Made by a program: the position numbers and the translations under genes. Shown here piece after piece: positions 1 through 64,000 of a DNA stretch of 64,000 nucleotides. The stretch is from Salinicola tamaricis (GTDB lineage: Bacteria > Pseudomonadota > Gammaproteobacteria > Pseudomonadales > Halomonadaceae), in the NCBI RefSeq assembly GCF_003006155.1, contig NZ_CP023559.1, positions 1,612,001-1,676,000 of the forward strand, written 5' to 3'. Under the pieces are notes generated by a model. The model had not been told where the DNA came from, did not search any database, and saw only the letters and a program-made list of their open reading frames with translations. The stretch's first letter is position 1. Each line of letters starts with the position of its first letter.

Positions 1-774
1 CGCAGCCGGCGGCCGGCGGCCACCGAGACCGCCACTACCGCTACCGCTCGGGGCGCAGAGGTGCCAGCGGGCGTGCGGGTCGAGCCGCTCAAGGGAATTC
101 GCGCGGTGATGGCGCGGCGCATGAGCGAGGCCGCGGCGAGCATTCCGCACTTCGCCTACGGCGACGAGTTCGATGTCACCGAGCTGCTGGCCCTGCGCGA
201 ACGGCTCAAGGCGCGCTTCGCCGAGCGCGACGAGCGGCTCACGCTGATGCCGCTGCTGATGAAGGCGCTGGCACTGGCGGTGAGCGAGTTTCCGCTGCTC
301 AACTGCCGCTTCGATGCCGACGCCGAGGCGATCCACTATCAGGATGGCTGCCATATCGGCATGGCAGTGGATAGCCAGAGCGGCCTGCTGGTGCCCAACG
401 TCAAGCATGTGGAGACGCTGAGCCTGCGCCAGGTGGCGGCCGAGGTCGAGCGCCTGACGCGGGCCGCGCGGGAGGGGCGGGTCGCACCGGCGGATCTCAA
501 GGGCGGCACCATCAGCATTTCCAATATCGGCGTACTCGGCGGCACCTACGCCATGCCGATCATCAACGCGCCGGAAGTGGCGATCGTCGCTCTCGGCCGG
601 GTGCAGCAGCTGCCGCGCTTCGATGCCGAGGGGCGGGTGGTGGCGCGCTCGATCATGACCGTGACCTGGTCCGGCGACCACCGCGTGCTCGATGGCGGCA
701 CCATGGCGCGCTTCTGCAACCGCTGGAAGGGCTACCTCGAAGCGCCGGAGAGCATGCTCGCCGAGCTGCGCTGA
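1..774 (+). CDS. 2-oxoacid dehydrogenase E2 (dihydrolipoamide acyltransferase), 3' part
   Basis: C-terminal part of an E2 acyltransferase. The frame is open from base 1, so the true start and lipoyl domain lie upstream of the window. An Ala/Thr-rich linker (codons 1-20) leads into the catalytic domain. Visible signatures are the substrate-pocket stretch SISNIGVLGGTYAMPIINAP and the active-site DHRVLDGG, with the catalytic His about 35 residues from the end. In the family this domain transfers the acyl group from lipoyl-lysine to CoA in the cytosolic pyruvate or branched-chain 2-oxoacid dehydrogenase complex. I favour the branched-chain type because of the short C-terminus and sequence flavour, but E1 and E3 are not visible, so the substrate is inferred. 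A kinase-like gene starts 9 bases downstream. Confidence 0.85.
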   Translation, partial: RSRRPAATETATTATARGAEVPAGVRVEPLKGIRAVMARRMSEAAASIPHFAYGDEFDVTELLALRERLKARFAERDERLTLMPLLMKALALAVSEFPLLNCRFDADAEAIHYQDGCHIGMAVDSQSGLLVPNVKHVETLSLRQVAAEVERLTRAAREGRVAPADLKGGTISISNIGVLGGTYAMPIINAPEVAIVALGRVQQLPRFDAEGRVVARSIMTVTWSGDHRVLDGGTMARFCNRWKGYLEAPESMLAELR

Positions 775-783
775 GTCGATCCC

Positions 784-2607
784 ATGACCTCCGAGCCGGC
801 AGGACTGCAGCAGTTCTATATCCCCGAGGAGCAGTCGGTCTACCTGCTCAGCCAGAGTCAGGCGCGCCAGCTGCGCGCCTGGATCGCCCGCTGCTGCCGC
901 CAGCTGACCCAGATCGGCTATCGCGACGTCGCGCTGATCGGCAAGGGCGCCTACGGCTTCGTCTTCGCCGGTATCGATGCCAGCGGCGCCAGCCACGTAT
1001 TCAAGTTCACTCGCCAGAACCTGCCCCAGGCGTTCCACGAACGCCTCGAGGAGGAGGCGTTCATGCTCGAGCAGGTCGAGCATCCACGGGTGCCGCGGCT
1101 GATCGCCTATCGCACCCTGCGCCATCAGGCGATGCTGGTGATGCAGCGCGCCCCCGGGGTCAACCTAGAGGAGTACTCGCTGCGCCACGGGCGCCTGCCG
1201 GCGCGGCTGATCATCGCCATCGCCGCCCAGCTCGCCGACATCCTGCGCGCGCTGCGGCGCGATGCCGAGCAGGGGCGCATCGTGGTGCACGGTGACATCA
1301 AGCCCTCTAACCTGATGTTCGATTCAGAGAGCGGGCACATCGCGCTGATCGACTGGGGCTCCTCGGTCTTCGCCCAGCTCGATGCCGCGGGCCAGTTCCT
1401 GTCGCGCCACGTGATGGCGCTGATGTCCGACGACCTGCAGCACACCAACGCGCGCATGGGCGACGTCTACTATATCGGCGAGGCCCAGCTCAACGGCGCG
1501 CTGTCGTCGCCGCGCTTCGACGAGCAGGGCGCCGCGGCGACCCTCTACGCCCTGGCCTCGGCGCAGTCGAGCCGCTTCGGCCGTGCCACCATTCCGGCCA
1601 CGGCGCTGGGCCTGCCGGTGGAGTTCGCGCGCCTGCTGGACGCCATGCTCGCCGACGACCCCAGGCTGGCGCGCCGCGCCGGGGACTATTTCCTCGCCCA
1701 TATGCCGCGGATCGCCCGCACCCGGCTGCCCGAGGTCGCCTCACCCGCGGAGACACCGTTGGTGCCGGTGTGGGTGCGCTCGCTGGAGCAGGAGATCGAG
1801 ACCGTGGTCTACAGCTCGCGCAAGGCCTTCCTGCGCGAGGACGCGCGCCAGGAAGGGCGCGACGAAGATGCCCTGCGGGCGCTCAACGACGTGCAGCTCG
1901 ACCGTTACTACAAGCACTTCATGCAGGGCATGGGCGATCTCGAGAAGGCGTTCCTGGTCGCGGTGGGGCGGCTCGGCCGCTATCCGGTGGTGGGTGGGCT
2001 GGCGCTACGCTGGAGTGATGCCGGGGTGGAGGTCGACACCTCGCTGAGCCTGCACGAGAGCGGGCTGCGCAGCGCCTTCGTCGCCGCGGTCAACAATATG
2101 GTCACCCTGGCGCGGGCGATTCACCGCCCCGAAGGGGTGTTCAAGGCTTGCCTGTTCAATGCCCGGCGCACCCTGCACATCGACCGCGATGACCCCGCCC
2201 AGCCGTTCGTGCCCGAGCCCGGCTGGGCGATCCCCTACGAGGTCAGCCCCACGCCGGAGCTGGAGGACACCAGCCGCGAACACTCCTATTTCGAGGATGG
2301 ACCCGACCCGGAAGAGTTCCTGCGCCTGCCACCGGTGATGATCGAGGCGTTGTCACGCCTCAACGCCATTCACCACACCGGGATGATCATCTTCGAGGCG
2401 CTGCCGACCCATCTCAAGATTCACAGCCATTACCGCCTGCTCGATCCGGCCCGCGAGACGGCGTTTCGCCAGTGCCTGGAGACGCTGCTGGCGGCGGTGC
2501 CGGAGATCGACGGTCTGGGGATCTCCGGCTACATGAAGATGCCCTACAAGAACGCCCGGCACTTCGCCCATCGGGCGCATCTGCCGGAGCGCTTCCATCC
2601 TCGCTGA
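784..2607 (+). CDS. Serine/threonine protein kinase-like protein with an unassigned C-terminal domain
   Basis: A 607-residue protein. Residues about 45-310 look like a Hanks-type kinase: glycine loop GKGAYGFVF (53-61), Lys in HVFKF (about 74), Glu-rich helix C around 88-96, catalytic-loop variant HGDIKPSNL (169-177) and DWG in place of DFG (190-192). The residues needed for phosphotransfer are therefore present, although HRD has become HGD. The remaining roughly 300 residues, rich in acidic and aromatic positions, match no domain I recognise. There is no signal peptide or membrane segment, so it is probably cytosolic. It lies 9 bases after the E2 gene, suggesting co-transcription and a possible link to 2-oxoacid dehydrogenase control, which is inference. 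It could also be a small-molecule kinase of the same fold. Confidence 0.75.
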   Translation: MTSEPAGLQQFYIPEEQSVYLLSQSQARQLRAWIARCCRQLTQIGYRDVALIGKGAYGFVFAGIDASGASHVFKFTRQNLPQAFHERLEEEAFMLEQVEHPRVPRLIAYRTLRHQAMLVMQRAPGVNLEEYSLRHGRLPARLIIAIAAQLADILRALRRDAEQGRIVVHGDIKPSNLMFDSESGHIALIDWGSSVFAQLDAAGQFLSRHVMALMSDDLQHTNARMGDVYYIGEAQLNGALSSPRFDEQGAAATLYALASAQSSRFGRATIPATALGLPVEFARLLDAMLADDPRLARRAGDYFLAHMPRIARTRLPEVASPAETPLVPVWVRSLEQEIETVVYSSRKAFLREDARQEGRDEDALRALNDVQLDRYYKHFMQGMGDLEKAFLVAVGRLGRYPVVGGLALRWSDAGVEVDTSLSLHESGLRSAFVAAVNNMVTLARAIHRPEGVFKACLFNARRTLHIDRDDPAQPFVPEPGWAIPYEVSPTPELEDTSREHSYFEDGPDPEEFLRLPPVMIEALSRLNAIHHTGMIIFEALPTHLKIHSHYRLLDPARETAFRQCLETLLAAVPEIDGLGISGYMKMPYKNARHFAHRAHLPERFHPR

Positions 2608-2620
2608 GACGGTGCTTTAG

Positions 2621-2784
2621 AGGGTGTTTACAAACCCTTTGACGATGGGCGCCGGGGGCAGGGCAAAGCGAGGGTCCTTTGCCAGGGATGGCAAAGGTAG
2701 CGCCCAGAGAGGGGTTCACAGCGCCCTCGCGACGCTCTGCCGCCGGATAAGCCCTCGTCGTCCAGCGGTTGTGAAAAGCGCGCT
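2621..2784. repeat. Imperfect palindromic intergenic repeat
   Basis: The gap between the kinase-like gene and the SNF transporter is filled by an imperfect inverted-repeat unit. The left end (2621-2637, containing GTTTACAAACC) pairs with the right end (2765-2784, containing GGTTGTGAAAAG). Internal arms around 2650-2675 (GGGGGCAGGGCAAAGCGAGGG) and 2725-2752 are also largely complementary, and the short hairpin TTTGCC-AGGGAT-GGCAAA lies inside. The whole can fold into a long hairpin. I associate similar sequences with halomonad intergenic regions, from memory only. Confidence 0.5.
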
Positions 2785-2863
2785 TAGAGAGGAGATTCCG
2801 GGCTTTTGCCCCGTTTTTTATCGCTTTTCCCGCGCAGGGCGGGATCAACAATGCGCGAGTCGC

Positions 2864-2869
2864 TATAAT
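2864..2869 (+). promoter_or_regulatory. Probable -10 element of the SNF transporter promoter
   Basis: A perfect TATAAT lies 72 bases before the transporter start. The -35 region (around 2841-2847, GGATCA-like) is weak, so only the -10 is assigned. Confidence 0.45.
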
Positions 2870-2940
2870 CCGCGCGGAAAATAAGAAGCCCCGGCCGGCC
2901 CGGTGGACTTCCAACAACACATCCAGTCGATGGTGAACTC

Positions 2941-4283
2941 ATGGCCAAATCCCACACCCATGCGCAGTGGTCCTCTCGCACGGCCTTCGTCCTGGCGGCG
3001 ACCGGCTCGGCGGTCGGGCTCGGCAATATCTGGAAATTCCCCTACATGGTGGGCGACAGCGGCGGCGCCGTGTTCGTGCTCGTCTACCTGGTGTGTATCG
3101 CGCTGATCGGGCTGCCGATCCTGGTCTCCGAGTGGCTGCTTGGTCGCCGCGGCCAGTCCAACCCGATCAACACCATGCAGACGCTCAGCCGCAAGGAGAA
3201 GAAATCGCCGGACTGGGTGCTGGTGGGGATCGCCGGCGTGCTCGGGTCGTTCCTGATTCTCTCCTTCTACAGCGTGGTCGGCGGCTGGTCGCTCAACTAC
3301 ACCTGGAGCACGCTGAGCGGTGATCTCGGCCGCTCCAGCGGGGTCAGCGTGGGTGACTACTTCACCACCCTGCTGGGCCAGCCGGGTACGCTGCTGCTGT
3401 GGCACACGCTGTTCATGCTGCTGACCTTCGGCATCGTCGCCGGCGGGGTCAAGGGCGGCCTGGAGCCGCCGCCAAGTGGCTGATGCCGCTGCTGATCGTG
3501 GCGCTGATCGTGCTGATCGGCTTCGGCATGACCACTTCCGGCTTCGGCGAGGCGGCCACCTTCATGTTCTCCCCCGACTGGAGCAAGCTCAACGGTGGGG
3601 TCATCCTCGCCGCGCTGGGGCATGCCTTCTTCACCCTGTCGCTGGGCATGGGCATCATGATGGCCTACGGCTCCTACCTGGGGCAGGAGGTCGATCTGAT
3701 CAAGACCGCGCGTACCGTGGTGATCCTGGATACGGTGATCGCCCTCGGCGCCGGCATGGCGATCTTCCCGGTGGTCTTCGCCAACAATCTCGACCCCAGC
3801 GCCGGCCCGGGCCTGCTCTTCGTCACCCTGCCGCTGGCGTTCATCGACATGCCTTGGGGGCTGGCGTTCGGCACCATCTTCTTTGCCCTGCTCACGGTGG
3901 CCGCGCTGACCTCGGCGATCTCTCTGCTGGAGCCGGTCACCGAGTTCCTCGAAGAGCGCACGCCGCTGTCGCGACTCGGTTCGGCGTTCGTCGCCGCCCT
4001 GGCGACCTGGAGCCTGGGGATCGCCGCGCTGCTGGCGTTCAACCTCTGGTCCGGCTTCCAGCCGTTCGGCTTCAACGTCTTCGATCTGCTCGATGCGCTC
4101 ACCAGCAAGCTGATGCTGCCGCTGACCGGGCTCGCGGTGATCGTCTTCACCGCCTGGTTCCTGGACAGCGACGACGTCAAGCAGGAGCTGGGCCTGGGGC
4201 CGAAAGGGCGCGTGCTGTGGCACTACGTGTCGCGCTACGTCGCCCCCATCGGCGTCATCGTGGTGTTCTTCAACAGCCTTTGA
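2941..4283 (+). CDS. Sodium:neurotransmitter symporter family transporter (frameshifted)
   Basis: Integral membrane Na+-coupled amino-acid or osmolyte transporter of the SNF (LeuT-fold) family. The N-terminal motif is typical: WSSRTAFVLAATGSAVGLGN, followed by IWKFPYMVGDSGGAVF, which in the family lines the Na+ and substrate sites of TM1. About 11 hydrophobic segments can be traced. The reading frame breaks at about base 3469: after GGVKGGLE the frame runs into a stop, while AAKWLMPLL, the expected continuation, is in another frame. One missing G/C in the GCCGCC run repairs it and gives about 447 residues, the normal family length. A sequence error is more likely than a pseudogene. Substrate unknown. 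Confidence 0.85.
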
Positions 4284-4342
4284 TTCTCACAAGCGCTTGT
4301 GTTCGAAAGCGCTTGTTTTCAAAAGCTGAAAGACGCATACGG

Positions 4343-4373
4343 CCGGGGCCCGGGAGCATCTCCCGGGCCCCGG
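4343..4373 (+). terminator. Very stable GC hairpin after the transporter
   Basis: A perfect 14-bp inverted repeat (CCGGGGCCCGGGAG, loop CAT, then its complement) lies 60 bases past the transporter stop. There is no long U-tract. Just before it, the 10-mer AAGCGCTTGT occurs twice (4291-4300 and 4307-4316). Confidence 0.5.
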
Positions 4374-4458
4374 TGTCGTTTGAGCGCCGTCATCTTTGCG
4401 CCGGCATTGGCGCGAAAGGAAGTATAGGGCAGCGCCCGCGTGGCGCTGCCCAGAGGGG

Positions 4459-4484
4459 CAGGCGCCCCATCAGCGGGGCGCCTG
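4459..4484 (-). terminator. GC hairpin at the 3' end of the small minus-strand gene
   Basis: Inverted repeat CAGGCGCCCC / GGGGCGCCTG with a 6-base loop, 20 bases past the stop of the convergent small gene. There is no U-tract, so it may act only as a mRNA 3' stabiliser or weak terminator. Confidence 0.4.
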
Positions 4485-4503
4485 ATGTGTCGAACGAACC
4501 GTC

Positions 4504-4692
4504 CTAGTCGGGCAGTTCGGCGATACGCTGCTGCAGACGGCGCCTCTCGGCGCGCTGTTCGATACCGCGACGCGCCTTGAGGTAGCGTACCGCGGCGCGA
4601 CGCTTGCGCTGCTCGTGCTCGTCGACTTCGAGATGCATGAAAATGTCGAAAATTTCGCTCTTCAAGGCGTGAAGATTTTCAATGTCCTTCAT
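4504..4692 (-). CDS. Small basic hypothetical protein (62 aa)
   Basis: A 62-residue protein, mostly predicted alpha-helical, with a highly charged Arg/Glu-rich second half (repeated RR and KARR clusters). The start has a good ribosome-binding site (AGGAG, 9 bases upstream), and the gene sits alone, convergent with the transporter, with a hairpin at its 3' end. These points support it as real. The C-terminal half faintly resembles small PA3496-type proteins of gammaproteobacteria, but I cannot confirm that. No catalytic motif, membrane segment or cysteine is visible. Function unknown. Confidence 0.5.
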   Translation of the reverse strand: MKDIENLHALKSEIFDIFMHLEVDEHEQRKRRAAVRYLKARRGIEQRAERRRLQQRIAELPD

Positions 4693-4840
4693 TGATCGAA
4701 TCTCCTGGCATCCTCAGGTCATCGGGTTGGGTGCCCGACATGCATACTATACCCAACTTTACAAGATCATGACGTCCGACTTTTTTCCCTCTTTCGGCGC
4801 CCGGTGGGCTCGTGCTCCCGCCTGGCGAGTGGGGCATACT

Positions 4841-4984
4841 TAGGGTCTATACGAAAAATCGGCGAGCGAAGGCAAGACAAGGCAAAAATCGACGAAAAAG
4901 CGGAGTTTACGGGTGTAAATGAGCATTTTGAGCCGATTTTTAACGCCGTATTGCCGAGCGCAGGCAGTTTTCGTATAGACCCTA
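4841..4984. repeat. MITE-like element, copy 1
   Basis: A 144-bp unit bounded by perfect terminal inverted repeats (TAGGGTCTATACGAAAA and its complement at 4968-4984). The interior holds AAGGCAAGACAAGGCAAAAA and a GTTTACGGGTGTAAATGAGC segment. It carries no coding capacity for a transposase. A second, inverted and diverged copy lies at 58528-58670. It occupies the region just upstream of hexR and may contribute to its transcript leader. Short reading frames across it are artefacts. Confidence 0.8.
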
Positions 4985-5035
4985 GCCACCCCACGCTAAA
5001 GCGAGACCGATAATGCTGCGATACGAGGGACGGGC

Positions 5036-5902
5036 ATGAGCCGTTCGCTGTTCGACGAACTGCGTGTGCACATGGACCGCCTGCGGCGCTCCGAGCAGAA
5101 AGTCGCCCGTTTCGTGCTGCGCCACCCCGAAGAAGTGATCCTGATGCGGATCACCGATCTCGCCAGCGAAGCCCAGGTGAGCGAGCCGACGGTGGTGCGT
5201 TTCTGCCGCGCCATGGGCATGGCCGGCTTCCAGGAGTTCAAGCTCAAGCTGGCCCAGATGATGGCCAAGGGCAGCCAGTACGCGCAGTTCTCGCTGACCG
5301 ATGCCGAGAGCGTCTCCGAGTTCTCCCACGGCATCTTCGATACCACCATCGAGACCCTCGAGCAGGTACGCGACAACCTCGACAACGAGGCGCTGGGCCG
5401 CGCGATCGCCGCGCTGGCGGTGGCCAATCGGGTCGAGTTCTACGGCTATGGCGCCTCCGGCGTGGTCGCCGCCGACGCCCAGCACAAGTTCTTCCGCCTG
5501 CAGATCCAGACCTCGGCCTACGCTGACCCGCACATGCAGGCGATGTCGGCGGCGACGCTGAAGGTCGGCGACGTGGTGGTGGCGATCTCCCAGACCGGAC
5601 GCACCCGGGCGCTGCTGGCCAGCGCCAAGACCGCGGTCAAGGCCGGCGCCACGGTGATCGGGCTGTGTCCCAGTGACTCGCCGCTGGCCCACGAGGTGAG
5701 CCTGGTGCTACCGGTGGACGTGCAGGAGGACACCGAGGTCTATATCCCCATGACCTCGCGTATCGCGCATCTGTTGACCATCGACGTGCTGGCGGTGGGC
5801 GTGGCCAAGAACCGCGGTCCGCAGATCAGCGACCAGCTCAAGGCGATCAAGCGCAGCCTGGGCACGCTACGGGTACCCAATACCCCCTCGTCCTCGGCCT
5901 GA
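5036..5902 (+). CDS. hexR: HexR/RpiR-family transcriptional regulator
   Basis: A 288-residue cytosolic regulator. An N-terminal RpiR-type helix-turn-helix (residues about 1-77, core ITDLASEAQVSEPTVVRFCR at 39-58) is followed by a SIS sugar-phosphate-binding domain (about 125-255, with the SIS turn AISQTGRTRALL). In pseudomonads HexR represses Entner-Doudoroff, gap and zwf genes and is released by 2-keto-3-deoxy-6-phosphogluconate. Length and the HTH match HexR closely. No zwf/pgl/eda partners are nearby, so the assignment to HexR rather than another RpiR member is by sequence only. The start ATG at 5036 follows the repeat element by 51 bases. Confidence 0.75.
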   Translation: MSRSLFDELRVHMDRLRRSEQKVARFVLRHPEEVILMRITDLASEAQVSEPTVVRFCRAMGMAGFQEFKLKLAQMMAKGSQYAQFSLTDAESVSEFSHGIFDTTIETLEQVRDNLDNEALGRAIAALAVANRVEFYGYGASGVVAADAQHKFFRLQIQTSAYADPHMQAMSAATLKVGDVVVAISQTGRTRALLASAKTAVKAGATVIGLCPSDSPLAHEVSLVLPVDVQEDTEVYIPMTSRIAHLLTIDVLAVGVAKNRGPQISDQLKAIKRSLGTLRVPNTPSSSA

Positions 5903-6141
5903 CGCGCACGCCTTCTCGGTTCTGCGCTCTCGGCGCCGCGCTCTCGAATTCCGCTCTCTCTGCCTTCTCTCTTCTTTCTCCCCGGCGCTTGCCGGGGCGT
6001 GCCCGTTCTGTCTATTCGTTCGCCCAAGACACGTTAGCCCAAGGCACGTTCGCCCAGTATTCGTTCGCTCATGCGCGCTCTGTCGGCGCGGCTGCTGGCG
6101 CTGACACGCCGCCACCGCGAGGCAAAGTCAGACCATGAATA
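5903..6141. other. Gap between hexR and the imu operon
   Basis: Contains a pyrimidine-rich tract (about 5912-5980), a hairpin CCCCGGC-GCTT-GCCGGGG (5980-5997) that could terminate hexR, and degenerate direct repeats of a CGTTCGCCCAA / CGTTAGCCCAA / CGTTCGCCCAG type (about 6018-6056). No gene is supported. Confidence 0.5.
5980..5997 (+). terminator. Hairpin downstream of hexR
   Basis: 7-bp GC stem with a GCTT loop, about 80 bases beyond the hexR stop, followed by a moderately T-rich stretch. Confidence 0.4.
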
Positions 6142-6157
6142 CTGTATATATAGACAG
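6142..6157. promoter_or_regulatory. LexA (SOS) box of the imuA-imuB-dnaE2 operon
   Basis: CTGT-ATATATAG-ACAG matches the gammaproteobacterial LexA consensus CTGT-N8-ACAG exactly. The symmetry extends outwards (AATACTGT...ACAGTATT, 6139-6162 region). It lies upstream of the damage-inducible mutagenesis cassette, a classic LexA target, so SOS induction is well supported. Confidence 0.9.
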
Positions 6158-6303
6158 TATTCGGGGTTGTGAGCGACACTATCCCCTTCGAAGGCCAGGG
6201 GGATGTCGCCCATGTCTGAGTGTCATCGTCAGCTTTGCCGCCACGTTGCCGCGAGCTGCCGCGTCCGGTGTGCCTGGCGTTGCCATTGCCGGAGCCGTGG
6301 GCG

Positions 6304-6928
6304 GTGAGCGCGCTCGATCGGCTGCTCGATAGCCGCGTCGTCTGGCGTGCCCAGGAGAGCGCCGCCGAGGCACCCGCCAGCGCGGTCGCCAGCGGCCACA
6401 AGGCGCTGGATGCGGCACTGCCGGCGGGCGGCTGGCCGCGCGGGGCGATCAGTGAGCTGCTCTGTAGCGGTGCCGGCAGCGGGGAGCTCGCGCTGCTGTG
6501 GCCGCTGCTGGCACGTCTGACCCGCGAGCAGCGGCCGGTGGTGCTGGTGGCGCCGCCGGCGCTGCCCTATCCGGCGGCCTGGCGGCGCGCCGGTGTCGAA
6601 CTCGACCACTGCCACTGGCTCGACGTGAGCGGGCGCGAAGCGCTCTGGGCCACCGAGCAGTGCCTGCGGGCCGGCTGCTGTGCGGCGGTGCTGGCGTGGC
6701 TGCCGCAGGCCGATGCGCGCGCCTGCGTCGGCTGCAGGTGGCCGCGGCGAGTGGCGATACCCTGGGCTTCGTGCATCGGCCGCTGGCGCGCGCCAGCGAG
6801 GCCTCGCCAGCGGCGCTACGGTTGCGCCTCCACCCGCCGGCACCGGGCGCACGCCGGCGCTGGAAGTGCTCAAGTGTCGCGGCGGGTGGCCGCGCGCTAC
6901 GCACATCGCCCTCGAAGCGGGGGCGTGA
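6304..6928 (+). CDS. imuA: ImuA, RecA/SulA-like translesion accessory protein (frameshifted)
   Basis: First gene of the SOS mutasome. ImuA is a RecA-like protein that works with ImuB and DnaE2 in error-prone repair. The readable N-terminal part contains SGHKALDAALPAGGWPRGAI, typical of ImuA, then SELLC and a RecA-like core. The frame shifts at about 6730 and again near 6845. The last segment (ALEVLKCRGGWPRATHIALE) ends at the TGA 6926-6928. I chose GTG 6304 because it begins SALDRLLDSRVVWR, which matches the usual ImuA N-terminus. An in-frame GTG at 6220 would add 28 residues. The imuB start follows 4 bases after the stop. Confidence 0.75.
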
Positions 6929-6932
6929 CGCC

Positions 6933-8330
6933 GTGCACTGGGCCTGTCTGCTGTTCCCGCGGCTGGCGCTGGAGGGGGCGCTGCGCCGGCGCGACGACCC
7001 CGCGGCGCCCTTCGCCCTGCTCGAGGGTGCGCCGCCGCGCCAGCGGATTCGTGCCGCGAATCAGGCCGCGCGTGACCAGGGGGTCAAACCTGGCCAGCCG
7101 CGCGGGCTGGCCGAGGCGTTCTGCCCGGCGCTTGACTGCGCCCCGCTGGAGGCCGCGACGGTGGAGCGCTGGCGCCAGCGTCTGGCCGCCTGGGCCTACG
7201 CCTACAGTGGTCAGGTGAGTCTCGACTATCCGCATGCGCTGGTATTCGAGGTCGCCAGCAGTCTGGCCCTGTTCGGCCCCTGGCCGGCATTCGAAGCGCG
7301 GCTACGTGGCGAACTCGCCGCCCTGGGGTTTACCCACCGCCTGGTGGTGGCGCCCAACCCCGCGGCGCGGATACTGGTCAATGCCCACGACGGCCTGGCA
7401 GTGGACGACGCCGGGCTGGAAGCGGCGCTGGCGAGACTTGCCGCTGGCGCGTAGTGGGCTGGCGGCGGAGAGGGCAGACCCTGAACCGCAGCGGCTTTCG
7501 GCGGCTCGGCGAGCTGTTTCACGCTGCCGCCGCCCCACTAGCGCGCGCTTCGGCGGGGGTGATGCGCCATCTCGGCGAGCTGCGCGCGAGTGGCCGCTGG
7601 CGCTGGCGGTCTATCGCCCGGCGACGCACTTCTCGCGCAGCTTCGAGTTCAACGCCCGGTGCACGCCATCGCCGGCTGGCCTTTCCGCTCAAGCGCCTGC
7701 TGCAGGAGCTGAGCGCTTTCCTGCGCGCCAGGATGCCGGGTCGAGCGTTTCAGCCTGGTGCTGGGGCTGGAGGGCGGCCCGGCGCAGCGCTTCGAGGTCG
7801 GCCTGCTGGCCCCCCAGCGTGACGCTGAGACGCTGCTCGAACTGACCCGCGCGCAGCTCGAGCGGGTGCGTCTCGAAGGGCCTGTGCTGAGCGTGACCCT
7901 GGCGGCCTCGCGGTTCACACCTTATGCCCCGGTGCGCCGCGAACTGCTGGCCGGCCCCGCGCGCCAGGCCCAGGTCTGGGCGGCGCTGCATCAGCGGCTG
8001 GTGGCGCGGCTGGGCGAGGCGGCGCTGAAGCCACTGGTCGAGCATCGCGAGCACCGACCCGAGGCCGCAGTGTTTGCCGCCGCCGGGCCGCGCGCCACCG
8101 ACACCCCCGAGTCGCGGTTACGGCCCGGCTGGCTGCTCGCCGAGATGATGCCAGCGGAGGCCGGTATCGCCCGGCTGCTGGCCGGGCCCGAGCGGATCGA
8201 GAGCGGCTGGTGGGATGGTGACGACGTGCGTCGCGATTACTATCTGGCCGAGTGGCACGACGGCCGCCACGCCTGGGTCTGGCGCGAGCCCGGCGGTGAG
8301 AGCTTTCATCTGCACGGGTGGTTCGGATGA
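6933..8330 (+). CDS. imuB: ImuB, Y-family polymerase-like mutasome hub (multiply frameshifted)
   Basis: ImuB is a catalytically inactive Y-family polymerase homologue that bridges ImuA, DnaE2 and the beta clamp. It begins at GTG 6933 with [16 protein letters not shown], the usual ImuB opening. Recognisable blocks run through three frames: [15 protein letters not shown] and [17 protein letters not shown], then [36 protein letters not shown] and, to the end, [15 protein letters not shown] with [18 protein letters not shown]. At least five one-base indels lie between about 7435 and 7745. Conservation on both sides of each makes sequence error more likely than decay. The stop overlaps the dnaE2 start (ATGA). 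Confidence 0.75.
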
Positions 8331-11300
8331 GCCGGCCGCCTGCCTGGCCGCCCGGCGATGCCGCCAACGATGCCGGCGTGACCGTCAATGGCGACGAGAC
8401 AACGGCCCCCGGCGCGGCTGCTGGCGCCCATGACGGGGCAATGCCCCCTGGCGCGGCTTCGGGCGCCCATGACGGGGCAACGTCCCCAGGCGCGGCTTCG
8501 GGCGCCCATAAAGAGCGAGTCCACGAGGCCAATGCCTACGCCGAGCTGCACTGTCTCTCTGCCTTCAGCTTCCAGCGCGGCGCCTCCACCGCGGACGAAC
8601 TGTTCGCCCGTGCCGCGCGGCTCGGCTATCACGCCCTGGCGATCACCGACGAGGCGACCCTGGCCGGCATCGTGCGCGCCTGGCAGGCTGCCAGGGCCCA
8701 CGGGGTGCGCCTGATCGTGGGTGCCGAACTGCGCAGCGAGAGCGGCCTCAAGCTGGTGCTGCTGGTGGAGAACCGCCACGGCTATGCCCAGCTGTGCGGG
8801 CTGCTGACGCGGATTCGCGGCCGCGCGCCCAAGGGCGAGTATCGGCTCTACGACAGCGACCTGGCCGCGCTCGACGGCGGCGCTGGCCTGTTCGCGCTGT
8901 GGCTGCCGGATGACAGCGCCACGCTCGCGGCAGGTGCGCGTCTGGCCGGTTACTTTCCCGGCCGGCTGTGGCTGGCAGCGGAGCTGCACTACGGTTTCGC
9001 CCAGGGGCTCGACGATGCTGCCCGGCTGGCCCGCTGGCAGGCCCTGGCGGCGACGCTGAAGATTCCGCTGGTGGCCGCGGGCGATGTGCACATGCACGCC
9101 CGCGGGCGGCGCGCGCTGCAGGACTGCCTGACCGCGATCCGCCAGCACCAGAGCGTGTTCGAGGCCGGCGATACGCTGTTCCCCAACGGCGAGCGTCATC
9201 TGCGCACCCGCGCCGCGCTGGCGGCGATCTACCCCGCCGAGCTGCTGGCGGAGAGCGTGGCACTGGCGGCACGCTGCCACTTCGATCTCGGTGAACTCGA
9301 GTACACCTATCCCCACGAAGTGGTGCCGGCGGGGCAGACCCCGGCGGCGTGGCTCGCCGAGCTGACCCGCCGGGGGGCGCAGTGGCGCTGGCCCGATGGC
9401 GTACCGGAGAACGTGCAGCGCCAGCTCGATCACGAGCTCGCGCTGATCACCTCGCTGGGTTACGAGCACTACTTCCTGACCGTGCACGATATCGTCGCCT
9501 TTGCCCGCGGCGAGGGCATCCTGTGCCAGGGGCGCGGCTCGGCGGCCAACTCGGCGGTCTGCTTCGCCCTCGGCATCACCTCGATCGACCCGGCCCATAG
9601 CGCGCTGCTGTTCGAGCGCTTCATCTCGCCGGAGCGCAACGAGCCGCCGGACATCGACGTCGATTTCGAGCACGCCCGCCGCGAGGAGGTGATCCAGTAC
9701 GTCTTCCGCCGCTATGGCCGCCAGCGTGCGGCGCTGACCGCGGTGGTCAGCCACTATCATGCCGCCGGGGCGATCCGCGATATCGGCCGCGCACTGGGCT
9801 TCGCCCCCGAGCGCATCGACCAGCTGGCCCGCTGTGCCGGGCGCTGGAGCGACGAGATTCCCGACGCGGCGCGCCTGCGCGAGTACGGCTTCGTCCCCGA
9901 AGAGCCGCCGCTGCAGCGGCTGCTGGTGCTGGCCGCGAGCCTGATCGGCTTTCCGCGTCATCTGTCCCAGCACCCCGGCGGCTTCGTCATCTCGGACGCC
10001 CCGCTCGATACCCTGGTGCCGGTGGAGAACGCCGCCATGGCCGAGCGCACCGTGATCCAGTGGGACAAGGACGATCTCGATCTGGTCGGGCTGATGAAGG
10101 TCGACGTGCTCGCCCTGGGCATGCTCACGGTGCTGCGGCGCAGCTTCGACCTGCTGCGTCGTCACCGCGGCCTCGACTACGGCCTGGCGGACCTGCCCGC
10201 GGAGGACCCCGAGACCTACGCCCTGATCCAGCGCGCCGATACCCTGGGCGTGTTCCAGATCGAGTCCCGCGCGCAGATGGCGATGCTGCCGCGGCTGAAG
10301 CCGGCCACTTTCTACGATCTGGTGATCGAGGTGGCGATCGTGCGCCCGGGGCCGATCCAGGGCGACATGGTGCACCCCTATCTCAAGCGGCGCAGTGGCG
10401 AGGAGCCGGTCACCTTCCCCTCGGCGGAGGTCGAGGCGGTATTCGCGCGCACCCTCGGTGTGCCGCTGTTCCAGGAGCAGGTGATGGCGCTGGCGGTGGC
10501 GGCGGCCGGCTACACCCCGGGCGAGGCGGACCAGCTGCGCCGCTCGATGGCGGCGTGGAAGCGCCACGGCGGGCTCGAACACCACCGCCAGCGGATCGTC
10601 GAGGGCATGCTGGCGCGGGGCTATACGCAGACGTTCGCCGAGCGTCTGTTCGAGCAGATCAAAGGCTTCGGCAGCTACGGCTTCCCCGAATCCCACGCCG
10701 CCAGCTTCGCCCTGCTCACCTACGCCAGCTGCTGGCTCAAGTGCCACGAACAGGCGATCTTCGCCTGTGCGCTGATCAACAGCTGGCCGATGGGCTTCTA
10801 CTCGCCCGATCAGGTGCTGCAGGACGCCCGCCGCCATGGGGTCGAGGTGCGCCCGGTCGATATTCGCCAGAGCCAGTGGGAGAGCACCCTGGAGCCGGTG
10901 GACGAGCGCACCGGCGCGGGCCCTGGCGAGCTGGCGATCCGCCTCGGCCTGCACATGATCCAGGGCCTAGCCGAGGCCGATGCCGAGCGCCTGCTGGCGG
11001 CGCGTGACACGCCCGGCTGCGATAGCGTGGCGCGGCTGGCCGCCCGCGCCGGGGTCAAGCCGGCGGTGATGTCGCGGCTGGCCGATGCCGGGGCCCTGGC
11101 GGCGCTCGTCGGTGACCGCCACCAGGCACGCTGGGCGGTGGCCGGTATCGAGACCACGCTGCCGCTGTTCGGCGAGCTGGAGAGTGAGGAGGCGGCGCTC
11201 GCGCTGCCGCCCATGGCGGTGGCCGAGGCGGTGCGCGCCGACTACGCCAGCGTCGGCACCACCCTGGGGCCACACCCGTTGGCGCTGCTGCGCCAGGCCC

Positions 11301-11635
11301 GCGGCCTCGGCGGGGTGGTGGACTCGCGCCGTCTGGCCACGCTGCCCGGCGATATCGGGGTCAACGTGGCCGGGTTGGTGGTCGGGCGCCAGCGCCCGGG
11401 CTCGGCCAAGGGTGTGACTTTTCTCACCCTCGAGGACGAGTTCGGGCTGGTCAACGTGGTGGTGTGGAAGCGGCTCGCCGAGCGCTACCGCCGCGTGCTG
11501 CTGGAGGCGCGCCTGCTACGGGTGGTGGGTCGCCACGAGTGTCATCAGGGCGTGCGCCATGTCATCGCCCGGCGCCTGATCGACCTCAGTGCGCTGCTCG
11601 ACGGCCTCTCCCCGCGCAGCCGCGACTTTCATTGA
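8327..11635 (+). CDS. dnaE2: Error-prone DNA polymerase DnaE2
   Basis: C-family polymerase that performs SOS mutagenesis with ImuA/ImuB. The intact frame gives 1102 residues, the normal size plus an N-terminal extension. In order: the extension with a 13-residue tandem repeat (about 29-65), PHP domain ([17 protein letters not shown]), palm with the acidic triad motif [26 protein letters not shown], and finger/thumb blocks around [22 protein letters not shown]-terminal OB fold has [15 protein letters not shown] 8327 is preferred because it overlaps the imuB TGA as ATGA. A GTG at 8318 is also in frame. The operon is controlled from the LexA box upstream of imuA. Confidence 0.95.
8411..8513 (+). 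repeat. 39-bp tandem repeat inside the 5' end of dnaE2
   Basis: Units start at 8411, 8450 and 8489 (the last partial, about 25 bases). Each begins GGCGCGGCT and contains GGGCGCCCAT or TGGCGCCCAT. The period is 39 bp, so the frame is kept and the protein repeats GAAxGAHDGAxxP. It lies before the PHP domain. Confidence 0.85.
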
Positions 11636-11803
11636 ATCGATTTCACTGGGCCGATGCCCCTGAGCCGAAGCCCACGGCGAGGCCTCTCGAGCTGGCCGAA
11701 GGCGGCTGAATTATGCTTAGGTAAGGAACTGTACGCGCTCGCCTCCGGTCTCTTACCGGGGCACTAGCGCCCGATTTCATCGATAACCGAGAGGCAGCGG
11801 AGT

Positions 11804-12367
11804 ATGGAGAGCATTGGCGTAGGGCCCTGGATCGCGATCGTCGTGGCAGTGGGGGCCGTGGGGGTGCTGGTGGGTTACTGGCTGGGTGCCAAGCTCGGGG
11901 GGCACAACACCGAGCCGATGCGCGAACTGCATCGCGAGCAGAAGGCTTACAAGGACGAGGTGCGTGAGCACTTCGAGCAGGTCTCGGCGACCATGACGCG
12001 CATGGTCGACGACTACCGCGACCTGTACCACCACGTGGCCAAGGGGGCCGAGAAACTCGCCGATATGCACCATGAAACCGTGATCGAGCCGCCGCCCAAG
12101 CCCGAGGCCATCACTCGCCAGCGCGCGGCCTCCGACAGTAACAGCGAGAGAGAGAGCGACGCCGGTGCGGCCCGCCGCGCCTCGGCCACGCCGACCACCC
12201 AGGCCGCCGCCGAGGCCAGCGCCGGGCCTGCCGGTACCACCCACGACCACGGCAAGCCGCTGGACGCCAAGCAGCAGGCCCCCGGCTCGTCGACGCCCTC
12301 GGCCACCGAGCGCCCGCAGGACGCTGCCATCCGCGCTGCCGCCGAAGACGCCGCGAGCAAGCGCTGA
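11804..12367 (+). CDS. zapG: YhcB/ZapG (DUF1043) inner-membrane protein
   Basis: A 187-residue protein with one N-terminal membrane segment (about 8-28, IAIVVAVGAVGVLVGYWLG). It is followed by a charged coiled-coil-like region (about 40-90, with HREQKAYKDEVREHFEQV) and a long low-complexity Ala/Ser/Thr/Pro tail. This is the DUF1043 pattern. In E. coli YhcB/ZapG is an inner-membrane protein linked to cell division and envelope growth. The tail is longer than in E. coli YhcB (132 residues). The gene stands alone between dnaE2 and uvrD, with a 168-base leader and a CGGAG ribosome-binding site. Confidence 0.8.
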   Translation: MESIGVGPWIAIVVAVGAVGVLVGYWLGAKLGGHNTEPMRELHREQKAYKDEVREHFEQVSATMTRMVDDYRDLYHHVAKGAEKLADMHHETVIEPPPKPEAITRQRAASDSNSERESDAGAARRASATPTTQAAAEASAGPAGTTHDHGKPLDAKQQAPGSSTPSATERPQDAAIRAAAEDAASKR

Positions 12368-12370
12368 GCG

Positions 12371-12392
12371 TGCCCCGGCGCCCGCCGGGGCA
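12371..12392 (+). terminator. Hairpin after zapG
   Basis: TGCCCCGGC-GCCC-GCCGGGGCA immediately after the zapG stop. Stable stem but no T-tract, so termination strength is uncertain. Confidence 0.45.
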
Positions 12393-12525
12393 AGCGGCGG
12401 CTGTGGTAGACTGGTAGTTCGTTGCGCGGCCGTCATATGAGCAGGCCGGCACGTGCCTTCGGGCCGTGCCGGCCTGCGTGTGGCCGCGCCGGCCGCTTCT
12501 CCAACCGCAGGTCTTGCAGCTCTCC

Positions 12526-14741
12526 ATGGACGACGTCTCGGCACTCATCGACTCCCTCAACGCCAACCAGCGCGACGCCGTGGCGGCAGCGCCGGGCAAC
12601 ATGCTGGTGCTGGCTGGCGCCGGGTCGGGCAAGACCCGGGTGCTGGTGCATCGCATCGCCTGGCTGCTGCAGGCCGAGGGTGTCTCGCCCTACGCCATCC
12701 TGGCGGTGACCTTCACCAACAAGGCGGCGCGCGAGATGCGCACCCGCCTGGAGGCGCTGCAGGGCGTCTCGCTGCGCAGCCTGTGGGTGGGCACCTTCCA
12801 CTCCATCGCCCACCGTCTGCTGCGCACCCACTGGCACGATGCGCGCCTGCCGCAGCACTTCCAGATCATCGACAGCGACGACCAGCTGCGCCTGGTCAAG
12901 CGCCTGCTGCGGGATCACGGCGTCGACGACGAGCGCTTTCCGCCCAAGCAGGTGCAGTACTTCATCAGCGGCTGCAAGGAGGAGGGGCTGCGTCCGTCAC
13001 AGGTCGCCACCCACGGTGACGCCTACATGGCGCAGATGGTCGATCTCTACGAGCGCTATCAGTTGACCTGCGAGCGCGGGCGGGCTGGTCGATTCGGCGA
13101 GCTGCTGCTGCGCAGCCTGGAGCTTCTGCGCGACAACGCGGCGCTGTCAAGCACTACCGCGAGCGCTTCGGACACATCCTGGTCGATGAGTTCCAGGACA
13201 CCAACACCCTGCAGTACGCCTGGCTCAAGCTGCTCGCCGGGCACCGAGGGCGATGGCGAGAGCCTGCACGGTGGTCGGCGACGACGACCAGTCGATCTAC
13301 GGCTGGCGCGGCGCGGGTCGAGAACATCCGCCGCTTCGAGAGCGAATTCCGCACACGCGCACGGTGCGCTGGAGCAGAACCTACCGCTCTACAGTGCCAT
13401 TCTGGATGCCGCCAACGCCCTGATCAGCCACAACACCGGGCGCATGGGCAAGGAGCTGTGGACCGACGGTGATGCCGGCGACAAGATCTCGGTCTACGCC
13501 GGTTTCACGATCTCGACGAGGCGCGCTTCATCGTCGACACCATCAACGAGCAGCACCGCAACGGCCACGCCCGGCGCGAGATGGCGGTGCTCTACCGCTC
13601 CAACGCCCAGTCGTGGGTGATCGAGGAAGCACTCATCCGCAGCGGCGTGCCGTACCGCATCTACGGTGGCCAGCGTTTCTACGAACGGCTCGAGATCAAG
13701 AACGCCCTGGCCTATCTGCGCCTGCTGCTCAACCGCGAGGACGACGCCTCGCTGGAGCGGGTGATCAACGTGCCGGCGCGGGGCATCGGCACGCGCACGG
13801 TCGAGATCCTGCGCATGCGCGCCCGCGATACCGGCGTCTCGCTGTGGCAGGCGCTCCACGACAGCCTGGGCGATGCCACCCTCAAGGGGCGCGCTGGCAA
13901 CGCGGTCAACGCCTTCGCCGAGCTGATCGAACGCCTCGACAACGACACCGCGGGGATGGCGCTGCACGAGATCATCGATCACGTGATCACCCTCACCGGG
14001 CTGGTCGAGCATCATCGCAACGAGAAGGGCGAGAAGGGCCAGGCGCGGGTCGAGAACCTGGAGGAGCTGGTCAACGCCGCGCGCGCCTTCCAGCAGAGCG
14101 AAGGCAACCCGATCGACCTGCAGGAGGCCGGCGAGGGCGCGGCGGCGCTGGAGCCGTTCCTGGCCGAGGCGGCGCTCAACGCCGGTGACCACGAGGCCGA
14201 CGAGTTCGAGGACTGCGTGCAGATGATGACGCTACACTCGGCCAAAGGGCTGGAGTTCCCGGTGGTGTTCGTCGCCGGCATCGAGGAGGGTCTGTTCCCA
14301 CACAAGATGTCGCTGGAGGAGCCGGGGCGGCTCGAAGAGGAGCGCCGGCTCTGCTATGTCGGCCTGACCCGGGCAATGCGCAAGCTCTATCTCACCTACG
14401 CCGAGATTCGCCGCCTCCACGGCCGCGAGACGATGGCGCGGCCGTCGCGCTTTCTGCGCGAGATCCCCGAGGCGCTGCTCGAGGAGGTCCGTCTGCGCGG
14501 CCAGGTGTCGCGCCCGGTGACCTCGCGGCCGAGCGTCGGCGCGGCGCGCCAGCAGCGCGTCGAGGGTGGCGACGAGCTGCCCTCGCTGGCCCTGGGTCAA
14601 CGTGTCAGCCATCCGCTGTTCGGCGAAGGGGTGATTCTGGATGCCGAAGGCGAGGGTGCCCGCGCCCGGGTCCATGTCAGCTTCGAGGGCGAAGGCGACA
14701 AGTGGCTGGTGCTAGGCTTTGCCAAGCTGACGCCGCTGTGA
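12526..14741 (+). CDS. uvrD: DNA helicase II UvrD (frameshifted)
   Basis: SF1 3'-5' helicase for nucleotide excision and mismatch repair. Starts [19 protein letters not shown]. Walker [16 protein letters not shown], motif Ia [11 protein letters not shown] and later motifs [39 protein letters not shown] and [11 protein letters not shown] are all present, as is the C-terminal [14 protein letters not shown] tail. The region about 13145-13520 contains several one-base losses and gains (for example extra G in the GCCGGGC and CACGGTGG runs), so the protein crosses frames. Both flanks are intact and the total length (about 735 codons) is normal. Sequence errors are the best explanation. Confidence 0.9.
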
Positions 14742-14752
14742 TCGCCAGTCCG

Positions 14753-14770
14753 GTGTCATATGCTTGCAAT
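14753..14770 (+). promoter_or_regulatory. Candidate Pho box upstream of phoU
   Basis: GTGTCAT-ATGC-TTGCAAT fits the 7-4-7 layout of a PhoB site (CTGTCAT-N4-CTGTCAT or CTGTAAT) with a degenerate second half. It lies 94 bases before phoU. The -10 element is not clear. Confidence 0.4.
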
Positions 14771-14863
14771 AAAATCGCGGCACCATGCTGCGATAGGTGG
14801 TAATACGCCCACGCCGTCCGCGTACGGCCATCGCCCTGACGTCTCGTCCTTTCGGAGCCCTCG

Positions 14864-15631
14864 ATGGATATCACCAGCGATACCCACAGCCAGCACATCT
14901 CGCAGCAGTTCAACCAGGATCTCGAAGCGCTCAAGAGCCAACTGATGGCCATGGGTGGCCTGGTCGAAAAGCAGCTGCAGGAATCCATCTCGGCGCTGCT
15001 CGAAGGGGACAGCACGCTGGCCACCCGCGTGCGCGACAACGACACCAGCGTCAACGACCTGCAGCTCAAGATCGACGAGGAGTGCGTGCGCATTCTGGCC
15101 CGGCGCCAGCCGGCGGCCTCCGACCTGCGCCTGGTGATCGCGGTGATCCGCGCCACCAACGACCTCGAGCGCATGGGCGACGAGGCCAACAAGATCGCCC
15201 GCAACGCCATCGACCTGATCGACGCCGGGCGCATCCCCCAGGGTAGCGTCGAGATTCGTCACATCAGCGAGCACGTGCGCCGCATGCTGCGCGATGCCTT
15301 GACCTCCTTCGCCCGCTTCGATACCGAACTGGCGCTGAGCGTGCTGCAGGAAGACGACTCGGTGGATACCGAGTACACCTCCGCCATGCGCTCGCTCTCC
15401 ACCTTCATGATGGAAGATCCGCGTTCGATCAGCGGTATTCTCAACGTGATGACGGTGCTGCGCGCGCTCGAGCGGATCGGCGACCATGCCGACAACCTGG
15501 CCGAGCACGTGGTCTATCTGGTCAAGGGGCGCGATATCCGCCACACCTCGATCGACAAGCTCGATGCGGCCTCGCTGGGTCATAGCGGCTCGTCGGAAAA
15601 AAACAGCGGCAACAAGCCCGACCAGGGCTGA
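14864..15631 (+). CDS. phoU: Phosphate signalling protein PhoU
   Basis: A 255-residue cytosolic helical protein made of two PhoU repeats (about 20-110 and 125-215). Metal-binding motifs of the family are visible: ATNDLERMGDEANKIARNA in repeat 1 and ALERIGDHADNLAEHVVYL in repeat 2. PhoU connects the PstSCAB transporter to PhoR and keeps the Pho response off when phosphate is plentiful. Here phoU stands without pst genes. phoB and phoR lie 8 kb away on the other strand. A possible Pho box precedes it. The C-terminal tail (about 30 residues, Ser/Asn/Lys-rich) is longer than usual. Confidence 0.95.
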   Translation: MDITSDTHSQHISQQFNQDLEALKSQLMAMGGLVEKQLQESISALLEGDSTLATRVRDNDTSVNDLQLKIDEECVRILARRQPAASDLRLVIAVIRATNDLERMGDEANKIARNAIDLIDAGRIPQGSVEIRHISEHVRRMLRDALTSFARFDTELALSVLQEDDSVDTEYTSAMRSLSTFMMEDPRSISGILNVMTVLRALERIGDHADNLAEHVVYLVKGRDIRHTSIDKLDAASLGHSGSSEKNSGNKPDQG

Positions 15632-15734
15632 GCCGAGTGATCGTCTCCGCCGTGACGCCAGGCTAGCTTGCCGGGGGCGCGGACTGTGTTAGCTTGTCGA
15701 TCTTGCAACGCACTGTCCGGATGGCGGAATTCGA

Positions 15735-16465
15735 ATGATCTACTCCCTGCAAGCGATCGTCCGTGGGACCCGGCTGGTACTCGAACCGGGCCTGCGGCGC
15801 TTCGTCATCGGCCCTATCGTGGTCAATCTGCTGCTCTACGGCGGCACCATCTACTATCTGATCGGCAACTTCGGCGGCTGGCTCGACTACGGCATGCGCC
15901 AGGTCCCCAGTTGGCTCGACTGGCTGGAGTGGCTGATCTGGCCGCTGCTGGTGGTCGCGCTGGTGCTGATGGTGTTCTTCACCTTCACCTTGGTTTCCAA
16001 CCTCATTGCGGCACCGTTCTACGGCTTTCTCGCCGAAAAGGTGGAGACCCGTCTGACCGGGCGCCCGCCCAGCGACGAGCGCGGCTGGATCAAGACCGGT
16101 GTCGACGCGGTAGGGCGCGAGCTGGTCAAGCTGGGCTACCTGTTGCCGCGCATGGCACTGCTGTTCCTGCTCGGTTTCGTGCCCGGACTCAACCTGATCA
16201 CGCCCTTCCTGTGGGCGGCGTTCTCCGCCTGGATGATGGCGATCCAGTATCTCGACTACCCCATGGATAACAACCAGGTGGCCTTCACCGATATGCGCCG
16301 GCGGCTGCGCGCGCGCTGGTGGCCGACCCTCACCTATGGCGGCTGCATGTCGCTGGCGACCTGGGTGCCGCTGCTCAATCTGGTGCTGCTGCCGGGCGGC
16401 GTCGCTGTGGCGGGGTGATGCTGTGGGACCGCTACTATCGCTCCCCGCCCGTGCCGGCGCGCTGA
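15735..16465 (+). CDS. cysZ: CysZ-like sulfate transporter (one frameshift near the 3' end)
   Basis: EI24/CysZ-family inner-membrane protein, which in E. coli supports sulfate uptake. Hydrophobic segments lie at about 25-50, 70-95, 140-180 and 205-225. The family motif LVSNLIAAPFYGFLAEKVE is present. The frame hits a stop at about 16418. Adding one G to the GGGG run at about 16416 restores VMLWDRYYRSPPVPAR and the stop at 16463-16465, giving about 243 residues, the usual length. The following ZIP gene starts 7 bases later. Confidence 0.85.
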
Positions 16466-16472
16466 GGTCGAT

Positions 16473-17363
16473 ATGTCAGATCTGCGTGATGTTGTGAGCT
16501 GGCAGCGCGGCCTCGGGGCGCTGCTGCTGGTGGCCGCCATTCTGCTGGCGGCGGTCTCTCTCACCGGCCTGCACGAGAGCTTCGCCGCGCTGGGCAATGT
16601 CCAGGCGGGGATTCTGGCGAGCCTGATCGCGGGGCTGTTCACCCCGGTGGGGGCGCTGCCGATTCTGCTGCTGCGGCGTATCAGCCAGCGGCTGGAGGAT
16701 TCGCTGATGGGCTTCGGCGCCGGCGTGATGCTGGCGGCCACCGCCTACTCGCTGATGCTGCCGGGGTTCGAGGAGGCGCTGACGCTGAGCCGCAGCCAGT
16801 GGCCGGCGCTGGCCATCGTCTGCGCCGGGATGACCCTGGGCGGGGTCACCATCCTGGCGATCGAGCGCCTGCTGCCCCACGAGCACTTCGCCCTGGGCAA
16901 GCAGAGCGGTGCCGATGCGCTGCAGATTCGGCGTATCTGGCTGTTCGTGCTCGCCATCACCATCCACAACTTCCCCGAGGGGGTGGCGGTGGGTGTGGGT
17001 TACGGCACCGGCGACGTTTCTGCCGGGCTGGCGCTGACGCTGGGGATCGGCATCCAGAATCTGCCCGAGGGGCTGATCGTGGCGCTGGGCCTGATCGCCA
17101 TCGGCTATTCGCGCGGCATGGCGCTGCTGGCGGCGCTGATCAGCGGCCTGGTGGAGCCGGTCGGCGGCATCGTCGGCGCGCTGGCGGTCAATCTGGCCTC
17201 GGCGCTGCTGCCGGTGGGGCTGGCCTTTGCTGCGGGTGCGATGCTGTTTGTGATCAGCCACGAGGTGATTCCCGAGTCGCACCGCAAGGGCCACGAGAGC
17301 TTCGCCACCGCCGGCGTGCTGCTGGGGTTCATGCTGATGTTCGTGTTCACCCAGGTGCTGTGA
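16473..17363 (+). CDS. ZIP-family metal transporter
   Basis: A 296-residue membrane transporter with about eight hydrophobic segments. The metal-binding signatures are in TM4 and TM5: HNFPEG (165-170) and QNLPEG (195-200). Another conserved acidic/His pair is HEVIPESH (about 264). ZIP proteins import Zn2+, Fe2+ or Mn2+ into the cytoplasm. This one resembles ZupT-type proteins more than ZIPB, but the metal cannot be told from sequence. It probably shares a transcript with cysZ, 7 bases upstream. It lies before the superoxide dismutase gene, which is suggestive for Mn or Fe supply but not evidence. Confidence 0.85.
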   Translation: MSDLRDVVSWQRGLGALLLVAAILLAAVSLTGLHESFAALGNVQAGILASLIAGLFTPVGALPILLLRRISQRLEDSLMGFGAGVMLAATAYSLMLPGFEEALTLSRSQWPALAIVCAGMTLGGVTILAIERLLPHEHFALGKQSGADALQIRRIWLFVLAITIHNFPEGVAVGVGYGTGDVSAGLALTLGIGIQNLPEGLIVALGLIAIGYSRGMALLAALISGLVEPVGGIVGALAVNLASALLPVGLAFAAGAMLFVISHEVIPESHRKGHESFATAGVLLGFMLMFVFTQVL

Positions 17364-17571
17364 GACGTATATCGGTGGTGGGGCACGGCCGCCCGACGCG
17401 CTCACGGAAAAAAAACCCCGGGGGCAGGGGTTGAAAGCACCCCTGAGGCACGCCATGTAGGTGATGTAAGACGAGATTTTGCCAAGTCGCTCCGCGTCGG
17501 GCGGCTTGTAAAGGCACTGAAGATCAGCAGGTTAGCGTCAAAAGGCAGGGCGCCAGACGGTGCCTATCGGT
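17364..17571. other. Gap between ZIP gene and sodA
   Basis: Nearly 300 bases lie between the two genes. It holds an A9 tract, and a hairpin CAGGGGT-7-ACCCCTG (17425-17445) that on the minus strand is followed by G4 and T9. No coding frame is supported. The sodA promoter follows. Confidence 0.5.
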
Positions 17572-17601
17572 TTGACACCGCCGCGCGCTGCTCACTATTG
17601 T
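17572..17601 (+). promoter_or_regulatory. Sigma-70-type promoter of sodA
   Basis: TTGACA (17572-17577), 18-base spacer, TATTGT (17596-17601). The start codon is 58 bases further on. Confidence 0.55.
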
Positions 17602-17659
17602 TATTCACCCGCGAGGCGCCCACGTCGGGCACAGGCCTCTTGAGAAAGGGAGTTTGATC

Positions 17660-18271
17660 ATGGCTCATAGCTTACCGTCACTGCCGTACGCCTACGACGC
17701 GCTGGAACCCAAGATCGATGCGATGACGATGGAGATCCACCACTCCCGTCACCATCAGACTTACGTCAACAACCTGAATGCCGCGCTGGAAGGCACCGGG
17801 CTCGAAGACGTGCCGGTCGACAAGCTGATGGCCGACATCGACAAGGTGCCGCAGGACAAGCGCCAGGCGGTCATCAACAATGGTGGCGGCCACGCCAACC
17901 ACTCGCTGTTCTGGACCGTGATGTCCAAGGATGGCGGCGGTGCCCCGACCGGCAAGGTTGCCGAGGCGATCGACAGCGAACTTGGCGGCTACGCGAACTT
18001 CCAAGAGGAGTTCAAGAAAGCGGCCACCGGTCGTTTCGGTAGCGGCTGGGCATGGCTGGTGGTGACCCCGGAGAAGAAGCTCAAGGTCATCAACACCCTC
18101 AACCAGGACAGCCCGCTGATGGACGGCCTGACGCCGATCCTGGGTCTGGACGTGTGGGAGCATGCCTACTACCTGAAGTATCAGAACAAGCGCCCGGACT
18201 ACATCGCGGCCTTCTTCGACGTCATCAACTGGGATGAAGTCAACCGCCGCTACGCCGAAGCGACTGCCTGA
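17660..18271 (+). CDS. sodA: Superoxide dismutase, Mn type
   Basis: Converts superoxide to hydrogen peroxide and oxygen in the cytosol. 203 residues from ATG 17660 ([20 protein letters not shown]). This start has GAAAGGGAG 8 bases upstream and is preferred to an in-frame TTG at 17654. Metal ligands by family alignment are His27 in EIHHSRHH, the His of [11 protein letters not shown], and Asp and His in LDVWEHAYY. The GGG in GGGHANHS and QDSPLM are typical of Mn enzymes rather than Fe enzymes. Metal use remains inferred. The gene is monocistronic with its own promoter and terminator. Confidence 0.93.
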
Positions 18272-18315
18272 TCGGCTCACCGCGCCCGGCACTCAGCCGG
18301 GCTGCGTGACCCTGC

Positions 18316-18341
18316 CATGCCCCCGTCTCGACGGGGGCATG
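18316..18341 (+). terminator. Terminator hairpin of sodA
   Basis: Perfect 11-bp stem CATGCCCCCGT / ACGGGGGCATG with CTCG loop, 45 bases after the stop. Confidence 0.65.
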
Positions 18342-18447
18342 CTGCGTTTGGGGTTCTCTATCTGCTAGTCTGTCACTTCCGGCGTCTGCCGGCCTGCGTC
18401 TTTTTCTCCTCGCGTTTTCCGCGCCACCCCCGCTGACGTTAGACACC

Positions 18448-19497
18448 ATGACTGCACTTCGCTGCGACGCCACACTGACGCTCACCGATGTAAATAATTT
18501 TCAATCGCGCCTGAGAGCCTTTCTGGATGAGTACGATGTCGGCTATCGCAGCGAAGGTGCCAGCATCGTGGTCGAGTTGCCCGGCGGTGAGGCGAGCTTC
18601 ACCGCTATTCGAGTCGGCCTGCGCCTGGAGGCGTGTGCCGCCACCCGTGACGGCCTGGAGACGCTGCGCAGCGTGATCGAGCACTATGCGGCGCTATTCG
18701 CCGGCGACAACGCAGTGCCGCTGCACTGGCATGGTGATGTCGTCGCCGCGCCGACCTTCGCCAACTTCCGCGAGATGCGTGTGGTCAAGAGCGAGGCGCT
18801 GTCGCCGAGCATGCGCCGGCTGACCCTGGCCGGTGAGGATCTGGCGCGCTTCGACCATGACGAGGAGTGGCACGTGCGGCTGCACTTTCCGCCTCCGGGG
18901 CTCGCGCGGCCGCAGTGGCCGCGCCCGACGGCGGAGGGCGCTACCCTGTGGCCGCCGGAAGACGCGCGCGCGGCGATCCGTTACTACACCATCCGGCGCC
19001 TGGATCGCGAGCGCGGCGAGGTCGAGATCGACTTTCTGCTGCATGCGGCACCAGGGCCGGGCGGCGACTTCGCGCGTCGCGCCCGGCCCGGCGATCTCTG
19101 CGGCATGGCTGGGCCCTACGGGCGCGGTGTGGCCAGCGCCGCGCACTATCTGCTGGCGGGGGACGAGACCGCGCTGCCGGCGATCTCGCGCCTGCTCGAG
19201 ACGCTGCCGGCCGCGGCGCGCATCGAGGCGTGGCTGGAGGTCGAGTCGCCGGCGGATCGGCTCACGCTGCCGGCCCATCCTGGTGCGCACTTGCACTGGT
19301 GTTACCGCTGCCAGGGCCATGCCCCCAGCGAACAGCTCGCCAGTGCAGTGATCGCGGCGCTGCCGGCGGCGGATAGTGACCGCTTCGTGTGGTTTGCCGG
19401 CGAGGCCGAGGTCAGCCAGCGCCTGCGCAAACGCTTGAAGAGCGAGTTCGCCCTGGCCAAGGGGCAGCATCTGGTCACGGGCTACTGGAAGCGCTGA
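18448..19497 (+). CDS. Siderophore-interacting FAD reductase with DUF2218 domain
   Basis: A 349-residue cytosolic flavoprotein. Residues about 1-95 resemble a DUF2218 domain and residues about 105-345 a siderophore-interacting protein (ViuB/YqjH type). Family motifs are IRYYTIRRLD (flavin-contact region), GPYGRG, AGDETALPAISRLLE (NAD(P)H region) and VWFAGEAE near the end. These enzymes reduce ferric siderophores to free iron. The fusion with DUF2218 is known in other proteobacteria. No siderophore synthesis or receptor genes lie nearby, so the gene appears as a stand-alone unit. No clear Fur box was found by eye. Confidence 0.87.
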   Translation: MTALRCDATLTLTDVNNFQSRLRAFLDEYDVGYRSEGASIVVELPGGEASFTAIRVGLRLEACAATRDGLETLRSVIEHYAALFAGDNAVPLHWHGDVVAAPTFANFREMRVVKSEALSPSMRRLTLAGEDLARFDHDEEWHVRLHFPPPGLARPQWPRPTAEGATLWPPEDARAAIRYYTIRRLDRERGEVEIDFLLHAAPGPGGDFARRARPGDLCGMAGPYGRGVASAAHYLLAGDETALPAISRLLETLPAAARIEAWLEVESPADRLTLPAHPGAHLHWCYRCQGHAPSEQLASAVIAALPAADSDRFVWFAGEAEVSQRLRKRLKSEFALAKGQHLVTGYWKR

Positions 19498-19549
19498 GCG
19501 TCATCTGAACAATGTCTGCGCTCACCGATGGTTCAGACGACGCCCGGAC

Positions 19550-20416
19550 TCATTGAGCCCTATCGAGCACCAGCAGCGGATCGATACGCGTATCGAACCA
19601 GTTCATGCCCCAGTGCAGGTGCGGCCCGGTGGCGCGGCCGGTGGCGCCCACGGCGCCGATCACCTCGCCCTGGGTGACGTGCTGGCCCACGGCGACGTCG
19701 ATCCGCGACAGGTGCAGAAAGTTGGAGCTGATGCCGTAGCCATGGTCGAGCAGCACGGTGCCGCCGGTGAGATAGAGGTCGTCGGCGAAAGTGATCACGC
19801 CGCTGGCCGGCGCCTTTACCGGGGTGCCGGTGGCGGCGGCGATATCCATGCCCGAGTGGGCCGAGCCGGGGGTACCGTTGTAGACCCGCTGGTTACCGAA
19901 GCGCCCGCTGATGCGCCCCTTCACCGGCCAGATGAAGTGCTCGGCGAAGCCGACCCGGTCGTCGTCACGCTGGCGTTGGGCGCTTACCGCGGCCTGCTCG
20001 CGGGCGATGCGGGCGGCGATCTTCGGCGGCGGCGAGACCGTCTTCGGCGGCACGCCATCGATGCGTTCGATCGGCCAGTCGCGTGGGGTGATCGCCACTG
20101 ACGCCTGCTGCTGCCGGCCATCCGGGGTGACGATCTCGATCGACTGTGCGCCCTGGGCATCGCGGCCGACGCCGAACACCACGGTGCCGTAACCGGTGAC
20201 CCGCAGCGTATGACCCGCCACTCGTACCTGGCTGCCCGGTGGCACCCGCCCGATCACCATCGAGCCCTGCTCGACACTGGCAGGAAAGGTGGCGACCGGC
20301 TCTGCCAAGGCAGCGGTGGCCCACAGCCAGAGCGTGGCGGCCAGCAGCAGGGTGGTCGGGCCGTGGCGCCAGCGGCGCCGAGCAGGAAGAGATCGCGGGC
20401 GGGTGATCGACGGCAT
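19550..20416 (-). CDS. M23-family peptidoglycan endopeptidase
   Basis: Exported protein of 288 residues with a signal peptide (hydrophobic LLLAATLWLWATAALA before an Ala-rich cleavage site). The middle (about 45-110) is a beta-rich DUF-like domain. The C-terminal peptidase M23 domain (about 165-285) has the zinc motif HSGMDIAA (HxxxD) and HLHWGMNW (HxH). The family cleaves peptide cross-links in peptidoglycan, or serves as a LytM factor if inactive; here the metal residues are intact. ATG 20416 is chosen over an in-frame GTG at 20422. It is convergent with the reductase gene (52-base gap). Confidence 0.85.
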   Translation of the reverse strand: MPSITRPRSLPARRRWRHGPTTLLLAATLWLWATAALAEPVATFPASVEQGSMVIGRVPPGSQVRVAGHTLRVTGYGTVVFGVGRDAQGAQSIEIVTPDGRQQQASVAITPRDWPIERIDGVPPKTVSPPPKIAARIAREQAAVSAQRQRDDDRVGFAEHFIWPVKGRISGRFGNQRVYNGTPGSAHSGMDIAAATGTPVKAPASGVITFADDLYLTGGTVLLDHGYGISSNFLHLSRIDVAVGQHVTQGEVIGAVGATGRATGPHLHWGMNWFDTRIDPLLVLDRAQ

Positions 20417-20524
20417 GGGCACGACGCTCCAGCAGAGGTGAAAGCGCCCATCTTAACCTGTCGTTGTCCCGAGATGGCGTCGGCCGGCGTGGGTACCGGC
20501 CAGGGTTGCCGTCAAAGAAAGAGT

Positions 20525-20544
20525 GGGGCCGGCGTGCCGGCCCC
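20525..20544 (-). terminator. Terminator hairpin of the chemoreceptor gene
   Basis: GGGGCCGGC / GCCGGCCCC stem; read on the minus strand it is followed by a T-rich CTCTTTCTTTG stretch. It lies 14 bases after the stop. Confidence 0.65.
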
Positions 20545-20557
20545 CGCTGGGATGGAA

Positions 20558-22219
20558 TCAGAACGACTCCCAGTCTTCTTCGGTGCTGGCCATGGCCGGC
20601 CGACGGGGCGCGCTCAGGCGGGGCGCCGGTGCCTGAACCTGAGCCTGAACTCGAGCCTGGACCACGGGCGCGGCCGTGGTGGACGGACGCGACTCGGCCC
20701 CGTCGATGCGGAAGCCGGCCAGGGCCTGTTCCAGGCGCTGCACCTGCTCGTTGAGGCTGGCCGCGGCGCTGCTCGCCTGCTGCACCAGCGAAGCGTTCTG
20801 CTGGGTGACCTGGTCCATCTGCACCACAGCTTCGTTGACCTGGTCGATACCGTTGGACTGCTCGGCGGAGGCGACCGAGATCTCCTCGATCAGGTCGGTC
20901 ATGCGCGATACCGACTCGACCACCCGGCCGATGGTCTCGCCGGCCTCGGCGACGATCCCGACCCCGCCTCGATCTTGCGATTGGAGGCGTCGATCAGCTC
21001 GCGGATCTGGCGCGAGGCGTCGGCGCTGCGGCTGGCCAGGGTGCGCACCTCGTTGGCGACCACGGCGAAGCCGCGCCCTGCTCGCCGGCACGGGCCGCTT
21101 CCACCGAGGCGTTGAGGGCGAGGATATTGGTCTGGAAGGCGATCGAGTCGATCACACCGACGATATCGTCACCTGGCGTGAGCTATCGGTGATGCCCTGC
21201 ATGGTGGAGACGACCTGATCCATCATCGCCCCGCCTTCGCTGGCGGTGCTGCGCGCCTGGCCGGCGAGGCCGTTGGCCTGACGTGCGTTCTCGGCGTTCT
21301 GACGCACGGTCTGGGTCAACTGTTCCATGCTCGAGGCGGTCTCGCCGATCGAGGCGGCCTGCTGGTCGGTGCGTGCCGCCAGGTCCTGGTTGCCGCTGTG
21401 AATCTGCCCCACCCCCACGGTGATCGTGGAGGCTGACGCACGCCGCCCAGGGGCCTCGGCCAGGTGCTGGCGCATGCCCTCGATGGCGTGCAGCAGGCTG
21501 TGGCGGTCATTGGACTTGAGCGTCAAGCCGCGGGTCAAGTCGCCTTCGGCGATGCCCTGCACCGCGTCGCGCGCGTGGCGCGGGTCGCCGCCCAGATCAC
21601 CCAGCACGCTGCGGATGATCCATGCCATGACCAGGGTGATCACGATTCCGATCGTGCCGGCGATCAGGCTCATCTTGAGCACGCCCATCCAGAACGCGTG
21701 TTGGATGTCGCTGACATAGACATTGGCGGCGAGATACCAGTCCCAGGCGGGGACATAGCGCACGTAGTTGATGCGCGAGACGTCGTCGCCGTCGGCGTTG
21801 GTCGAGGTGTACTCCAGGGTGCCGTCGTCGGGCGAGTCGGCCAGCGCCTTCAGTTCGCGATAGAAATAGACGCCGTTGTCGTCACGGAAGTTGCTCATGT
21901 CGGTGCCGAGCGCCCGCTTGGGGTGATAGACGAGGTGAATCTTGCCGTCGAAGGCGTAGACATAGCTGCCGTCGAGATCGAGCGCCGACAGGTTGCGCCG
22001 GGCGAAATTCTGCGCCGCTTCGACGCTGAATTCACCCTGGGCGGCGCGATCGGCGTAGCGCTGGACCAGCGTCTGGGCGCTGGCGACGAAGCTCTTGAGA
22101 CTCTGGACCCGCTCCGCCATCAGCGTGTCGCGCTTCTCCAGGGCCATCCAGCCCACCAGCACCAGCATGCCGAACCACATCAATCCCACTGTGATCCAGA
22201 GTTTTTGCCGCATCGTCAT
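20558..22219 (-). CDS. Methyl-accepting chemotaxis protein with Cache sensor (frameshifted)
   Basis: Inner-membrane chemoreceptor. TM1 is [19 protein letters not shown], then a periplasmic single-Cache (sCache_2-like) domain including [34 protein letters not shown] and [15 protein letters not shown]2 is [19 protein letters not shown], followed by HAMP and the cytoplasmic signalling hairpin with [20 protein letters not shown]. The C-terminus is EEDWESF, an NWETF-like pentapeptide that in enteric receptors tethers CheR and CheB. One-base indels near 20960, 21082, 21168 and 21445 break the frame in G/C runs. I chose ATG 22219 (ATGACGATGCGG) with AAGGAC 10 bases upstream over a TTG at 22252. A sigma-28 promoter lies upstream. 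Confidence 0.87.
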
Positions 22220-22562
22220 CGCGAAAATCGTCCTTATCCGAGGTATCTGCAAGTCATACAGAGGAATGGGACTATTAGTCCGCTCCCTTTATCGGCAGCG
22301 TCTACTTAAGATTGAGATAACGAATCGCTGCGCAGCGAGCCGCTGCCGCCGGTGCGTGCGCGACAGCCTGGTGCGAGAAAAGGGGCCGATGTGACGAGTA
22401 CCTATAGATCGCGGGCCTAGTAGAGAACGGGCCGAGGAAAAGCGGGCGTAGAGACAGCGGACACAGAGAGAGGACACAGAGAGAGCGGGTCAAGCGCCTG
22501 GGGCAGCGAGAACGGGATGGCTGCGCGGGAAAGGGCGGGCGGTGAGATACCGCCCGTGGCGT
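22220..22562. other. Gap between the chemoreceptor start and phoR end
   Basis: Apart from the sigma-28 promoter, it contains a 13-base direct repeat (GGACACAGAGAGA, twice, about 22459-22484) and a possible phoR 3' hairpin CGGGCGGT / ACCGCCCG (22536-22556). No gene is supported. Confidence 0.45.
22289..22315 (-). promoter_or_regulatory. Sigma-28 (FliA) promoter of the chemoreceptor
   Basis: On the minus strand, TCAATCTT - 11 bases - GCCGATAA. The -10 is a perfect match to the flagellar sigma-28 consensus and the -35 and spacing agree (consensus about TCAAGTTT-N11-GCCGATAA). The start codon is 70 bases downstream, so the receptor is probably expressed with late flagellar genes. Confidence 0.85.
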
Positions 22563-23911
22563 TCATGCCATCGCGGAGGAGTCCGGCACGCTGCCCTCGT
22601 CGTCTGCGACCAGACGCGTGGCGGGGAAGACGCAGCGGAAGCGGGCGCCCATGCCGGGTCGGCTGACGATCTCCAATTGAGCATCGTGGCGCAGCAGTAC
22701 GTGCTTGACGATGGCCAGCCCCAGGCCGGTACCGCCAGTGGCGGCGCTGCGCCCCTTGTCGACGCGGTAGAAGCGTTCGGTCAGGCGCGGAATGTGCACT
22801 GGATCGAAGCCCTCGCCGTCGTCCTCCACTTCGATCGCGGCGCCATCGTGCCATGGCTTCCAGCGCAGCGTGATATGGCTGCCTTCGGGGGTGTAGCGCA
22901 CGGCGTTGAAGACCAGATTGGAGACCGCACTGCGGATCTCCTTGGTGTTGCCGAGCAGGCGGTGTGGCTCGTCGATCTGCAGCGCGATCTGCTGGTGACC
23001 CGCACTCAGCCCGCGGGCGTCGTCGACGATGCTCTCGAGCAGAGAGCGGACATCGATGGCGTCGCGGTCGTCATTGGGGCTGTCGATCTCCAGGCGTGAC
23101 AGCAGCAACAGGTCCTCGACCAGGTTCTGCATCCGCGTGGTCTGCGCCTGCATCTGCGAGAAGCCACGCTGCCAGCGGGTCGGCAACTGATCGGCGTGGT
23201 CGGAGTAGGTCTCCAGATATCCCGCCAGCACGGTCAGCGGGTGCGCAGCTCGTGGGAGACATTGGCGACGAAGTCGCGACGCATCATTTCCAGCTGGTGC
23301 AGCCGAGTCACGTCGCGCACCATCAGCAGGCGCTCGTCATCGCCGAACAGGGTGATATGGAACTGCAGCGTATGCGCGGCGTCGAGCGGCGAGGGGATCA
23401 TCAGCGGCTCGCGGTAGTCGCGGGCCTCGAAGTAGTCGATGAAGCGTGGGTCGCGCAGCAGGTTGGTGATCGGCTGGCCGCGGTCATGGTCGGGCTGCAG
23501 GCCGAGCATGTCGGAGGCGGCGCTGTTCCACCACTCCAGGTCGCCGTGCGGGTCGAGCATCACCACGCTGTCGCGCATCGCCTCGCAGGAGTCCTGGATG
23601 CGCCGCAGGATATCGCGCAGCCGGCGCTGCATCTGGCTCTGCGCTTTCTGATAGGTGTAGAGACGGTCGAACAGATCGCCCCACACTCCGGTACCGGGTG
23701 GCGGCGCCTCGCGCGGATGGCGCAGCAGCCATACGTAGAGCTGGCGCACGTGGCGTAGATGCAGGAAGACGTAGAGCCCGAGCCCCGCGGCCAGCCCCCA
23801 GCCGAGGCCGGCGAACAGCGCATTGAACAGTTCGCCCAGCAGCGTGCCCATTGCGCCGAGCCCGAACAGCATGTAGCCAAGGCGCCACAGTTCGTTGATC
23901 CAGTAGCGCAC
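22563..23911 (-). CDS. phoR: PhoR phosphate sensor histidine kinase (one frameshift)
   Basis: Membrane sensor kinase partnered with PhoB. GTG start, two close N-terminal hydrophobic segments (about 10-60), a cytosolic PAS domain (about 95-205, DSVVMLDPHGDLEWWNSAA), then the H-box FVANVSHELRTP (phosphorylated His), N-box LVFNAVRYTPEGSHI, and G-boxes DDGEGFD and GGTGLGLAIVKHVL. The frame breaks directly after SHELRT, where a C is missing from a CCC(C) run at about 23237; TVLAGYLETYSDHADQL continues in another frame. Without that loss the length is a normal 449 residues. It starts 8 bases after the phoB stop, forming phoBR. Confidence 0.92.
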
Positions 23912-23919
23912 GCTGCGAC

Positions 23920-24609
23920 TTACTCCCTGATCGAAAAGCGGTAACCGGTGCCGCGTACCGTCTGGATCAGATGCTGATGCGTCTCACCCAGCGACTTGCG
24001 CAGCCGGCGGATATGCACGTCGACGGTGCGCTCCTCGACGTAGACGTTGCCACCCCAGACCTGATCGAGCAACTGGCTACGCGTGTAGGCGCGCTCTTGA
24101 TGGGTCATGAAGAACTGCAGCAGGCGGTACTCGGTGGGGCCGATCTCGAGCGCGCTGCCGTGGGAGGTGACGCGGTGGCTGGCGGGGTCGAGCTTGAGCC
24201 CCTCGACCTCGACCGCCTCCTCGATGCCCGGCGGCGTGGCCCGACGCAGCACCGCCTTGAGCCGGGCCACCAGCTCGCGCGGCGAGAACGGCTTGGTGAT
24301 GTAGTCGTCGGCGCCCGCCTCGAGCCCCTGCACCTTGTTGTCCTCCTCGCCCTTGGCGGTGAGCAGGATGATCGGCATCTCGGCGGTGGCTTCCTCGCGC
24401 TTGAGGCGGCGCGCCAGCTCGATGCCGCTGGTGCCCGGCATCATCCAGTCGAGCAGGATCAAATCCGGTTGTGGTCCAGCGCCATGGCGTGGGGCGCTCT
24501 GGGCGTTGTCCGCCTCCAGCACGTGGTAGTCGGCCATCTCCAGTGCCACGGCGATCATTTCGCGGATGGAGGGCTCGTCGTCAACGATGAGTACGGTCTT
24601 GGAGCTCAT
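23920..24609 (-). CDS. phoB: PhoB phosphate response regulator (local double frameshift)
   Basis: A 229-residue response regulator: receiver domain (1-120; VDDEPS, phospho-acceptor Asp in LILLDWMMPG, Lys in YITKPFS) and winged-helix DNA-binding domain (about 130-229; YVEERTVDVHIRRLRKSLG and TVRGTGYRF). Residues about 40-47 read PRHGAGPQ where the family has HAMALDHN-like sequence. Shifting by one base over 24465-24492 recovers HAMALDHN, so an extra C and a missing base compensate each other and hide the error. PhoB binds Pho boxes, one of which lies upstream of this gene. phoR follows after 8 bases, and ubiA lies upstream as in Pseudomonas. Confidence 0.95.
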   Translation of the reverse strand: MSSKTVLIVDDEPSIREMIAVALEMADYHVLEADNAQSAPRHGAGPQPDLILLDWMMPGTSGIELARRLKREEATAEMPIILLTAKGEEDNKVQGLEAGADDYITKPFSPRELVARLKAVLRRATPPGIEEAVEVEGLKLDPASHRVTSHGSALEIGPTEYRLLQFFMTHQERAYTRSQLLDQVWGGNVYVEERTVDVHIRRLRKSLGETHQHLIQTVRGTGYRFSIRE

Positions 24610-24681
24610 GACAGGCCTCGAGTGAGCCGCCGAGGAGGCCGCATGCAGCGGGGAACCTCCGGCCGTGACAGAACGGTGACG

Positions 24682-24715
24682 ATTACAGCGTGAAAATATG
24701 ACAAATACATGACAT
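24682..24715 (-). promoter_or_regulatory. Pho box and -10 of the phoB promoter
   Basis: Minus strand ATGTCAT-GTAT-TTGTCAT (24698-24715) is a near-consensus Pho box (7-4-7, 11-base period). A TGTAAT -10 (24682-24687) lies 10 bases downstream, the spacing seen in PhoB-activated promoters. This points to PhoB autoregulation of phoBR. The phoB start is about 70 bases further on. Confidence 0.8.
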
Positions 24716-24840
24716 CGGTGTCATCCCTCTCGTTCACCGCACGTCACAGCCACCTATCACATCTCGTATCGAGGCCGTCGGCCCTGGGCGGCGGCCGGTG
24801 GTCGATGGGGTGGAAGAGGAGCGCTCGATGACGCAGCGGC

Positions 24841-25750
24841 TCATATCACCGGCCACAGGCTCAGCACCACCCCGGCGAACAGTAGCAGCCCCGACCAGAA
24901 GTTGTGAGAAAGGCCTGGAAACACGGGCCGCGCTCGCGCTCACGGATCAGCCACTGCTGGTAGACGAAGGTCGCCGCCATCGCGGCCAGCCCAGCCGAAG
25001 AAGCCGACCGCGCCAGGCGTGCGCCGATCCAGGCCAGCAGTGCCAGCGTGGCTAGCTGCAGCAGACCGATGATCAGCTTGTCGGCACGGCGAACAGGCGC
25101 GCGGTGGACTTGACCCCGATCTTGATGTCGTCGTCGCGGTCGACCATGGCGTACTGGGTGTCGTAGGCCACGGTCCAGGCCAGGTTGGCCAGCAGCAGCA
25201 GCCATGCCTCCAGCGGTACGCTGCGGCTCACGCCATGAACGCCATCGGATGCTCCACGAGAAAGCCAGCCCCAGCACCACCTTGAGGCAGATGGGTGTAG
25301 CGCTTCATGAAGGGGTAGAGTGCGGCCATCGCCACGCCGACGAAGGAGAGCAGCACCGTGGGCAGATTGGTGAAGCAGACCAGCACGAAGGCCGCCGCCA
25401 CCAGCACGCGAACAGGATCTTGGCCTCGCGCTCGCGGATGCGTCCGGTGGCCAGCGGGCGCTCCTTGGGCTGCGTTGACGTGGCCGTCGATCTTGCGGTC
25501 GCGTAGTCGTTGACCACGCAGCCGGCGGCGCGCATCAGATAGACGCCGAGCACGAAGATGATCAGGTTGGCGCGGTCCGGCAGGCCGTCGGCGGCGAGCC
25601 ACAGCGCCCACAGCGTGGGCCACATCAGCAGCCAGGTGCCGATCGGCTGTCGAGACGAGTCAGGCGCAGAAAGTCGGGGATTCGCGCCAGGCCGCGGGGG
25701 CGTGGCGCAGGGTCGGCGGCAGTGACGGTATCGGGGCCGGCGGTGGACAT
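24841..25750 (-). CDS. ubiA: 4-hydroxybenzoate polyprenyltransferase UbiA (multiply frameshifted)
   Basis: Membrane prenyltransferase of ubiquinone biosynthesis, joining the polyprenyl tail to 4-hydroxybenzoate. ATG at 25750 gives an N-terminus with [15 protein letters not shown]. Motifs visible in different frames: [15 protein letters not shown], the first Asp-rich motif in [24 protein letters not shown], the second Asp-rich region in [19 protein letters not shown], and a C-terminus reading [14 protein letters not shown] at TGA 24841. At least five indels (about 25650, 25500, 25405, 25280, 25085, 24895) interrupt it. Since ubiquinone synthesis is expected in this organism and no second copy is visible, sequence error is likely. 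ubiC is not adjacent as usual but 6 kb away. Confidence 0.87.
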
Positions 25751-26085
25751 CGAATTCTCCAGAACGGCGGGCGGGACGCGACTGGCTGGACCTTACACCA
25801 CAACCCCGCCGGCAGCGAGGCGTGGCAATGGGCACAGCGGTGGACGCGGCGATAGGCGCGGTCGTGGGCGCAGAGATAGGCGCGGTCGTGGGCGCAGAGA
25901 TAGGCGCGGTCGTGGGCGCAGCGATAGCGTACGGGACGTCGCGATAGGGATTGCTTTTGTCACGCCGACGCGCTCAGACTCGAGGTGGGCGCGGTCAGCG
26001 TAGGTCGGCGTCGCCCCGGGAGTGTCGACGACGCTGGCGGCAGTGGGATCGCGAGACTGGGTGGCTCGATCCTGGGAGTAGAACA
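25751..26085. other. Gap between ubiA and the permease cassette
   Basis: Holds the 24-bp tandem repeat (25851-25930) and, near 26072-26080, the GGGAG ribosome-binding region of the permease gene. No clear -35/-10 pair or regulator site was identified, and no gene is supported. Confidence 0.5.
25851..25930. repeat. 24-bp tandem repeat
   Basis: Three nearly perfect copies begin at 25851, 25875 and 25899 (unit starts GATAGGCGCGGTCGTGGGCG) with a degenerate partial fourth. It sits at the junction between ubiA and the plus-strand catabolic cassette. Confidence 0.85.
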
Positions 26086-27597
26086 ATGACAAACCACGCT
26101 AAACCCGCCGCCGGCATCCACTACCAGCAGCAGGATGCCAGCTATTTCGACAAGCGCGGCCTGCGCCGCCACGCCGGCCCCTGGTCGCTCTGGGCCCTGG
26201 GTGTGGGCGCGGTGATCTCGGGCCACTACTCGGGCTGGAACCTGGGGCTCGCCTCGGGCGGCTGGGGCGGCATGGCGATCGCCACCGCGATCATCGCCGT
26301 GATGTATCTGGGGCTGACCTTCTGCATCGCCGAGATGTCGCCGGCCCTGCCGCACACCGGCGCCGCCTACTCCTTCGCGCGCTCTTCCATGGGGCCCTGG
26401 GGCGGTTTCGTCACCGGCCTGTGCGAGAACGTCGAGTACGTGCTCACGCCGGCGGTGATCGTGTTCTTCATCGGTTCTTATCTGGGCAGCATCTTCGAGA
26501 CGCCGGCGGCGTTCCAGCCGGTGTGGTGGCTGTTGGGCTATCTGCTGTTCGTCGGCCTCAACATCGTCGGCGTCGAGCTCTCTTTCCGAGTGACGCTGGC
26601 GGTGACCCTGCTGGCGCTGGCGGTGCTGGTGGTGTTCTGGTTCAGCGCCTTCACCCATCTCGATTTCTCGACCTGGGCGCTGAACATCGCACCCGGCGGC
26701 GGTGAGCTCGCAGGCGGTCACGGACCGCTGCTGCCGATGGGCATCGGCGGGGCGCTGGCGGCAATGCCCTTTGCGGTGTGGCTGTTCCTGGCCATCGAGC
26801 AGCTGCCGCTGGCCGCCGAGGAGTCGGTCGACCCGCGGCGTGACATGCCGCGCGGCATCCTGCTCGGCATCACTACCCTGATCATCTCCGCCACGCTGAT
26901 CCTGGTGCTCAACCCGTCGGTGGTGGGCGTCGGCGCCTATGCCCTGAGCCAGTCCGGCGAGCCGCTGCTGGACGGTTTCCAGGCCATTTTCGGTGCCGGC
27001 ACGGCCAAGTTCCTCGCGCTGCTGGCGCTGGTCGGATTGATCGCCAGTTTCCATACCATCATCTTCGCCCAGGGCCGCCAGATCTACTCGCTCTCCCGTG
27101 CCGGCTACTTCCCCACCTTCCTCTCGGTGACCCACGGCACGCGCAAGACGCCGCACGTGGCGATGATCGGCGGCGCGCTGGTGGGCCTGACGATCATGCT
27201 GATCTGCTTCTTCGGTCTCGGCACCCAGGAGGGCTCGGCGGTGATCGGGGGAACCCTGCTCAACATGGCGGTATTCGGCGCCATGTGCTCCTACATCGCC
27301 CAGGCCCTCTCCTTCATCCTGTTGCGCCGCCATCATGCGCATATCGAGCGCCCCTACCGCAGTCCCTTCGGGATTCCCGGCGCCGTGGCGACCATCGTCA
27401 TCGCGCTGATGACGATCTACTTCCAGCTCAGCGACAGCACCTACCGGGTCGGCGTGATCGGCGTCGCCCTGTGGCTGGCGGTGGGTATCGGCTACTTCGC
27501 CTTCATCGGGCGGCACCGTCTGATCCTGTCGCCGGAGGAGGAGTTCGCCATGCAGCGAGGCGAGCAGGCCGCGGACGACGACGGCCGCGCGGCGTGA
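26086..27597 (+). CDS. APC-family permease, ethanolamine-permease type
   Basis: A 503-residue inner-membrane permease of the amino acid-polyamine-organocation superfamily with about 12 hydrophobic segments. The N-terminal GVGAVISGHYSGWNLGLASG and the conserved ENVEYVLTPAVIVFFIGSYL resemble ethanolamine permeases. The cytosolic consensus loop LPLAAEESVDPRRDMPRGI is typical of the group. Substrate is inferred as an amine, amino alcohol or amino acid. Start ATG 26086 follows GGGAG by 8 bases. It is the first gene of a four-gene plus-strand cassette ending at 31664, whose other members are a glutamine-synthetase-like ligase and two dehydrogenases, supporting uptake of an amine carbon/nitrogen source. 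Confidence 0.85.
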   Translation: MTNHAKPAAGIHYQQQDASYFDKRGLRRHAGPWSLWALGVGAVISGHYSGWNLGLASGGWGGMAIATAIIAVMYLGLTFCIAEMSPALPHTGAAYSFARSSMGPWGGFVTGLCENVEYVLTPAVIVFFIGSYLGSIFETPAAFQPVWWLLGYLLFVGLNIVGVELSFRVTLAVTLLALAVLVVFWFSAFTHLDFSTWALNIAPGGGELAGGHGPLLPMGIGGALAAMPFAVWLFLAIEQLPLAAEESVDPRRDMPRGILLGITTLIISATLILVLNPSVVGVGAYALSQSGEPLLDGFQAIFGAGTAKFLALLALVGLIASFHTIIFAQGRQIYSLSRAGYFPTFLSVTHGTRKTPHVAMIGGALVGLTIMLICFFGLGTQEGSAVIGGTLLNMAVFGAMCSYIAQALSFILLRRHHAHIERPYRSPFGIPGAVATIVIALMTIYFQLSDSTYRVGVIGVALWLAVGIGYFAFIGRHRLILSPEEEFAMQRGEQAADDDGRAA

Positions 27598-27633
27598 TCC
27601 CGATCTCCCTGACACTGTGAGCGAGGAACGGCC

Positions 27634-29013
27634 ATGAGTGATCACCAAGCCAGAAGCGTGCGCACCGCCGCCCAGGCGCGCGAACTCGTCGAGGCGCGCG
27701 GGCTCAGCCACGTCAAGGTCGGCATGTTCGACATCGATGGGGTGATGCGCGGCAAGTACATGCAGCGGGACAAGTTCTTCGCCGCGCTGGAGAAGGGGTT
27801 TGCCTTCTGCGACGTGGTGCTGGGCTGGGACAGCAAGGATGAGCTCTACGACAACGTCGCCTTCACCGGCTGGCATACCGGCTATCCGGATGCGCCACTG
27901 CGGATCGTCCCCGAGAGCTGCCGCGAGGTGCCGTTCGAGGGCGACATGCTGCTGTTCCTGGCCGAGTTCGAGGGCGAGGCCGGCCAGCTCTGCCCGCGCG
28001 GGCTGCTCAGGCGCGTGCTCGCCCGCGCCGAGGCGCTGGGCTTCGCTGTCTTCGGCTCACTGGAGTACGAGTTCTTCCTGTTCCAGGAGACCCCTGAGTC
28101 GATCCGCGAGAAGGGCTTTCGCCAGCTCAAGCCGCTGACCCCGGACATGATGGGCTACTCGATGCTGCGCAGCTCGGTGCACGGCGAGCTCTACCACGAT
28201 CTGCTGGCGCTGGCGGAGACGATGGACTTCCCTATCGAGGGACTGCACACCGAGACCGGCCCCGGGGTGCTCGAGGCGGCGATCGGCGTCGACGATGCCC
28301 TGGCCGCCGGCGACAAGGGGGCGCTGTTCAAGACCTTCACCAAGGTGTGGGCGCAGCGGCGCGGGCTGATGGCGACCTTCATGGCCAAGTGGTCGCCGGA
28401 CTACCCCGGCCAGAGCGGGCATATCCATCTCTCGCTACGCCATCGCGACGGCGACCGTTCGGCCTTCTACGATGCCGACGCGCCCCACGGCATGAGCCAG
28501 ATCCAGCGTCACTTCGTCGCCGGCCAGCAGCGCCTGATGCCGGAGCTGCTGGCGATGTTCGCGCCGACGATCAACAGCTACACCCGGCTGATCCCGGGCT
28601 TCTGGGCGCCCACCGATGCCACCTGGGGCGTCGAGAACCGCACCTGTGCGCTGCGCGTGATCCCCGGCTCGGCGCATTCCCAGCGGGTCGAGTATCGCCT
28701 CGGCAGTGCCGACGCCAACCCCTATCTGGCACTGGCCGCCGCGATCGGCTCTGGGCTCTACGGCATCGAGCAGGGGCTCGAACCGGAGGCGCCGGTCACC
28801 GGCAATGCGTACGAACGCGAGCATCCGGCGTCGCTGGCACTGCCGCGCACGCTGTGGGATGCCGCCGGCCGCCTGCGCGGCTCGGATGCCGCCCGCGAGC
28901 TGTTCGGTGATGCCTTCGTCGAGCACTTCGCCGCCACCCGCGAGTGGGAGGAGCGCCAGTTCCGTCGTCATATCACCGATTGGGAGTTGGCGCGTTACTT
29001 CGAAATCATCTGA
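27634..29013 (+). CDS. Glutamine-synthetase-family gamma-glutamyl ligase
   Basis: A 459-residue cytosolic ligase of the glutamine synthetase superfamily, shorter and different from GlnA. N-terminal beta-grasp part (about 1-125), then the catalytic domain with metal and ATP residues in GSLEYEFFLFQE, HTETGPGVLEAAI, SGHIHLSLRHRDG, LIPGFWAPTDATWGVENRT and RVEYRLGSADANPYLALAA. Such proteins (PuuA, IpuC) join glutamate to an amine at the expense of ATP. Placed between an amine-type permease and alcohol plus aldehyde dehydrogenases, it probably makes a gamma-glutamyl-amine so that toxic free aldehydes are avoided. The substrate (ethanolamine, alaninol, putrescine) is not determined. Confidence 0.82.
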   Translation: MSDHQARSVRTAAQARELVEARGLSHVKVGMFDIDGVMRGKYMQRDKFFAALEKGFAFCDVVLGWDSKDELYDNVAFTGWHTGYPDAPLRIVPESCREVPFEGDMLLFLAEFEGEAGQLCPRGLLRRVLARAEALGFAVFGSLEYEFFLFQETPESIREKGFRQLKPLTPDMMGYSMLRSSVHGELYHDLLALAETMDFPIEGLHTETGPGVLEAAIGVDDALAAGDKGALFKTFTKVWAQRRGLMATFMAKWSPDYPGQSGHIHLSLRHRDGDRSAFYDADAPHGMSQIQRHFVAGQQRLMPELLAMFAPTINSYTRLIPGFWAPTDATWGVENRTCALRVIPGSAHSQRVEYRLGSADANPYLALAAAIGSGLYGIEQGLEPEAPVTGNAYEREHPASLALPRTLWDAAGRLRGSDAARELFGDAFVEHFAATREWEERQFRRHITDWELARYFEII

Positions 29014-29062
29014 GCCCCGGGGCACGGCCGGGATAACGACACTTTCTGGGTGGGAGCAGCGC

Positions 29063-30448
29063 ATGGCACGACAACATACGATTTCCCCCGTGGATGGCGG
29101 GGTCTATGTCGAACGCGAGCTGGCCGAGCCGGCGCAGATCGAAGCCTGCGTCGCCGACGCCGTGGCGGCGCAGCGGGCGTGGCGCGAGACGCCGCTGGCC
29201 GAGCGCGCGCGGCTGTGTACGGCGATGGTCGATGCCTTCGTCGCGCGGCGCGATAAGCTGGCCGAGGAGCTGACCTGGCAGATGGGGCGGCCGATCGCCG
29301 CCGCGGGGGGCGAGATCGGCGGCTTCGAGGAGCGCGCACGCGGCATGATCGCCCTCGCTGAGTCGGCGCTGGCACCGATCCGGCTGGCCGACAAGCCCGG
29401 CTTCACCCGCTATATCACCCGCGAGCCGCTGGGCGTGTCGCTGATCGTGGCGCCCTGGAACTTCCCTTTCATGACCGCCGTCAATGCCGTGGTGCCGGCG
29501 ATCATGGCCGGCAATACGGTGATCCTCAAGCACTCGGCGCAGACGCCGCTATGTGCCGAGCGGCTGTTCGAGGCGTTCGCCGACGCCGGTCTGCCGGCGG
29601 GGGTGTTCCAGTTCCTGCATCTGGCCCATGCCGACACCGAGGCGCTGATTCGCGATTCCCGCATCGATCACGTCTCTTTTACCGGGTCGGTGGCGGGCGG
29701 CGAGATGGTCGAGCGCAACGCGGCGGGGCGCTTTATCGCTACCGGGCTCGAACTGGGCGGCAAGGACCCGGCCTATATCCGCGCCGACGTCGATCTCGAC
29801 GCCGCCGTGCCGGCAGTGATGGATGGTGCCTTCTTCAACTCGGGGCAGAGCTGTTGCGGCATCGAGCGCATCTATGTCCACCGCGACATTGCCGAGGCCT
29901 TCGTCGAGCGCGCGGTGGCCTGGGTGCGTGAGCTCCGGCTCGGTAACCCCACCGATCCGCAGACCACGCTGGGGCCGCTGGTGCGTCCGGCGGCGGCCGA
30001 CTTCGTGCGCGGCCAGATCGAGGCGGCGGTGGCTGCCGGCGCCAAGGCGTGGATCGACCCCGGCGACTATCCGCTGTCGGTGCCGGGCAGCGCCTATCTG
30101 GCGCCGCAGGTGCTCACCGAGGTGACCCACGATATGGCGGTGATGCGTGAGGAGAGCTTCGGCCCGGTGGTGGGCATCATGACGGTGGCCGATGACGACG
30201 AGGCGGTGGCGCTGATGAACGATAGCGAGTTCGGCCTCACCGCCGCCGTGTTCACCCGCGATCTGGCCGTGGGCGAGGCGCTGGCCAAACGCCTGGAAGC
30301 GGGCACCGTGTTCAACAATCGCTGCGACTATCTCGACCCGGAACTGGCCTGGACCGGGGTCAAGCAGTCCGGGCGCGGCTGCTCGCTGTCGCAGGTCGGC
30401 TACGAGACGCTGACACGGCCGAAGTCCTTTCACCTGAAGCACGCCTGA
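29063..30448 (+). CDS. NAD(P)-dependent aldehyde dehydrogenase
   Basis: A 461-residue aldehyde dehydrogenase. Key features are APWNFPF (130-136), cofactor-binding HSAQTPLC, the Rossmann SFTGSVAGGE (205-214), general-base Glu230 in GLELGGKDPAY, and the nucleophile Cys264 or Cys265 in FFNSGQSCCGIERIYV. The C-terminal SGRGCSLSQVGYETLTRPKS is typical. It would oxidise the aldehyde made by the downstream alcohol dehydrogenase to a carboxylate. Translation starts at ATG 29063, after GGGAGC. Gaps within the cassette are short (36, 49 and 31 bases), which fits one transcript. Confidence 0.9.
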   Translation: MARQHTISPVDGGVYVERELAEPAQIEACVADAVAAQRAWRETPLAERARLCTAMVDAFVARRDKLAEELTWQMGRPIAAAGGEIGGFEERARGMIALAESALAPIRLADKPGFTRYITREPLGVSLIVAPWNFPFMTAVNAVVPAIMAGNTVILKHSAQTPLCAERLFEAFADAGLPAGVFQFLHLAHADTEALIRDSRIDHVSFTGSVAGGEMVERNAAGRFIATGLELGGKDPAYIRADVDLDAAVPAVMDGAFFNSGQSCCGIERIYVHRDIAEAFVERAVAWVRELRLGNPTDPQTTLGPLVRPAAADFVRGQIEAAVAAGAKAWIDPGDYPLSVPGSAYLAPQVLTEVTHDMAVMREESFGPVVGIMTVADDDEAVALMNDSEFGLTAAVFTRDLAVGEALAKRLEAGTVFNNRCDYLDPELAWTGVKQSGRGCSLSQVGYETLTRPKSFHLKHA

Positions 30449-30479
30449 ACCGCGCCGACCGTCCTACAGGAGATCCGTC

Positions 30480-31664
30480 ATGAGTGACTTCGATCGCGCA
30501 CGCTATACCGCGAACTGGAACTACCCCACGCCCATCCGCATCGGCGCCGGGCGGGCCGAGGAGCTACCCGACGCCTGCCGGGCGCTGGGCATGCGCGCGC
30601 CGCTGTTGATCACCGACCCTGGGCTGGCGGCGCTGCCGATGGTCGAGCAAGCGCTCGCGCGCTGCCGGGAGGCGGGGCTGGCGGTCGACGTGTTCAGTCA
30701 GATTCAGGGCAACCCCACCGGGGCCAACGTCGCAGCCGGCGTGGCCGCTTTCCGCGCCGGTGACCACGACGGCGTGATCGCCTTTGGCGGCGGCTCGGGG
30801 CTGGACGCGGCCAAGGCGGTGGCGTTGATGGCGCGCCAGCCCGAGTCGCTGTCGCTGTGGGCGCTGGAGGATCGCGGCGATAACTGGCGCCAGGCGGATG
30901 CCGACGCCGTGCTGCCGGTGGTGGCGGTGCCGACCACCGCCGGCACCGGCTCGGAGGTCGGGCGCGCCGCGGTGATCACCGACGCCGAGGTCCAGGTCAA
31001 GCGCATCATCTTCCATCCGTGCATGCTGCCCGGCGCGGTGATCCTCGACCCGCTGCTGACCCGTGAACTGCCGCCGGGGCTCACCGCCGCCACCGGCATG
31101 GACGCGCTCTCCCACTGTCTCGAAGCGTGGTGCGCGCCCGGGTATCACCCCCAGGCCGAGGGTATTGCGGTGGAGGGCATGCGACGCATCCGCGATGCGC
31201 TGCCGCGGGCCTACCTGCACGGCGATGATCTCGCCGCGCGCACCGACATGCTGGTGGCGTCGATGATGGGGGCCACCGCCTTCCAGCGCGGGCTGGGCGC
31301 GATGCATGCGCTGGCGCACCCGCTGGGGGCGCTGTTCGATGCCCACCATGGCATGCTCAATGCGGTGCTGATGCCCTATGTGCTGCGCGCTAACACACGC
31401 GCGATCGGCGAGCCGATGGTGCGTCTGGCACGCTATCTCGACCTGCCGCAGCCGGGGGTCGCCGCAGTGATCGATTGGGTATTGGATCTGCGCGAGCGCC
31501 TGGGCATTCCCCATGCGCTGAGTGAACTGGGGATCGACGATAGCCATGCCGAGCGGGTCGGACAGATGGCGGTGGAGGATCCTTCCGCCGGTGGCAATCC
31601 GATTGCCTTCGACGCGGCGGCCTACCGCGGGATCTTCGAAGCAGCCCTCGCCGGGCGGCTGTAG
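30480..31664 (+). CDS. Iron-containing alcohol dehydrogenase
   Basis: Group III metal-dependent alcohol dehydrogenase, 394 residues, cytosolic. Features are the nucleotide-binding GGGSGLDAAKAVAL, VPTTAGTGSEVGRAAVI, and metal ligands within GMDALSHCLEAW and GAMHALAHPLGALFDAHHG (His residues that bind Fe2+ in the family). It begins 31 bases after the aldehyde dehydrogenase gene, with AGGAG before ATG. In the cassette it would oxidise a hydroxyl (for example on a gamma-glutamyl-amino alcohol) to the aldehyde. A later hydrolase that removes glutamate is not visible, so the pathway is incomplete here. Confidence 0.9.
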   Translation: MSDFDRARYTANWNYPTPIRIGAGRAEELPDACRALGMRAPLLITDPGLAALPMVEQALARCREAGLAVDVFSQIQGNPTGANVAAGVAAFRAGDHDGVIAFGGGSGLDAAKAVALMARQPESLSLWALEDRGDNWRQADADAVLPVVAVPTTAGTGSEVGRAAVITDAEVQVKRIIFHPCMLPGAVILDPLLTRELPPGLTAATGMDALSHCLEAWCAPGYHPQAEGIAVEGMRRIRDALPRAYLHGDDLAARTDMLVASMMGATAFQRGLGAMHALAHPLGALFDAHHGMLNAVLMPYVLRANTRAIGEPMVRLARYLDLPQPGVAAVIDWVLDLRERLGIPHALSELGIDDSHAERVGQMAVEDPSAGGNPIAFDAAAYRGIFEAALAGRL

Positions 31665-31701
31665 GCGGTAAGCGGGGGCTCACACAGTCCGAAAGCCGGG
31701 C

Positions 31702-32277
31702 TCACGCCCCCGGTGGCAGCCCCAGGTCGGCGGCCATCTGCGTCAGGAAGCGCTCCTGCACCAGCAGCTGGATGCGGCCGTGGCGAAAGCGCGAACGGCG
31801 CAGCCAGACGCCGGCGGGGTCCGCGCTCAGCTCGATCGGCCCACGTTCGAGATCCGGCTGGGCGAACAGCCAGCTGCCCAGCGAGCGCTCGCCCAGGGCG
31901 CGCAGGCTGCGGCAGCCGCCGCGGGTCAGCGGCGCCACCGAGCGCGCCGCGACCCAGGGGTGCTCGCCGCTCATCAGCAGCACCTCGCGAATCCAGGCCA
32001 CGCGGCCCGGCGCCAAGCCCAGCGACTGGGCCTCGTCACGCCGCGGCACGCCGATGCCCTCATCGAGCAATCGTACGCGAAAGGGTCGCGGCGAGGCGGC
32101 GATCAGACGCGCGGTGAGCGAATCGGTCGAGGCGACCCAGCGCCACCAGCGGGGGTCCATCGCCGGGCGCCAGGCGGCGGCCGGGCTCCAGCGCCGCAGC
32201 GTCGGCGTACGCTGCCAACTGAGCGTAGATCTGGAGCGCGCGCTGCTGGGCAGGCGAGGGGATGAAGATGAGGACAC
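31702..32277 (-). CDS. ubiC: Chorismate lyase UbiC
   Basis: Splits chorismate to 4-hydroxybenzoate and pyruvate, the first committed step of ubiquinone synthesis. 191 residues from GTG 32277. UbiC landmarks are DSLTARLIAASPRPFRVRLL, GRVAWIREVLLMSGEHPWVA, ALGERSLGSWLFAQP and a C-terminal RRSRFRHGRIQLLVQERFL. The N-terminus is somewhat long (E. coli UbiC has 165 residues). An internal Met just before DPRWWRWVAS is an alternative start but would lose conserved sequence. In Pseudomonas ubiC directly precedes ubiA; here a 5.6-kb plus-strand cassette separates them. It is divergent from the rubredoxin reductase gene. Confidence 0.82.
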   Translation of the reverse strand: MSSSSSPRLPSSARSRSTLSWQRTPTLRRWSPAAAWRPAMDPRWWRWVASTDSLTARLIAASPRPFRVRLLDEGIGVPRRDEAQSLGLAPGRVAWIREVLLMSGEHPWVAARSVAPLTRGGCRSLRALGERSLGSWLFAQPDLERGPIELSADPAGVWLRRSRFRHGRIQLLVQERFLTQMAADLGLPPGA

Positions 32278-32375
32278 ACACGACTCCGAACAGGACTGGC
32301 CGCGAGGGCCCAGGGCGCGGCGGCCCTGGGGCGACGTAGTGTATCATGAGGCCATTCCGCGACCGAGAGGAAGGC

Positions 32376-33539
32376 ATGAGTGCGCCCCTGACGATCATCG
32401 GCACCGGCATGGCCGGCCTGGGCCTGGCCCGTGCGATACGCAGCCGCGACCCCCACCGCGCGCTGACCCTGATCACCGCCGACAGCGGCGATGAGTACGC
32501 CAAGCCGCTGCTGTCGAGCGCCTTCACCAAGGGCCAGAGTGCCGCGGCGCTGGCCCAGCGCGACGCCATCGGTGTGGCCGATGCGCTTGGCGCCACCCTG
32601 CGCTGCCACACCCCGGTCGAGGCGATCGACCCGCGCCAGCGCATCCTGTGGCTGGGCGCCGAACGCCTGCCCTACGAGCGCCTGGTGCTGGCCACCGGTG
32701 CGGCGCCGTGGCAGCCGTTCGAGACCCCCGAGGCGCTCGCCGAGCGGGTCTTCCAGGTCAATGATCTCGATGACTACCGGCGGTTTCGCGCCGCCCTCGA
32801 GCGCCACCCCGGGCAACCGGCCCGAGTGGCCATCGTCGGCGCCGGGCTGGTGGGCTGCGAGTTCGCCAACGACCTCCACGCCGGTGGCCATCGGGTGGCG
32901 TTGATCGCCCCGGAGCCGGCGCCGCTGCCGCGGCTGCTGCCGCCACCACTGGGGCTGGCGCTGGCCGAGGCGTTCGCCGCCGCTGGTATCGCCGGCTACT
33001 TCGAGCGTCAGGTGCAGGCGCTCGAGGCCAGTGACGGCGGCGTGGCGCTGACCCTCGATGACGGTGAGCGTCTCGATGCCGATCTGGTCCTGGTGGCCAC
33101 CGGGCTGCGCCCGCGCACCGCGCTGGCCGCGGGCGCCGGGTTGCAGACCGGCCCCGCGGGCATTCTTACCGACCGCTATCTGCAGACCAGCGACCCGCAC
33201 ATTCATGCGCTTGGCGATGTGGCCTGCGTCGATGGCCTCAACGCCATGTACGTACAGCCGCTGCAGGCCAGCGCCAAGGCGCTGGCCGCCACGCTCACAG
33301 GGACGCCGACGGCGGTCGCCTACGGCGCCTGGCCGGTGATGGTCAAGACCGCGCTGCTGCCGATCGCTGCGCTGCCGCCGCGGGAGACCCCGGCGCGCTG
33401 GCGCATCGACGGTGAGGCGGGGGATTTCAGCGCCGTGGCTGAAGATGCTGCCGGGCGGCTGATCGGATTCGCCCTGACCGGCGCCTGCGTTCGGCGCAAA
33501 GTCGAACTGGCGCGGGCAGCGCCGCCGTTGCTAGGCTAG
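32376..33539 (+). CDS. Rubredoxin-NAD+ reductase
   Basis: FAD-dependent pyridine-nucleotide-disulfide-type oxidoreductase, 387 residues, cytosolic. N-terminal FAD motif IIGTGMAGLGLARAI (GxGxxG), NAD(H) motif VAIVGAGLVGCEFANDL, and FAD motif HALGDVACVDGL near the C-terminal part. It transfers electrons from NADH to rubredoxin (RubB/AlkT type). No rubredoxin gene is seen next to it, unlike in Pseudomonas. ATG 32376 is chosen because GAGAGGAAGG precedes it; an ATG at 32346 is in frame but lacks a site. Its position between ubiC and HU matches Pseudomonas gene order. Confidence 0.85.
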   Translation: MSAPLTIIGTGMAGLGLARAIRSRDPHRALTLITADSGDEYAKPLLSSAFTKGQSAAALAQRDAIGVADALGATLRCHTPVEAIDPRQRILWLGAERLPYERLVLATGAAPWQPFETPEALAERVFQVNDLDDYRRFRAALERHPGQPARVAIVGAGLVGCEFANDLHAGGHRVALIAPEPAPLPRLLPPPLGLALAEAFAAAGIAGYFERQVQALEASDGGVALTLDDGERLDADLVLVATGLRPRTALAAGAGLQTGPAGILTDRYLQTSDPHIHALGDVACVDGLNAMYVQPLQASAKALAATLTGTPTAVAYGAWPVMVKTALLPIAALPPRETPARWRIDGEAGDFSAVAEDAAGRLIGFALTGACVRRKVELARAAPPLLG

Positions 33540-33580
33540 CAGCGGTGGTCGGGCGCGAACGGCAAATCCTCATGTAAGGC

Positions 33581-33611
33581 TTTACAAACCGCGTCGAGAG
33601 CTGCCTATTAT
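33581..33611 (+). promoter_or_regulatory. Probable promoter of the HU gene
   Basis: TTTACA (33581-33586) or TTACAA (33582-33587) with TATTAT (33606-33611), spacer 18-19 bases; the HU start lies about 110 bases downstream. Confidence 0.45.
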
Positions 33612-33723
33612 GCGCTGGGGTGCGCGCCTACCCGACTGCGCGCCCCGATACAACAGCGCTTAGGAATTGCGAGGTGCAACCACCGATGACCTCGCCCCAG
33701 TAGAGCCAAACAAGGAGGGCTTT

Positions 33724-33999
33724 ATGCGTAAGCCAGAACTCGCCGCGGCGATCGCCGAGCGTGCAGATCTTTCCAAGGACAAAGCCAGCCAGGTACTCAA
33801 CGTCATTCTCGATGAGATCACCGGCACGGTATCCAAGGGCAGTGATGTCACGCTGATCGGCTTCGGCTCGTTCACCGTGCGCGAGCGTGCCGCCCGCACC
33901 GGCAAGAACCCGCAGACCGGCAAGCCGCTGAACATCCCCGCCAGCAAGACCGTGGCGTTCAAGCCCGGCAAGGCGCTCAAGGACGCGGTCAGCAAGTAA
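33724..33999 (+). CDS. HU-family nucleoid protein
   Basis: A 91-residue DNA-binding protein that bends DNA as a dimer in the nucleoid. It begins MRKPELAAAIAERADLSKDK and carries the arm region GFGSFTVRERAARTGKNPQT, with the Pro of NIPASKTVAFKPGKALK. AGGAGGG 4-10 bases before ATG 33724 fixes this start; an upstream in-frame ATG at 33667 would add 19 residues of no HU character. It resembles the Pseudomonas HupA next to the rubredoxin reductase gene. HU-alpha versus HU-beta naming is left open. Confidence 0.92.
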   Translation: MRKPELAAAIAERADLSKDKASQVLNVILDEITGTVSKGSDVTLIGFGSFTVRERAARTGKNPQTGKPLNIPASKTVAFKPGKALKDAVSK

Positions 34000-34123
34000 T
34001 CGCTGCTGAAACGGGCTAGATACCCGACGGCGCTCGCCCACGGCGAGTGGCCCATCGATGACCGATCCCCCGTCACCGGGTGGGTCGGCATTTCTTCCTT
34101 GACCTGACGGCTTGCGAGGGCGC

Positions 34124-34480
34124 ATGAAGCTCAAGTTGATGCTGTGGTGGCTGGGCGTGATGTTGAAGCGAACGCGTGCGCGCAAACCCGAATTTCGCGA
34201 AGCTCTGACGCGTCTGAAGCGCTTCGACTGGGGCGTGGCGACCGAGGACAGGGCAATCGCGCGCCACTACCGGATGACGCCGGAGCGCGTCGACAGCCAG
34301 AGCGGGCTGCCGGTGGACCTCAATCTCGAACTGCGCTTTCGCGATGCCGACAGCGCCACTCATTTCCTGCGCAAGCCTTCTCAGCGCGCCTTTCGTGAAG
34401 GCCTGTTCGATGGACGCCTGCGCCTGGTCGGCGATTCAAGGGATCTGGAGCGGTTGCAGAGTCTGCTCAAGTTTCTCTAG
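34124..34480 (+). CDS. Conserved small protein, SCP2-like character
   Basis: A 118-residue basic protein with a hydrophobic N-terminus (LKLMLWWLGVML), then a region with RFDWGVATEDRAIARHYRM and LNLELRFRDADSATHFLRKP. The ending ERLQSLLKFL is amphipathic. The layout faintly resembles small SCP2 sterol-carrier-like lipid-binding proteins, but I cannot confirm this. ATG 34124 has GAGGG upstream. It follows HU by 124 bases and ends before a bidirectional terminator. Function unknown. Confidence 0.5.
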   Translation: MKLKLMLWWLGVMLKRTRARKPEFREALTRLKRFDWGVATEDRAIARHYRMTPERVDSQSGLPVDLNLELRFRDADSATHFLRKPSQRAFREGLFDGRLRLVGDSRDLERLQSLLKFL

Positions 34481-34507
34481 GCCGTGTGACGCCTGACCGA
34501 CCTGCAC

Positions 34508-34542
34508 AAAGGCCCCCGACGCTTTCGCGTTCGGGGGCCTTT
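34508..34542. terminator. Bidirectional rho-independent terminator
   Basis: AAAGGCCCCCGA / TCGGGGGCCTTT, 12-bp perfect stem with an 11-base spacer, A-rich on the left and T-rich on the right. It serves the convergent small protein gene and the YceI gene. Confidence 0.85.
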
Positions 34543-34577
34543 CTCGTTCGGTGTCTTGCACACGATAGACGCGGGTA

Positions 34578-35183
34578 TCAGCTGTCGCTGCCGCCGGCCT
34601 CGGCTTCGCTCGAGATGCGGATATGGATCGCGTCGCTGACGTTGGGCACGTACTGGTCGAGCCCGTAGTCGCTGCGCTGAATGGTCGTCTCGGCGTCGAA
34701 GCCGAGCGCCGGCACCTTGGCCATGGGGTGCTCACCGACCTGGTTGAGGGTGGCGTGGAGTACCGCCGGATGGGTCACGCCCTTGATGGTCAGTTTGCCA
34801 TGCACGTCGTAGTGATCATCGCCGGTGGCCTCGATGCGGGTGCTCTTGAAGGTCGCGTCTGGGTACTGCGCAACATCGAAGTAGTTCTCGCCCAGAAACT
34901 CTTCGTTCAGCGCCGGCACGCGGGTGTCCACCGTCTTGACCGGGATGCTCACCTCCACGCTGGAGTCGGCGATCGCGTCGCGGTCGAAGTGGATCGTGCC
35001 CTTGACGTCGGAGAAGCTCGCCGTGGGGTGGGAGAAGCCGAAGTGGCTCCAGGAGGCCACCACGCTGGTGTGCATCGGGTCCATCTGGTAGGTGACGCTA
35101 TCGGCCAGGGCGCTGGCACTGGTGGCGCCGGCGAGCAGCGCGGCGGTCAGGGTCAGGGATTGGCGCAGGTTGCGGTAAGACAT
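34578..35183 (-). CDS. YceI-family periplasmic protein
   Basis: A 201-residue secreted protein. Signal peptide with LTLTAALLAGATSASALA followed by the mature start DSVTYQMDP. The YceI lipocalin-like barrel has motifs SHFGFSHPTASFSDVKGTIHF, VSIPVKTVDTRVPALNEEFL, NYFDVAQYPDATFKSTRIE and the YGLDQYVPNVSDAIHI end. In the family it binds polyisoprenoids or amphiphiles in the periplasm and is often base-inducible. ATG 35183 has CCAGGAG upstream; an earlier in-frame start would prepend 8 residues before the signal peptide. Confidence 0.9.
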   Translation of the reverse strand: MSYRNLRQSLTLTAALLAGATSASALADSVTYQMDPMHTSVVASWSHFGFSHPTASFSDVKGTIHFDRDAIADSSVEVSIPVKTVDTRVPALNEEFLGENYFDVAQYPDATFKSTRIEATGDDHYDVHGKLTIKGVTHPAVLHATLNQVGEHPMAKVPALGFDAETTIQRSDYGLDQYVPNVSDAIHIRISSEAEAGGSDS

Positions 35184-35277
35184 GGAGTGACTCCTGGGGT
35201 TGAACAAAGCCTAGTGAAGGGAATGCGTTTGGGGAGACAGACGCGCCCGAGCGGCGCGTCCCATGGGGTGCGTGCCG

Positions 35278-35991
35278 TCAGGCGGCACTGATCACCGGCA
35301 GATCGAACACCAGCAACTCAGCGTCCTCGCCCTGTTCCAGCGTCAGCGTTGGCTCGTCGGTCAGCATCAGCGCATCGCCACCCGCCAGTCGGGTACCGTT
35401 GATCGTCAGCGCGCCCCGCACCAGGTGCACGTAGGCCTGACGATCCGCGGCCAGGGCCAGTTCGGCGCGCTCGTCGCCATCGAGTAGCGAGGCATAGATG
35501 AAGGCGTCCTGCTGCAGCGTGAGCGAGCCGTCGCGGCCGTCTGGCGACAGGATCAGGCACAGCCGGCCGCGCTTGTCGGCGGCGTCGAAGTCCTTTTCGG
35601 CGTAGCGCGGTTCGAGGTTGCGTGCACGCGGGAACAGCCAGATCTGCAGGAAGTGCACCGGCTCGCTGGTGGAGTGGTTGAATTCGCTGTGCTCGACCCC
35701 GGTGCCGGTGGTCATGATCTGCACCCGGCCGGGACCGATCGCCGAACCGTTGCCCAGGGTATCGCGATGGGCCAGCTCGCCGCTGAGCACGTAGGAGAAG
35801 ATCTCCATGTCGCGGTGGCCGTGCTGGCCGAAGCCCTGCCCCGGCGCCACGCGATCTTCGTTGATCACCCGCAGGACGCTGAAGTGGACGTGCTGTGGGT
35901 CGTGGTAGCCCGCGAAGGAGAACGAATGGAAGCTCTTGAGCCAGCCGTGGTCGGCATAGCCGCGTTCGTCGCTGCGTCGGATCGTCAACAT
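35278..35991 (-). CDS. Pirin-family bicupin protein
   Basis: A 237-residue cytosolic bicupin. N-terminal cupin with metal ligands in PGQGFGQHGHRDMEIFSYVL (HxH, E) and TTGTGVEHSEFNHS, and a C-terminal cupin (about 150-237) lacking obvious metal ligands. Typical start LTIRRSDERGYADHGWLKS. YhhW-type pirins can have quercetinase activity, while others act as stress-linked regulators. ATG 35991 follows CAGGAGAG. The gene is monocistronic on the minus strand, 100 bases downstream of trpA. An AT-rich stretch (36040-36075) probably holds its promoter. Confidence 0.88.
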   Translation of the reverse strand: MLTIRRSDERGYADHGWLKSFHSFSFAGYHDPQHVHFSVLRVINEDRVAPGQGFGQHGHRDMEIFSYVLSGELAHRDTLGNGSAIGPGRVQIMTTGTGVEHSEFNHSTSEPVHFLQIWLFPRARNLEPRYAEKDFDAADKRGRLCLILSPDGRDGSLTLQQDAFIYASLLDGDERAELALAADRQAYVHLVRGALTINGTRLAGGDALMLTDEPTLTLEQGEDAELLVFDLPVISAA

Positions 35992-36091
35992 GGCGTCTCT
36001 CCTGAAAGAGGGCCGACACGCGGGTCGGCACCGTTGGAGAGAGTCTATATTCTTTTTTGGTATAAAAGCGCGTTTTATCGCCTGTTTCGTA

Positions 36092-36922
36092 CTATTCAAT
36101 AGAATGGTCGCGGCGATGCGTTCTCTCCGCCAATTCACGCACCAGCGCCAGGGCGGCTGCCTGCCCCTGCGTCTCCAGGCGCTCGACCAGAGCGCTGCCC
36201 ACCACCACCGCGTCGGCCACCGCGGCGACAGCGGCCGCGGCGTCGCCATCGCGGATACCGAAGCCCACTGCCAGCGGCAGCGGAGTGTGCTCGCGCAGCT
36301 GGGCCAGCGCGCTCGTCATATCGCCGCTGGGGGCGTTGCCAGCGCGTCCGGTGATGCCGTTGTAGGCGATGCGATAGACGAAGCCGTCACCCTGGGCGAG
36401 CAGTGCCGGCAGCCGTTCGGCCGGGGTGGTCGGGGCGACGAGCGGAATCCGCGCCAGGCCCAGGTCCCGGGCCCGGACGGTGAAGGCGGCGCCGTGCTCC
36501 GGCGGCAGGTCGACCACGATCAGGCCATCCACCCCCGCTGCCGCGGCGTCGCCGAGAAAGCGCGTCTCGCCGTAGCACTGGATCGGATTGAGATAGCCCA
36601 TCAGGACCAGCGGGGTGGTGGTGTCCTGGCGCCGGAACTCGCGCACCATGGCGAGGGTGCCGGCCAGGGTCTGGCCGTCGCCCAGCGCGCGCTGTCCGGC
36701 GCGCTGGATCGCCTCGCCGTCGGCCATGGGGTCGCTGAATGGCATGCCCAGCTCGATGATGTCGGCGCCGGCGGCGGGTAGCTGTGACAGTAGTGCCTGA
36801 CTGCTGGCGCGGTCCGGATCGCCGGCCATGACGTAGGTCACCAGCGCGGCGCGCCGCTCTGCCTGGCAGGTGGCGAAGCGCGCCGCGAGACGTGACGGCG
36901 GCGTGAGATGGTGCGGGCTCAT
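36092..36922 (-). CDS. trpA: Tryptophan synthase alpha subunit
   Basis: Cytosolic TIM-barrel enzyme (276 residues) that cleaves indole-3-glycerol phosphate to indole for TrpB. Motifs are [19 protein letters not shown] (catalytic Glu and Asp region), [27 protein letters not shown], and phosphate-binding NGITGRAG and [12 protein letters not shown] at 36922 overlaps the trpB stop as ATGA, so translation is coupled. The frame is open upstream, but that part is a shadow of trpB. Confidence 0.96.
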
Positions 36923-38127
36923 AGGTCTGCCTCCTGCGCGGGTAGATGCTCGATGATAGTGGCCATGTCCTTGTCGCCGCGGCCGCTCAGGCAGACCACC
37001 AGCGCCGCCTCGGGCGGCAGCTCGGCGGCCACCCGGGTCGCCTCGGCCAGTGCGTGGGCCGACTCCAGCGCCGGCAGGATGCCCTCCAGGCGGCAGCACA
37101 GTGCGACCGCCGCCAGTGCTTCGGTGTCGGTGACGCTGACATAGCGCGCGCGCCCGCTGTCGTGGAGCCAGGCGTGCTCGGGGCCGACGCCGGGATAGTC
37201 GAGCCCGGCGGAGATCGAGTGGGCATCCTGGATCTGGCCGTCGGCGTTCTGCAGCAGATAGGTGCGATTGCCGTGGAGCACCCCGGGGCTGCCGCCGTTC
37301 AGGCTGGCCGCGTGGCGTCCGCTCTCGATCCCTTCACCGCCGGCCTCGACGCCGATCAGCGCCACCGGATCATCGAGGAAGGCGTGGAACAGCCCCATGG
37401 CGTTGGAGCCGCCGCCGACACAGGCGATCAGGCTGTGGGGCAGACGCCCGGTCTTCTCGACGATCTGCGCCCGCGCCTCGCGGCCGATCACCGACTGGAA
37501 GTCGCGCACCATGCGCGGGTAGGGCGCCGGGCCGGCCACCGTGCCGATCACGTAGAAGGTGTCATCGACGCTGGCGACCCAGGCGCGCAAGGCCTCGTTC
37601 ATGGCGTCCTTGAGCGTCGCGGTACCGTTCTCCACCGCCACGATCCTGGCCCCGAGCAGGCGCATACGCTGCACGTTGGGCTGCTGACGCTGGATATCCT
37701 TGGCGCCCATGTAGATGGTGCAGGTCATGCCCAGACGCGCCGCTACCGTGGCCACCGCCACCCCGTGCATGCCGGCGCCGGTCTCGGCGATCAGCCGGGT
37801 GCGACCCATGCGCCGGGCCAGCAGTGCCTGGCCGAGGGCGTTGTTGATCTTGTGCGCGCCGGTGTGATTGAGATCCTCGCGCTTGAGATAGATGCGTGCG
37901 CCGCCAGCGTGGGCGCTCAGCCGCTCGGCCAGGTAGAGCGGCGTGGCGCGGCCGACGTAGTCGCACTGCAGCGCCGCCAGCTCGGCGTTGAAGTCGGGGT
38001 CCTGGCGGGCGTCGTCGTAGGCGGCTTCGATCTCACCGATCAGCGGCATCAGCGTTTCGGCGACGTAGCGCCCGCCGTAGCCGTCGCTACCGCCGAAAAA
38101 GCCGTTGCTATCGGGATAGTCTGTCAT
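36919..38127 (-). CDS. trpB: Tryptophan synthase beta subunit
   Basis: PLP enzyme (402 residues) joining indole and serine. The PLP lysine is in [16 protein letters not shown], with [14 protein letters not shown], phosphate cradle VGGGSNAMG, and [16 protein letters not shown]. Start ATG 38127 was chosen because [20 protein letters not shown] follows closely, as in other TrpB proteins; extending upstream adds nonhomologous sequence. It forms trpBA with trpA (4-base overlap). Divergent from the TrpI-type regulator, with an operator-like palindrome between them, so it is likely activated by TrpI in response to indole-glycerol phosphate as in Pseudomonas. Confidence 0.97.
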
Positions 38128-38208
38128 TGCGGGGGCTCCGGTTGGCATCATGGAACCCACGTTAGCCGGGTGCGCGCGCGAGAAAAATCGATAAACGCTC
38201 ACTGATCT

Positions 38209-38223
38209 GTGAGAAAATCTCAC
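38209..38223. promoter_or_regulatory. Operator-like palindrome in the trpI-trpBA intergenic region
   Basis: GTGAGA-AAA-TCTCAC, a perfect 6-bp dyad, lies between the divergent trpB (start 38127) and regulator gene (start 38277). It is placed where a LysR-type protein would bind to control both. Confidence 0.6.
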
Positions 38224-38276
38224 GCAATGGCGCCCACGGGAACCCTCGCGGGCGGGCTTGTCGACCGAGGATCGCC

Positions 38277-39173
38277 ATGACATCGCTACCGTCGCTCAAT
38301 GCGCTGCGCGCCTTCGATGCCGTGGCCCGGCTGGGCAGCGTCACCGCCGCCGCCGAGGCGCTGCATGTCACCCACGGCGCGGTCAGCCGCCAACTGCGCA
38401 CGCTGGAAGCCCACTTCGGCACGCCGCTGTTCGACAAGTCAGGGCGCGGGCTGGTGCTCACCGCCCATGGTCGCCTGCTGCAGCCGTCGATTCGTGAGGC
38501 CTTCTCCCGGCTCGGCGAGGGCTGCGCCGCCCTCGCGCGCGAGCTCGAAAGCCAGCCCTTCACCCTGGCCTGCCCCGGCAGCCTGCTGGCGCGCTGGTTG
38601 ATCCCGCGGCTCGACCGGCTCAACGCGGATCTACCCGCGCTGCGCCTGCGCGTGGTCTCCAGCGAAGGGGAGCTCGATCCGCGGCGCGAGGATATCGACG
38701 CCACGCTGCGCTTTGCCGCACCGCCGTGGCCGGCGGATATCGCGGTGTTTCCGCTCCAGGCAGAGCGGATCGTCGCCGTGGCCACGCCAGCGGTGTGGGC
38801 GCACACGCCTCACGCGACGGCTGATGCGATGCTGGGAGCGGCCACGCTGCTGGATACCGCCTCACGGCCGCAGGCGTGGCCGCAGTGGGCCGCGGCAATG
38901 GGCGTCGAGCCGGCGACGCTGGCTGCGGCACGTCAGCGCGGGCGCACCTTCGAGCATCTCTACTATCTGCTGGAGGCGGCGCTGGCGGGGCTGGGGGTGG
39001 CCATCGCCCCCGAGCTGCTGGTGGCGAACGATCTGACCCAGGGGCGGCTGGTGGCACCCTGGCCGGCGCTGGAGACCAACGCCGCACTAGGGCTGTGGCT
39101 CGCCCCGGGGCGCGAGCGGCGGCGCGGCGAGCACCTGGCGGCATGGCTGGTGCGGGAGCTGGCAGCCGGCTGA
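38277..39173 (+). CDS. trpI: LysR-family regulator, TrpI type
   Basis: A 298-residue LysR regulator. N-terminal winged helix-turn-helix ([20 protein letters not shown], then [18 protein letters not shown]) and a C-terminal effector domain (about 92-295). The GcvA/TrpI-like HTH and the position divergent from trpBA point to TrpI, which in Pseudomonas activates trpBA with indole-3-glycerol phosphate. ATG 38277 is 54 bases from the intergenic palindrome. Function as TrpI rests on context and family, not on recognisable effector residues. Confidence 0.8.
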
Positions 39174-39201
39174 CGCGCCGGGTGGCGCTTGTCGACGGCG
39201 C

Positions 39202-40104
39202 TCAGCGTGGCCGACGTGCCTGCTCGCGGGCCTGCATGCGCTCCATGGCGCGGCGGTAGGAGCCGTTGCGCACCGCCCAGCGCATCACCGGGGCGATGGT
39301 GCGGATGCCGCCACGCACCGCGCGGCGCTCCGCCGTGGCGAGCTCGAGACTCAGCAGAGTGGCGGCCCAGGGCGGCAGCAGGTCGATGCCGGCGCGCATG
39401 AACAGCGCTCCCACCGGTTTGACCAGTGGGCTCGGCGGCAGCGCGTGAAGCAGAATCTCGGTCACCTCGCGGGTACGTGCATCGCACACCAGATAGCGGC
39501 GCTGATGCTGCAGGTAGGCGTCGATGGCGGCGCGGCTGGTGGGCACCTGGGTCGCGCCCAGCGCCTCGGCCACGCGGGCGGTCTCGGCGAAGTAGCGATC
39601 CTGCTCGGCCAGCGCCAGGCGCGGATTGCGGTAGCGCAGGTGGGCGGCGAGAAAGCGGCTCATCTCGGCCACATGGACCCAGGTGAGCAGCGCCGGGTCG
39701 CTGGCGGCATAGGCGCGGCCATCCGCGCTCGTTCCCTCTACCCCGGCATGCACCCGGCGCACCCGCTCGAGCACGCGCTCGGCGTCGTCCCGGGAGCCGA
39801 AGGTGGTCACCGCGATGAACTGGCTGGTGCGGCGCAGGCGGCCGATCATGTCGTGGCGGAAGTTGGAGTGATCCCACACCCCGGCCAGCGCCAACGGGTG
39901 CAGCATCTGCAGCAGCAGGGCGCTGATGCCGCCGCACATCATCGAGGTGAAGTCGCCGTGCACCCGCCAGGCCACGGTGTCGGGGCCGAACAGCCCCGGG
40001 TCGCCCTTGGGCTGGGTGTAGTCGACCCCGCCCAGGGTGCGCCCGGTCAGATGGCTGATGCGCTTTTCGATGGCGTCGCGCAGAGGCGTGAACGGCGCGC
40101 TCAT
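39202..40104 (-). CDS. MpaB-like oxygenase-family protein (DUF2236)
   Basis: A 300-residue cytosolic protein of the MpaB/rubber-oxygenase (DUF2236) family. Motifs: GDPGLFGPDTVAWRVHGDF, LLLQMLHPLALAGVWDHSNF, TTFGSRDDAERVLERVRRVH, ALLTWVHVAEMSRFLAAHL. In studied members histidines of this type bind heme b. Substrate unknown. Its ATG (40104) overlaps the stop of the upstream DUF4105 gene by four bases (ATGA), so the two are translationally coupled. Confidence 0.82.
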   Translation of the reverse strand: MSAPFTPLRDAIEKRISHLTGRTLGGVDYTQPKGDPGLFGPDTVAWRVHGDFTSMMCGGISALLLQMLHPLALAGVWDHSNFRHDMIGRLRRTSQFIAVTTFGSRDDAERVLERVRRVHAGVEGTSADGRAYAASDPALLTWVHVAEMSRFLAAHLRYRNPRLALAEQDRYFAETARVAEALGATQVPTSRAAIDAYLQHQRRYLVCDARTREVTEILLHALPPSPLVKPVGALFMRAGIDLLPPWAATLLSLELATAERRAVRGGIRTIAPVMRWAVRNGSYRRAMERMQAREQARRPR

Positions 40105-41245
40105 GGGGCTCGCTCGATGTCGTCGTCGGTGGGTGGCGTGGCGCTCGGCACGCCGGCGCGGATGGCCTTCGAGAAGGCCAGGCTGCCCTCAGTGTAGGGC
40201 ACCGCCTGGGCGCGCGGATTGATATAGCCGCGCTGACGCAGCGTTTCCAGCGGTACGCCCTGGGCCAGGCCGCCGACATCATGGACATAGCCGGGCAGAT
40301 AGCCGGAGAGGATCAGCCGCGGGTCGCGTGGCAGGCCGTCGACGATCCGGGCGACCATGTCGAAGACGATGGTGGTGCAGTTGCTGGTCAGGGTGTTGTA
40401 GAACGCGGGCTCTGCGTGCAGCCGCTCGGCCTCGTCGAGATAGGCCAGGAACAGCTCGCGCCGGGCCTGCGGGGTCAGCCTCACGCTGTAGAGATAGACG
40501 TCTTCGCCGCGGACATTGCTGCGCAGGCGCAGGATGTCGTTCTCGTCGGCGGCGATCAGGTTGAGCTCGAACTGCTTGAAGAAACCGCCGGCGATCGAGA
40601 ACGCCTCGTTTCGCTCGCGGCGGATCTCCACCGAGAAGGTGAGATGGCGGCCATCGTCGAAGCCGAAGCTGACCAGGGTGTGGGCGATCGCCGGACCCAT
40701 CCAGTAGGAGACGATCATGTCGACGCTCGACAGTTGCGCGAGATCGTAATCGCGGCTCTCCCAACGCACTCGGGCGAGATCCGGGGTGAGCCACTCGAAG
40801 TCGCGCACGTTGTTCAGGTGCACCCGGTCGCCGTGGCGCTCGACCACCAGCTGGCGCGCCACGTCCGGTGCCCAGTCGCGGTCGTTGCGGGGTGTCAGTT
40901 GCTGCCACCAGACGACCACGACCAGCAGCGCCAGGGCGAAGGCGAGGCGGGTGGCGAGACTCGCACGCTGCAGGCCGCGGTGTGGGGGCTGGCGAGCCGC
41001 GTTGCCCTGCGGCCGATAGCGGCGCCAGGCCGGGCGAGCAGGGCGGCGAGGCCGAGTGTCACCCACAGGGCGATGACCGCCAGCACCAGCGGACGCGGCC
41101 CCGACAGGGCGAAGTGCAGCGCCAGGGTGCCCCAGGCGATGACCAGCGCCAGCGCCAGCGCGCGCAGGAGATGACCGACGCCGCGCAGCAGCCGGCGCGT
41201 GCGGGAGGCGGGGGCAGTCGAATGGCGAGAGGGCTGTGCTGGCAT
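40101..41245 (-). CDS. DUF4105-domain membrane protein (one frameshift)
   Basis: About 380 residues. ATG 41245 begins MPAQPSRHSTAPASRTRRLL. Two or three N-terminal hydrophobic segments (LRALALALVIAWGTLAL, LAVIALWVTLGLAALL and, after the frame change, LAFALALLVVVVWW) precede a DUF4105 domain (residues about 130-340). The domain includes SVDMIVSYWMGPAIAHTLVS, ISAGGFF-like and the catalytic-type NTLTSNCTTIVFDMVARI. The frame changes at about 41025. DUF4105 is related to Lnb lipoprotein N-acyltransferases, whose catalytic Cys sits in such a motif, so a periplasmic acyl-transfer or hydrolase role is possible. The partner downstream is the MpaB-like gene. Confidence 0.72.
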
Positions 41246-41442
41246 GCGGGGCTTGCGTTCCTGTTCTGGGGCCGCCCGGCGCGGCGGGCGCACCACGATG
41301 GTGCCGGAGTCCCGGTGTGGAGGGAAGCGCGGGGCGTTGCCGAGGGTGGGGCAAGAGGCGTTATACTAAAGTCTAATCTCGGCCTGACCGATGCCCCGGC
41401 AGGCTATCGTGTCATCATCACCCTCCTGCTGGAGCCGCCGCA

Positions 41443-43654
41443 ATCTCCGACTCGCTCTCCCACTCCCTGCGTCGCCTGTGGACCCTCGACAAGTTCGCCT
41501 ACAGCCTGCGCGTGTTCGTGGCCTTCAGCGGCGCCATGGCGCTGAGCTGGCAGCAGGACCAGATCGGGCTCGCCATCCCGCTGTTCCTGGGCATCATCGC
41601 CAGCGCCCTGGCCGAGACCGACGATAGCTGGGAGGGACGGGTCAGAGCGCTACTGGTGACCCTGGGGTGCTTCTTCGTCGCCTCGCTCAGCGTCGAGATA
41701 CTGTTTCCGTGGCCGTGGCTGTTCGCACCGGGCCTGGCGCTCTCGGCGTTCGTCCTGATCATGCTCGGTGCGGTGGAGCAGCGCTACGCCACTATCGCTT
41801 CGGCGACCCTGATTCTCTCGGTCTACTCGATGATCAATATCGAGCAGCAGGCGGCACCAGCGAGATGTGTGGCGCCAGCCGCTGCTGCTGGTGGCAGGTG
41901 CCGCGTGGTACGGGGTCATCTCGGTGGTGTGGGTGCGCTCTTCTCGCGCCAGCCGGTGAAGCAGAGCATGGCCAGCTCTACCGTGAGCTGGGCACCTACC
42001 TGATCATCAAGGCGACCCTGTTCGAGCCGCTGCGTGGGCTCGATGTGGAGGCGCGCCGGTCGAGCTGGCGCGCCAGAACGGGCGCGTGGTGAGCGCGCTC
42101 AATCAAGCCAAGAGATGATCTTCCGGCGTCTCGAAGGCCAGCGCACCAGCCGCAAGCTCAATCGCTATCTGCGACTCTACTTCATTGCTCAGGATATCCA
42201 TGAGCGCGTCAGCGCCTCGCACTACCCTTATTCGGCGCTGGCCGAGACCTTCTTTCATCACGACGTGCTGTTCCGCTGCCAGCGTCTGCTCGACCAGCAG
42301 GGGCGGGCGTGCAAGCGGCTGGCCAAGGCGCTGCTGCTGCGCCAGCCGTTCGATCACGGCTTGAGCGAGCAGGCGCTGGAGGACCTGCGCGCCTCGATCG
42401 TCTATCTGCGTGCCCAGCGCAACCCCGCCTGGACCCCGCTGCTGCGCTCGCTGCAGGCGCTGGGACGCAATCTGGCGACGCTGGAGGATCAGCTCTCACG
42501 CGCCCACAACCCCGACATGGTCGCCGACCAGCAGGATGCCAGCCTGTTCAACCGCTCGCCGCGCAGTCTCAAGGACGCCTGGGAGCGGGTGCGCCTCAAC
42601 CTGACCCCGGGTTCGCCGCTGTTTCGCCACGCCACGCCCTGCGGCTCTCCACCGCGCTGTTGGTGGGCTACGGCGTGCTGCACCTGGTCCATCCCACCCA
42701 GGGGTTCTGGATCCTGCTCACCACGCTGTTCGTGTGCCGGCCCAATTTCGGCGCCACCCGGCGCTTTCTGTATCAGCGTATCGTCGGCACCGTACTCGGG
42801 CTGGTGGCCGGCTGGGCGCTGATCAGTCTGTTCACCGACCCGCTGATGCAGTCGCTGATCGCGATCGCCGCCGGGTGGTGTTCTTCGCCAATCGCGAGAA
42901 GCACTATGTGATCGCCACCGCCGCCATCACCACCCTGGTGCTGGCGAGTTTCAACCAGGTCGGCGACGGCTTCGATCTGATCCTGCCGCGGCTGTTCGAT
43001 ACCCTGATCGGCGCGCTGATCTCGGGGCTGGCGGTATTCTTGATCCTGCCCGACTGGCAGGGACGGCGGCTGCACAAGGTGGCTTCGGCGGCGCTCGCCA
43101 ACAGCACTGCCTATCTGCGCGAGATCATCCACCAGTACGAGAGCGGCAAGCAGGACGACCTCGCCTATCGGCTGGCACGGCGCAACGCCCACAACGCCGA
43201 CGCCGCGCTCTCCACCGTGCTCTCCAACATGCTGCAGGAGCCGGGCCACTACCGGAAGAAGGATGCCGACGAGGGCTTCCGCTTCCTGGTCGCCTCGCAC
43301 ACCCTGCTGGGTTACCTCTCGGCGCTAGGGGCCCACCGTGGCAGCGTCAGCGCCAGCGCGCAGGATGCCGAGCTCTACGTCGCCGCGCGCACCCTGGCGG
43401 ATCGCTTCGACGCGCTGGCGGCGCGGCTGGCCGCGCGTGAGACGCCCCCCGACCCCAAGGCCGTGCAGGCCGAGCTGACGGCGGTGTTCGAGCGCGAGCC
43501 GGCCAGCGCCCAGGACGATGGCGACGACGAGCGCCGCCTGATCCAGGGCCAGCTGTTGCACATCGCGCGCCAGCTGACACCGCTGCACGACGCCGCCGAA
43601 CGTCTGATAGCACGGCCCGCCGAGAGCACCCCGGGCGCCTCCACCCCGGCCTGA
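41443..43654 (+). CDS. yccS: YccS/FUSC-family inner-membrane protein (multiply frameshifted, start uncertain)
   Basis: Aromatic-acid exporter-like (FUSC) membrane protein, about 720 residues. Block order: SLRRLWTLDKFAYSLRVF, first hydrophobic bundle (IGLAIPLFLGIIASALAETD to YATIASATLILSVYSMINIE), central cytosolic part (HERVSASHYPYSALAETFFH), second bundle (VGYGVLHLVHPTQGFWILLT, VVFFANREKHYVIATAAITT), and a soluble C-terminus to PGASTPA. Shifts lie near 41860, 41985, 42055, 42110, 42640 and 42872. The start is unclear: the reading frame opens at ATC 41443 after GGAGC without ATG/GTG/TTG, so a lost base there is likely. Transport substrate unknown. Confidence 0.75.
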
Positions 43655-43818
43655 GGCCACGCCGCGCGCTCATCATGAGCATCCGCGGGTTTTACATCAT
43701 CTCTCTCGCCGGCGCCCTCGGCTGGATCCGCTCCTGGCCTTGGACCTGGACTAACGTCGAGTGCGCCGGCGTTTGACATCCGACGGCGCTGGGCCGAGCA
43801 TGAGCCATTCTTGAGCAT
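43655..43818. other. Leader region of the DeoR-otnKC operon
   Basis: Contains a 33-codon open frame (43674-43775) rich in Trp (GWIRSWPWTWTN), without a good ribosome-binding site, and a TTGACA (43773-43778) that may be a -35 element. A weak -10 (GAGCAT, 43796-43801) lies 17 bases on. The DeoR operator follows. Confidence 0.3.
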
Positions 43819-43839
43819 TTTTGTGAATTTTTCACAAAA
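43819..43839. promoter_or_regulatory. Palindromic operator upstream of the DeoR-type gene
   Basis: TTTTGTGAA-TTT-TTCACAAAA, a perfect 9-bp dyad, 28 bases before the regulator start. DeoR-family repressors usually bind such sites near their own promoter, so autoregulation of this operon is likely. Confidence 0.75.
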
Positions 43840-43866
43840 TGCATCATCCGCTCTCGAGGGTGACTC

Positions 43867-44694
43867 GTGATTCCCAGCCAGCGCCGCCAGCAGCTGCTCG
43901 ACCTGCTCGATACCCACAGCGTGCTCGGTATCGCCGAGCTCGCCACCCATCTGGCGGTCTCGCACATGACCGTGCGCCGGGATATCCAGCGTCTGGAGCA
44001 GGCCGGACAGGTGCTTTCGGTCAGCGGCGGCGTGCGCCGGATCGCACCCCTTCATCGCGAGCCCGCCTGGCCGCTCAAGGCCGCCACCAACATCGCGGCC
44101 AAGCGCGCCATCGCCCGCCATGCCGCCTCGCTGGTCAAGCCGGGGCAGACCATCTACCTGGATGCCGGGACCACCCTCTACGAGCTGGCGGCGCTACTCA
44201 CCGGCCACCACGAACTTTGCGTGATCACCAATAGCTTCCAGGTCAGCGCGCTGCTCGCCGACTACCCGCAGATCGAGCTGCACCACGCCGGCGGCCGGGT
44301 CGATCCCGACAATCACGCCACCGTGGGGCCGGCGGTGGCGGCCTATCTGAGCGGCGTCAATCTGGATCTGGCCTTCTTCAGCTCGTCCTCGTGGCATCTA
44401 GAGCGCGGCCTGACCACGCCGGACGAGGCCAAGCTGGTGGTCAAGCAGCAGCTGTTGCACAGCGCCGCGCGGCGGGTGCTGCTCGCCGACAGCGCCAAGT
44501 ACGGCCGCTTCGGACGCTTTCGCGCCTGCTCGTTGGAGGCGTTCGATCTCATCGTCACCGACGATGCGCTGCCGTCGCCGGCGCGCCAAGCGCTGGCCGA
44601 GCGCGGCATCGCGCTGAGCTGCGTGCCCGTCACCGCGCCCGCCGCCGCCGAAGGCGCTGGCCACTCTCACCCCGACCTGCTTCTCAACCGCTAG
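43867..44694 (+). CDS. DeoR-family transcriptional regulator
   Basis: A 275-residue regulator. N-terminal DeoR helix-turn-helix (MIPSQRRQQLLDLLDTHSVL, then HLAVSHMTVRRDIQRLEQAG) and a C-terminal sugar-phosphate-sensing domain (about 90-250; IYLDAGTTLYELAALL and DSAKYGRFGR). GTG 43867 is the start. Placed directly before otnK and otnC (15 bases), it probably represses them until a phosphorylated four-carbon sugar acid intermediate accumulates, binding the palindrome at 43819-43839. A HsdR-like or GlpR-like alternative is less likely given the neighbours. Confidence 0.85.
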   Translation: MIPSQRRQQLLDLLDTHSVLGIAELATHLAVSHMTVRRDIQRLEQAGQVLSVSGGVRRIAPLHREPAWPLKAATNIAAKRAIARHAASLVKPGQTIYLDAGTTLYELAALLTGHHELCVITNSFQVSALLADYPQIELHHAGGRVDPDNHATVGPAVAAYLSGVNLDLAFFSSSSWHLERGLTTPDEAKLVVKQQLLHSAARRVLLADSAKYGRFGRFRACSLEAFDLIVTDDALPSPARQALAERGIALSCVPVTAPAAAEGAGHSHPDLLLNR

Positions 44695-44709
44695 CCCAGG
44701 AGCCCCACG

Positions 44710-45966
44710 ATGCCTCTGATTGGCTGTATCGCCGACGATTTCACCGGCGGCACCGACCTCGCCAACAATCTGGTCAAGAGCGGGTTTCGTACCCGCCAGG
44801 TCATCGGCGTGCCCGATAGCGATAGCTCAAACGAGCCGGTGGACGCCGTCGTGGTCGCGCTGAAGTCGCGCAGCATCCCTGCCGCGGACGCCGTCTCCCA
44901 GTCGTTGGCGGCGCTCGAGTGGCTGCGCCGCCAGGGCTGCGAGAAGTTCTACTTCAAGTACTGCTCCACCTTCGACTCTACCCCGGAAGGCAATATCGGG
45001 CCGGTGGCCGAGGCGCTGATGACTGCGCTGGGGGTCGACGGCACGCTGTTCTGCCCGGCCTTCCCGGCCACCGGGCGCACGGTCTATCAGGGGCATCTGT
45101 TCGTGGGTGACCGCCTGCTCAACGACAGCGGCATGGAGCGGCATCCGCTCAACCCGATGCGCGACGCCGACCTGGTGCGCTGGCTGGGGCAGCAGACCCA
45201 GGCCGCCACCGGCCTGGTCGACCACGCCTGCCTGAGCCGCGGCGAGGTGGCCACGCGTGAACGCATCGATCAACTGATCGCCGAGGGGCGGCCGCTGATC
45301 GTCACTGACACCCTGGACGATGCCCAGCTCACCACCCTGGCCCGCGCCAGTGCCCATCTGCCGCTGGTCACCGGCGGCTCCGGGCTGGCGCTCGGCCTCG
45401 GCGCGCTCTACCAGCCGGCGGTCAGCGACCCCGGCCAGCTGCCGCCGGCCCAGGGCAGTGCGGTGATCCTGGCCGGTAGCGCCTCGCGCCGCACCCGCGA
45501 GCAGATCGAGCACGCGAGTACGCGCCTGCCCACCTACACCCTCGATCCGCAGCGCCTGGCAGACGCCTTCGACGCCACCCTCGAGGCGGTCATGGCCTGG
45601 GCCACGCCGCAGCTCGGCGAGACGCCGCTGCTGATCCACAGCGACACCCGGCCCGAGGCGGTCGAGGCGGCTCAGGCGCAGCTCGGGGTCGAGGCCGCCG
45701 GGGCGCTGATCGAGCGCGCCCTGGCGACCCTGGCCGAGCGCCTGCTCGCCCAGGGCGTGCGCCAGTGGATCGTCGCCGGCGGCGAGACCTCCGGGGCGAT
45801 CGTGCAGGCGCTGGGGATCGCAGCGCTGCGCATCGGCCCCGAGATCGCCCCGGGGGTTCCCTGGACCCACGCCGCCACCACCGAGGGCGATATCCATCTG
45901 GCGCTGAAGTCAGGCAACTTCGGCGCTCCCGAGATGTTCACCAGCGCCTGGGAGATCATTCGATGA
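44710..45966 (+). CDS. otnK: 3-oxo-tetronate kinase (OtnK, DUF1537 family)
   Basis: A 418-residue cytosolic four-carbon acid sugar kinase. N-terminal domain with CIADDFTGGTDLANNLVKSG and KFYFKYCSTFDSTPEGNIGP (sugar-acid site), C-terminal nucleotide domain with LAGSASRRTREQI and VAGGETSGAIVQAL. It phosphorylates 3-oxo-tetronate formed from threonate or erythronate. Its TGA overlaps the ATG of the decarboxylase gene. The oxidising dehydrogenase (ltnD/denD) and OtnI isomerase are not seen in the window. Confidence 0.87.
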   Translation: MPLIGCIADDFTGGTDLANNLVKSGFRTRQVIGVPDSDSSNEPVDAVVVALKSRSIPAADAVSQSLAALEWLRRQGCEKFYFKYCSTFDSTPEGNIGPVAEALMTALGVDGTLFCPAFPATGRTVYQGHLFVGDRLLNDSGMERHPLNPMRDADLVRWLGQQTQAATGLVDHACLSRGEVATRERIDQLIAEGRPLIVTDTLDDAQLTTLARASAHLPLVTGGSGLALGLGALYQPAVSDPGQLPPAQGSAVILAGSASRRTREQIEHASTRLPTYTLDPQRLADAFDATLEAVMAWATPQLGETPLLIHSDTRPEAVEAAQAQLGVEAAGALIERALATLAERLLAQGVRQWIVAGGETSGAIVQALGIAALRIGPEIAPGVPWTHAATTEGDIHLALKSGNFGAPEMFTSAWEIIR

Positions 45967-46622
45967 GCGACGCCACCACCGAACATCAGTTACGCCAGCG
46001 CATCGCCACTCTGGGCCAGCGTCTCTACGCCCGCGGCCTGAGTCCGGGGACCAGCGGCAATATCAGCGTGCGTCTCGACGAGCAAAGCTGGCTGTGCACG
46101 CCGACCAACTCCTGCATGGGCGAACTCGAGCCGGAGGCGATCAGCCGGCTCGACTGGGAGGGCAACCATCTCGGCGGCGAACCGCCGAGCAAGGAGTCCT
46201 TCTTCCATCTGGCCTACTACCGCCATCGGCCGGCGGCGCAGGCGATCGTCCATCTGCACTCGAGCTACTCCAGCGCGGTGGCCTGTCTCGACGATCTCGA
46301 CCCGCACAACGCGCTGCCACCGATCACCCCCTACTTCGTGATGCGCATCGGCAACCTGCCGCTGCTGCCGTACCGCCGCCCCGGCGATGCGCGGCTGGGC
46401 GACGACATCGCCCGCTACGCCTCCAAGCACGCCGCCGTGCTGCTGGCCAATCACGGCCCGGTGGTGACCGGCAAGACGCTCGACGCCACGGTCAGCGCCG
46501 CCGAGGAGCTGGAGGAAACCGCCAAGCTCTACCTGCTGCTGCGCGACAAGCCCTACCGCGAACTCACCCGCTCACAGATCGAGGAGCTCAAGGAGGTGTT
46601 CGGCGCCGAGTGGGAGAGCTGA
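45963..46622 (+). CDS. otnC: 3-oxo-tetronate 4-phosphate decarboxylase (OtnC, class II aldolase family)
   Basis: A 219-residue class II aldolase/adducin-fold enzyme. Metal-binding features: AIVHLHSSYSSAV (two His), LLANHGPVVTG (third His), and SPGTSGNISVRL with the phosphate-binding region. With OtnK it yields dihydroxyacetone phosphate from 3-oxo-tetronate 4-phosphate. The start (ATG 45963) overlaps the otnK stop as ATGA. A fuculose-phosphate-type aldolase is an alternative from sequence alone; the neighbour makes OtnC the better call. Confidence 0.85.
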   Translation: MSDATTEHQLRQRIATLGQRLYARGLSPGTSGNISVRLDEQSWLCTPTNSCMGELEPEAISRLDWEGNHLGGEPPSKESFFHLAYYRHRPAAQAIVHLHSSYSSAVACLDDLDPHNALPPITPYFVMRIGNLPLLPYRRPGDARLGDDIARYASKHAAVLLANHGPVVTGKTLDATVSAAEELEETAKLYLLLRDKPYRELTRSQIEELKEVFGAEWES

Positions 46623-46690
46623 GCAGGAGAAGTAGAAGAGGGGAAGGACATGCCTGCGCCCAACGGGCGCAGGCGATTGGTGGCACCCGT

Positions 46691-47740
46691 CTACGACGAA
46701 AAATCGGTGATCACCGTGGCCCCCACACCCTGGAACGAATCCATCGCCATCAGCGCCGCCGGCGCCTCGGCCAGGCCAATACGCCGACCGACCAGCCGCG
46801 CCGGGTCGAGCCGGCCATGGCGAACCATGTCGAGCATGGCGCCGTAGCGGTGAGCCTGCATGCCGTGGCTGCCCAGAATCTCCAGCTCCTCGGCGATCAC
46901 CCGGTGCATGGGCAGCGGCGGCGACTGCTGATCCCCCGCCATCAGCCCCACCTGCACATGCTTGCCCCGGGTGCGCAGGCTCAGGATCGAGTTCTGGCAG
47001 GTGAGCCGGCTGCCCAGCGCGTCCAGCGAGACATGGGCACCGCCCTGGCTCAGTCCGCGGACCGCTTCGACGACATCCGCACACTGCGTGGCATTCAGCG
47101 TCGCCGTGGCGCCGAGTTCCCGCGCCAGGCGCAGCTTGGCGTCGTCGATATCCACCGCTATCACCTGTGCGCCCAGCGCGCTGGCGATCATGATCGCCGA
47201 GAGGCCGACCCCGCCGCAGCCGTAGACGCAGACCCACTGCCCGCCGCTAACCCGGCCTTGATCGACCACCGCGCGGAAGGCGGTGGCGAAACGGCAGCCG
47301 AGGCCTGCGGCGGTGGCGAAGTCCATGCTCTCGGGCAGTGCGACCAGGTTGAGATCGGCCTGCTGCAGGCTGGTGTACTCGGCGTAGGAGCCCCACTGGG
47401 TGAAACCGGGCTGCACCTGGTTGTGGCACACCTGCTGGTGGCCGCTGCGGCACTCGTGGCAGGCGCCGCAACCGCTGACGAAGGGCACGGTGACCCGCGC
47501 GCCGGGCTGCCAGCGGGTCACCTCCTTGCCCACCGCGACGATAGTGCCGGCCAGCTCGTGTCCGGGCACGTGGGGCAGCACGATGTCGCTGTCGTGCCCC
47601 ATCCAGGCGTGCCAGTCGCTGCGGCACAGCCCCGATGCCTCTACCCGCACCACCACCACACCATGAGGCTCAGGAGAGGGATCGGGCACGGTCTGGATGC
47701 TGGGAGGTGTCTGGAAGCTTTCGAAGACCACGGCTTTCAT
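46691..47740 (-). CDS. Zinc-dependent alcohol dehydrogenase
   Basis: A 349-residue medium-chain dehydrogenase. Catalytic zinc residues are Cys39 in [10 protein letters not shown] and His61-Glu62 in GHELAG. Structural zinc cysteines are 91, 94, 97 and 105 ([17 protein letters not shown]). The NAD-binding fold has [19 protein letters not shown] and VDIDD. Substrate unknown. Convergent with otnC, so a role in four-carbon acid oxidation is possible but unsupported by orientation. It is divergent from an Lrp/AsnC-type gene, which is the likelier regulator. Confidence 0.88.
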
Positions 47741-47823
47741 GGCGATGACTCGTACGCTGGAGAGTGGGAGAGACGCGGCGCGAACAATGGCCGACCCTGT
47801 GAGACAGGCTACCGCGGATGGCC

Positions 47824-47844
47824 GAAATAGCTTTGCGTTATTTC
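47824..47844. promoter_or_regulatory. Inverted repeat between the alcohol dehydrogenase and Lrp-type genes
   Basis: GAAATA-9 bases-TATTTC, in the divergent region (starts 47740 and 47909). AT-rich dyads of this kind are typical of Lrp/AsnC-type operators. It overlaps the space where both promoters should lie. Confidence 0.5.
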
Positions 47845-47908
47845 CCCCTACCGCAGCCAGGTGGCAAGCTTGTTCTATCGAATCGCCAGAATAGAGAAGG
47901 ATCTTCCC

Positions 47909-48373
47909 TTGAAGCCGCTGGATGACATCAACCTGCGTCTGCTGGATCTGTTGCAGCAGGATGGCCGCATGACCAACGCCCGGCTGGCCGAAGCTCTGGC
48001 GCTGAGCGAGACGCCGTGCTGGCGACGGCTCAAGCGCCTGGAAGAAGAGAAGCTGATCACCGGCTATCAGGCCAACCTGGATCGCAAGCGGCTGGGGCTG
48101 GGGGTGCTGGCCTTCGTCCAACTCAACTGCTCGGAGCACCACGCCGGCTCGGTGGCGGCGTTCGAGCGGATCATTCACGCCAGCCCCAACATCCTCGCCT
48201 GCCACAACACCACCGGCGACGACGACTTCCTGCTGATCATCGTGGCCAAGGACCTGGACGACTACAGCCAGTTCGTGGAGCGCGAGCTGCGGCGGCTGCC
48301 GGGGGTGACCAATATCCGCTCCAGCCTGTCGCTGCGCGAAGTGAAGTCGACCAACCGGCTGCCGCTGGGGTGA
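47909..48373 (+). CDS. Lrp/AsnC-family transcriptional regulator
   Basis: A 154-residue regulator with N-terminal helix-turn-helix ([40 protein letters not shown]) and a C-terminal RAM ligand-binding domain (about 70-150; [20 protein letters not shown]). TTG 47909 is preferred because GAAGGA lies 7 bases upstream and [11 protein letters not shown] is the usual opening. A GTG at 47861 would add 16 residues. It probably regulates itself and the divergent Zn-alcohol dehydrogenase. The ligand is unknown. Confidence 0.85.
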
Positions 48374-48651
48374 GAGGCCCGCGCCGCCGCCGCGTTGGAC
48401 GCCTCACACCTGCCCATAGCCGCCTAGCCAGCGGCGGGTCAGAAGGTCCTGCCTAGCGTGGTGGGCTTGGCTATTCTCGTCGCTGGCATCATCTGCTGCC
48501 TTGAAGCGTTAAGGCGATCTTTGGGTCGATATCAGGCTCTGGGGGTGTCTCTCTTCCGTTTTGAAGATGCGATCAATAGCACTGGAGTGAAACGACGAGC
48601 TTCAATCAGGGCGATGTTGGTGGATTATCCTTGGCGTCGGCATGGGTTGCG
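48374..48651. other. Gap between the Lrp-type gene and the WG-type protein gene
   Basis: From about 48470 base composition becomes visibly less GC-rich. A 74-codon open frame (48458-48682, GTG start, hydrophobic opening) has no good ribosome-binding site and runs into the 3' end of the opposite gene. I do not count it as a gene. Nothing else is recognised. Confidence 0.4.
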
Positions 48652-51180
48652 TCATTTGTCGTCTCCGCAATCCAGCGGATAGCAGCGGCAAGCTCTCCGA
48701 GATATTCCGGTCAGGCGCAATCGGTCACCGCTCATGGCGAATAGCGCATAGGGATAGGCTTGACGCTCGAAGATGCCTTCGCTGGGTAATGAGTAGTCGA
48801 GACCTGCCGGGTGGTCATCACCTGCATTGATGGCGTCTTCTAGCGCTGGCAGGCGCAGATACCAGACTTGTTGGCACTTGTTCTGGTACTGCGATTGGGT
48901 TTCAGGAAACATCCCCCCGTAGCCTGCCGGTTCGGCGTGCTCGAATGTGGCAAGCAGCGTTTCGATGTCCGGAGTATTCGGGGAGTCGAGCTGGCCTGCA
49001 GATTTCATGAGACCGCGTGCGACATTGTGTGGTGCACGGGTTTCCATATCGATACTGGAGCGCATGATCCGCGAGAAGTCGGCATCGTCGATCCAGTTGT
49101 CATTCTCTTTGAACGCCTTCTGCAGTGATGCGATATCGCGGGCAAAGCGTTGAAGCCAGTTGTCATAGAGTGCCGGGTCCATACCGAGCGAGTCGCTGGC
49201 TGCAGTCGCACAGTGATCGGGCACCTCTGGCTCCGGGCCGCGCTCGACCCAATCGGTGGGAATGCCTCTTGCCGCGCATGCCGCACAGTGCAGCGAACCG
49301 TCTTTGCCACGCGCGAAGTGCAGACGCTCGTCTGACTCAATCAACGCACAGCTGGCGTCGTTGTATTGGGGCGATATCAGCAGGATGTCAAAGCCTCCAT
49401 CGCTGGGGCAAACTGGCAACGAGCCGTTTAGCGCTTGGTCCATTCCCTTGAAAGCGTTGAAGAAGGCATAGGCTTTTTCGTCGCTTGAGAGTTGCAGGCT
49501 GGGATAGACGAGTTCACGCAAATTCCCGTCACTCACGCCCTTCACGACGGCTTCGGCATTCGTGTAGTCCTTGGGCAAGTAGCGGGCAGTGATGGTCGGC
49601 TGATATTGCTGGGCGCTAAATTGCCCGTCATAGGCGCCTCTCTCTAGTGCTTCATCTGTAGAGACATCGGCGGATGAGAGCTGCCAGTTAGCGGCCGCCT
49701 CGTCGTAAGTCAGTAGTGCGCCTCGCAAGCCCTCGGCGTCGACGATGGCGATGCGGACGCTGGACGCTTGCGTATCGGTGGCGATTCGCCTGATGGCACC
49801 GGCCTCGACCGGAATCAGCGTTTTGCCGGACTGTGTGATCAAGCCATGATGGTCGGCCTTGACGACATCGAAGAGTGCTCGCCGATAGTCATCTTCGAAG
49901 ACATTGACCGCATCGAATGCCGTCTCCACTGGACACTCGCCCGTGAGCAGGCTGCATATACCGGTTTTGCCGTCACGGATGACACGATACATCTGGTCTG
50001 CATTCGATAGTCGGCGAGCCGAATCGAAATCCGCCGGCAGGATCGTGTCGCCTTTGGTATCGATGCTGCCGAAGTGGTGATCACGTCGCGTATAGAAGAA
50101 GTGCTGGGTTGGATCGCCCTCCCAGCGCTTGACAGTGATGAGATCCAGCCCATCCCACTCGGCGGGAATGATCTCGCGGCCGTCGATATCGGCGACGCCG
50201 ACCTTGCCGCCGCCACCATCCGGCCAGGCATCAGGCGCAACCCGCAGATAGATGTCTGCTGGCTCTCCCGCGTTCAACGGGTAGATCAATGCATAGGTCG
50301 GCGCGATGCGTTCGTGACCGTCGGCACCGATTAGCCCCATCTTGTCGCCAAGCTTCACGATCGCTGCATCGCTGCCTTCGATAGGATCGATTTCGTCGTA
50401 ACGATCACCGGGCAGTATGCTCTCGCCAGTAGCCGGATCGAGTACGCGCTGGCCAACCACGAGCAGCTTTGGCTCGCGCCAGATCTTGACGTCGGTCTCC
50501 CGCTCGACGCCCGCGACGATATCGCCACGGGCGTTATACACGGTGGTGCGGCGATGATCACGATCTGGCTCGAAGGTCGAGGCTAGCGCTAGCCCGTTCC
50601 ATATTTGGATGTCGTCATAATCCATCGGCGCGACCATGTCGCCGTTGCGAGGATTGATCACACCCTTTTTATTGCCACGCTCGGCGATCCATAAGTCGTC
50701 GCTGGAGAGGAGGCCCGGCAGGCGATTGTACTCAATGGGGGTACGCTGCACTCCGTCCAGCCCGACAACACCGTAGTGGCCCTCTCGCTCCACGACGAAC
50801 GCGTCGCTGTCGCGTTTTATGTCGACGCCGTCGTACACCGGTTCGAGTATCCAGCGTCCCTTGGACGACAGAATGCCTTTCTTGGCCGTGTAGGGAGTGT
50901 CACTGCCGTCACCTGTGTAGACCAGCACCCAGTCGTTGATCCGGTTCGTTGCCAGTACGTGATCGGCGATGATCTCGCCAGTCTCGGTGTCGAGGATCTG
51001 TGCGTGATCGCCCAGACTCCTGACTGTCATGGCATCGTTGTCGTACAGATAGTGAGGAGAATCGGCATCTGCGTAGGCCGTCGATAGAAGTATCGATCCG
51101 ACGGCCAGTAACAGCACAACGAGAGATGAGTGGGGGAGAGGGCTGCCGAGGGACCGCGCTGTCTGGAGAATCTGACGCAT
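48652..51180 (-). CDS. Large exported protein with WG-type repeats, function unknown
   Basis: About 842 residues from ATG 51180 (MRQILQTARSLGSPLPHSSL). A signal peptide (LVVLLLAVGSILLSTAYA) precedes the mature start around DADSPHYLYD. Residues about 50-470 hold WG-like beta repeats, seen as recurring phrases of the GxxxxxGxxxIxPxYDxI type, for example HYGVVGLDGVQRTPIEYNRL, GLIGADGHERIAPTYALIYP, KVGVADIDGREIIPAEWDGL and GSIDTKGDTILPADFDSA. The C-terminal 350 residues are helical and polar with a cysteine cluster (HCAACAARG) and end CRCYPLDCGDDK. Likely periplasmic or outer-membrane-associated. GC is visibly lower than in neighbours, suggesting transfer. It is not recognised beyond this. Confidence 0.7.
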   Translation of the reverse strand: MRQILQTARSLGSPLPHSSLVVLLLAVGSILLSTAYADADSPHYLYDNDAMTVRSLGDHAQILDTETGEIIADHVLATNRINDWVLVYTGDGSDTPYTAKKGILSSKGRWILEPVYDGVDIKRDSDAFVVEREGHYGVVGLDGVQRTPIEYNRLPGLLSSDDLWIAERGNKKGVINPRNGDMVAPMDYDDIQIWNGLALASTFEPDRDHRRTTVYNARGDIVAGVERETDVKIWREPKLLVVGQRVLDPATGESILPGDRYDEIDPIEGSDAAIVKLGDKMGLIGADGHERIAPTYALIYPLNAGEPADIYLRVAPDAWPDGGGGKVGVADIDGREIIPAEWDGLDLITVKRWEGDPTQHFFYTRRDHHFGSIDTKGDTILPADFDSARRLSNADQMYRVIRDGKTGICSLLTGECPVETAFDAVNVFEDDYRRALFDVVKADHHGLITQSGKTLIPVEAGAIRRIATDTQASSVRIAIVDAEGLRGALLTYDEAAANWQLSSADVSTDEALERGAYDGQFSAQQYQPTITARYLPKDYTNAEAVVKGVSDGNLRELVYPSLQLSSDEKAYAFFNAFKGMDQALNGSLPVCPSDGGFDILLISPQYNDASCALIESDERLHFARGKDGSLHCAACAARGIPTDWVERGPEPEVPDHCATAASDSLGMDPALYDNWLQRFARDIASLQKAFKENDNWIDDADFSRIMRSSIDMETRAPHNVARGLMKSAGQLDSPNTPDIETLLATFEHAEPAGYGGMFPETQSQYQNKCQQVWYLRLPALEDAINAGDDHPAGLDYSLPSEGIFERQAYPYALFAMSGDRLRLTGISRRACRCYPLDCGDDK

Positions 51181-51242
51181 AACAGAGATTGGCCGGTAGT
51201 GACATGTATGGGAGCAGTATAACGAGCGCACGATGCTCTGAC

Positions 51243-53325
51243 TTATACCTGCCCGTACCTGCCCGCCTCGTCGCCGAGCCAGCGCTGGATCAGCGCCGGG
51301 GCCACGTCAGGTGCCTCTTCGAGCAGTGCCGTCGCCAGCGCGGTGACGGTATCGAGCAGGTCGCGGTCGCGCTCCAGGTCGGCGATCTTCATCTGCGCCA
51401 GTCCGGTCTGGCGGGTGCCCAGTACTTCGCCGGGGCCGCGTAGTTCGAGGTCCTTTTCGGCGACCTTGAAGCCGTCGGTGGTGTCGCGCAGGATGCCCAG
51501 ACGCTCGCGAGAGTGGTGCGACAGCGGCGGGTGGTAGAGCAGCACGCAGTAGCTGTCGACGCGCCCGCGGCCGACCCGGCCCCGCAGCTGATGCAGCTGG
51601 GAGAGCCCCAGGCGCTCCGGGTTCTCGATGATCATCAGGCTGGCATTGCATTGGGCACGTCGACCCCCACCTCGATCACCGTGGTCGCCACCAGCAGGTC
51701 GAGTTCGCCGCACTTGAAGGCGTCCATCACCTCGCCCTTCTCGGCGGCCTTCATGCGCCCGTGGACCAGCCCGATCTGGAGTGCCGGCAGCGCTTCGGTC
51801 AGGTGTCGCGGGTGACCTCGGCGGCCTGGCAGGTGAGCGCTTCCGACTCCTCGATCAGCGTGCAGACCCAGTAGGCCTGGCGACCCTCGGCGCAGGCGCT
51901 GCGGATGCGCTCGATCACCTCCGGCCGGCGCTCGTCGGGCACCGCCACGGTATGCACCGGGGTGCGCCCCGGCGGCAGTTCGTCGATCACCGAGAGATCG
52001 AGGTCGGCGTAAGCGCTCATTGCCAGGGTGCGCGGGATCGGCGTGGCGGTCATGATCAGCTGATGCGGGGTCAGGCCGCCGTTCTCGCCCTTCTGGCGCA
52101 GCGCCAGGCGCTGGTGGACGCCGAAGCGGTGCTGCTCGTCGATCACCGCCAGCCCCAGGCGCTGGAAGCTGACGTCGTCCTGGAACAGCGCATGGGTGCC
52201 CACCACCACCTGGGCGCGGCCATCGGCGATGGCCGCCTTGGTGTCGCCGCGCGCCTTGCCCTTGAGCTTGCCGGCGAGCCAGCCCACCTCGATGCCCAGC
52301 GGCTCGAGCCAGGTGCGGAACTGGCGGAAGTGCTGCTCGGCGAGAATCTCCGTCGGCGCCATCACCGCCGCCTGGCAGCCGCCGGCGACCGCGGCCAGCA
52401 CCGCCATCGCGGCGACCACGGTCTTGCCCGAGCCGACGTCGCCCTGGACGAGACGCAGCATCGGCACCTCGCGCTCCAAGTCGCGCCCGATCTCGTCGAG
52501 CACGCGGCGCTGGGCCTGGGTCAGCGAGAACGGTAGCTGGATCAGAAAGCGCGCCTGCAGATGGCCGCTGCCGGCGAGCTTGGGGGCGCCGTCGGTCTGA
52601 ATGCGCAGGCGCACCTGGCGCAGGCTCAACTGATGCGCCAGCAGCTCCTCCAGCGCCAGCCGGCGCTGGGCCGGATGGCGCCCGGCGGCGAGCACCTCCT
52701 GCGGGGCGTCCGGCGGCGGCTCGTGCAGATAGCGCAGCGCTTCGAGCAGGCCGGGCAGGCGAAAGCGCTGGCGCAGCGTCGCGGGGATCCACTCCGGCAG
52801 CGCGTCCGGCGCCTCTGCCAGGCGCTTCAGTGCCTGCTGGATCAGCGCCCGCAGGCGCGGCTGGGCGAGCCCCTCGGTGGCCGGGTAGATAGGTGTCAGG
52901 TGCTCGTCCACCGGCGGCGCTTCGCTCTGCACCAGACGATATTCGGGGTGGTAGATCTCGAGCCCGGTGCTACCGGCGCGGGCTTCGCCGAAGCAGCGCA
53001 CCTGGACACCCTTGACGAACTGCTGCTGCTGGGCCGGCGAGAAGTGGAAGAAGCGCAGGCTGAGAATGCCCGAGCCATCCTTGAGCCGCACCAGCAGGCT
53101 GCGCCGGCGCCCGCGAATCACCTCGGCGGCGCTCACCTCACCCTCGACCACCGCCTCGGTGCCGGCGCGCAGGGTGCCGATCGGGGTGATCCGGGTACGA
53201 TCCTGATAGCGCAGGGGCAGATGGAACAGCAGATCGGCGATCTGGACGATCCGCAGCCGAGCCAGCTTGAGCGCGAGCGCTTCGCCGACGCCGGCGAGTT
53301 CGGTGACCGGTGCGTCGAGGCTCAT
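51243..53325 (-). CDS. recG: ATP-dependent DNA helicase RecG (frameshifted)
   Basis: Branch-migration helicase that rescues stalled forks and Holliday junctions. N-terminal wedge/OB domain (about 1-180; [15 protein letters not shown]), Walker A region in [24 protein letters not shown] box [10 protein letters not shown], motif [14 protein letters not shown], then [32 protein letters not shown], and motif [22 protein letters not shown]. Shifts lie at about 51803 (after AAEVTRDT) and about 51645. The length after repair is normal (about 690 residues). ATG 53325 overlaps the oxyR stop. recG-oxyR is the same pairing as in Pseudomonas. Confidence 0.93.
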
Positions 53326-54242
53326 GCCGCCTCGACGTCGCTACCGTGAACCTGATCGATCGCCTGGATCAGCGCATCGATCGCGCGCGGCCGCGGGAAG
53401 CTGGCGCGCCAGGCCAGGGCCACGCTGCGGGTGGGGGCGTCACCCTTGAACGGCCGGCTCTCGAGCAGGCCCCCCTCGTAGTGGCTGGTGCCGATGGCCA
53501 GCTTGGGCAGCACCGTGATGCCGAGCCCCGAGGCGACCATGTGGCGGATCGTTTCGAGCGAGCCACCCTCGGCGATCAGGGTGTTCTCGGGGTTGTTGAG
53601 CTGGGCGCTGATCGCCGGGCACGCCTCGAGAATCTGATCGCGGAAGCAGTGGCCCTCGCCGAGCAGCAGCAGGCGCTCCTTGAGCAGATCCTCCTTGTCG
53701 ATCGCGGCGCGCTCGGTCCACGGGTGGTCGGCCGGCAGCAGGATCTCGAATGGCTCCTGATACAGCGTCTTGGTGACCACGTCCGGCTCGTTGAACGGCA
53801 GTGCGACGAAGATCGCATCCAGCTCGCCGCTACGCAGCTTGCGCCGCAGCACGCCGGTGAAGCTCTCTTCGATGTACAACGGCATCTGCGGGGCGATGCG
53901 CGACAGCGCCGGAATCAGATGCGGGAACAGATAGGGGCCAATGGTGTAGATGGCGCCGATGCGCAGAGGGCTGATCAGCTGGTCCTTGCCCTCGCTGGCC
54001 ATCTCCTTGATCAGCGTCGCCTGTTCCAGCACGCGGTGGGCCTGCTCGACGATACGCTCGCCCAGCGGGGTCACCTGGACGGTGGACTTGGAGCGCTCGA
54101 ACAGCGCGATGCCCAGCTCCTCCTCGAGCTTCTTGACCGCCACCGACAGCGTCGGCTGCGAGACGAAGCAGCGCTCGGCAGCGCGACCGAAGTGACGCTC
54201 CTGCGCCAAGGTTACGATGTAACGGAGTTCTGTTAGAGTCAT
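53322..54242 (-). CDS. oxyR: OxyR peroxide-sensing LysR regulator
   Basis: A 306-residue LysR protein. N-terminal HTH (MTLTELRYIVTLAQERHFGR, AAERCFVSQPTLSVAVKKLE) and a C-terminal sensor. The redox pair is Cys199 in GEGHCFRDQ and Cys208 in ILEACPA, at exactly the positions of E. coli OxyR. The nearby conserved SGLGITVLPKLA is also present. Peroxide forms the Cys199-Cys208 disulfide and activates catalase and peroxidase genes. The gene overlaps recG by four bases, so both are likely co-expressed. It is divergent from the YeeZ-like gene. Confidence 0.95.
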   Translation of the reverse strand: MTLTELRYIVTLAQERHFGRAAERCFVSQPTLSVAVKKLEEELGIALFERSKSTVQVTPLGERIVEQAHRVLEQATLIKEMASEGKDQLISPLRIGAIYTIGPYLFPHLIPALSRIAPQMPLYIEESFTGVLRRKLRSGELDAIFVALPFNEPDVVTKTLYQEPFEILLPADHPWTERAAIDKEDLLKERLLLLGEGHCFRDQILEACPAISAQLNNPENTLIAEGGSLETIRHMVASGLGITVLPKLAIGTSHYEGGLLESRPFKGDAPTRSVALAWRASFPRPRAIDALIQAIDQVHGSDVEAA

Positions 54243-54400
54243 GAGGTGGGACCGAAAGGCTCCCTTTATTCGCAGAGAAGAGAATCATCGCAAAGGGCCG
54301 TAGACGTCACCCACGTCTGCGACCTGAGACCGTCTCTCGTGGTCATTCGTGTCTTCACGGATGTATTAACAAGGATGTTTTACCAAGAGGCCAGGGAAAG

Positions 54401-55279
54401 GTGAAGAAAACCACATTAATTCTAGGTTGCGGCGACATCGGCACCCAGCTCGGCAAGCAGCTGATCGCCGCCGGGCATCGCGTGATCGGCGCGCGGCGTA
54501 ACGCCGGCGCGCTGGAAGGCACCGGCATCGAGCCGGTGGCGCTGGACGTCACCGACGACGCGGCCTTGGCCGCGCTGCCGGATGCCGATTTCGTGGTCTA
54601 CGCGGTAACCGCCGACCGCTTCGAAGAGAGCGCCTACGCCGCGGCCTACCCGGAAGGGCTCAAGGCGGTGGTCGCCCAGTTCGCTCAGCGCGAGACGCCG
54701 CCCAAGCGGCTGTTCTTCGTCTCCTCGACCAGCGTCTACGCCCAGCAGGGCGGCGAGGAGGTCGACGAGACCTCGCCCACCGAGCCCAACGGCTTCTCCG
54801 GCACGCTGATGCGCGAAGCCGAGCAGGCGCTGCTCGACCACACGCTGCCAGGCACCGTGGTGCGTCTCTCCGGCATCTACGGCCCGGGCCGCGACCGCCT
54901 GATCCGCCAGGTGAAAGAGGGCCGGATCGCCGCCGCCAACCCGCCGATGTACTCCAACCGCATTCATCGCGACGACTGCGCCGGGGTGCTGGCGCATCTG
55001 ATCGGGATGGCCGAGCGCGACGAGCCGCTGGAATCGATCTATCTTGCCAGCGACGGCGACTCGGCGCCGCTGCACGAGGTGATGGCGTGGATCGCCAAGC
55101 AGCTCAAGGTGGAAACGCCGGAGGTGATCCAGTCACCGCTGCGCCGGCGCTCGAGCAAACGCTGCAACAACGCCCGCCTGCGCGCCTCGGGCTACACCTT
55201 CCACTATCCCTCCTTCCGCGAAGGCTACGCAGATATCCTCAAGCAGGGCGGTTTTCTACCGGCCAAGGAGAAGGCATGA
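54401..55279 (+). CDS. NAD(P)-dependent epimerase-like protein, YeeZ type
   Basis: A 292-residue SDR-fold protein. N-terminal nucleotide-binding motif LGCGDIGTQLGKQL (GxxGxxG), FFVSSTSVYAQQGGEEVDE (SSTSVYG-like region), RLSGIYGPGRDRL and YSNRIHRDDCAGVLAHL. This is the extended SDR group to which E. coli YeeZ belongs; the substrate is unknown. The start is GTG 54401, preceded by CCAGGGAAAG. It is transcribed alone and ends before a rho-independent terminator. Confidence 0.78.
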   Translation: MKKTTLILGCGDIGTQLGKQLIAAGHRVIGARRNAGALEGTGIEPVALDVTDDAALAALPDADFVVYAVTADRFEESAYAAAYPEGLKAVVAQFAQRETPPKRLFFVSSTSVYAQQGGEEVDETSPTEPNGFSGTLMREAEQALLDHTLPGTVVRLSGIYGPGRDRLIRQVKEGRIAAANPPMYSNRIHRDDCAGVLAHLIGMAERDEPLESIYLASDGDSAPLHEVMAWIAKQLKVETPEVIQSPLRRRSSKRCNNARLRASGYTFHYPSFREGYADILKQGGFLPAKEKA

Positions 55280-55384
55280 GGTGAGCGCGCAAGTTCGACG
55301 CGCGCGCCACCTGCCTGTGACGGTTCGACGACAAATCGATGTCGATCCGATGACGTAATTTCCCAACCTGCTGAAATCTCTCAT

Positions 55385-55408
55385 AAAGCGCCTCCGGGCG
55401 CTTTTTTT
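55385..55408 (+). terminator. Rho-independent terminator
   Basis: AAAGCGCC-TCCG-GGCGCTTT followed by TTTT, ending the YeeZ-like transcript. Confidence 0.9.
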
Positions 55409-55430
55409 GTGCCCCGCGCCAACCCCCGAT

Positions 55431-55448
55431 CTGTCACCCCTTCTTAAT
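55431..55448 (+). promoter_or_regulatory. Candidate Pho box upstream of phnC
   Basis: CTGTCAC-CCCT-TCTTAAT fits the 7-4-7 Pho-box pattern (first half good, second half degenerate), about 122 bases before phnC. phn operons are PhoB-activated in other bacteria, so it is plausible. The -10 is not certain. Confidence 0.45.
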
Positions 55449-55569
55449 TGTCTAGACGAATAAGCGTCACACGACGTCGCCAGACTGTGTTCAACACTTC
55501 GGGGCCAGGACTTCGGTGCCAGGGATTCGTGGTTCCGAATCATGGCCGACACTTTCCGGGGCGAATCGT

Positions 55570-56413
55570 ATGACTGCCATCGTTAGCGTCGAACGGCTCG
55601 ACAAATCCTTCGGCACCCATGCGGCGCTGCGCGAGATCGGTTTCGAGATCCACGCCGGCGAGCTGGTCACGCTGATCGGGCCGTCGGGGTCGGGCAAGTC
55701 GACCCTGCTGCGTCACCTCATCGGCCTGAGCCGCGCCGACCGCCAGTCGCACAGCCATGTCCGGGTGCTGGATCGCGACGTGCAGCGCGGTGGGCGCCTG
55801 CTCGGGGCCAGCCGCGAACAGCGCCGTCGCTGCGGCTACATCTTCCAGCAGTTCAACCTTGCCGGGCCGGTTGAGCGTCATGACCAACGTGCTGGTCGGC
55901 CACCTGGGCGCGATGCCGCGCTGGCGCGCCTGACCGGCCGCTTCACCCAGCAGGAGCGGGACAATGCGCTACGGGCTCTCGAGCGGGTCGGCATCGTCGG
56001 GTTGGCTCAGCGCGCGCCAACACGCTGTCGGGTGTCAGATGCAGCGCGTCGCCATCGCCCGGGCGCTGGTGCAGGAGGCGGAGGTGATCTTCGCCGACGA
56101 GCCGATCGCGTCTCTCGACCCGCGCAGTGCCCGCGAGGTGATGGAGATCCTGCAGCGCATCAATCGCGAAGATGGCCGCACCATCGTCGTCACCCTGCAT
56201 CAGGTCGACGTCGCCCGTCGCTACTGTCGCCGGGCCATCGCCCTGAAGCAGGGGCGCCTCTACTACGACGGACCGATCGCCGGCCTCACCGACGCGCGCC
56301 TGCAGGCGCTGTATGAGCACGCCGGTCTCGACGAGCTCGAGTCCCGTCAGCCCGGTCACCGGATCGCGCCGCCGCTGCATGCGGTGGGCTGCCGGGCGGC
56401 GTACACGCCATGA
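55570..56413 (+). CDS. phnC: Phosphonate ABC transporter ATPase PhnC (frameshifted)
   Basis: Cytosolic ATP-binding subunit of the phosphonate importer. Walker [20 protein letters not shown]-loop FQQFNLAG, and Walker [21 protein letters not shown] with the H-loop in VVTLHQVD. The frame breaks at about 55873 (after FNLAG) and 56018, where the ABC signature LSGGQ should sit; the C-terminal half resumes at [15 protein letters not shown]. Start ATG 55570. The likely cause is sequence error. phnD follows 49 bases later. Confidence 0.85.
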
Positions 56414-56462
56414 ACACATGCCATTACCACGCGTCCTCACCACGACACTCAAAGGAAACGCC

Positions 56463-57493
56463 ATGATCGCCTCCCTGTTACGCCGCACGGCACTGCCGCT
56501 GATCGCCGGGCTCGGCCTGCTCGGCGCAACGCTCGCCGCGGGTTCCGCCCAGGCCGCCGACGAGCCGCTGCGCTTCGGCATCATTTCCACCGAGTCGAGC
56601 ACCAACCAGGCGACCCAGTGGCAGCCGTTTCTGGATGACATGTCCGAGGCCCTGGCGTCAAGGTCGAGCCGTTCTTCGCCACCGACTACGCCGCGGTGTG
56701 ATCCAGGCGATGCCTTCGACAAGATCGATCTGGCCTGGTACGGCAACAAGCGGCGATGGAAGCGGTCGATCGCGCCGGCGGCGAGATCTTCGCCCAGACC
56801 GTCGCCGCCAATGGGGCGCCGGGCTACTGGAGCCTGCTGATCGTCAATAAGGACAGCCCCTACAACAACGTTCAGGACATCCTCGCCAACGCCAGCAAGC
56901 TCACTTTCGGCAATGGCGACCCCAACTCCACCTCGGGCTATCTGGTGCCGGGTTACTACATCTTCGCCAAGAATCACGTCGACCCCAACACCGCGTTCAA
57001 GCGCACCCTGAACGCCAATCATGAGACCAATGCGCTGACCGTGGCCAACGGCCAGGTCGATGTCGCCACCTTCAATACCGAGAGCATGGAGCGCCTGGAA
57101 GTCACGCATCCCGACAAGGCCGCTCAGCTCAAGGTGATCTGGAAGTCACCGTTGATCCCGTCCGATCCGCTGGTCTGGCGCACCAATCTGCCACAGCAGA
57201 CCAAGGACGAACTGCGCCAGTTCTTCCTCAACTACGGCGAAACCGCCGAGCAAAAGCAGGTTCTCGAGCCGCTGCAGTGGTCCGGCTTCGCCGCTTCCGA
57301 CAACGATCAGCTGCTGCCGATCCGTCAGCTCGAGCTGTTCAAGCAGCGCGCCCAGGTCGCCGCCGACGACTCCCTCGATGCCGACGCCAAGCAGCAACAG
57401 CTGGCCGAACTCGACGCCCGTCTGGAATCGCTGAACCAGCGGCTGGAAGCCCGCGATAAGAAAGCCGACAGCACCACCGCGATGGTCGACTAG
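56463..57493 (+). CDS. phnD: Phosphonate-binding periplasmic protein PhnD (frameshifted)
   Basis: Periplasmic solute-binding protein for alkylphosphonates. Signal peptide with LPLIAGLGLLGATLAAGSAQA, then FGIISTESSTNQATQWQPFL (ligand-site strand), FDKIDLAWYGNK and, after the frame change, GEIFAQTVAANGAPGYWSLL, GDPNSTSGYLVPGYYIFAKN and ANGQVDVATFNTESM. Shifts lie around 56658-56715 and 56752. The long C-terminal tail (ELFKQRAQVAADDSLDADAK, ending TAMVD) is a helical extension, as in E. coli PhnD. A MITE-like repeat begins 8 bases after its stop. Confidence 0.88.
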
Positions 57494-57501
57494 CGCATGT
57501 C

Positions 57502-57651
57502 TAAGGAAACGCTGAATAAATCGACGAGCGAGATGAAGTGCAAGGCGCATGGAACACAGAACACGAGACATAACATGGGGTTAGGCGAGTGTTCGAGTAC
57601 CACGCAACGCAGCGATTCGCTGGCGCAGGCATTTATGCAGCGTTTCCCTAA
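57502..57651. repeat. MITE-like element between phnD and phnE
   Basis: A 150-bp unit with terminal inverted repeats: left TAAGGAAACGCTGAATAAAT (57502-57521), right complement ATTTATGCAGCGTTTCCCTAA (57631-57651). The arms match at about 17 of 20 positions. It has no coding capacity. It splits the phn operon without damaging a gene. Confidence 0.75.
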
Positions 57652-57734
57652 CGCTGGCGGCAGGGCGCGGACAGCGCCCTGCTGCCAACGCTAGCGCCAC
57701 CCCGGCCTTCACCGATTTCGTCAGGACAACGCAC

Positions 57735-58529
57735 ATGCAAAGCGCCGCTTCCTTCGATATCCGCGCCCGCTCCGGCAAGCGCCGCTGGACCACGCTGCTG
57801 GGCTGGGCCATTGCCGTCATCGTGCTGGGCTGGGCCTGGCAGGGCGCCGAGATGGCGCCGAGCCTGCTGTTCCAGAACGCCGGCAACATGGCGACCCTGG
57901 CCGCCGACTTCGTGCCGCCCACCTTCGGCCGTCTCGACCACTACATCGATCAGATGCTGGTCACCATCCAGATCGCCATCTGGGGCACGCTGCTGGCGGT
58001 GCTATTCGCCATCCCCTTTGGCCTGCTCTCGTCGGACAACCTGGCGCCCTGGTGGATCAACCAGCCGGTGCGGCGGCTGATGGACGCCTGCCGTGCGATC
58101 AATGAACTGGTGTTCGCAATGCTGTTCGTGGTCGCCGTCGGGCTCGGCCCCTTCGCCGGCACCCTGGCGCTGTTCGTCCATACCACCGGGGTGCTCGCCA
58201 AGCTCTTCTCGGAAGCGGTGGAGGCCACCGACGCCGGGCCGATGGAGGGCATCCGCGTCACCGGTGCCGGGCGCCTGGAAGAGATCGTCTTCGGCCTGAT
58301 CCCCCAGGTACTGCCGCTGTGGATCTCGGTCAGCCTCTATCGCTTCGAATCCAACATCCGCTCCGCCACCGTGCTCGGCATGGTCGGCGGCGGCGGTATC
58401 GGCGTCTCGCTATGGGAGACCATGCGCGGTTTCCAGTACACCGAGACCGCCACGATCATGCTGGTGATCATCGTCGCCGTGACGCTGCTGGACATGGTTT
58501 CGCAGCGTGTTCGCAAGCGCTTCATCTAG
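57735..58529 (+). CDS. phnE: Phosphonate ABC transporter permease PhnE
   Basis: A 264-residue inner-membrane permease. Five or six hydrophobic segments. The typical opening [18 protein letters not shown] precedes the periplasmic loop. The family EAA-like loop lies in [20 protein letters not shown], and it ends [20 protein letters not shown]. It works with PhnC and PhnD. The TAG stop (58527-58529) lies at the edge of the next repeat element. The ribosome-binding site AGGAC is weak, fitting coupling across an insert. Confidence 0.92.
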
Positions 58530-58670
58530 GCCATGACGAAAACTGCCTGCGCTCGCCCATACCGCGTTAAAAATCGGCTCAAAATGCTCATTTACACACA
58601 CGTAAACTCCGCTTTTTCGCCAATTTTTGCCTTGTCTGGGCGTCGCTCGGCGACTTTTCGTAGACGGCCT
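58528..58670. repeat. MITE-like element, copy 2, between phnE and phnF
   Basis: A 143-bp inverted and diverged relative of the element at 4841-4984. Terminal repeats are AGGCCATGACGAAAA (left) and TTTTCGTAGACGGCCT (right); the core AAAATCGGCTCAAAATGCTC and TTTTTGCCTTGTCT is shared. The left end touches the phnE stop codon. It has no coding capacity. Confidence 0.75.
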
Positions 58671-58704
58671 GGAGGATATTCCAATCCAGGTTTGAGCGTA
58701 TCCG

Positions 58705-59436
58705 ATGATGTCTAGACAAGTTTTGACACTACCCCGCTACCGCGAACTGGCCGAGGTGCTGGTGCGCGAGGTCCGCGCCGACTATGCCCCGGGCGATCTG
58801 CTGCCGACCGAGGCGCAGCTCGCCGAGCGCTTCGCGGTCAACCGCCATACCGTGCGGCGCGCGCTGGACGAACTGGTCGCCGCCGGCATGGTGACCCGCC
58901 ATCAGGGGCGTGGCACCCAGGTCGTCGATCGCCGGCTCGATTACGCCGTCAGCGCCGGCAGCAAGGTGACCCAGAACCTGGCCGGCCTCGGGCTGCCCTC
59001 GACGACCTGCTGTCTCGAACAGGGGCTGGTGACGCCCCCCGAGGCCATCGCCCAGCGCTTCGGGCGGCCGGCCAGCGAGCCGCTGCTGCGGGTCGATACC
59101 GTGCGCACCGTCGATGATGCCCCGCTGATGCGCCTGCGCCACTGGTTCGATCCCGCGCGGGTGCCGGGCTGGCTGGCGCGCTATCGCGGCGGTTCCACCC
59201 GCGCCCTGCTGACCCAGCACTACGGCCTGCAGCTGCATCGGCGACGGGTGCGCATCGACGCCGTCGGCGCCGATCGCGACGACACCCGCTGGCTGCAGTG
59301 TCCTCTCAACGCTCCGCTGCTGGTGATGACCAGCGACAACACCGACGCCGATGGCGTGCTGGTGGAAGTCTCCGTGGGGCGTGCGCGGGCCGATCGGCTC
59401 TCCTATCACATTGATTTCGATGAGGACGACACATGA
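58705..59436 (+). CDS. phnF: GntR-family regulator PhnF
   Basis: A 243-residue GntR/HutC-family regulator. N-terminal winged helix (RYRELAEVLVREVRADYAPG, LAERFAVNRHTVRRALDELV) and a C-terminal UTRA domain (about 90-238). Its place between the phn transporter genes and phnG matches E. coli phnF. It probably represses phn genes. ATG 58705 or 58708 could be used (ATGATG). The stop overlaps the phnG start (ATGA). Confidence 0.9.
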   Translation: MMSRQVLTLPRYRELAEVLVREVRADYAPGDLLPTEAQLAERFAVNRHTVRRALDELVAAGMVTRHQGRGTQVVDRRLDYAVSAGSKVTQNLAGLGLPSTTCCLEQGLVTPPEAIAQRFGRPASEPLLRVDTVRTVDDAPLMRLRHWFDPARVPGWLARYRGGSTRALLTQHYGLQLHRRRVRIDAVGADRDDTRWLQCPLNAPLLVMTSDNTDADGVLVEVSVGRARADRLSYHIDFDEDDT

Positions 59437-59873
59437 CTTGCACCTCCCGAGGCGCCCGCCAGCGGCTGCTGGCGCTCTCCTCCCGTCAGCACATCGAGGC
59501 TCGCTGGGGCTCGCTGGGCCGGCTGCCCGGCCATCGCTGCCTGCGCGGGCCGGAGACCGGCATGGCGATGCTCAAGGGGCGCATCGGCGCCACCGGCAAC
59601 GCGTTCCACCTGGGTGAGATGACCCTGACCCGCGCCAGCGTGGCGCTCGATGACGGCACCGTCGGCCACGGCTGGGTGCGCGGTCGCGACCATCGCCACG
59701 CCGAACTGATCGCGCTGGCCGACGCCGTCGCCCAGCACGCGGCGTGGCAGGAAGCGCTCGAGACCCAGGTGCTGGCGCCGCTGGCCGACGAACTCGCCGC
59801 GCGCCAGCGCCGTGATGCCGCCACCGCTGCTGCCACCCGGGTCGATTTCTTCACGCTGGTCAGGGGGGAGTGA
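59433..59873 (+). CDS. phnG: C-P lyase complex subunit PhnG
   Basis: A 146-residue subunit of the PhnGHIJ core complex, which cleaves the C-P bond in the cytosol. Motifs RGPETGMAMLKGRIGATGNA and FHLGEMTLTRASVAL are typical, as is the RGRDHRHAELIALADAV helix. The start ATG 59433 overlaps the phnF stop. Confidence 0.92.
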   Translation: MTCTSRGARQRLLALSSRQHIEARWGSLGRLPGHRCLRGPETGMAMLKGRIGATGNAFHLGEMTLTRASVALDDGTVGHGWVRGRDHRHAELIALADAVAQHAAWQEALETQVLAPLADELAARQRRDAATAAATRVDFFTLVRGE

Positions 59874-59875
59874 CG

Positions 59876-60550
59876 ATGGGGCAGAGACATAGGGAGCAAA
59901 GAGAGATGGAGACAAGAGAGAGGGTGGCGGGAGAGACGGGGAGTGCAGCCTGGCCCGGGCTGTCCGACCCCGCCCACGATAGCCAGCGCCTGTTTCGCCA
60001 GATTCTCGGCGCGATGTCCGAGCCAGGCACGCTCGAGACGCTGGCCGTGCCGGTACCGCCGAGTGACGCCCTGGGCGCCGCGCTGTGGGGCGTGGTGCTG
60101 ACGCTTTGCGATCTCGAGACACGCGTGTGGATCGCAGCCGATCTCGACTCGCCGGCCCTGCGCCAGGCGCTGACCTTCCACACCGGGGCGCGCATCACCG
60201 ACGACCCGGAGAGCGCCGATTTTGCGCTGCTGACCCACGAGTCTTTCGATCCACAGACGTCGTTTGCGCTGGGCAGCGACACTTACCCCGACCGCGGCAC
60301 CACGCTGATGGTCGCCGTCGAGCGGCTGGCAAACGTCGGGCCCTCGATGCTCTCCGGGCCTGGCATTGAGACCACCCGCGCACTCGACATCGGCGATACC
60401 GCCGGCTGCCGGGCGTTGATGGATCGGCTGGCCGCCAACCGTGCCAGCTTCCCCCAGGGGCTGGACATGATCTTCGGCTGCGGCGCGCGGCTGGCGGCGG
60501 TACCACGCAGCACCCGCGTCACGCGTGCCGATGCCAAGGAGGTGAACTGA
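59876..60550 (+). CDS. phnH: C-P lyase complex subunit PhnH
   Basis: A 224-residue subunit of the C-P lyase core, a pseudo-PLP-fold protein without PLP lysine. Motifs: WPGLSDPAHDSQRLFRQILG, AMSEPGTLETL, GTTLMVAVERLANVGPSMLS and LTGPGIE-like SGPGIETTRAL. The N-terminus has an unusual charged stretch, MGQRHREQREMETRERVAG, encoded by a purine-rich tract. ATG 59876 is 5 bases after GGGGGGAG; ATG 59906 is an alternative that would remove most of it. The stop overlaps phnI by one base (TGATG). Confidence 0.9.
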   Translation: MGQRHREQREMETRERVAGETGSAAWPGLSDPAHDSQRLFRQILGAMSEPGTLETLAVPVPPSDALGAALWGVVLTLCDLETRVWIAADLDSPALRQALTFHTGARITDDPESADFALLTHESFDPQTSFALGSDTYPDRGTTLMVAVERLANVGPSMLSGPGIETTRALDIGDTAGCRALMDRLAANRASFPQGLDMIFGCGARLAAVPRSTRVTRADAKEVN

Positions 60551-61674
60551 TGTACGTTGCCGTCAAGGGAGGCGAGCAGGCGATCGCCAGAGCTCACCGC
60601 TGGCTGGCCGACCGCCGCCGGGGCGATCGCGAGCGTCCGGAACTCGAGGTTGCTCAGATCGGCGATCAGCTGCGCCTGGCCGTCGACCGGGTGATGAGCG
60701 AAGCCTCGCTCTACGACCCAGAACTCGCCGCGCTGGCGTTCAAGCAGGCCAGTGGCGATCTCACCGAGGCCGTGTTCCTGCTGCGCGCCTATCGCACCAC
60801 GCTGCCGCGGCTGGCGGTCAGCGAGCCGCTCGACACCGCCGGCATGCGCATCGAGCGGCGTATCAGTGCCACCTACAAGGATGTTCCCGGCGGCCAGATT
60901 CTGGGCCCGACCTACGACTACACCCATCGGCTGCTCGACTTCCTGCAGCTGGCCGGCGCCGAGGTGCCGCCTGCCGAGACCCGGGATGACGTCACCGACG
61001 CCGAGCCCTGCCCGCAGATCCTCGAGCTGCTCAACGACGAGGGCCTGGTGGAGCAGGCGATCGACGACGGCAGCGAGCCCATGGATATCACCCGCGATCC
61101 GCCCGATTACCCGATGGACCGCGCCGCCCGGCTGCAGATGCTGGCTCGCGGCGACGAGGGCTACCTGCTGGCGCTGGGCTACTCCACCCAGCGCGGCTAC
61201 GGCCGCAACCATCCGTTCGCCGGCGAGATTCGCCTGGGCCAGGTGGAAGTGGAGATCCACGTCGACGAGTGGGACGAGACGATCTGCGTCGGCGAGATCG
61301 CGCTGAGCGAGTGCCAGATGATCAACCAGTTCGGCGGTTCGCGCGAAGCCGCGCCGCAGTTCACCCGGGGCTATGGCCTCGCCTTCGGCCACAACGAGCG
61401 CAAGACCATGGCCATGGCGCTGGTCGATCGCGCCCTGCGCGCCGAGGAGCTGGGCGAGCCGATCAGTGGCCCGGCGCAGCAGGCGGAGTTCGTGCTGGCC
61501 CACGCCGACAGCGTCGACGCCTCCGGTTTCGTCTCCCACCTGAAGCTGCCGCACTACGTCGACTTCCAGTCCGAGCTCGATCTGCTCAGGCGGCTGCGTC
61601 GCGAACATGCCGCGCGCCAGGCCGAACTTGATAGTGCTCGCGATACGGCCAGCCCCCAACCGGAGGAGCGTTGA
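60550..61674 (+). CDS. phnI: C-P lyase complex subunit PhnI
   Basis: A 374-residue subunit of the core complex. PhnI joins phosphonate to adenine-derived ribose (nucleosidase activity with PhnGHL). Conserved blocks: MYVAVKGGEQAIARAHRWLA, QASGDLTEAVFLLRAYRTTL, ISATYKDVPGGQILGPTYDY, ISLARGDEG-like LARGDEGYLLALGYSTQRGY and VGEIALSECQMINQFGGS. Start follows the phnH stop with one shared base. Confidence 0.95.
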   Translation: MYVAVKGGEQAIARAHRWLADRRRGDRERPELEVAQIGDQLRLAVDRVMSEASLYDPELAALAFKQASGDLTEAVFLLRAYRTTLPRLAVSEPLDTAGMRIERRISATYKDVPGGQILGPTYDYTHRLLDFLQLAGAEVPPAETRDDVTDAEPCPQILELLNDEGLVEQAIDDGSEPMDITRDPPDYPMDRAARLQMLARGDEGYLLALGYSTQRGYGRNHPFAGEIRLGQVEVEIHVDEWDETICVGEIALSECQMINQFGGSREAAPQFTRGYGLAFGHNERKTMAMALVDRALRAEELGEPISGPAQQAEFVLAHADSVDASGFVSHLKLPHYVDFQSELDLLRRLRREHAARQAELDSARDTASPQPEER

Positions 61675-61675
61675 T

Positions 61676-62509
61676 ATGAACGGATACAACTTCGCTTATC
61701 TCGACGAGCAGACCAAACGCATGATCCGCCGCGCGCTGCTCAAAGCGGTGGCGATCCCCGGTTACCAGGTGCCGTTCGGCGGCCGCGAAATGCCGATGCC
61801 CTACGGCTGGGGCACTGGCGGTGTGCAGCTCACCGCCAGCATTCTCGGCGCCGACGACATTCTCAAGGTGATCGACCAGGGCGCCGACGACACCACCAAT
61901 GCGGTCAGCATCCGCCACTTCTTCCAGCGCGTGGCCGGGGTCGAGACCACCACCGCGACCACGGCGGCGGATGTGATCCAGACCCGCCACCGGATTCCCG
62001 AAACCCCGCTGCGCGCCGGCCAGATTCTGGTGTTCCAGGTGCCAATCCCCGAGCCGCTGCGCTTCATCGAGCCCAGCGAGCAGGAGACCCGGCTGATGCA
62101 CGCGCTGGAGGAGTACGGCGTGATGCACGTCAAGCTCTACGAGGACATCGCCCGCTACGGCCATATCGCGACTACCTACGCCTACCCGGTCAAGGTCGAC
62201 GGGCGCTACGTCATGGATCCCTCGCCGATCCCCAAGTTCGACAACCCCAAGCTCGACGGCAATCCGGCGCTGATGTTGTTCGGCGCCGGGCGCGAGAAGC
62301 GGCTCTACGCGATTCCGCCGCATACCCGGGTCGAGAGTCTCGACTTCGAGGACCATCCGTTCGAGATCCAGCGCTGGGAGCACGCCTGCGCGCTGTGCGG
62401 CAGCGATCACAGCTATCTCGACGAAGTGATCACCGATGATCAGGGCGGGCGGATGTTCGTCTGCTCCGATACCGACTACTGCCAGAGCCGGCGGGGAGAG
62501 GTGGCATGA
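61676..62509 (+). CDS. phnJ: Carbon-phosphorus lyase PhnJ
   Basis: Radical-SAM C-P lyase, 277 residues. It cleaves alkylphosphonate-ribose phosphate to the alkane and cyclic phosphate. Conserved parts: FAYLDEQTKRMIRRALLKAV, IPGYQVPFGGREMPMPYGWG, QVPIPEPLRFIEPSEQETR and DPSPIPKFDNPKLDGNP. Cysteines for the 4Fe-4S cluster lie in HACALCGSDHS and FVCSDTDYCQSRR. ATG 61676 follows GGAGGAG. The stop overlaps phnK (ATGA). Confidence 0.97.
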   Translation: MNGYNFAYLDEQTKRMIRRALLKAVAIPGYQVPFGGREMPMPYGWGTGGVQLTASILGADDILKVIDQGADDTTNAVSIRHFFQRVAGVETTTATTAADVIQTRHRIPETPLRAGQILVFQVPIPEPLRFIEPSEQETRLMHALEEYGVMHVKLYEDIARYGHIATTYAYPVKVDGRYVMDPSPIPKFDNPKLDGNPALMLFGAGREKRLYAIPPHTRVESLDFEDHPFEIQRWEHACALCGSDHSYLDEVITDDQGGRMFVCSDTDYCQSRRGEVA

Positions 62510-63314
62510 AGAAGCCGGTACTGGAACGCCCGGTCCTGCTGGATGTGCAGGGCATCACCCGACTCTACGGCCCGGCCAAGGGCTGCGAGGCGATCGATTT
62601 TCAACTCCACGCCGGCGAAGTGCTGGGCATCGTCGGCGAATCCGGTTCCGGCAAGTCGACCCTGCTGCGGGTACTCGCCGGCCTGGAAGCGCCGGATGCC
62701 GGACAGGTCGTGTACCGCCGTCAGGCGGATGACGCGGGGGGCGATGAAGCCGAGCTCGATCTCTACGCCATCGGCGAGGCGCGACGCGGCACTGCTGCGT
62801 TCTCGAGTGGGGGCTGGTGCATCAGAACCCCCGCGACGGCCTGCGCATGGGCGTGTCCGCCGGGGCCAACATCGGTGAACGGCTGTGGCCCAGGGCCAGC
62901 GCCATTACGGCCAGCTCCGCGCGCCACCGGGCAGGACTGGATGCGCCAGGTCGAACTCGACCCCGGGCGTATCGACGATGCCCCGCGGACCTTCTCCGGC
63001 GGCATGCAGCAGCGCTTGCAGATCGCCCGCACCCTGGTTACCCGGCCACGGCTGGTGTTCATGGACGAGCCCACCGGCGGGCTCGACGTCTCGGTACAGG
63101 CGCGGCTGCTCGACATGCTGCGCACGCTGGTACGTCAACTCGGCCTCTCGTGGTGCTGGTGACCCATGATCTCGCCGTGGCGCGCCTGCTCGCCCACCGG
63201 CTGATGGTGATGCGCCGCGGCCAGGTGGTCGAGACCGGCCTCACCGATCAGATTCTCGACGACCCGCAGCACGAATATACGCAGCTGCTGGTGTCTTCTG
63301 TCCTGACGCCTTGA
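62506..63314 (+). CDS. phnK: C-P lyase ABC-type ATPase PhnK (frameshifted)
   Basis: ABC-family ATPase that binds the C-P lyase core. Walker [20 protein letters not shown], signature TFSGGMQQRLQIARTL, Walker B LVFMDEPTGGLDVSVQARLL, and H-loop VLVTHDLAVARLL near the end. The stretch 62797-62930 (expected VHQNPRDGLRMGVSAGANIG) and 63150 cross frames because of one-base changes. Start overlaps phnJ by four bases. Confidence 0.88.
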
Positions 63315-63327
63315 GGAAGGAATTTCA

Positions 63328-64000
63328 ATGCATTTCATGACGAACGCCCGACCTCGCCTCACGGTGAACGGGTTGCACAAGCAGTTCCTGCTTCACGGCC
63401 AGGGCGGGGTCGAGATCGACGTGATGCGCGATCTCGCGCTGACGCTGCAGGCCGGTGAATGTCTGGTGCTGGCCGGACGCAGCGGTATCGGCAAGAGCAC
63501 GCTGTTGAAGATGCTCTACGGCGACTACCGCATCGATCAGGGCCGGATCCGGCTGCACTTCGACGATGGCGATCTCGATCTGGAAACTCTGCCGGCCTAT
63601 GCCTGGCATGGCCTGCGCCGCGACGTGATCGGCTATGTCAGCCAGTTTCTGCGAGTGGTGCCGCGGGTCGCCGCCGTCGACGTGGTGATGGAGCCGCTGC
63701 TGCGGCGGCGCCGACGAAGCCGACTCGCGCCAGCGGGCCGAGACGCTGCTGGCCCGGCTCAATGCCCGAGCGGCTGTGGCGACTGCCCCCTGGGACCTTC
63801 TCCGGCGGCGAGCAGCAGCGGGTCAATATCGCCCGCGGCTTCATCGGCGAGCATCCGCTGCTGCTGCTCGACGAGCCCACCGCGTCGCTGGACGCCGCCA
63901 ACCGTGACGTGGTGATCGCGCTGATCGGCGAGGCCAAGGCGCGCGGTACCGCCATACTCGGCATCTTTCACGACGAAGACGTGCGCGAGCGCGTCGCCGA
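63328..64000 (+). CDS. phnL: C-P lyase ABC-type ATPase PhnL, 5' part (frameshifted)
   Basis: ABC ATPase needed for methylphosphonate conversion with PhnI. Opening [20 protein letters not shown], Walker [20 protein letters not shown]-loop region [20 protein letters not shown]; then, in another frame, [20 protein letters not shown] (signature) and [20 protein letters not shown] (Walker B). Shifts lie near 63707 and about 63765. GAGGAAGGAA precedes ATG 63328. The gene continues past the window edge. Confidence 0.85.

Follow-up and report, generated by a model that had tools for sequence, protein, structure and literature searches.

An apparently acquired gene behind recG in Salinicola tamaricis encodes a WG-repeat protein with two undescribed domains

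The interval between recG and an Lrp-type regulator gene in Salinicola tamaricis is occupied by one gene of apparently foreign origin, whose 842-residue product combines a signal-like start and a WG-repeat region with two domains that find no match in the family libraries searched. The stretch analysed, referred to here as the window, comprises 64,000 nucleotides of contig NZ_CP023559.1. We are highly confident of the anatomy of the gene and of its acquisition. The product probably serves in the cell envelope, in binding or protection, and our best explanation taken whole, in which a single foreign gene behind recG specifies an exported binding or neutralising protein, is put forward tentatively.

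The gene lies at 48652–51180 on the reverse strand, begins with ATG and reads through 842 codons with no internal stop, confirming the original prediction of a large protein encoded alone between the two neighbouring genes. Judged by eye, residues 1–37 (51070–51180, reverse) have the shape of a signal peptide, with a cleavage site after AYA, immediately before DADS, and without a lipobox; the proposal that the protein is secreted is kept in the form that this shape, its one line of support, allows. The C-terminal end of the protein is CRCYPLDCGDDK, and the Cys cluster and terminal CRCYPLDC noted previously are real. Eleven Cys residues are present, at positions 409, 416, 591, 611, 632, 635, 657, 769, 831, 833 and 838, nine of them beyond residue 590, and the Cys-rich tail occupies residues 831–838 (48667–48690, reverse). 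The layout, as predicted from the translation, is a signal, the WG region, a mid domain and a C-terminal domain. A 74-residue ORF with a hydrophobic start (48458–48682, forward) lies inside the insert, where it overlaps the 3′ end of the WG gene; it has no Pfam match and is not accepted as a gene. A promoter scan found none for the WG gene, and terminator-like sites numbered 2, against 2.0 expected.

The WG-repeat region extends over residues 44–505 approximately (49666–51051, reverse) and contains about 11 units by eye. The Pfam family WG_beta_rep (PF14903) matches the whole protein with an E-value of 1.3e-16 and 60.7 bits, the cut-off being 25.6, and matches residues 26–504 alone with an E-value of 2.6e-18; four stretches of the region are picked out at E up to 5. 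An HMM of our own, for which two other WG proteins supplied 24 repeats, scores the protein at 43.2 bits, compared with 2.8 at most for 200 shuffles of residues 41–505, and marks eight stretches, of which five score positive. By both measures the beta-repeat phrases first described as WG-like are true WG repeats. As in other PF14903 proteins, the region exceeds the curated cut-off and comprises several tandem units, and annotated WG-repeat proteins from plasmids of Cetobacterium and Bernardetia show local similarity to it. The protein differs in that its repeats are degenerate and are accompanied by ∼340 residues making up two undescribed domains, to which the Cetobacterium and Bernardetia proteins have no BLASTP match. 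The matches in G648 and G649 are likewise to the WG region only. PHROGs give E-values of 0.17 and 0.32 at best for the repeats, and a PF14903 search across the genus, which missed the 842-residue protein itself, returned zero matches and is thus uninformative on WG genes in other genomes. The structure prediction that had been proposed was run twice with AlphaFold2, first from the single sequence (mean pLDDT 38.9) and then again (pLDDT 35.4); strands appear in the WG region of the first model, and the fold of neither is usable.

The mid domain (residues 520–650; 49231–49623, reverse) ends in CxAC....IPxxWV and is common to a protein of genome G423, whereas the C-terminal domain (residues 671–827; 48700–49170, reverse) is found as a stand-alone protein in Eleftheria terrae (WP_301260563.1). 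Alignment of the two mid domains scores 92, whereas 2000 shuffles average 25.9 and reach 51 at most, and alignment of the two C-terminal domains scores 132 (2000 shuffles, mean 29.8, maximum 52); the crossed comparisons, at 27 and 34, fall inside the shuffle range. Neither domain matches any family in the libraries searched. No Pfam family is found for the C-terminal domain up to E 5, PHROGs give nothing for residues 505–842 up to E 5, and the full-length protein has no NCBIfam match up to E 1 and no PADLOC match up to E 5. Comparison with the PDB by sequence gives a best E-value of 0.27 for the two domains, from the C-terminal one, and nothing for the whole protein at E up to 1. On these alignments the two regions look like new domain families, each with two sequences.

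The G423 protein, from the same class, has 451 residues (locus L004, 1486–2841) and matches residues 319–645 with a BLASTP E-value of 3e-10. It is collinear with the S. tamaricis protein, with a signal-like start (by eye), a WG region and the mid domain, but stops there, without the C-terminal domain, and its gene sits amid housekeeping genes. The Eleftheria protein, a hypothetical product of 210 residues encoded on a 784-kb plasmid record, also has a signal-like start; its residues 33–194 align to residues 672–827 with 28% identity, but the domain stands alone, with no WG match. The gene that begins 19 bases downstream encodes a product with a signal-like start and YD-like phrases (both by eye), for which an RHS_repeat match is sub-threshold (E 0.019). 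The statement that there is no characterised homologue holds insofar as no relative of known function was found, but the repeats pass the cut-off of a known Pfam family, and the shorter collinear relative in G423 and the lone C-terminal domain in Eleftheria make novelty without any homologue too strong a claim. Since the repeat region passes the PF14903 cut-off, novelty is confined to the domain combination and to the two C-terminal domains; proteins of this kind are known already, and the combination is new.

The C-terminal domain could also be read as catalytic, with its PAGxGGxFPE, WY and RxAYPxxLF motifs belonging to an envelope enzyme for which the WG region serves as a substrate platform. 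Its occurrence in Eleftheria alone, with its own signal-like start, and its retained blocks of Arg, Glu, Trp and Tyr are consistent with this, but the lack of a Pfam family and the weak best PDB match are not, and as the domain is known from two sequences only, conservation cannot separate an active site from a structural core. We regard an enzyme as unlikely.

A distribution search, which the original prediction had called for, found the 842-residue protein in one of 18 genomes of the genus and one of 275 of the family, in each case itself, with no match in the 17 and 274 others respectively. Residues 505–842 were sought in overlapping samples of the class (2 of 369 genomes; itself and G423), the order (2 of 293; itself and the rejected G759) and the phylum (6 of 398; itself, G423 and four weak matches). 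A mid-domain profile run over 274 class genomes recovered G423 alone, which supplies one of the profile's own two sequences. Further relatives were absent from genome contigs searched with the whole protein and with the C-domain alignment, from viral contigs, from phage records searched with residues 505–842 and from plasmid records searched with the insert DNA. Among weak matches to the C-terminal query, those in G759 and G1094 are rejected because the ORFs whose frames they share appear to encode a TonB receptor and an acetyltransferase, and that in G1183 as an Arg-rich frame overlapping another ORF; others occur in G1007, with four stops inside, and in G1230. Plasmid matches of the mid domain, with E-values of 0.03 to 0.9, were judged to be chance.

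The composition of the gene sets it apart from its surroundings, as had been noted for the segment as a whole. Its GC content is 58.7%, against 67.5% for the window, and its GC3 is 0.678, compared with 0.80–0.91 in six other named genes measured; by section GC3 ranges from 0.63 to 0.72, and the shift runs along the whole gene. The codon-usage comparison, made against 31 window genes that the analyst chose as likely coding, places it far from the local norm: its mean log codon probability is −1.268, whereas those genes average −0.815 (sd 0.078), giving a z of −5.84, and the lowest among them has −1.011.

Comparisons within the genus show where the gene lies and what replaces it in relatives. 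On the host side is the Lrp/AsnC-type regulator (47861–48373, forward), and on the other is a frame-broken recG (51243–53325, reverse), whose 3′ end forms the near edge of the insert. The recG gene was located in all 17 other genus genomes, and 4.9 to 9.1 kb of sequence from each was compared. In four of these (G016, G010, G006 and G005) Lrp lies behind recG. There is no inserted sequence between the two genes in G016 and G010, which thus present the empty site, and comparison with them defines an inserted segment of 48443–51242, nearly equal to the 48470–51242 marked originally. The other two, G006 and G005, carry a different insert of about 3.7 kb at the recG–Lrp site, between flanks that are about 94–96% identical; it contains LodA-type oxidase and flavoprotein genes (loci L033 and L034; identified by Pfam in G006 and by eye in G005). 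Repeated TGTAAGCC-type phrases are seen in both, directly behind recG and before this insert. In G003 (L041, about 832–6918) the genes behind recG are, in order, a Sel1-repeat gene (signal-like start, GC of 0.47), a 317-residue unknown gene and a 1103-residue VasX_N gene, a set that is a candidate effector–immunity module. In G002 a glycosyl hydrolase gene comes after recG, with a low-GC Sel1-repeat gene (0.46) beyond it. The remaining 11 genomes show other arrangements, with no Lrp match behind recG in the stretch compared. There are no tRNA genes in the window.

The far edge of the insert carries what appears to be a decayed second recG 3′ end. Read in the orientation of recG, positions 48404–48442 (reverse) encode LLTRRWLGGYGQV and a stop in frame, the counterpart of the 16-residue end and stop of recG itself. 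Searched by peptide pattern, 39001–53400 contains no other second recG end, and the 57 loci assessed yield just this one; it coincides with the point at which the empty-site sequence resumes. The similarity is clear at the peptide level and weak in DNA: the 22-base upstream half is equalled in 111 to 132 of 5000 random windows, a sample that may include recG, and in two DNA scans of the entire stretch downstream the top match to the recG end was at another position and did not exceed the controls, scoring 32 against a shuffle maximum of 34 in one, and 30 against a reverse-complement control of 33 in the other. It is the combination of frame, stop and position that argues for a relic. A second relic, clearer in DNA, is seen in G010 (L044), about 1.7 kb behind recG, beyond an Lrp/dehydrogenase block; it scores 41 where shuffles reach at most 32, and 52 where the reverse-complement controls of all loci go no higher than 44. 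This block may therefore also have entered at recG.

With the relic test flagged at a score of 36, and L131 excluded because no recG end was found there, a clear relic is absent from 16 of the 17 other genus loci and from all 39 loci assessed in other genera; the flagged candidates L048, L097 and L120 lie within the reverse-complement controls (up to 44) and are rejected, as is a general attachment site at recG. Relics at the far edges of two blocks, in the window and in G010, might have been expected if the recG 3′ end were the attachment site of a site-specific recombinase, with cargo accreting as it does at tRNA genes. The scarcity of relics in the other loci speaks against such a route, however, as do the inserts whose ORFs were read (window, L033, L034, L041 and L049), in which no recombinase was seen; in 48443–51242 none was recognised by eye among ORFs of 80 residues or more. 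The insert edges show one degenerate repeat but no clean direct repeats. A site-specific integrative element is thus not supported, and we consider one unlikely. One-sided homologous recombination, anchored in recG and with an illegitimate far end, fits the relics equally well, and by analogy may have been the route; PMC5361080 suggests this process for effector–immunity modules of the type VI secretion system (T6SS) in Vibrio. In titles and abstract openings from the open-access library searched we found no description of recG as an insertion hotspot. The site, with its empty form, its several kinds of cargo and its recG-like relic, offers a compact example of single-gene entry, and shows how individual genes may come to occupy a defined position although no mobile element is visible.

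We conclude that acquisition of the WG gene is well supported. Absence from relatives would by itself fit loss as well as gain, and vertical inheritance followed by loss in every relative could account for it; the codon usage, the lack of any match in the 274 other family genomes, the different inserts in relatives and the relic at the insert edge make this highly improbable. Nor do most relatives carry the gene at the same locus with a normal GC, the finding that the original prediction named as refuting transfer: none of the 17 has a match, and empty sites are present.

The signal-like start, the WG repeats and the cysteines together point to a binding protein of the envelope. We infer its periplasmic residence, disulphides, fold, binding and any part in immunity as follows. 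A single foreign gene would have entered directly behind recG, and its product, given the signal-like start, would be exported to the periplasm; there the WG beta-repeats could form a binding platform, with specificity conferred by the mid and C-terminal domains, which disulphides would probably hold. The protein would bind, neutralise or hold an envelope ligand, for example a lytic or membrane-active effector from a competitor. This function, that of a periplasmic WG protein of the orphan-immunity type, is the one we favour, as a possibility that is well short of probable.

The immunity element is a fair guess by analogy, made because relative G003 holds VasX-type T6SS effector and Sel1-repeat genes at the same site. 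T6SS-type effector genes are present in this genome and in the genus, where VasX_N matches are found in 13 of 18 genomes, two of them in this genome, one lying downstream of vgrG pieces. The separate signal-like protein that carries the C-terminal domain in Eleftheria counts for immunity, and the housekeeping surroundings of the G423 relative count against it. The neighbours of the WG gene are Lrp and recG, so that neither a cognate effector nor any other T6SS gene adjoins it, and no T6SS gene appears within 6 kb of two other WG proteins among the features listed in an incomplete gene table. The orphan immunity genes of Vibrio arrays described in PMC5361080 resemble the WG gene in being acquired and in that insertion has displaced the 3′ end of the gene upstream, which remains behind the insert; they differ in that here the upstream gene is recG, with no array and no effector. 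PMC8855297 reports on the 15 genes of highest significance in a Pseudomonas aeruginosa PA14 rsmA mutant: one encodes a putative WG-repeat lipoprotein and six belong to T6SSs, an observation that bears on regulation only.

Other cargo at the recG site, the LodA-type oxidase with its flavoprotein and the glycosyl hydrolase, is metabolic or carbohydrate-related, and the site is therefore not specific to competition genes. This cargo is in keeping with a general WG binding or adhesion protein of the periplasm or surface, for polysaccharide, envelope or metal, that has no role in competition. WG proteins examined elsewhere adjoin unrelated genes, and PMC8767351 reports the WG-repeat Pfam as retrieved only in 40% of commensal Acidovorax. 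Such a protein is a serious candidate, if again a tentative one, since no ligand-binding motif is recognised and the two C-terminal domains would be left unexplained. A bolder form of the protective hypothesis treats the mid and C-terminal domains as new exported neutralising families. They would be carried on repeat platforms or paired with them, the platform being WG here and perhaps the operon partner in Eleftheria, and such one-gene protection cassettes would be exchanged among these bacteria at the 3′ end of recG by recG-anchored recombination; we think this improbable. WG-repeat proteins seem little studied in the open-access literature, and here they are joined to two domains new to the libraries searched, one of which is found alone elsewhere; both domains are small, expressible units suited to testing.

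The frame of recG itself is broken: three close relatives have the gene as a single open frame, and compared with these it lacks 1 base and carries 5 extra bases; open frames in the 17 relatives encode 697–725 residues. The break is either an assembly error or a real loss. An ABC-transporter ATPase gene elsewhere in the window (55516–56413, forward; named by eye) also looks split, as does a vgrG elsewhere in the same genome (L080, 4311–7250), and genome completeness is 93%, compared with 96–100% in congeners; together these suggest that the assembly carries indel errors. As a check for a replaced recG 3′ end, the identity of the gene to three congeners was compared along its length; it drops only slightly in the last 300 bases.
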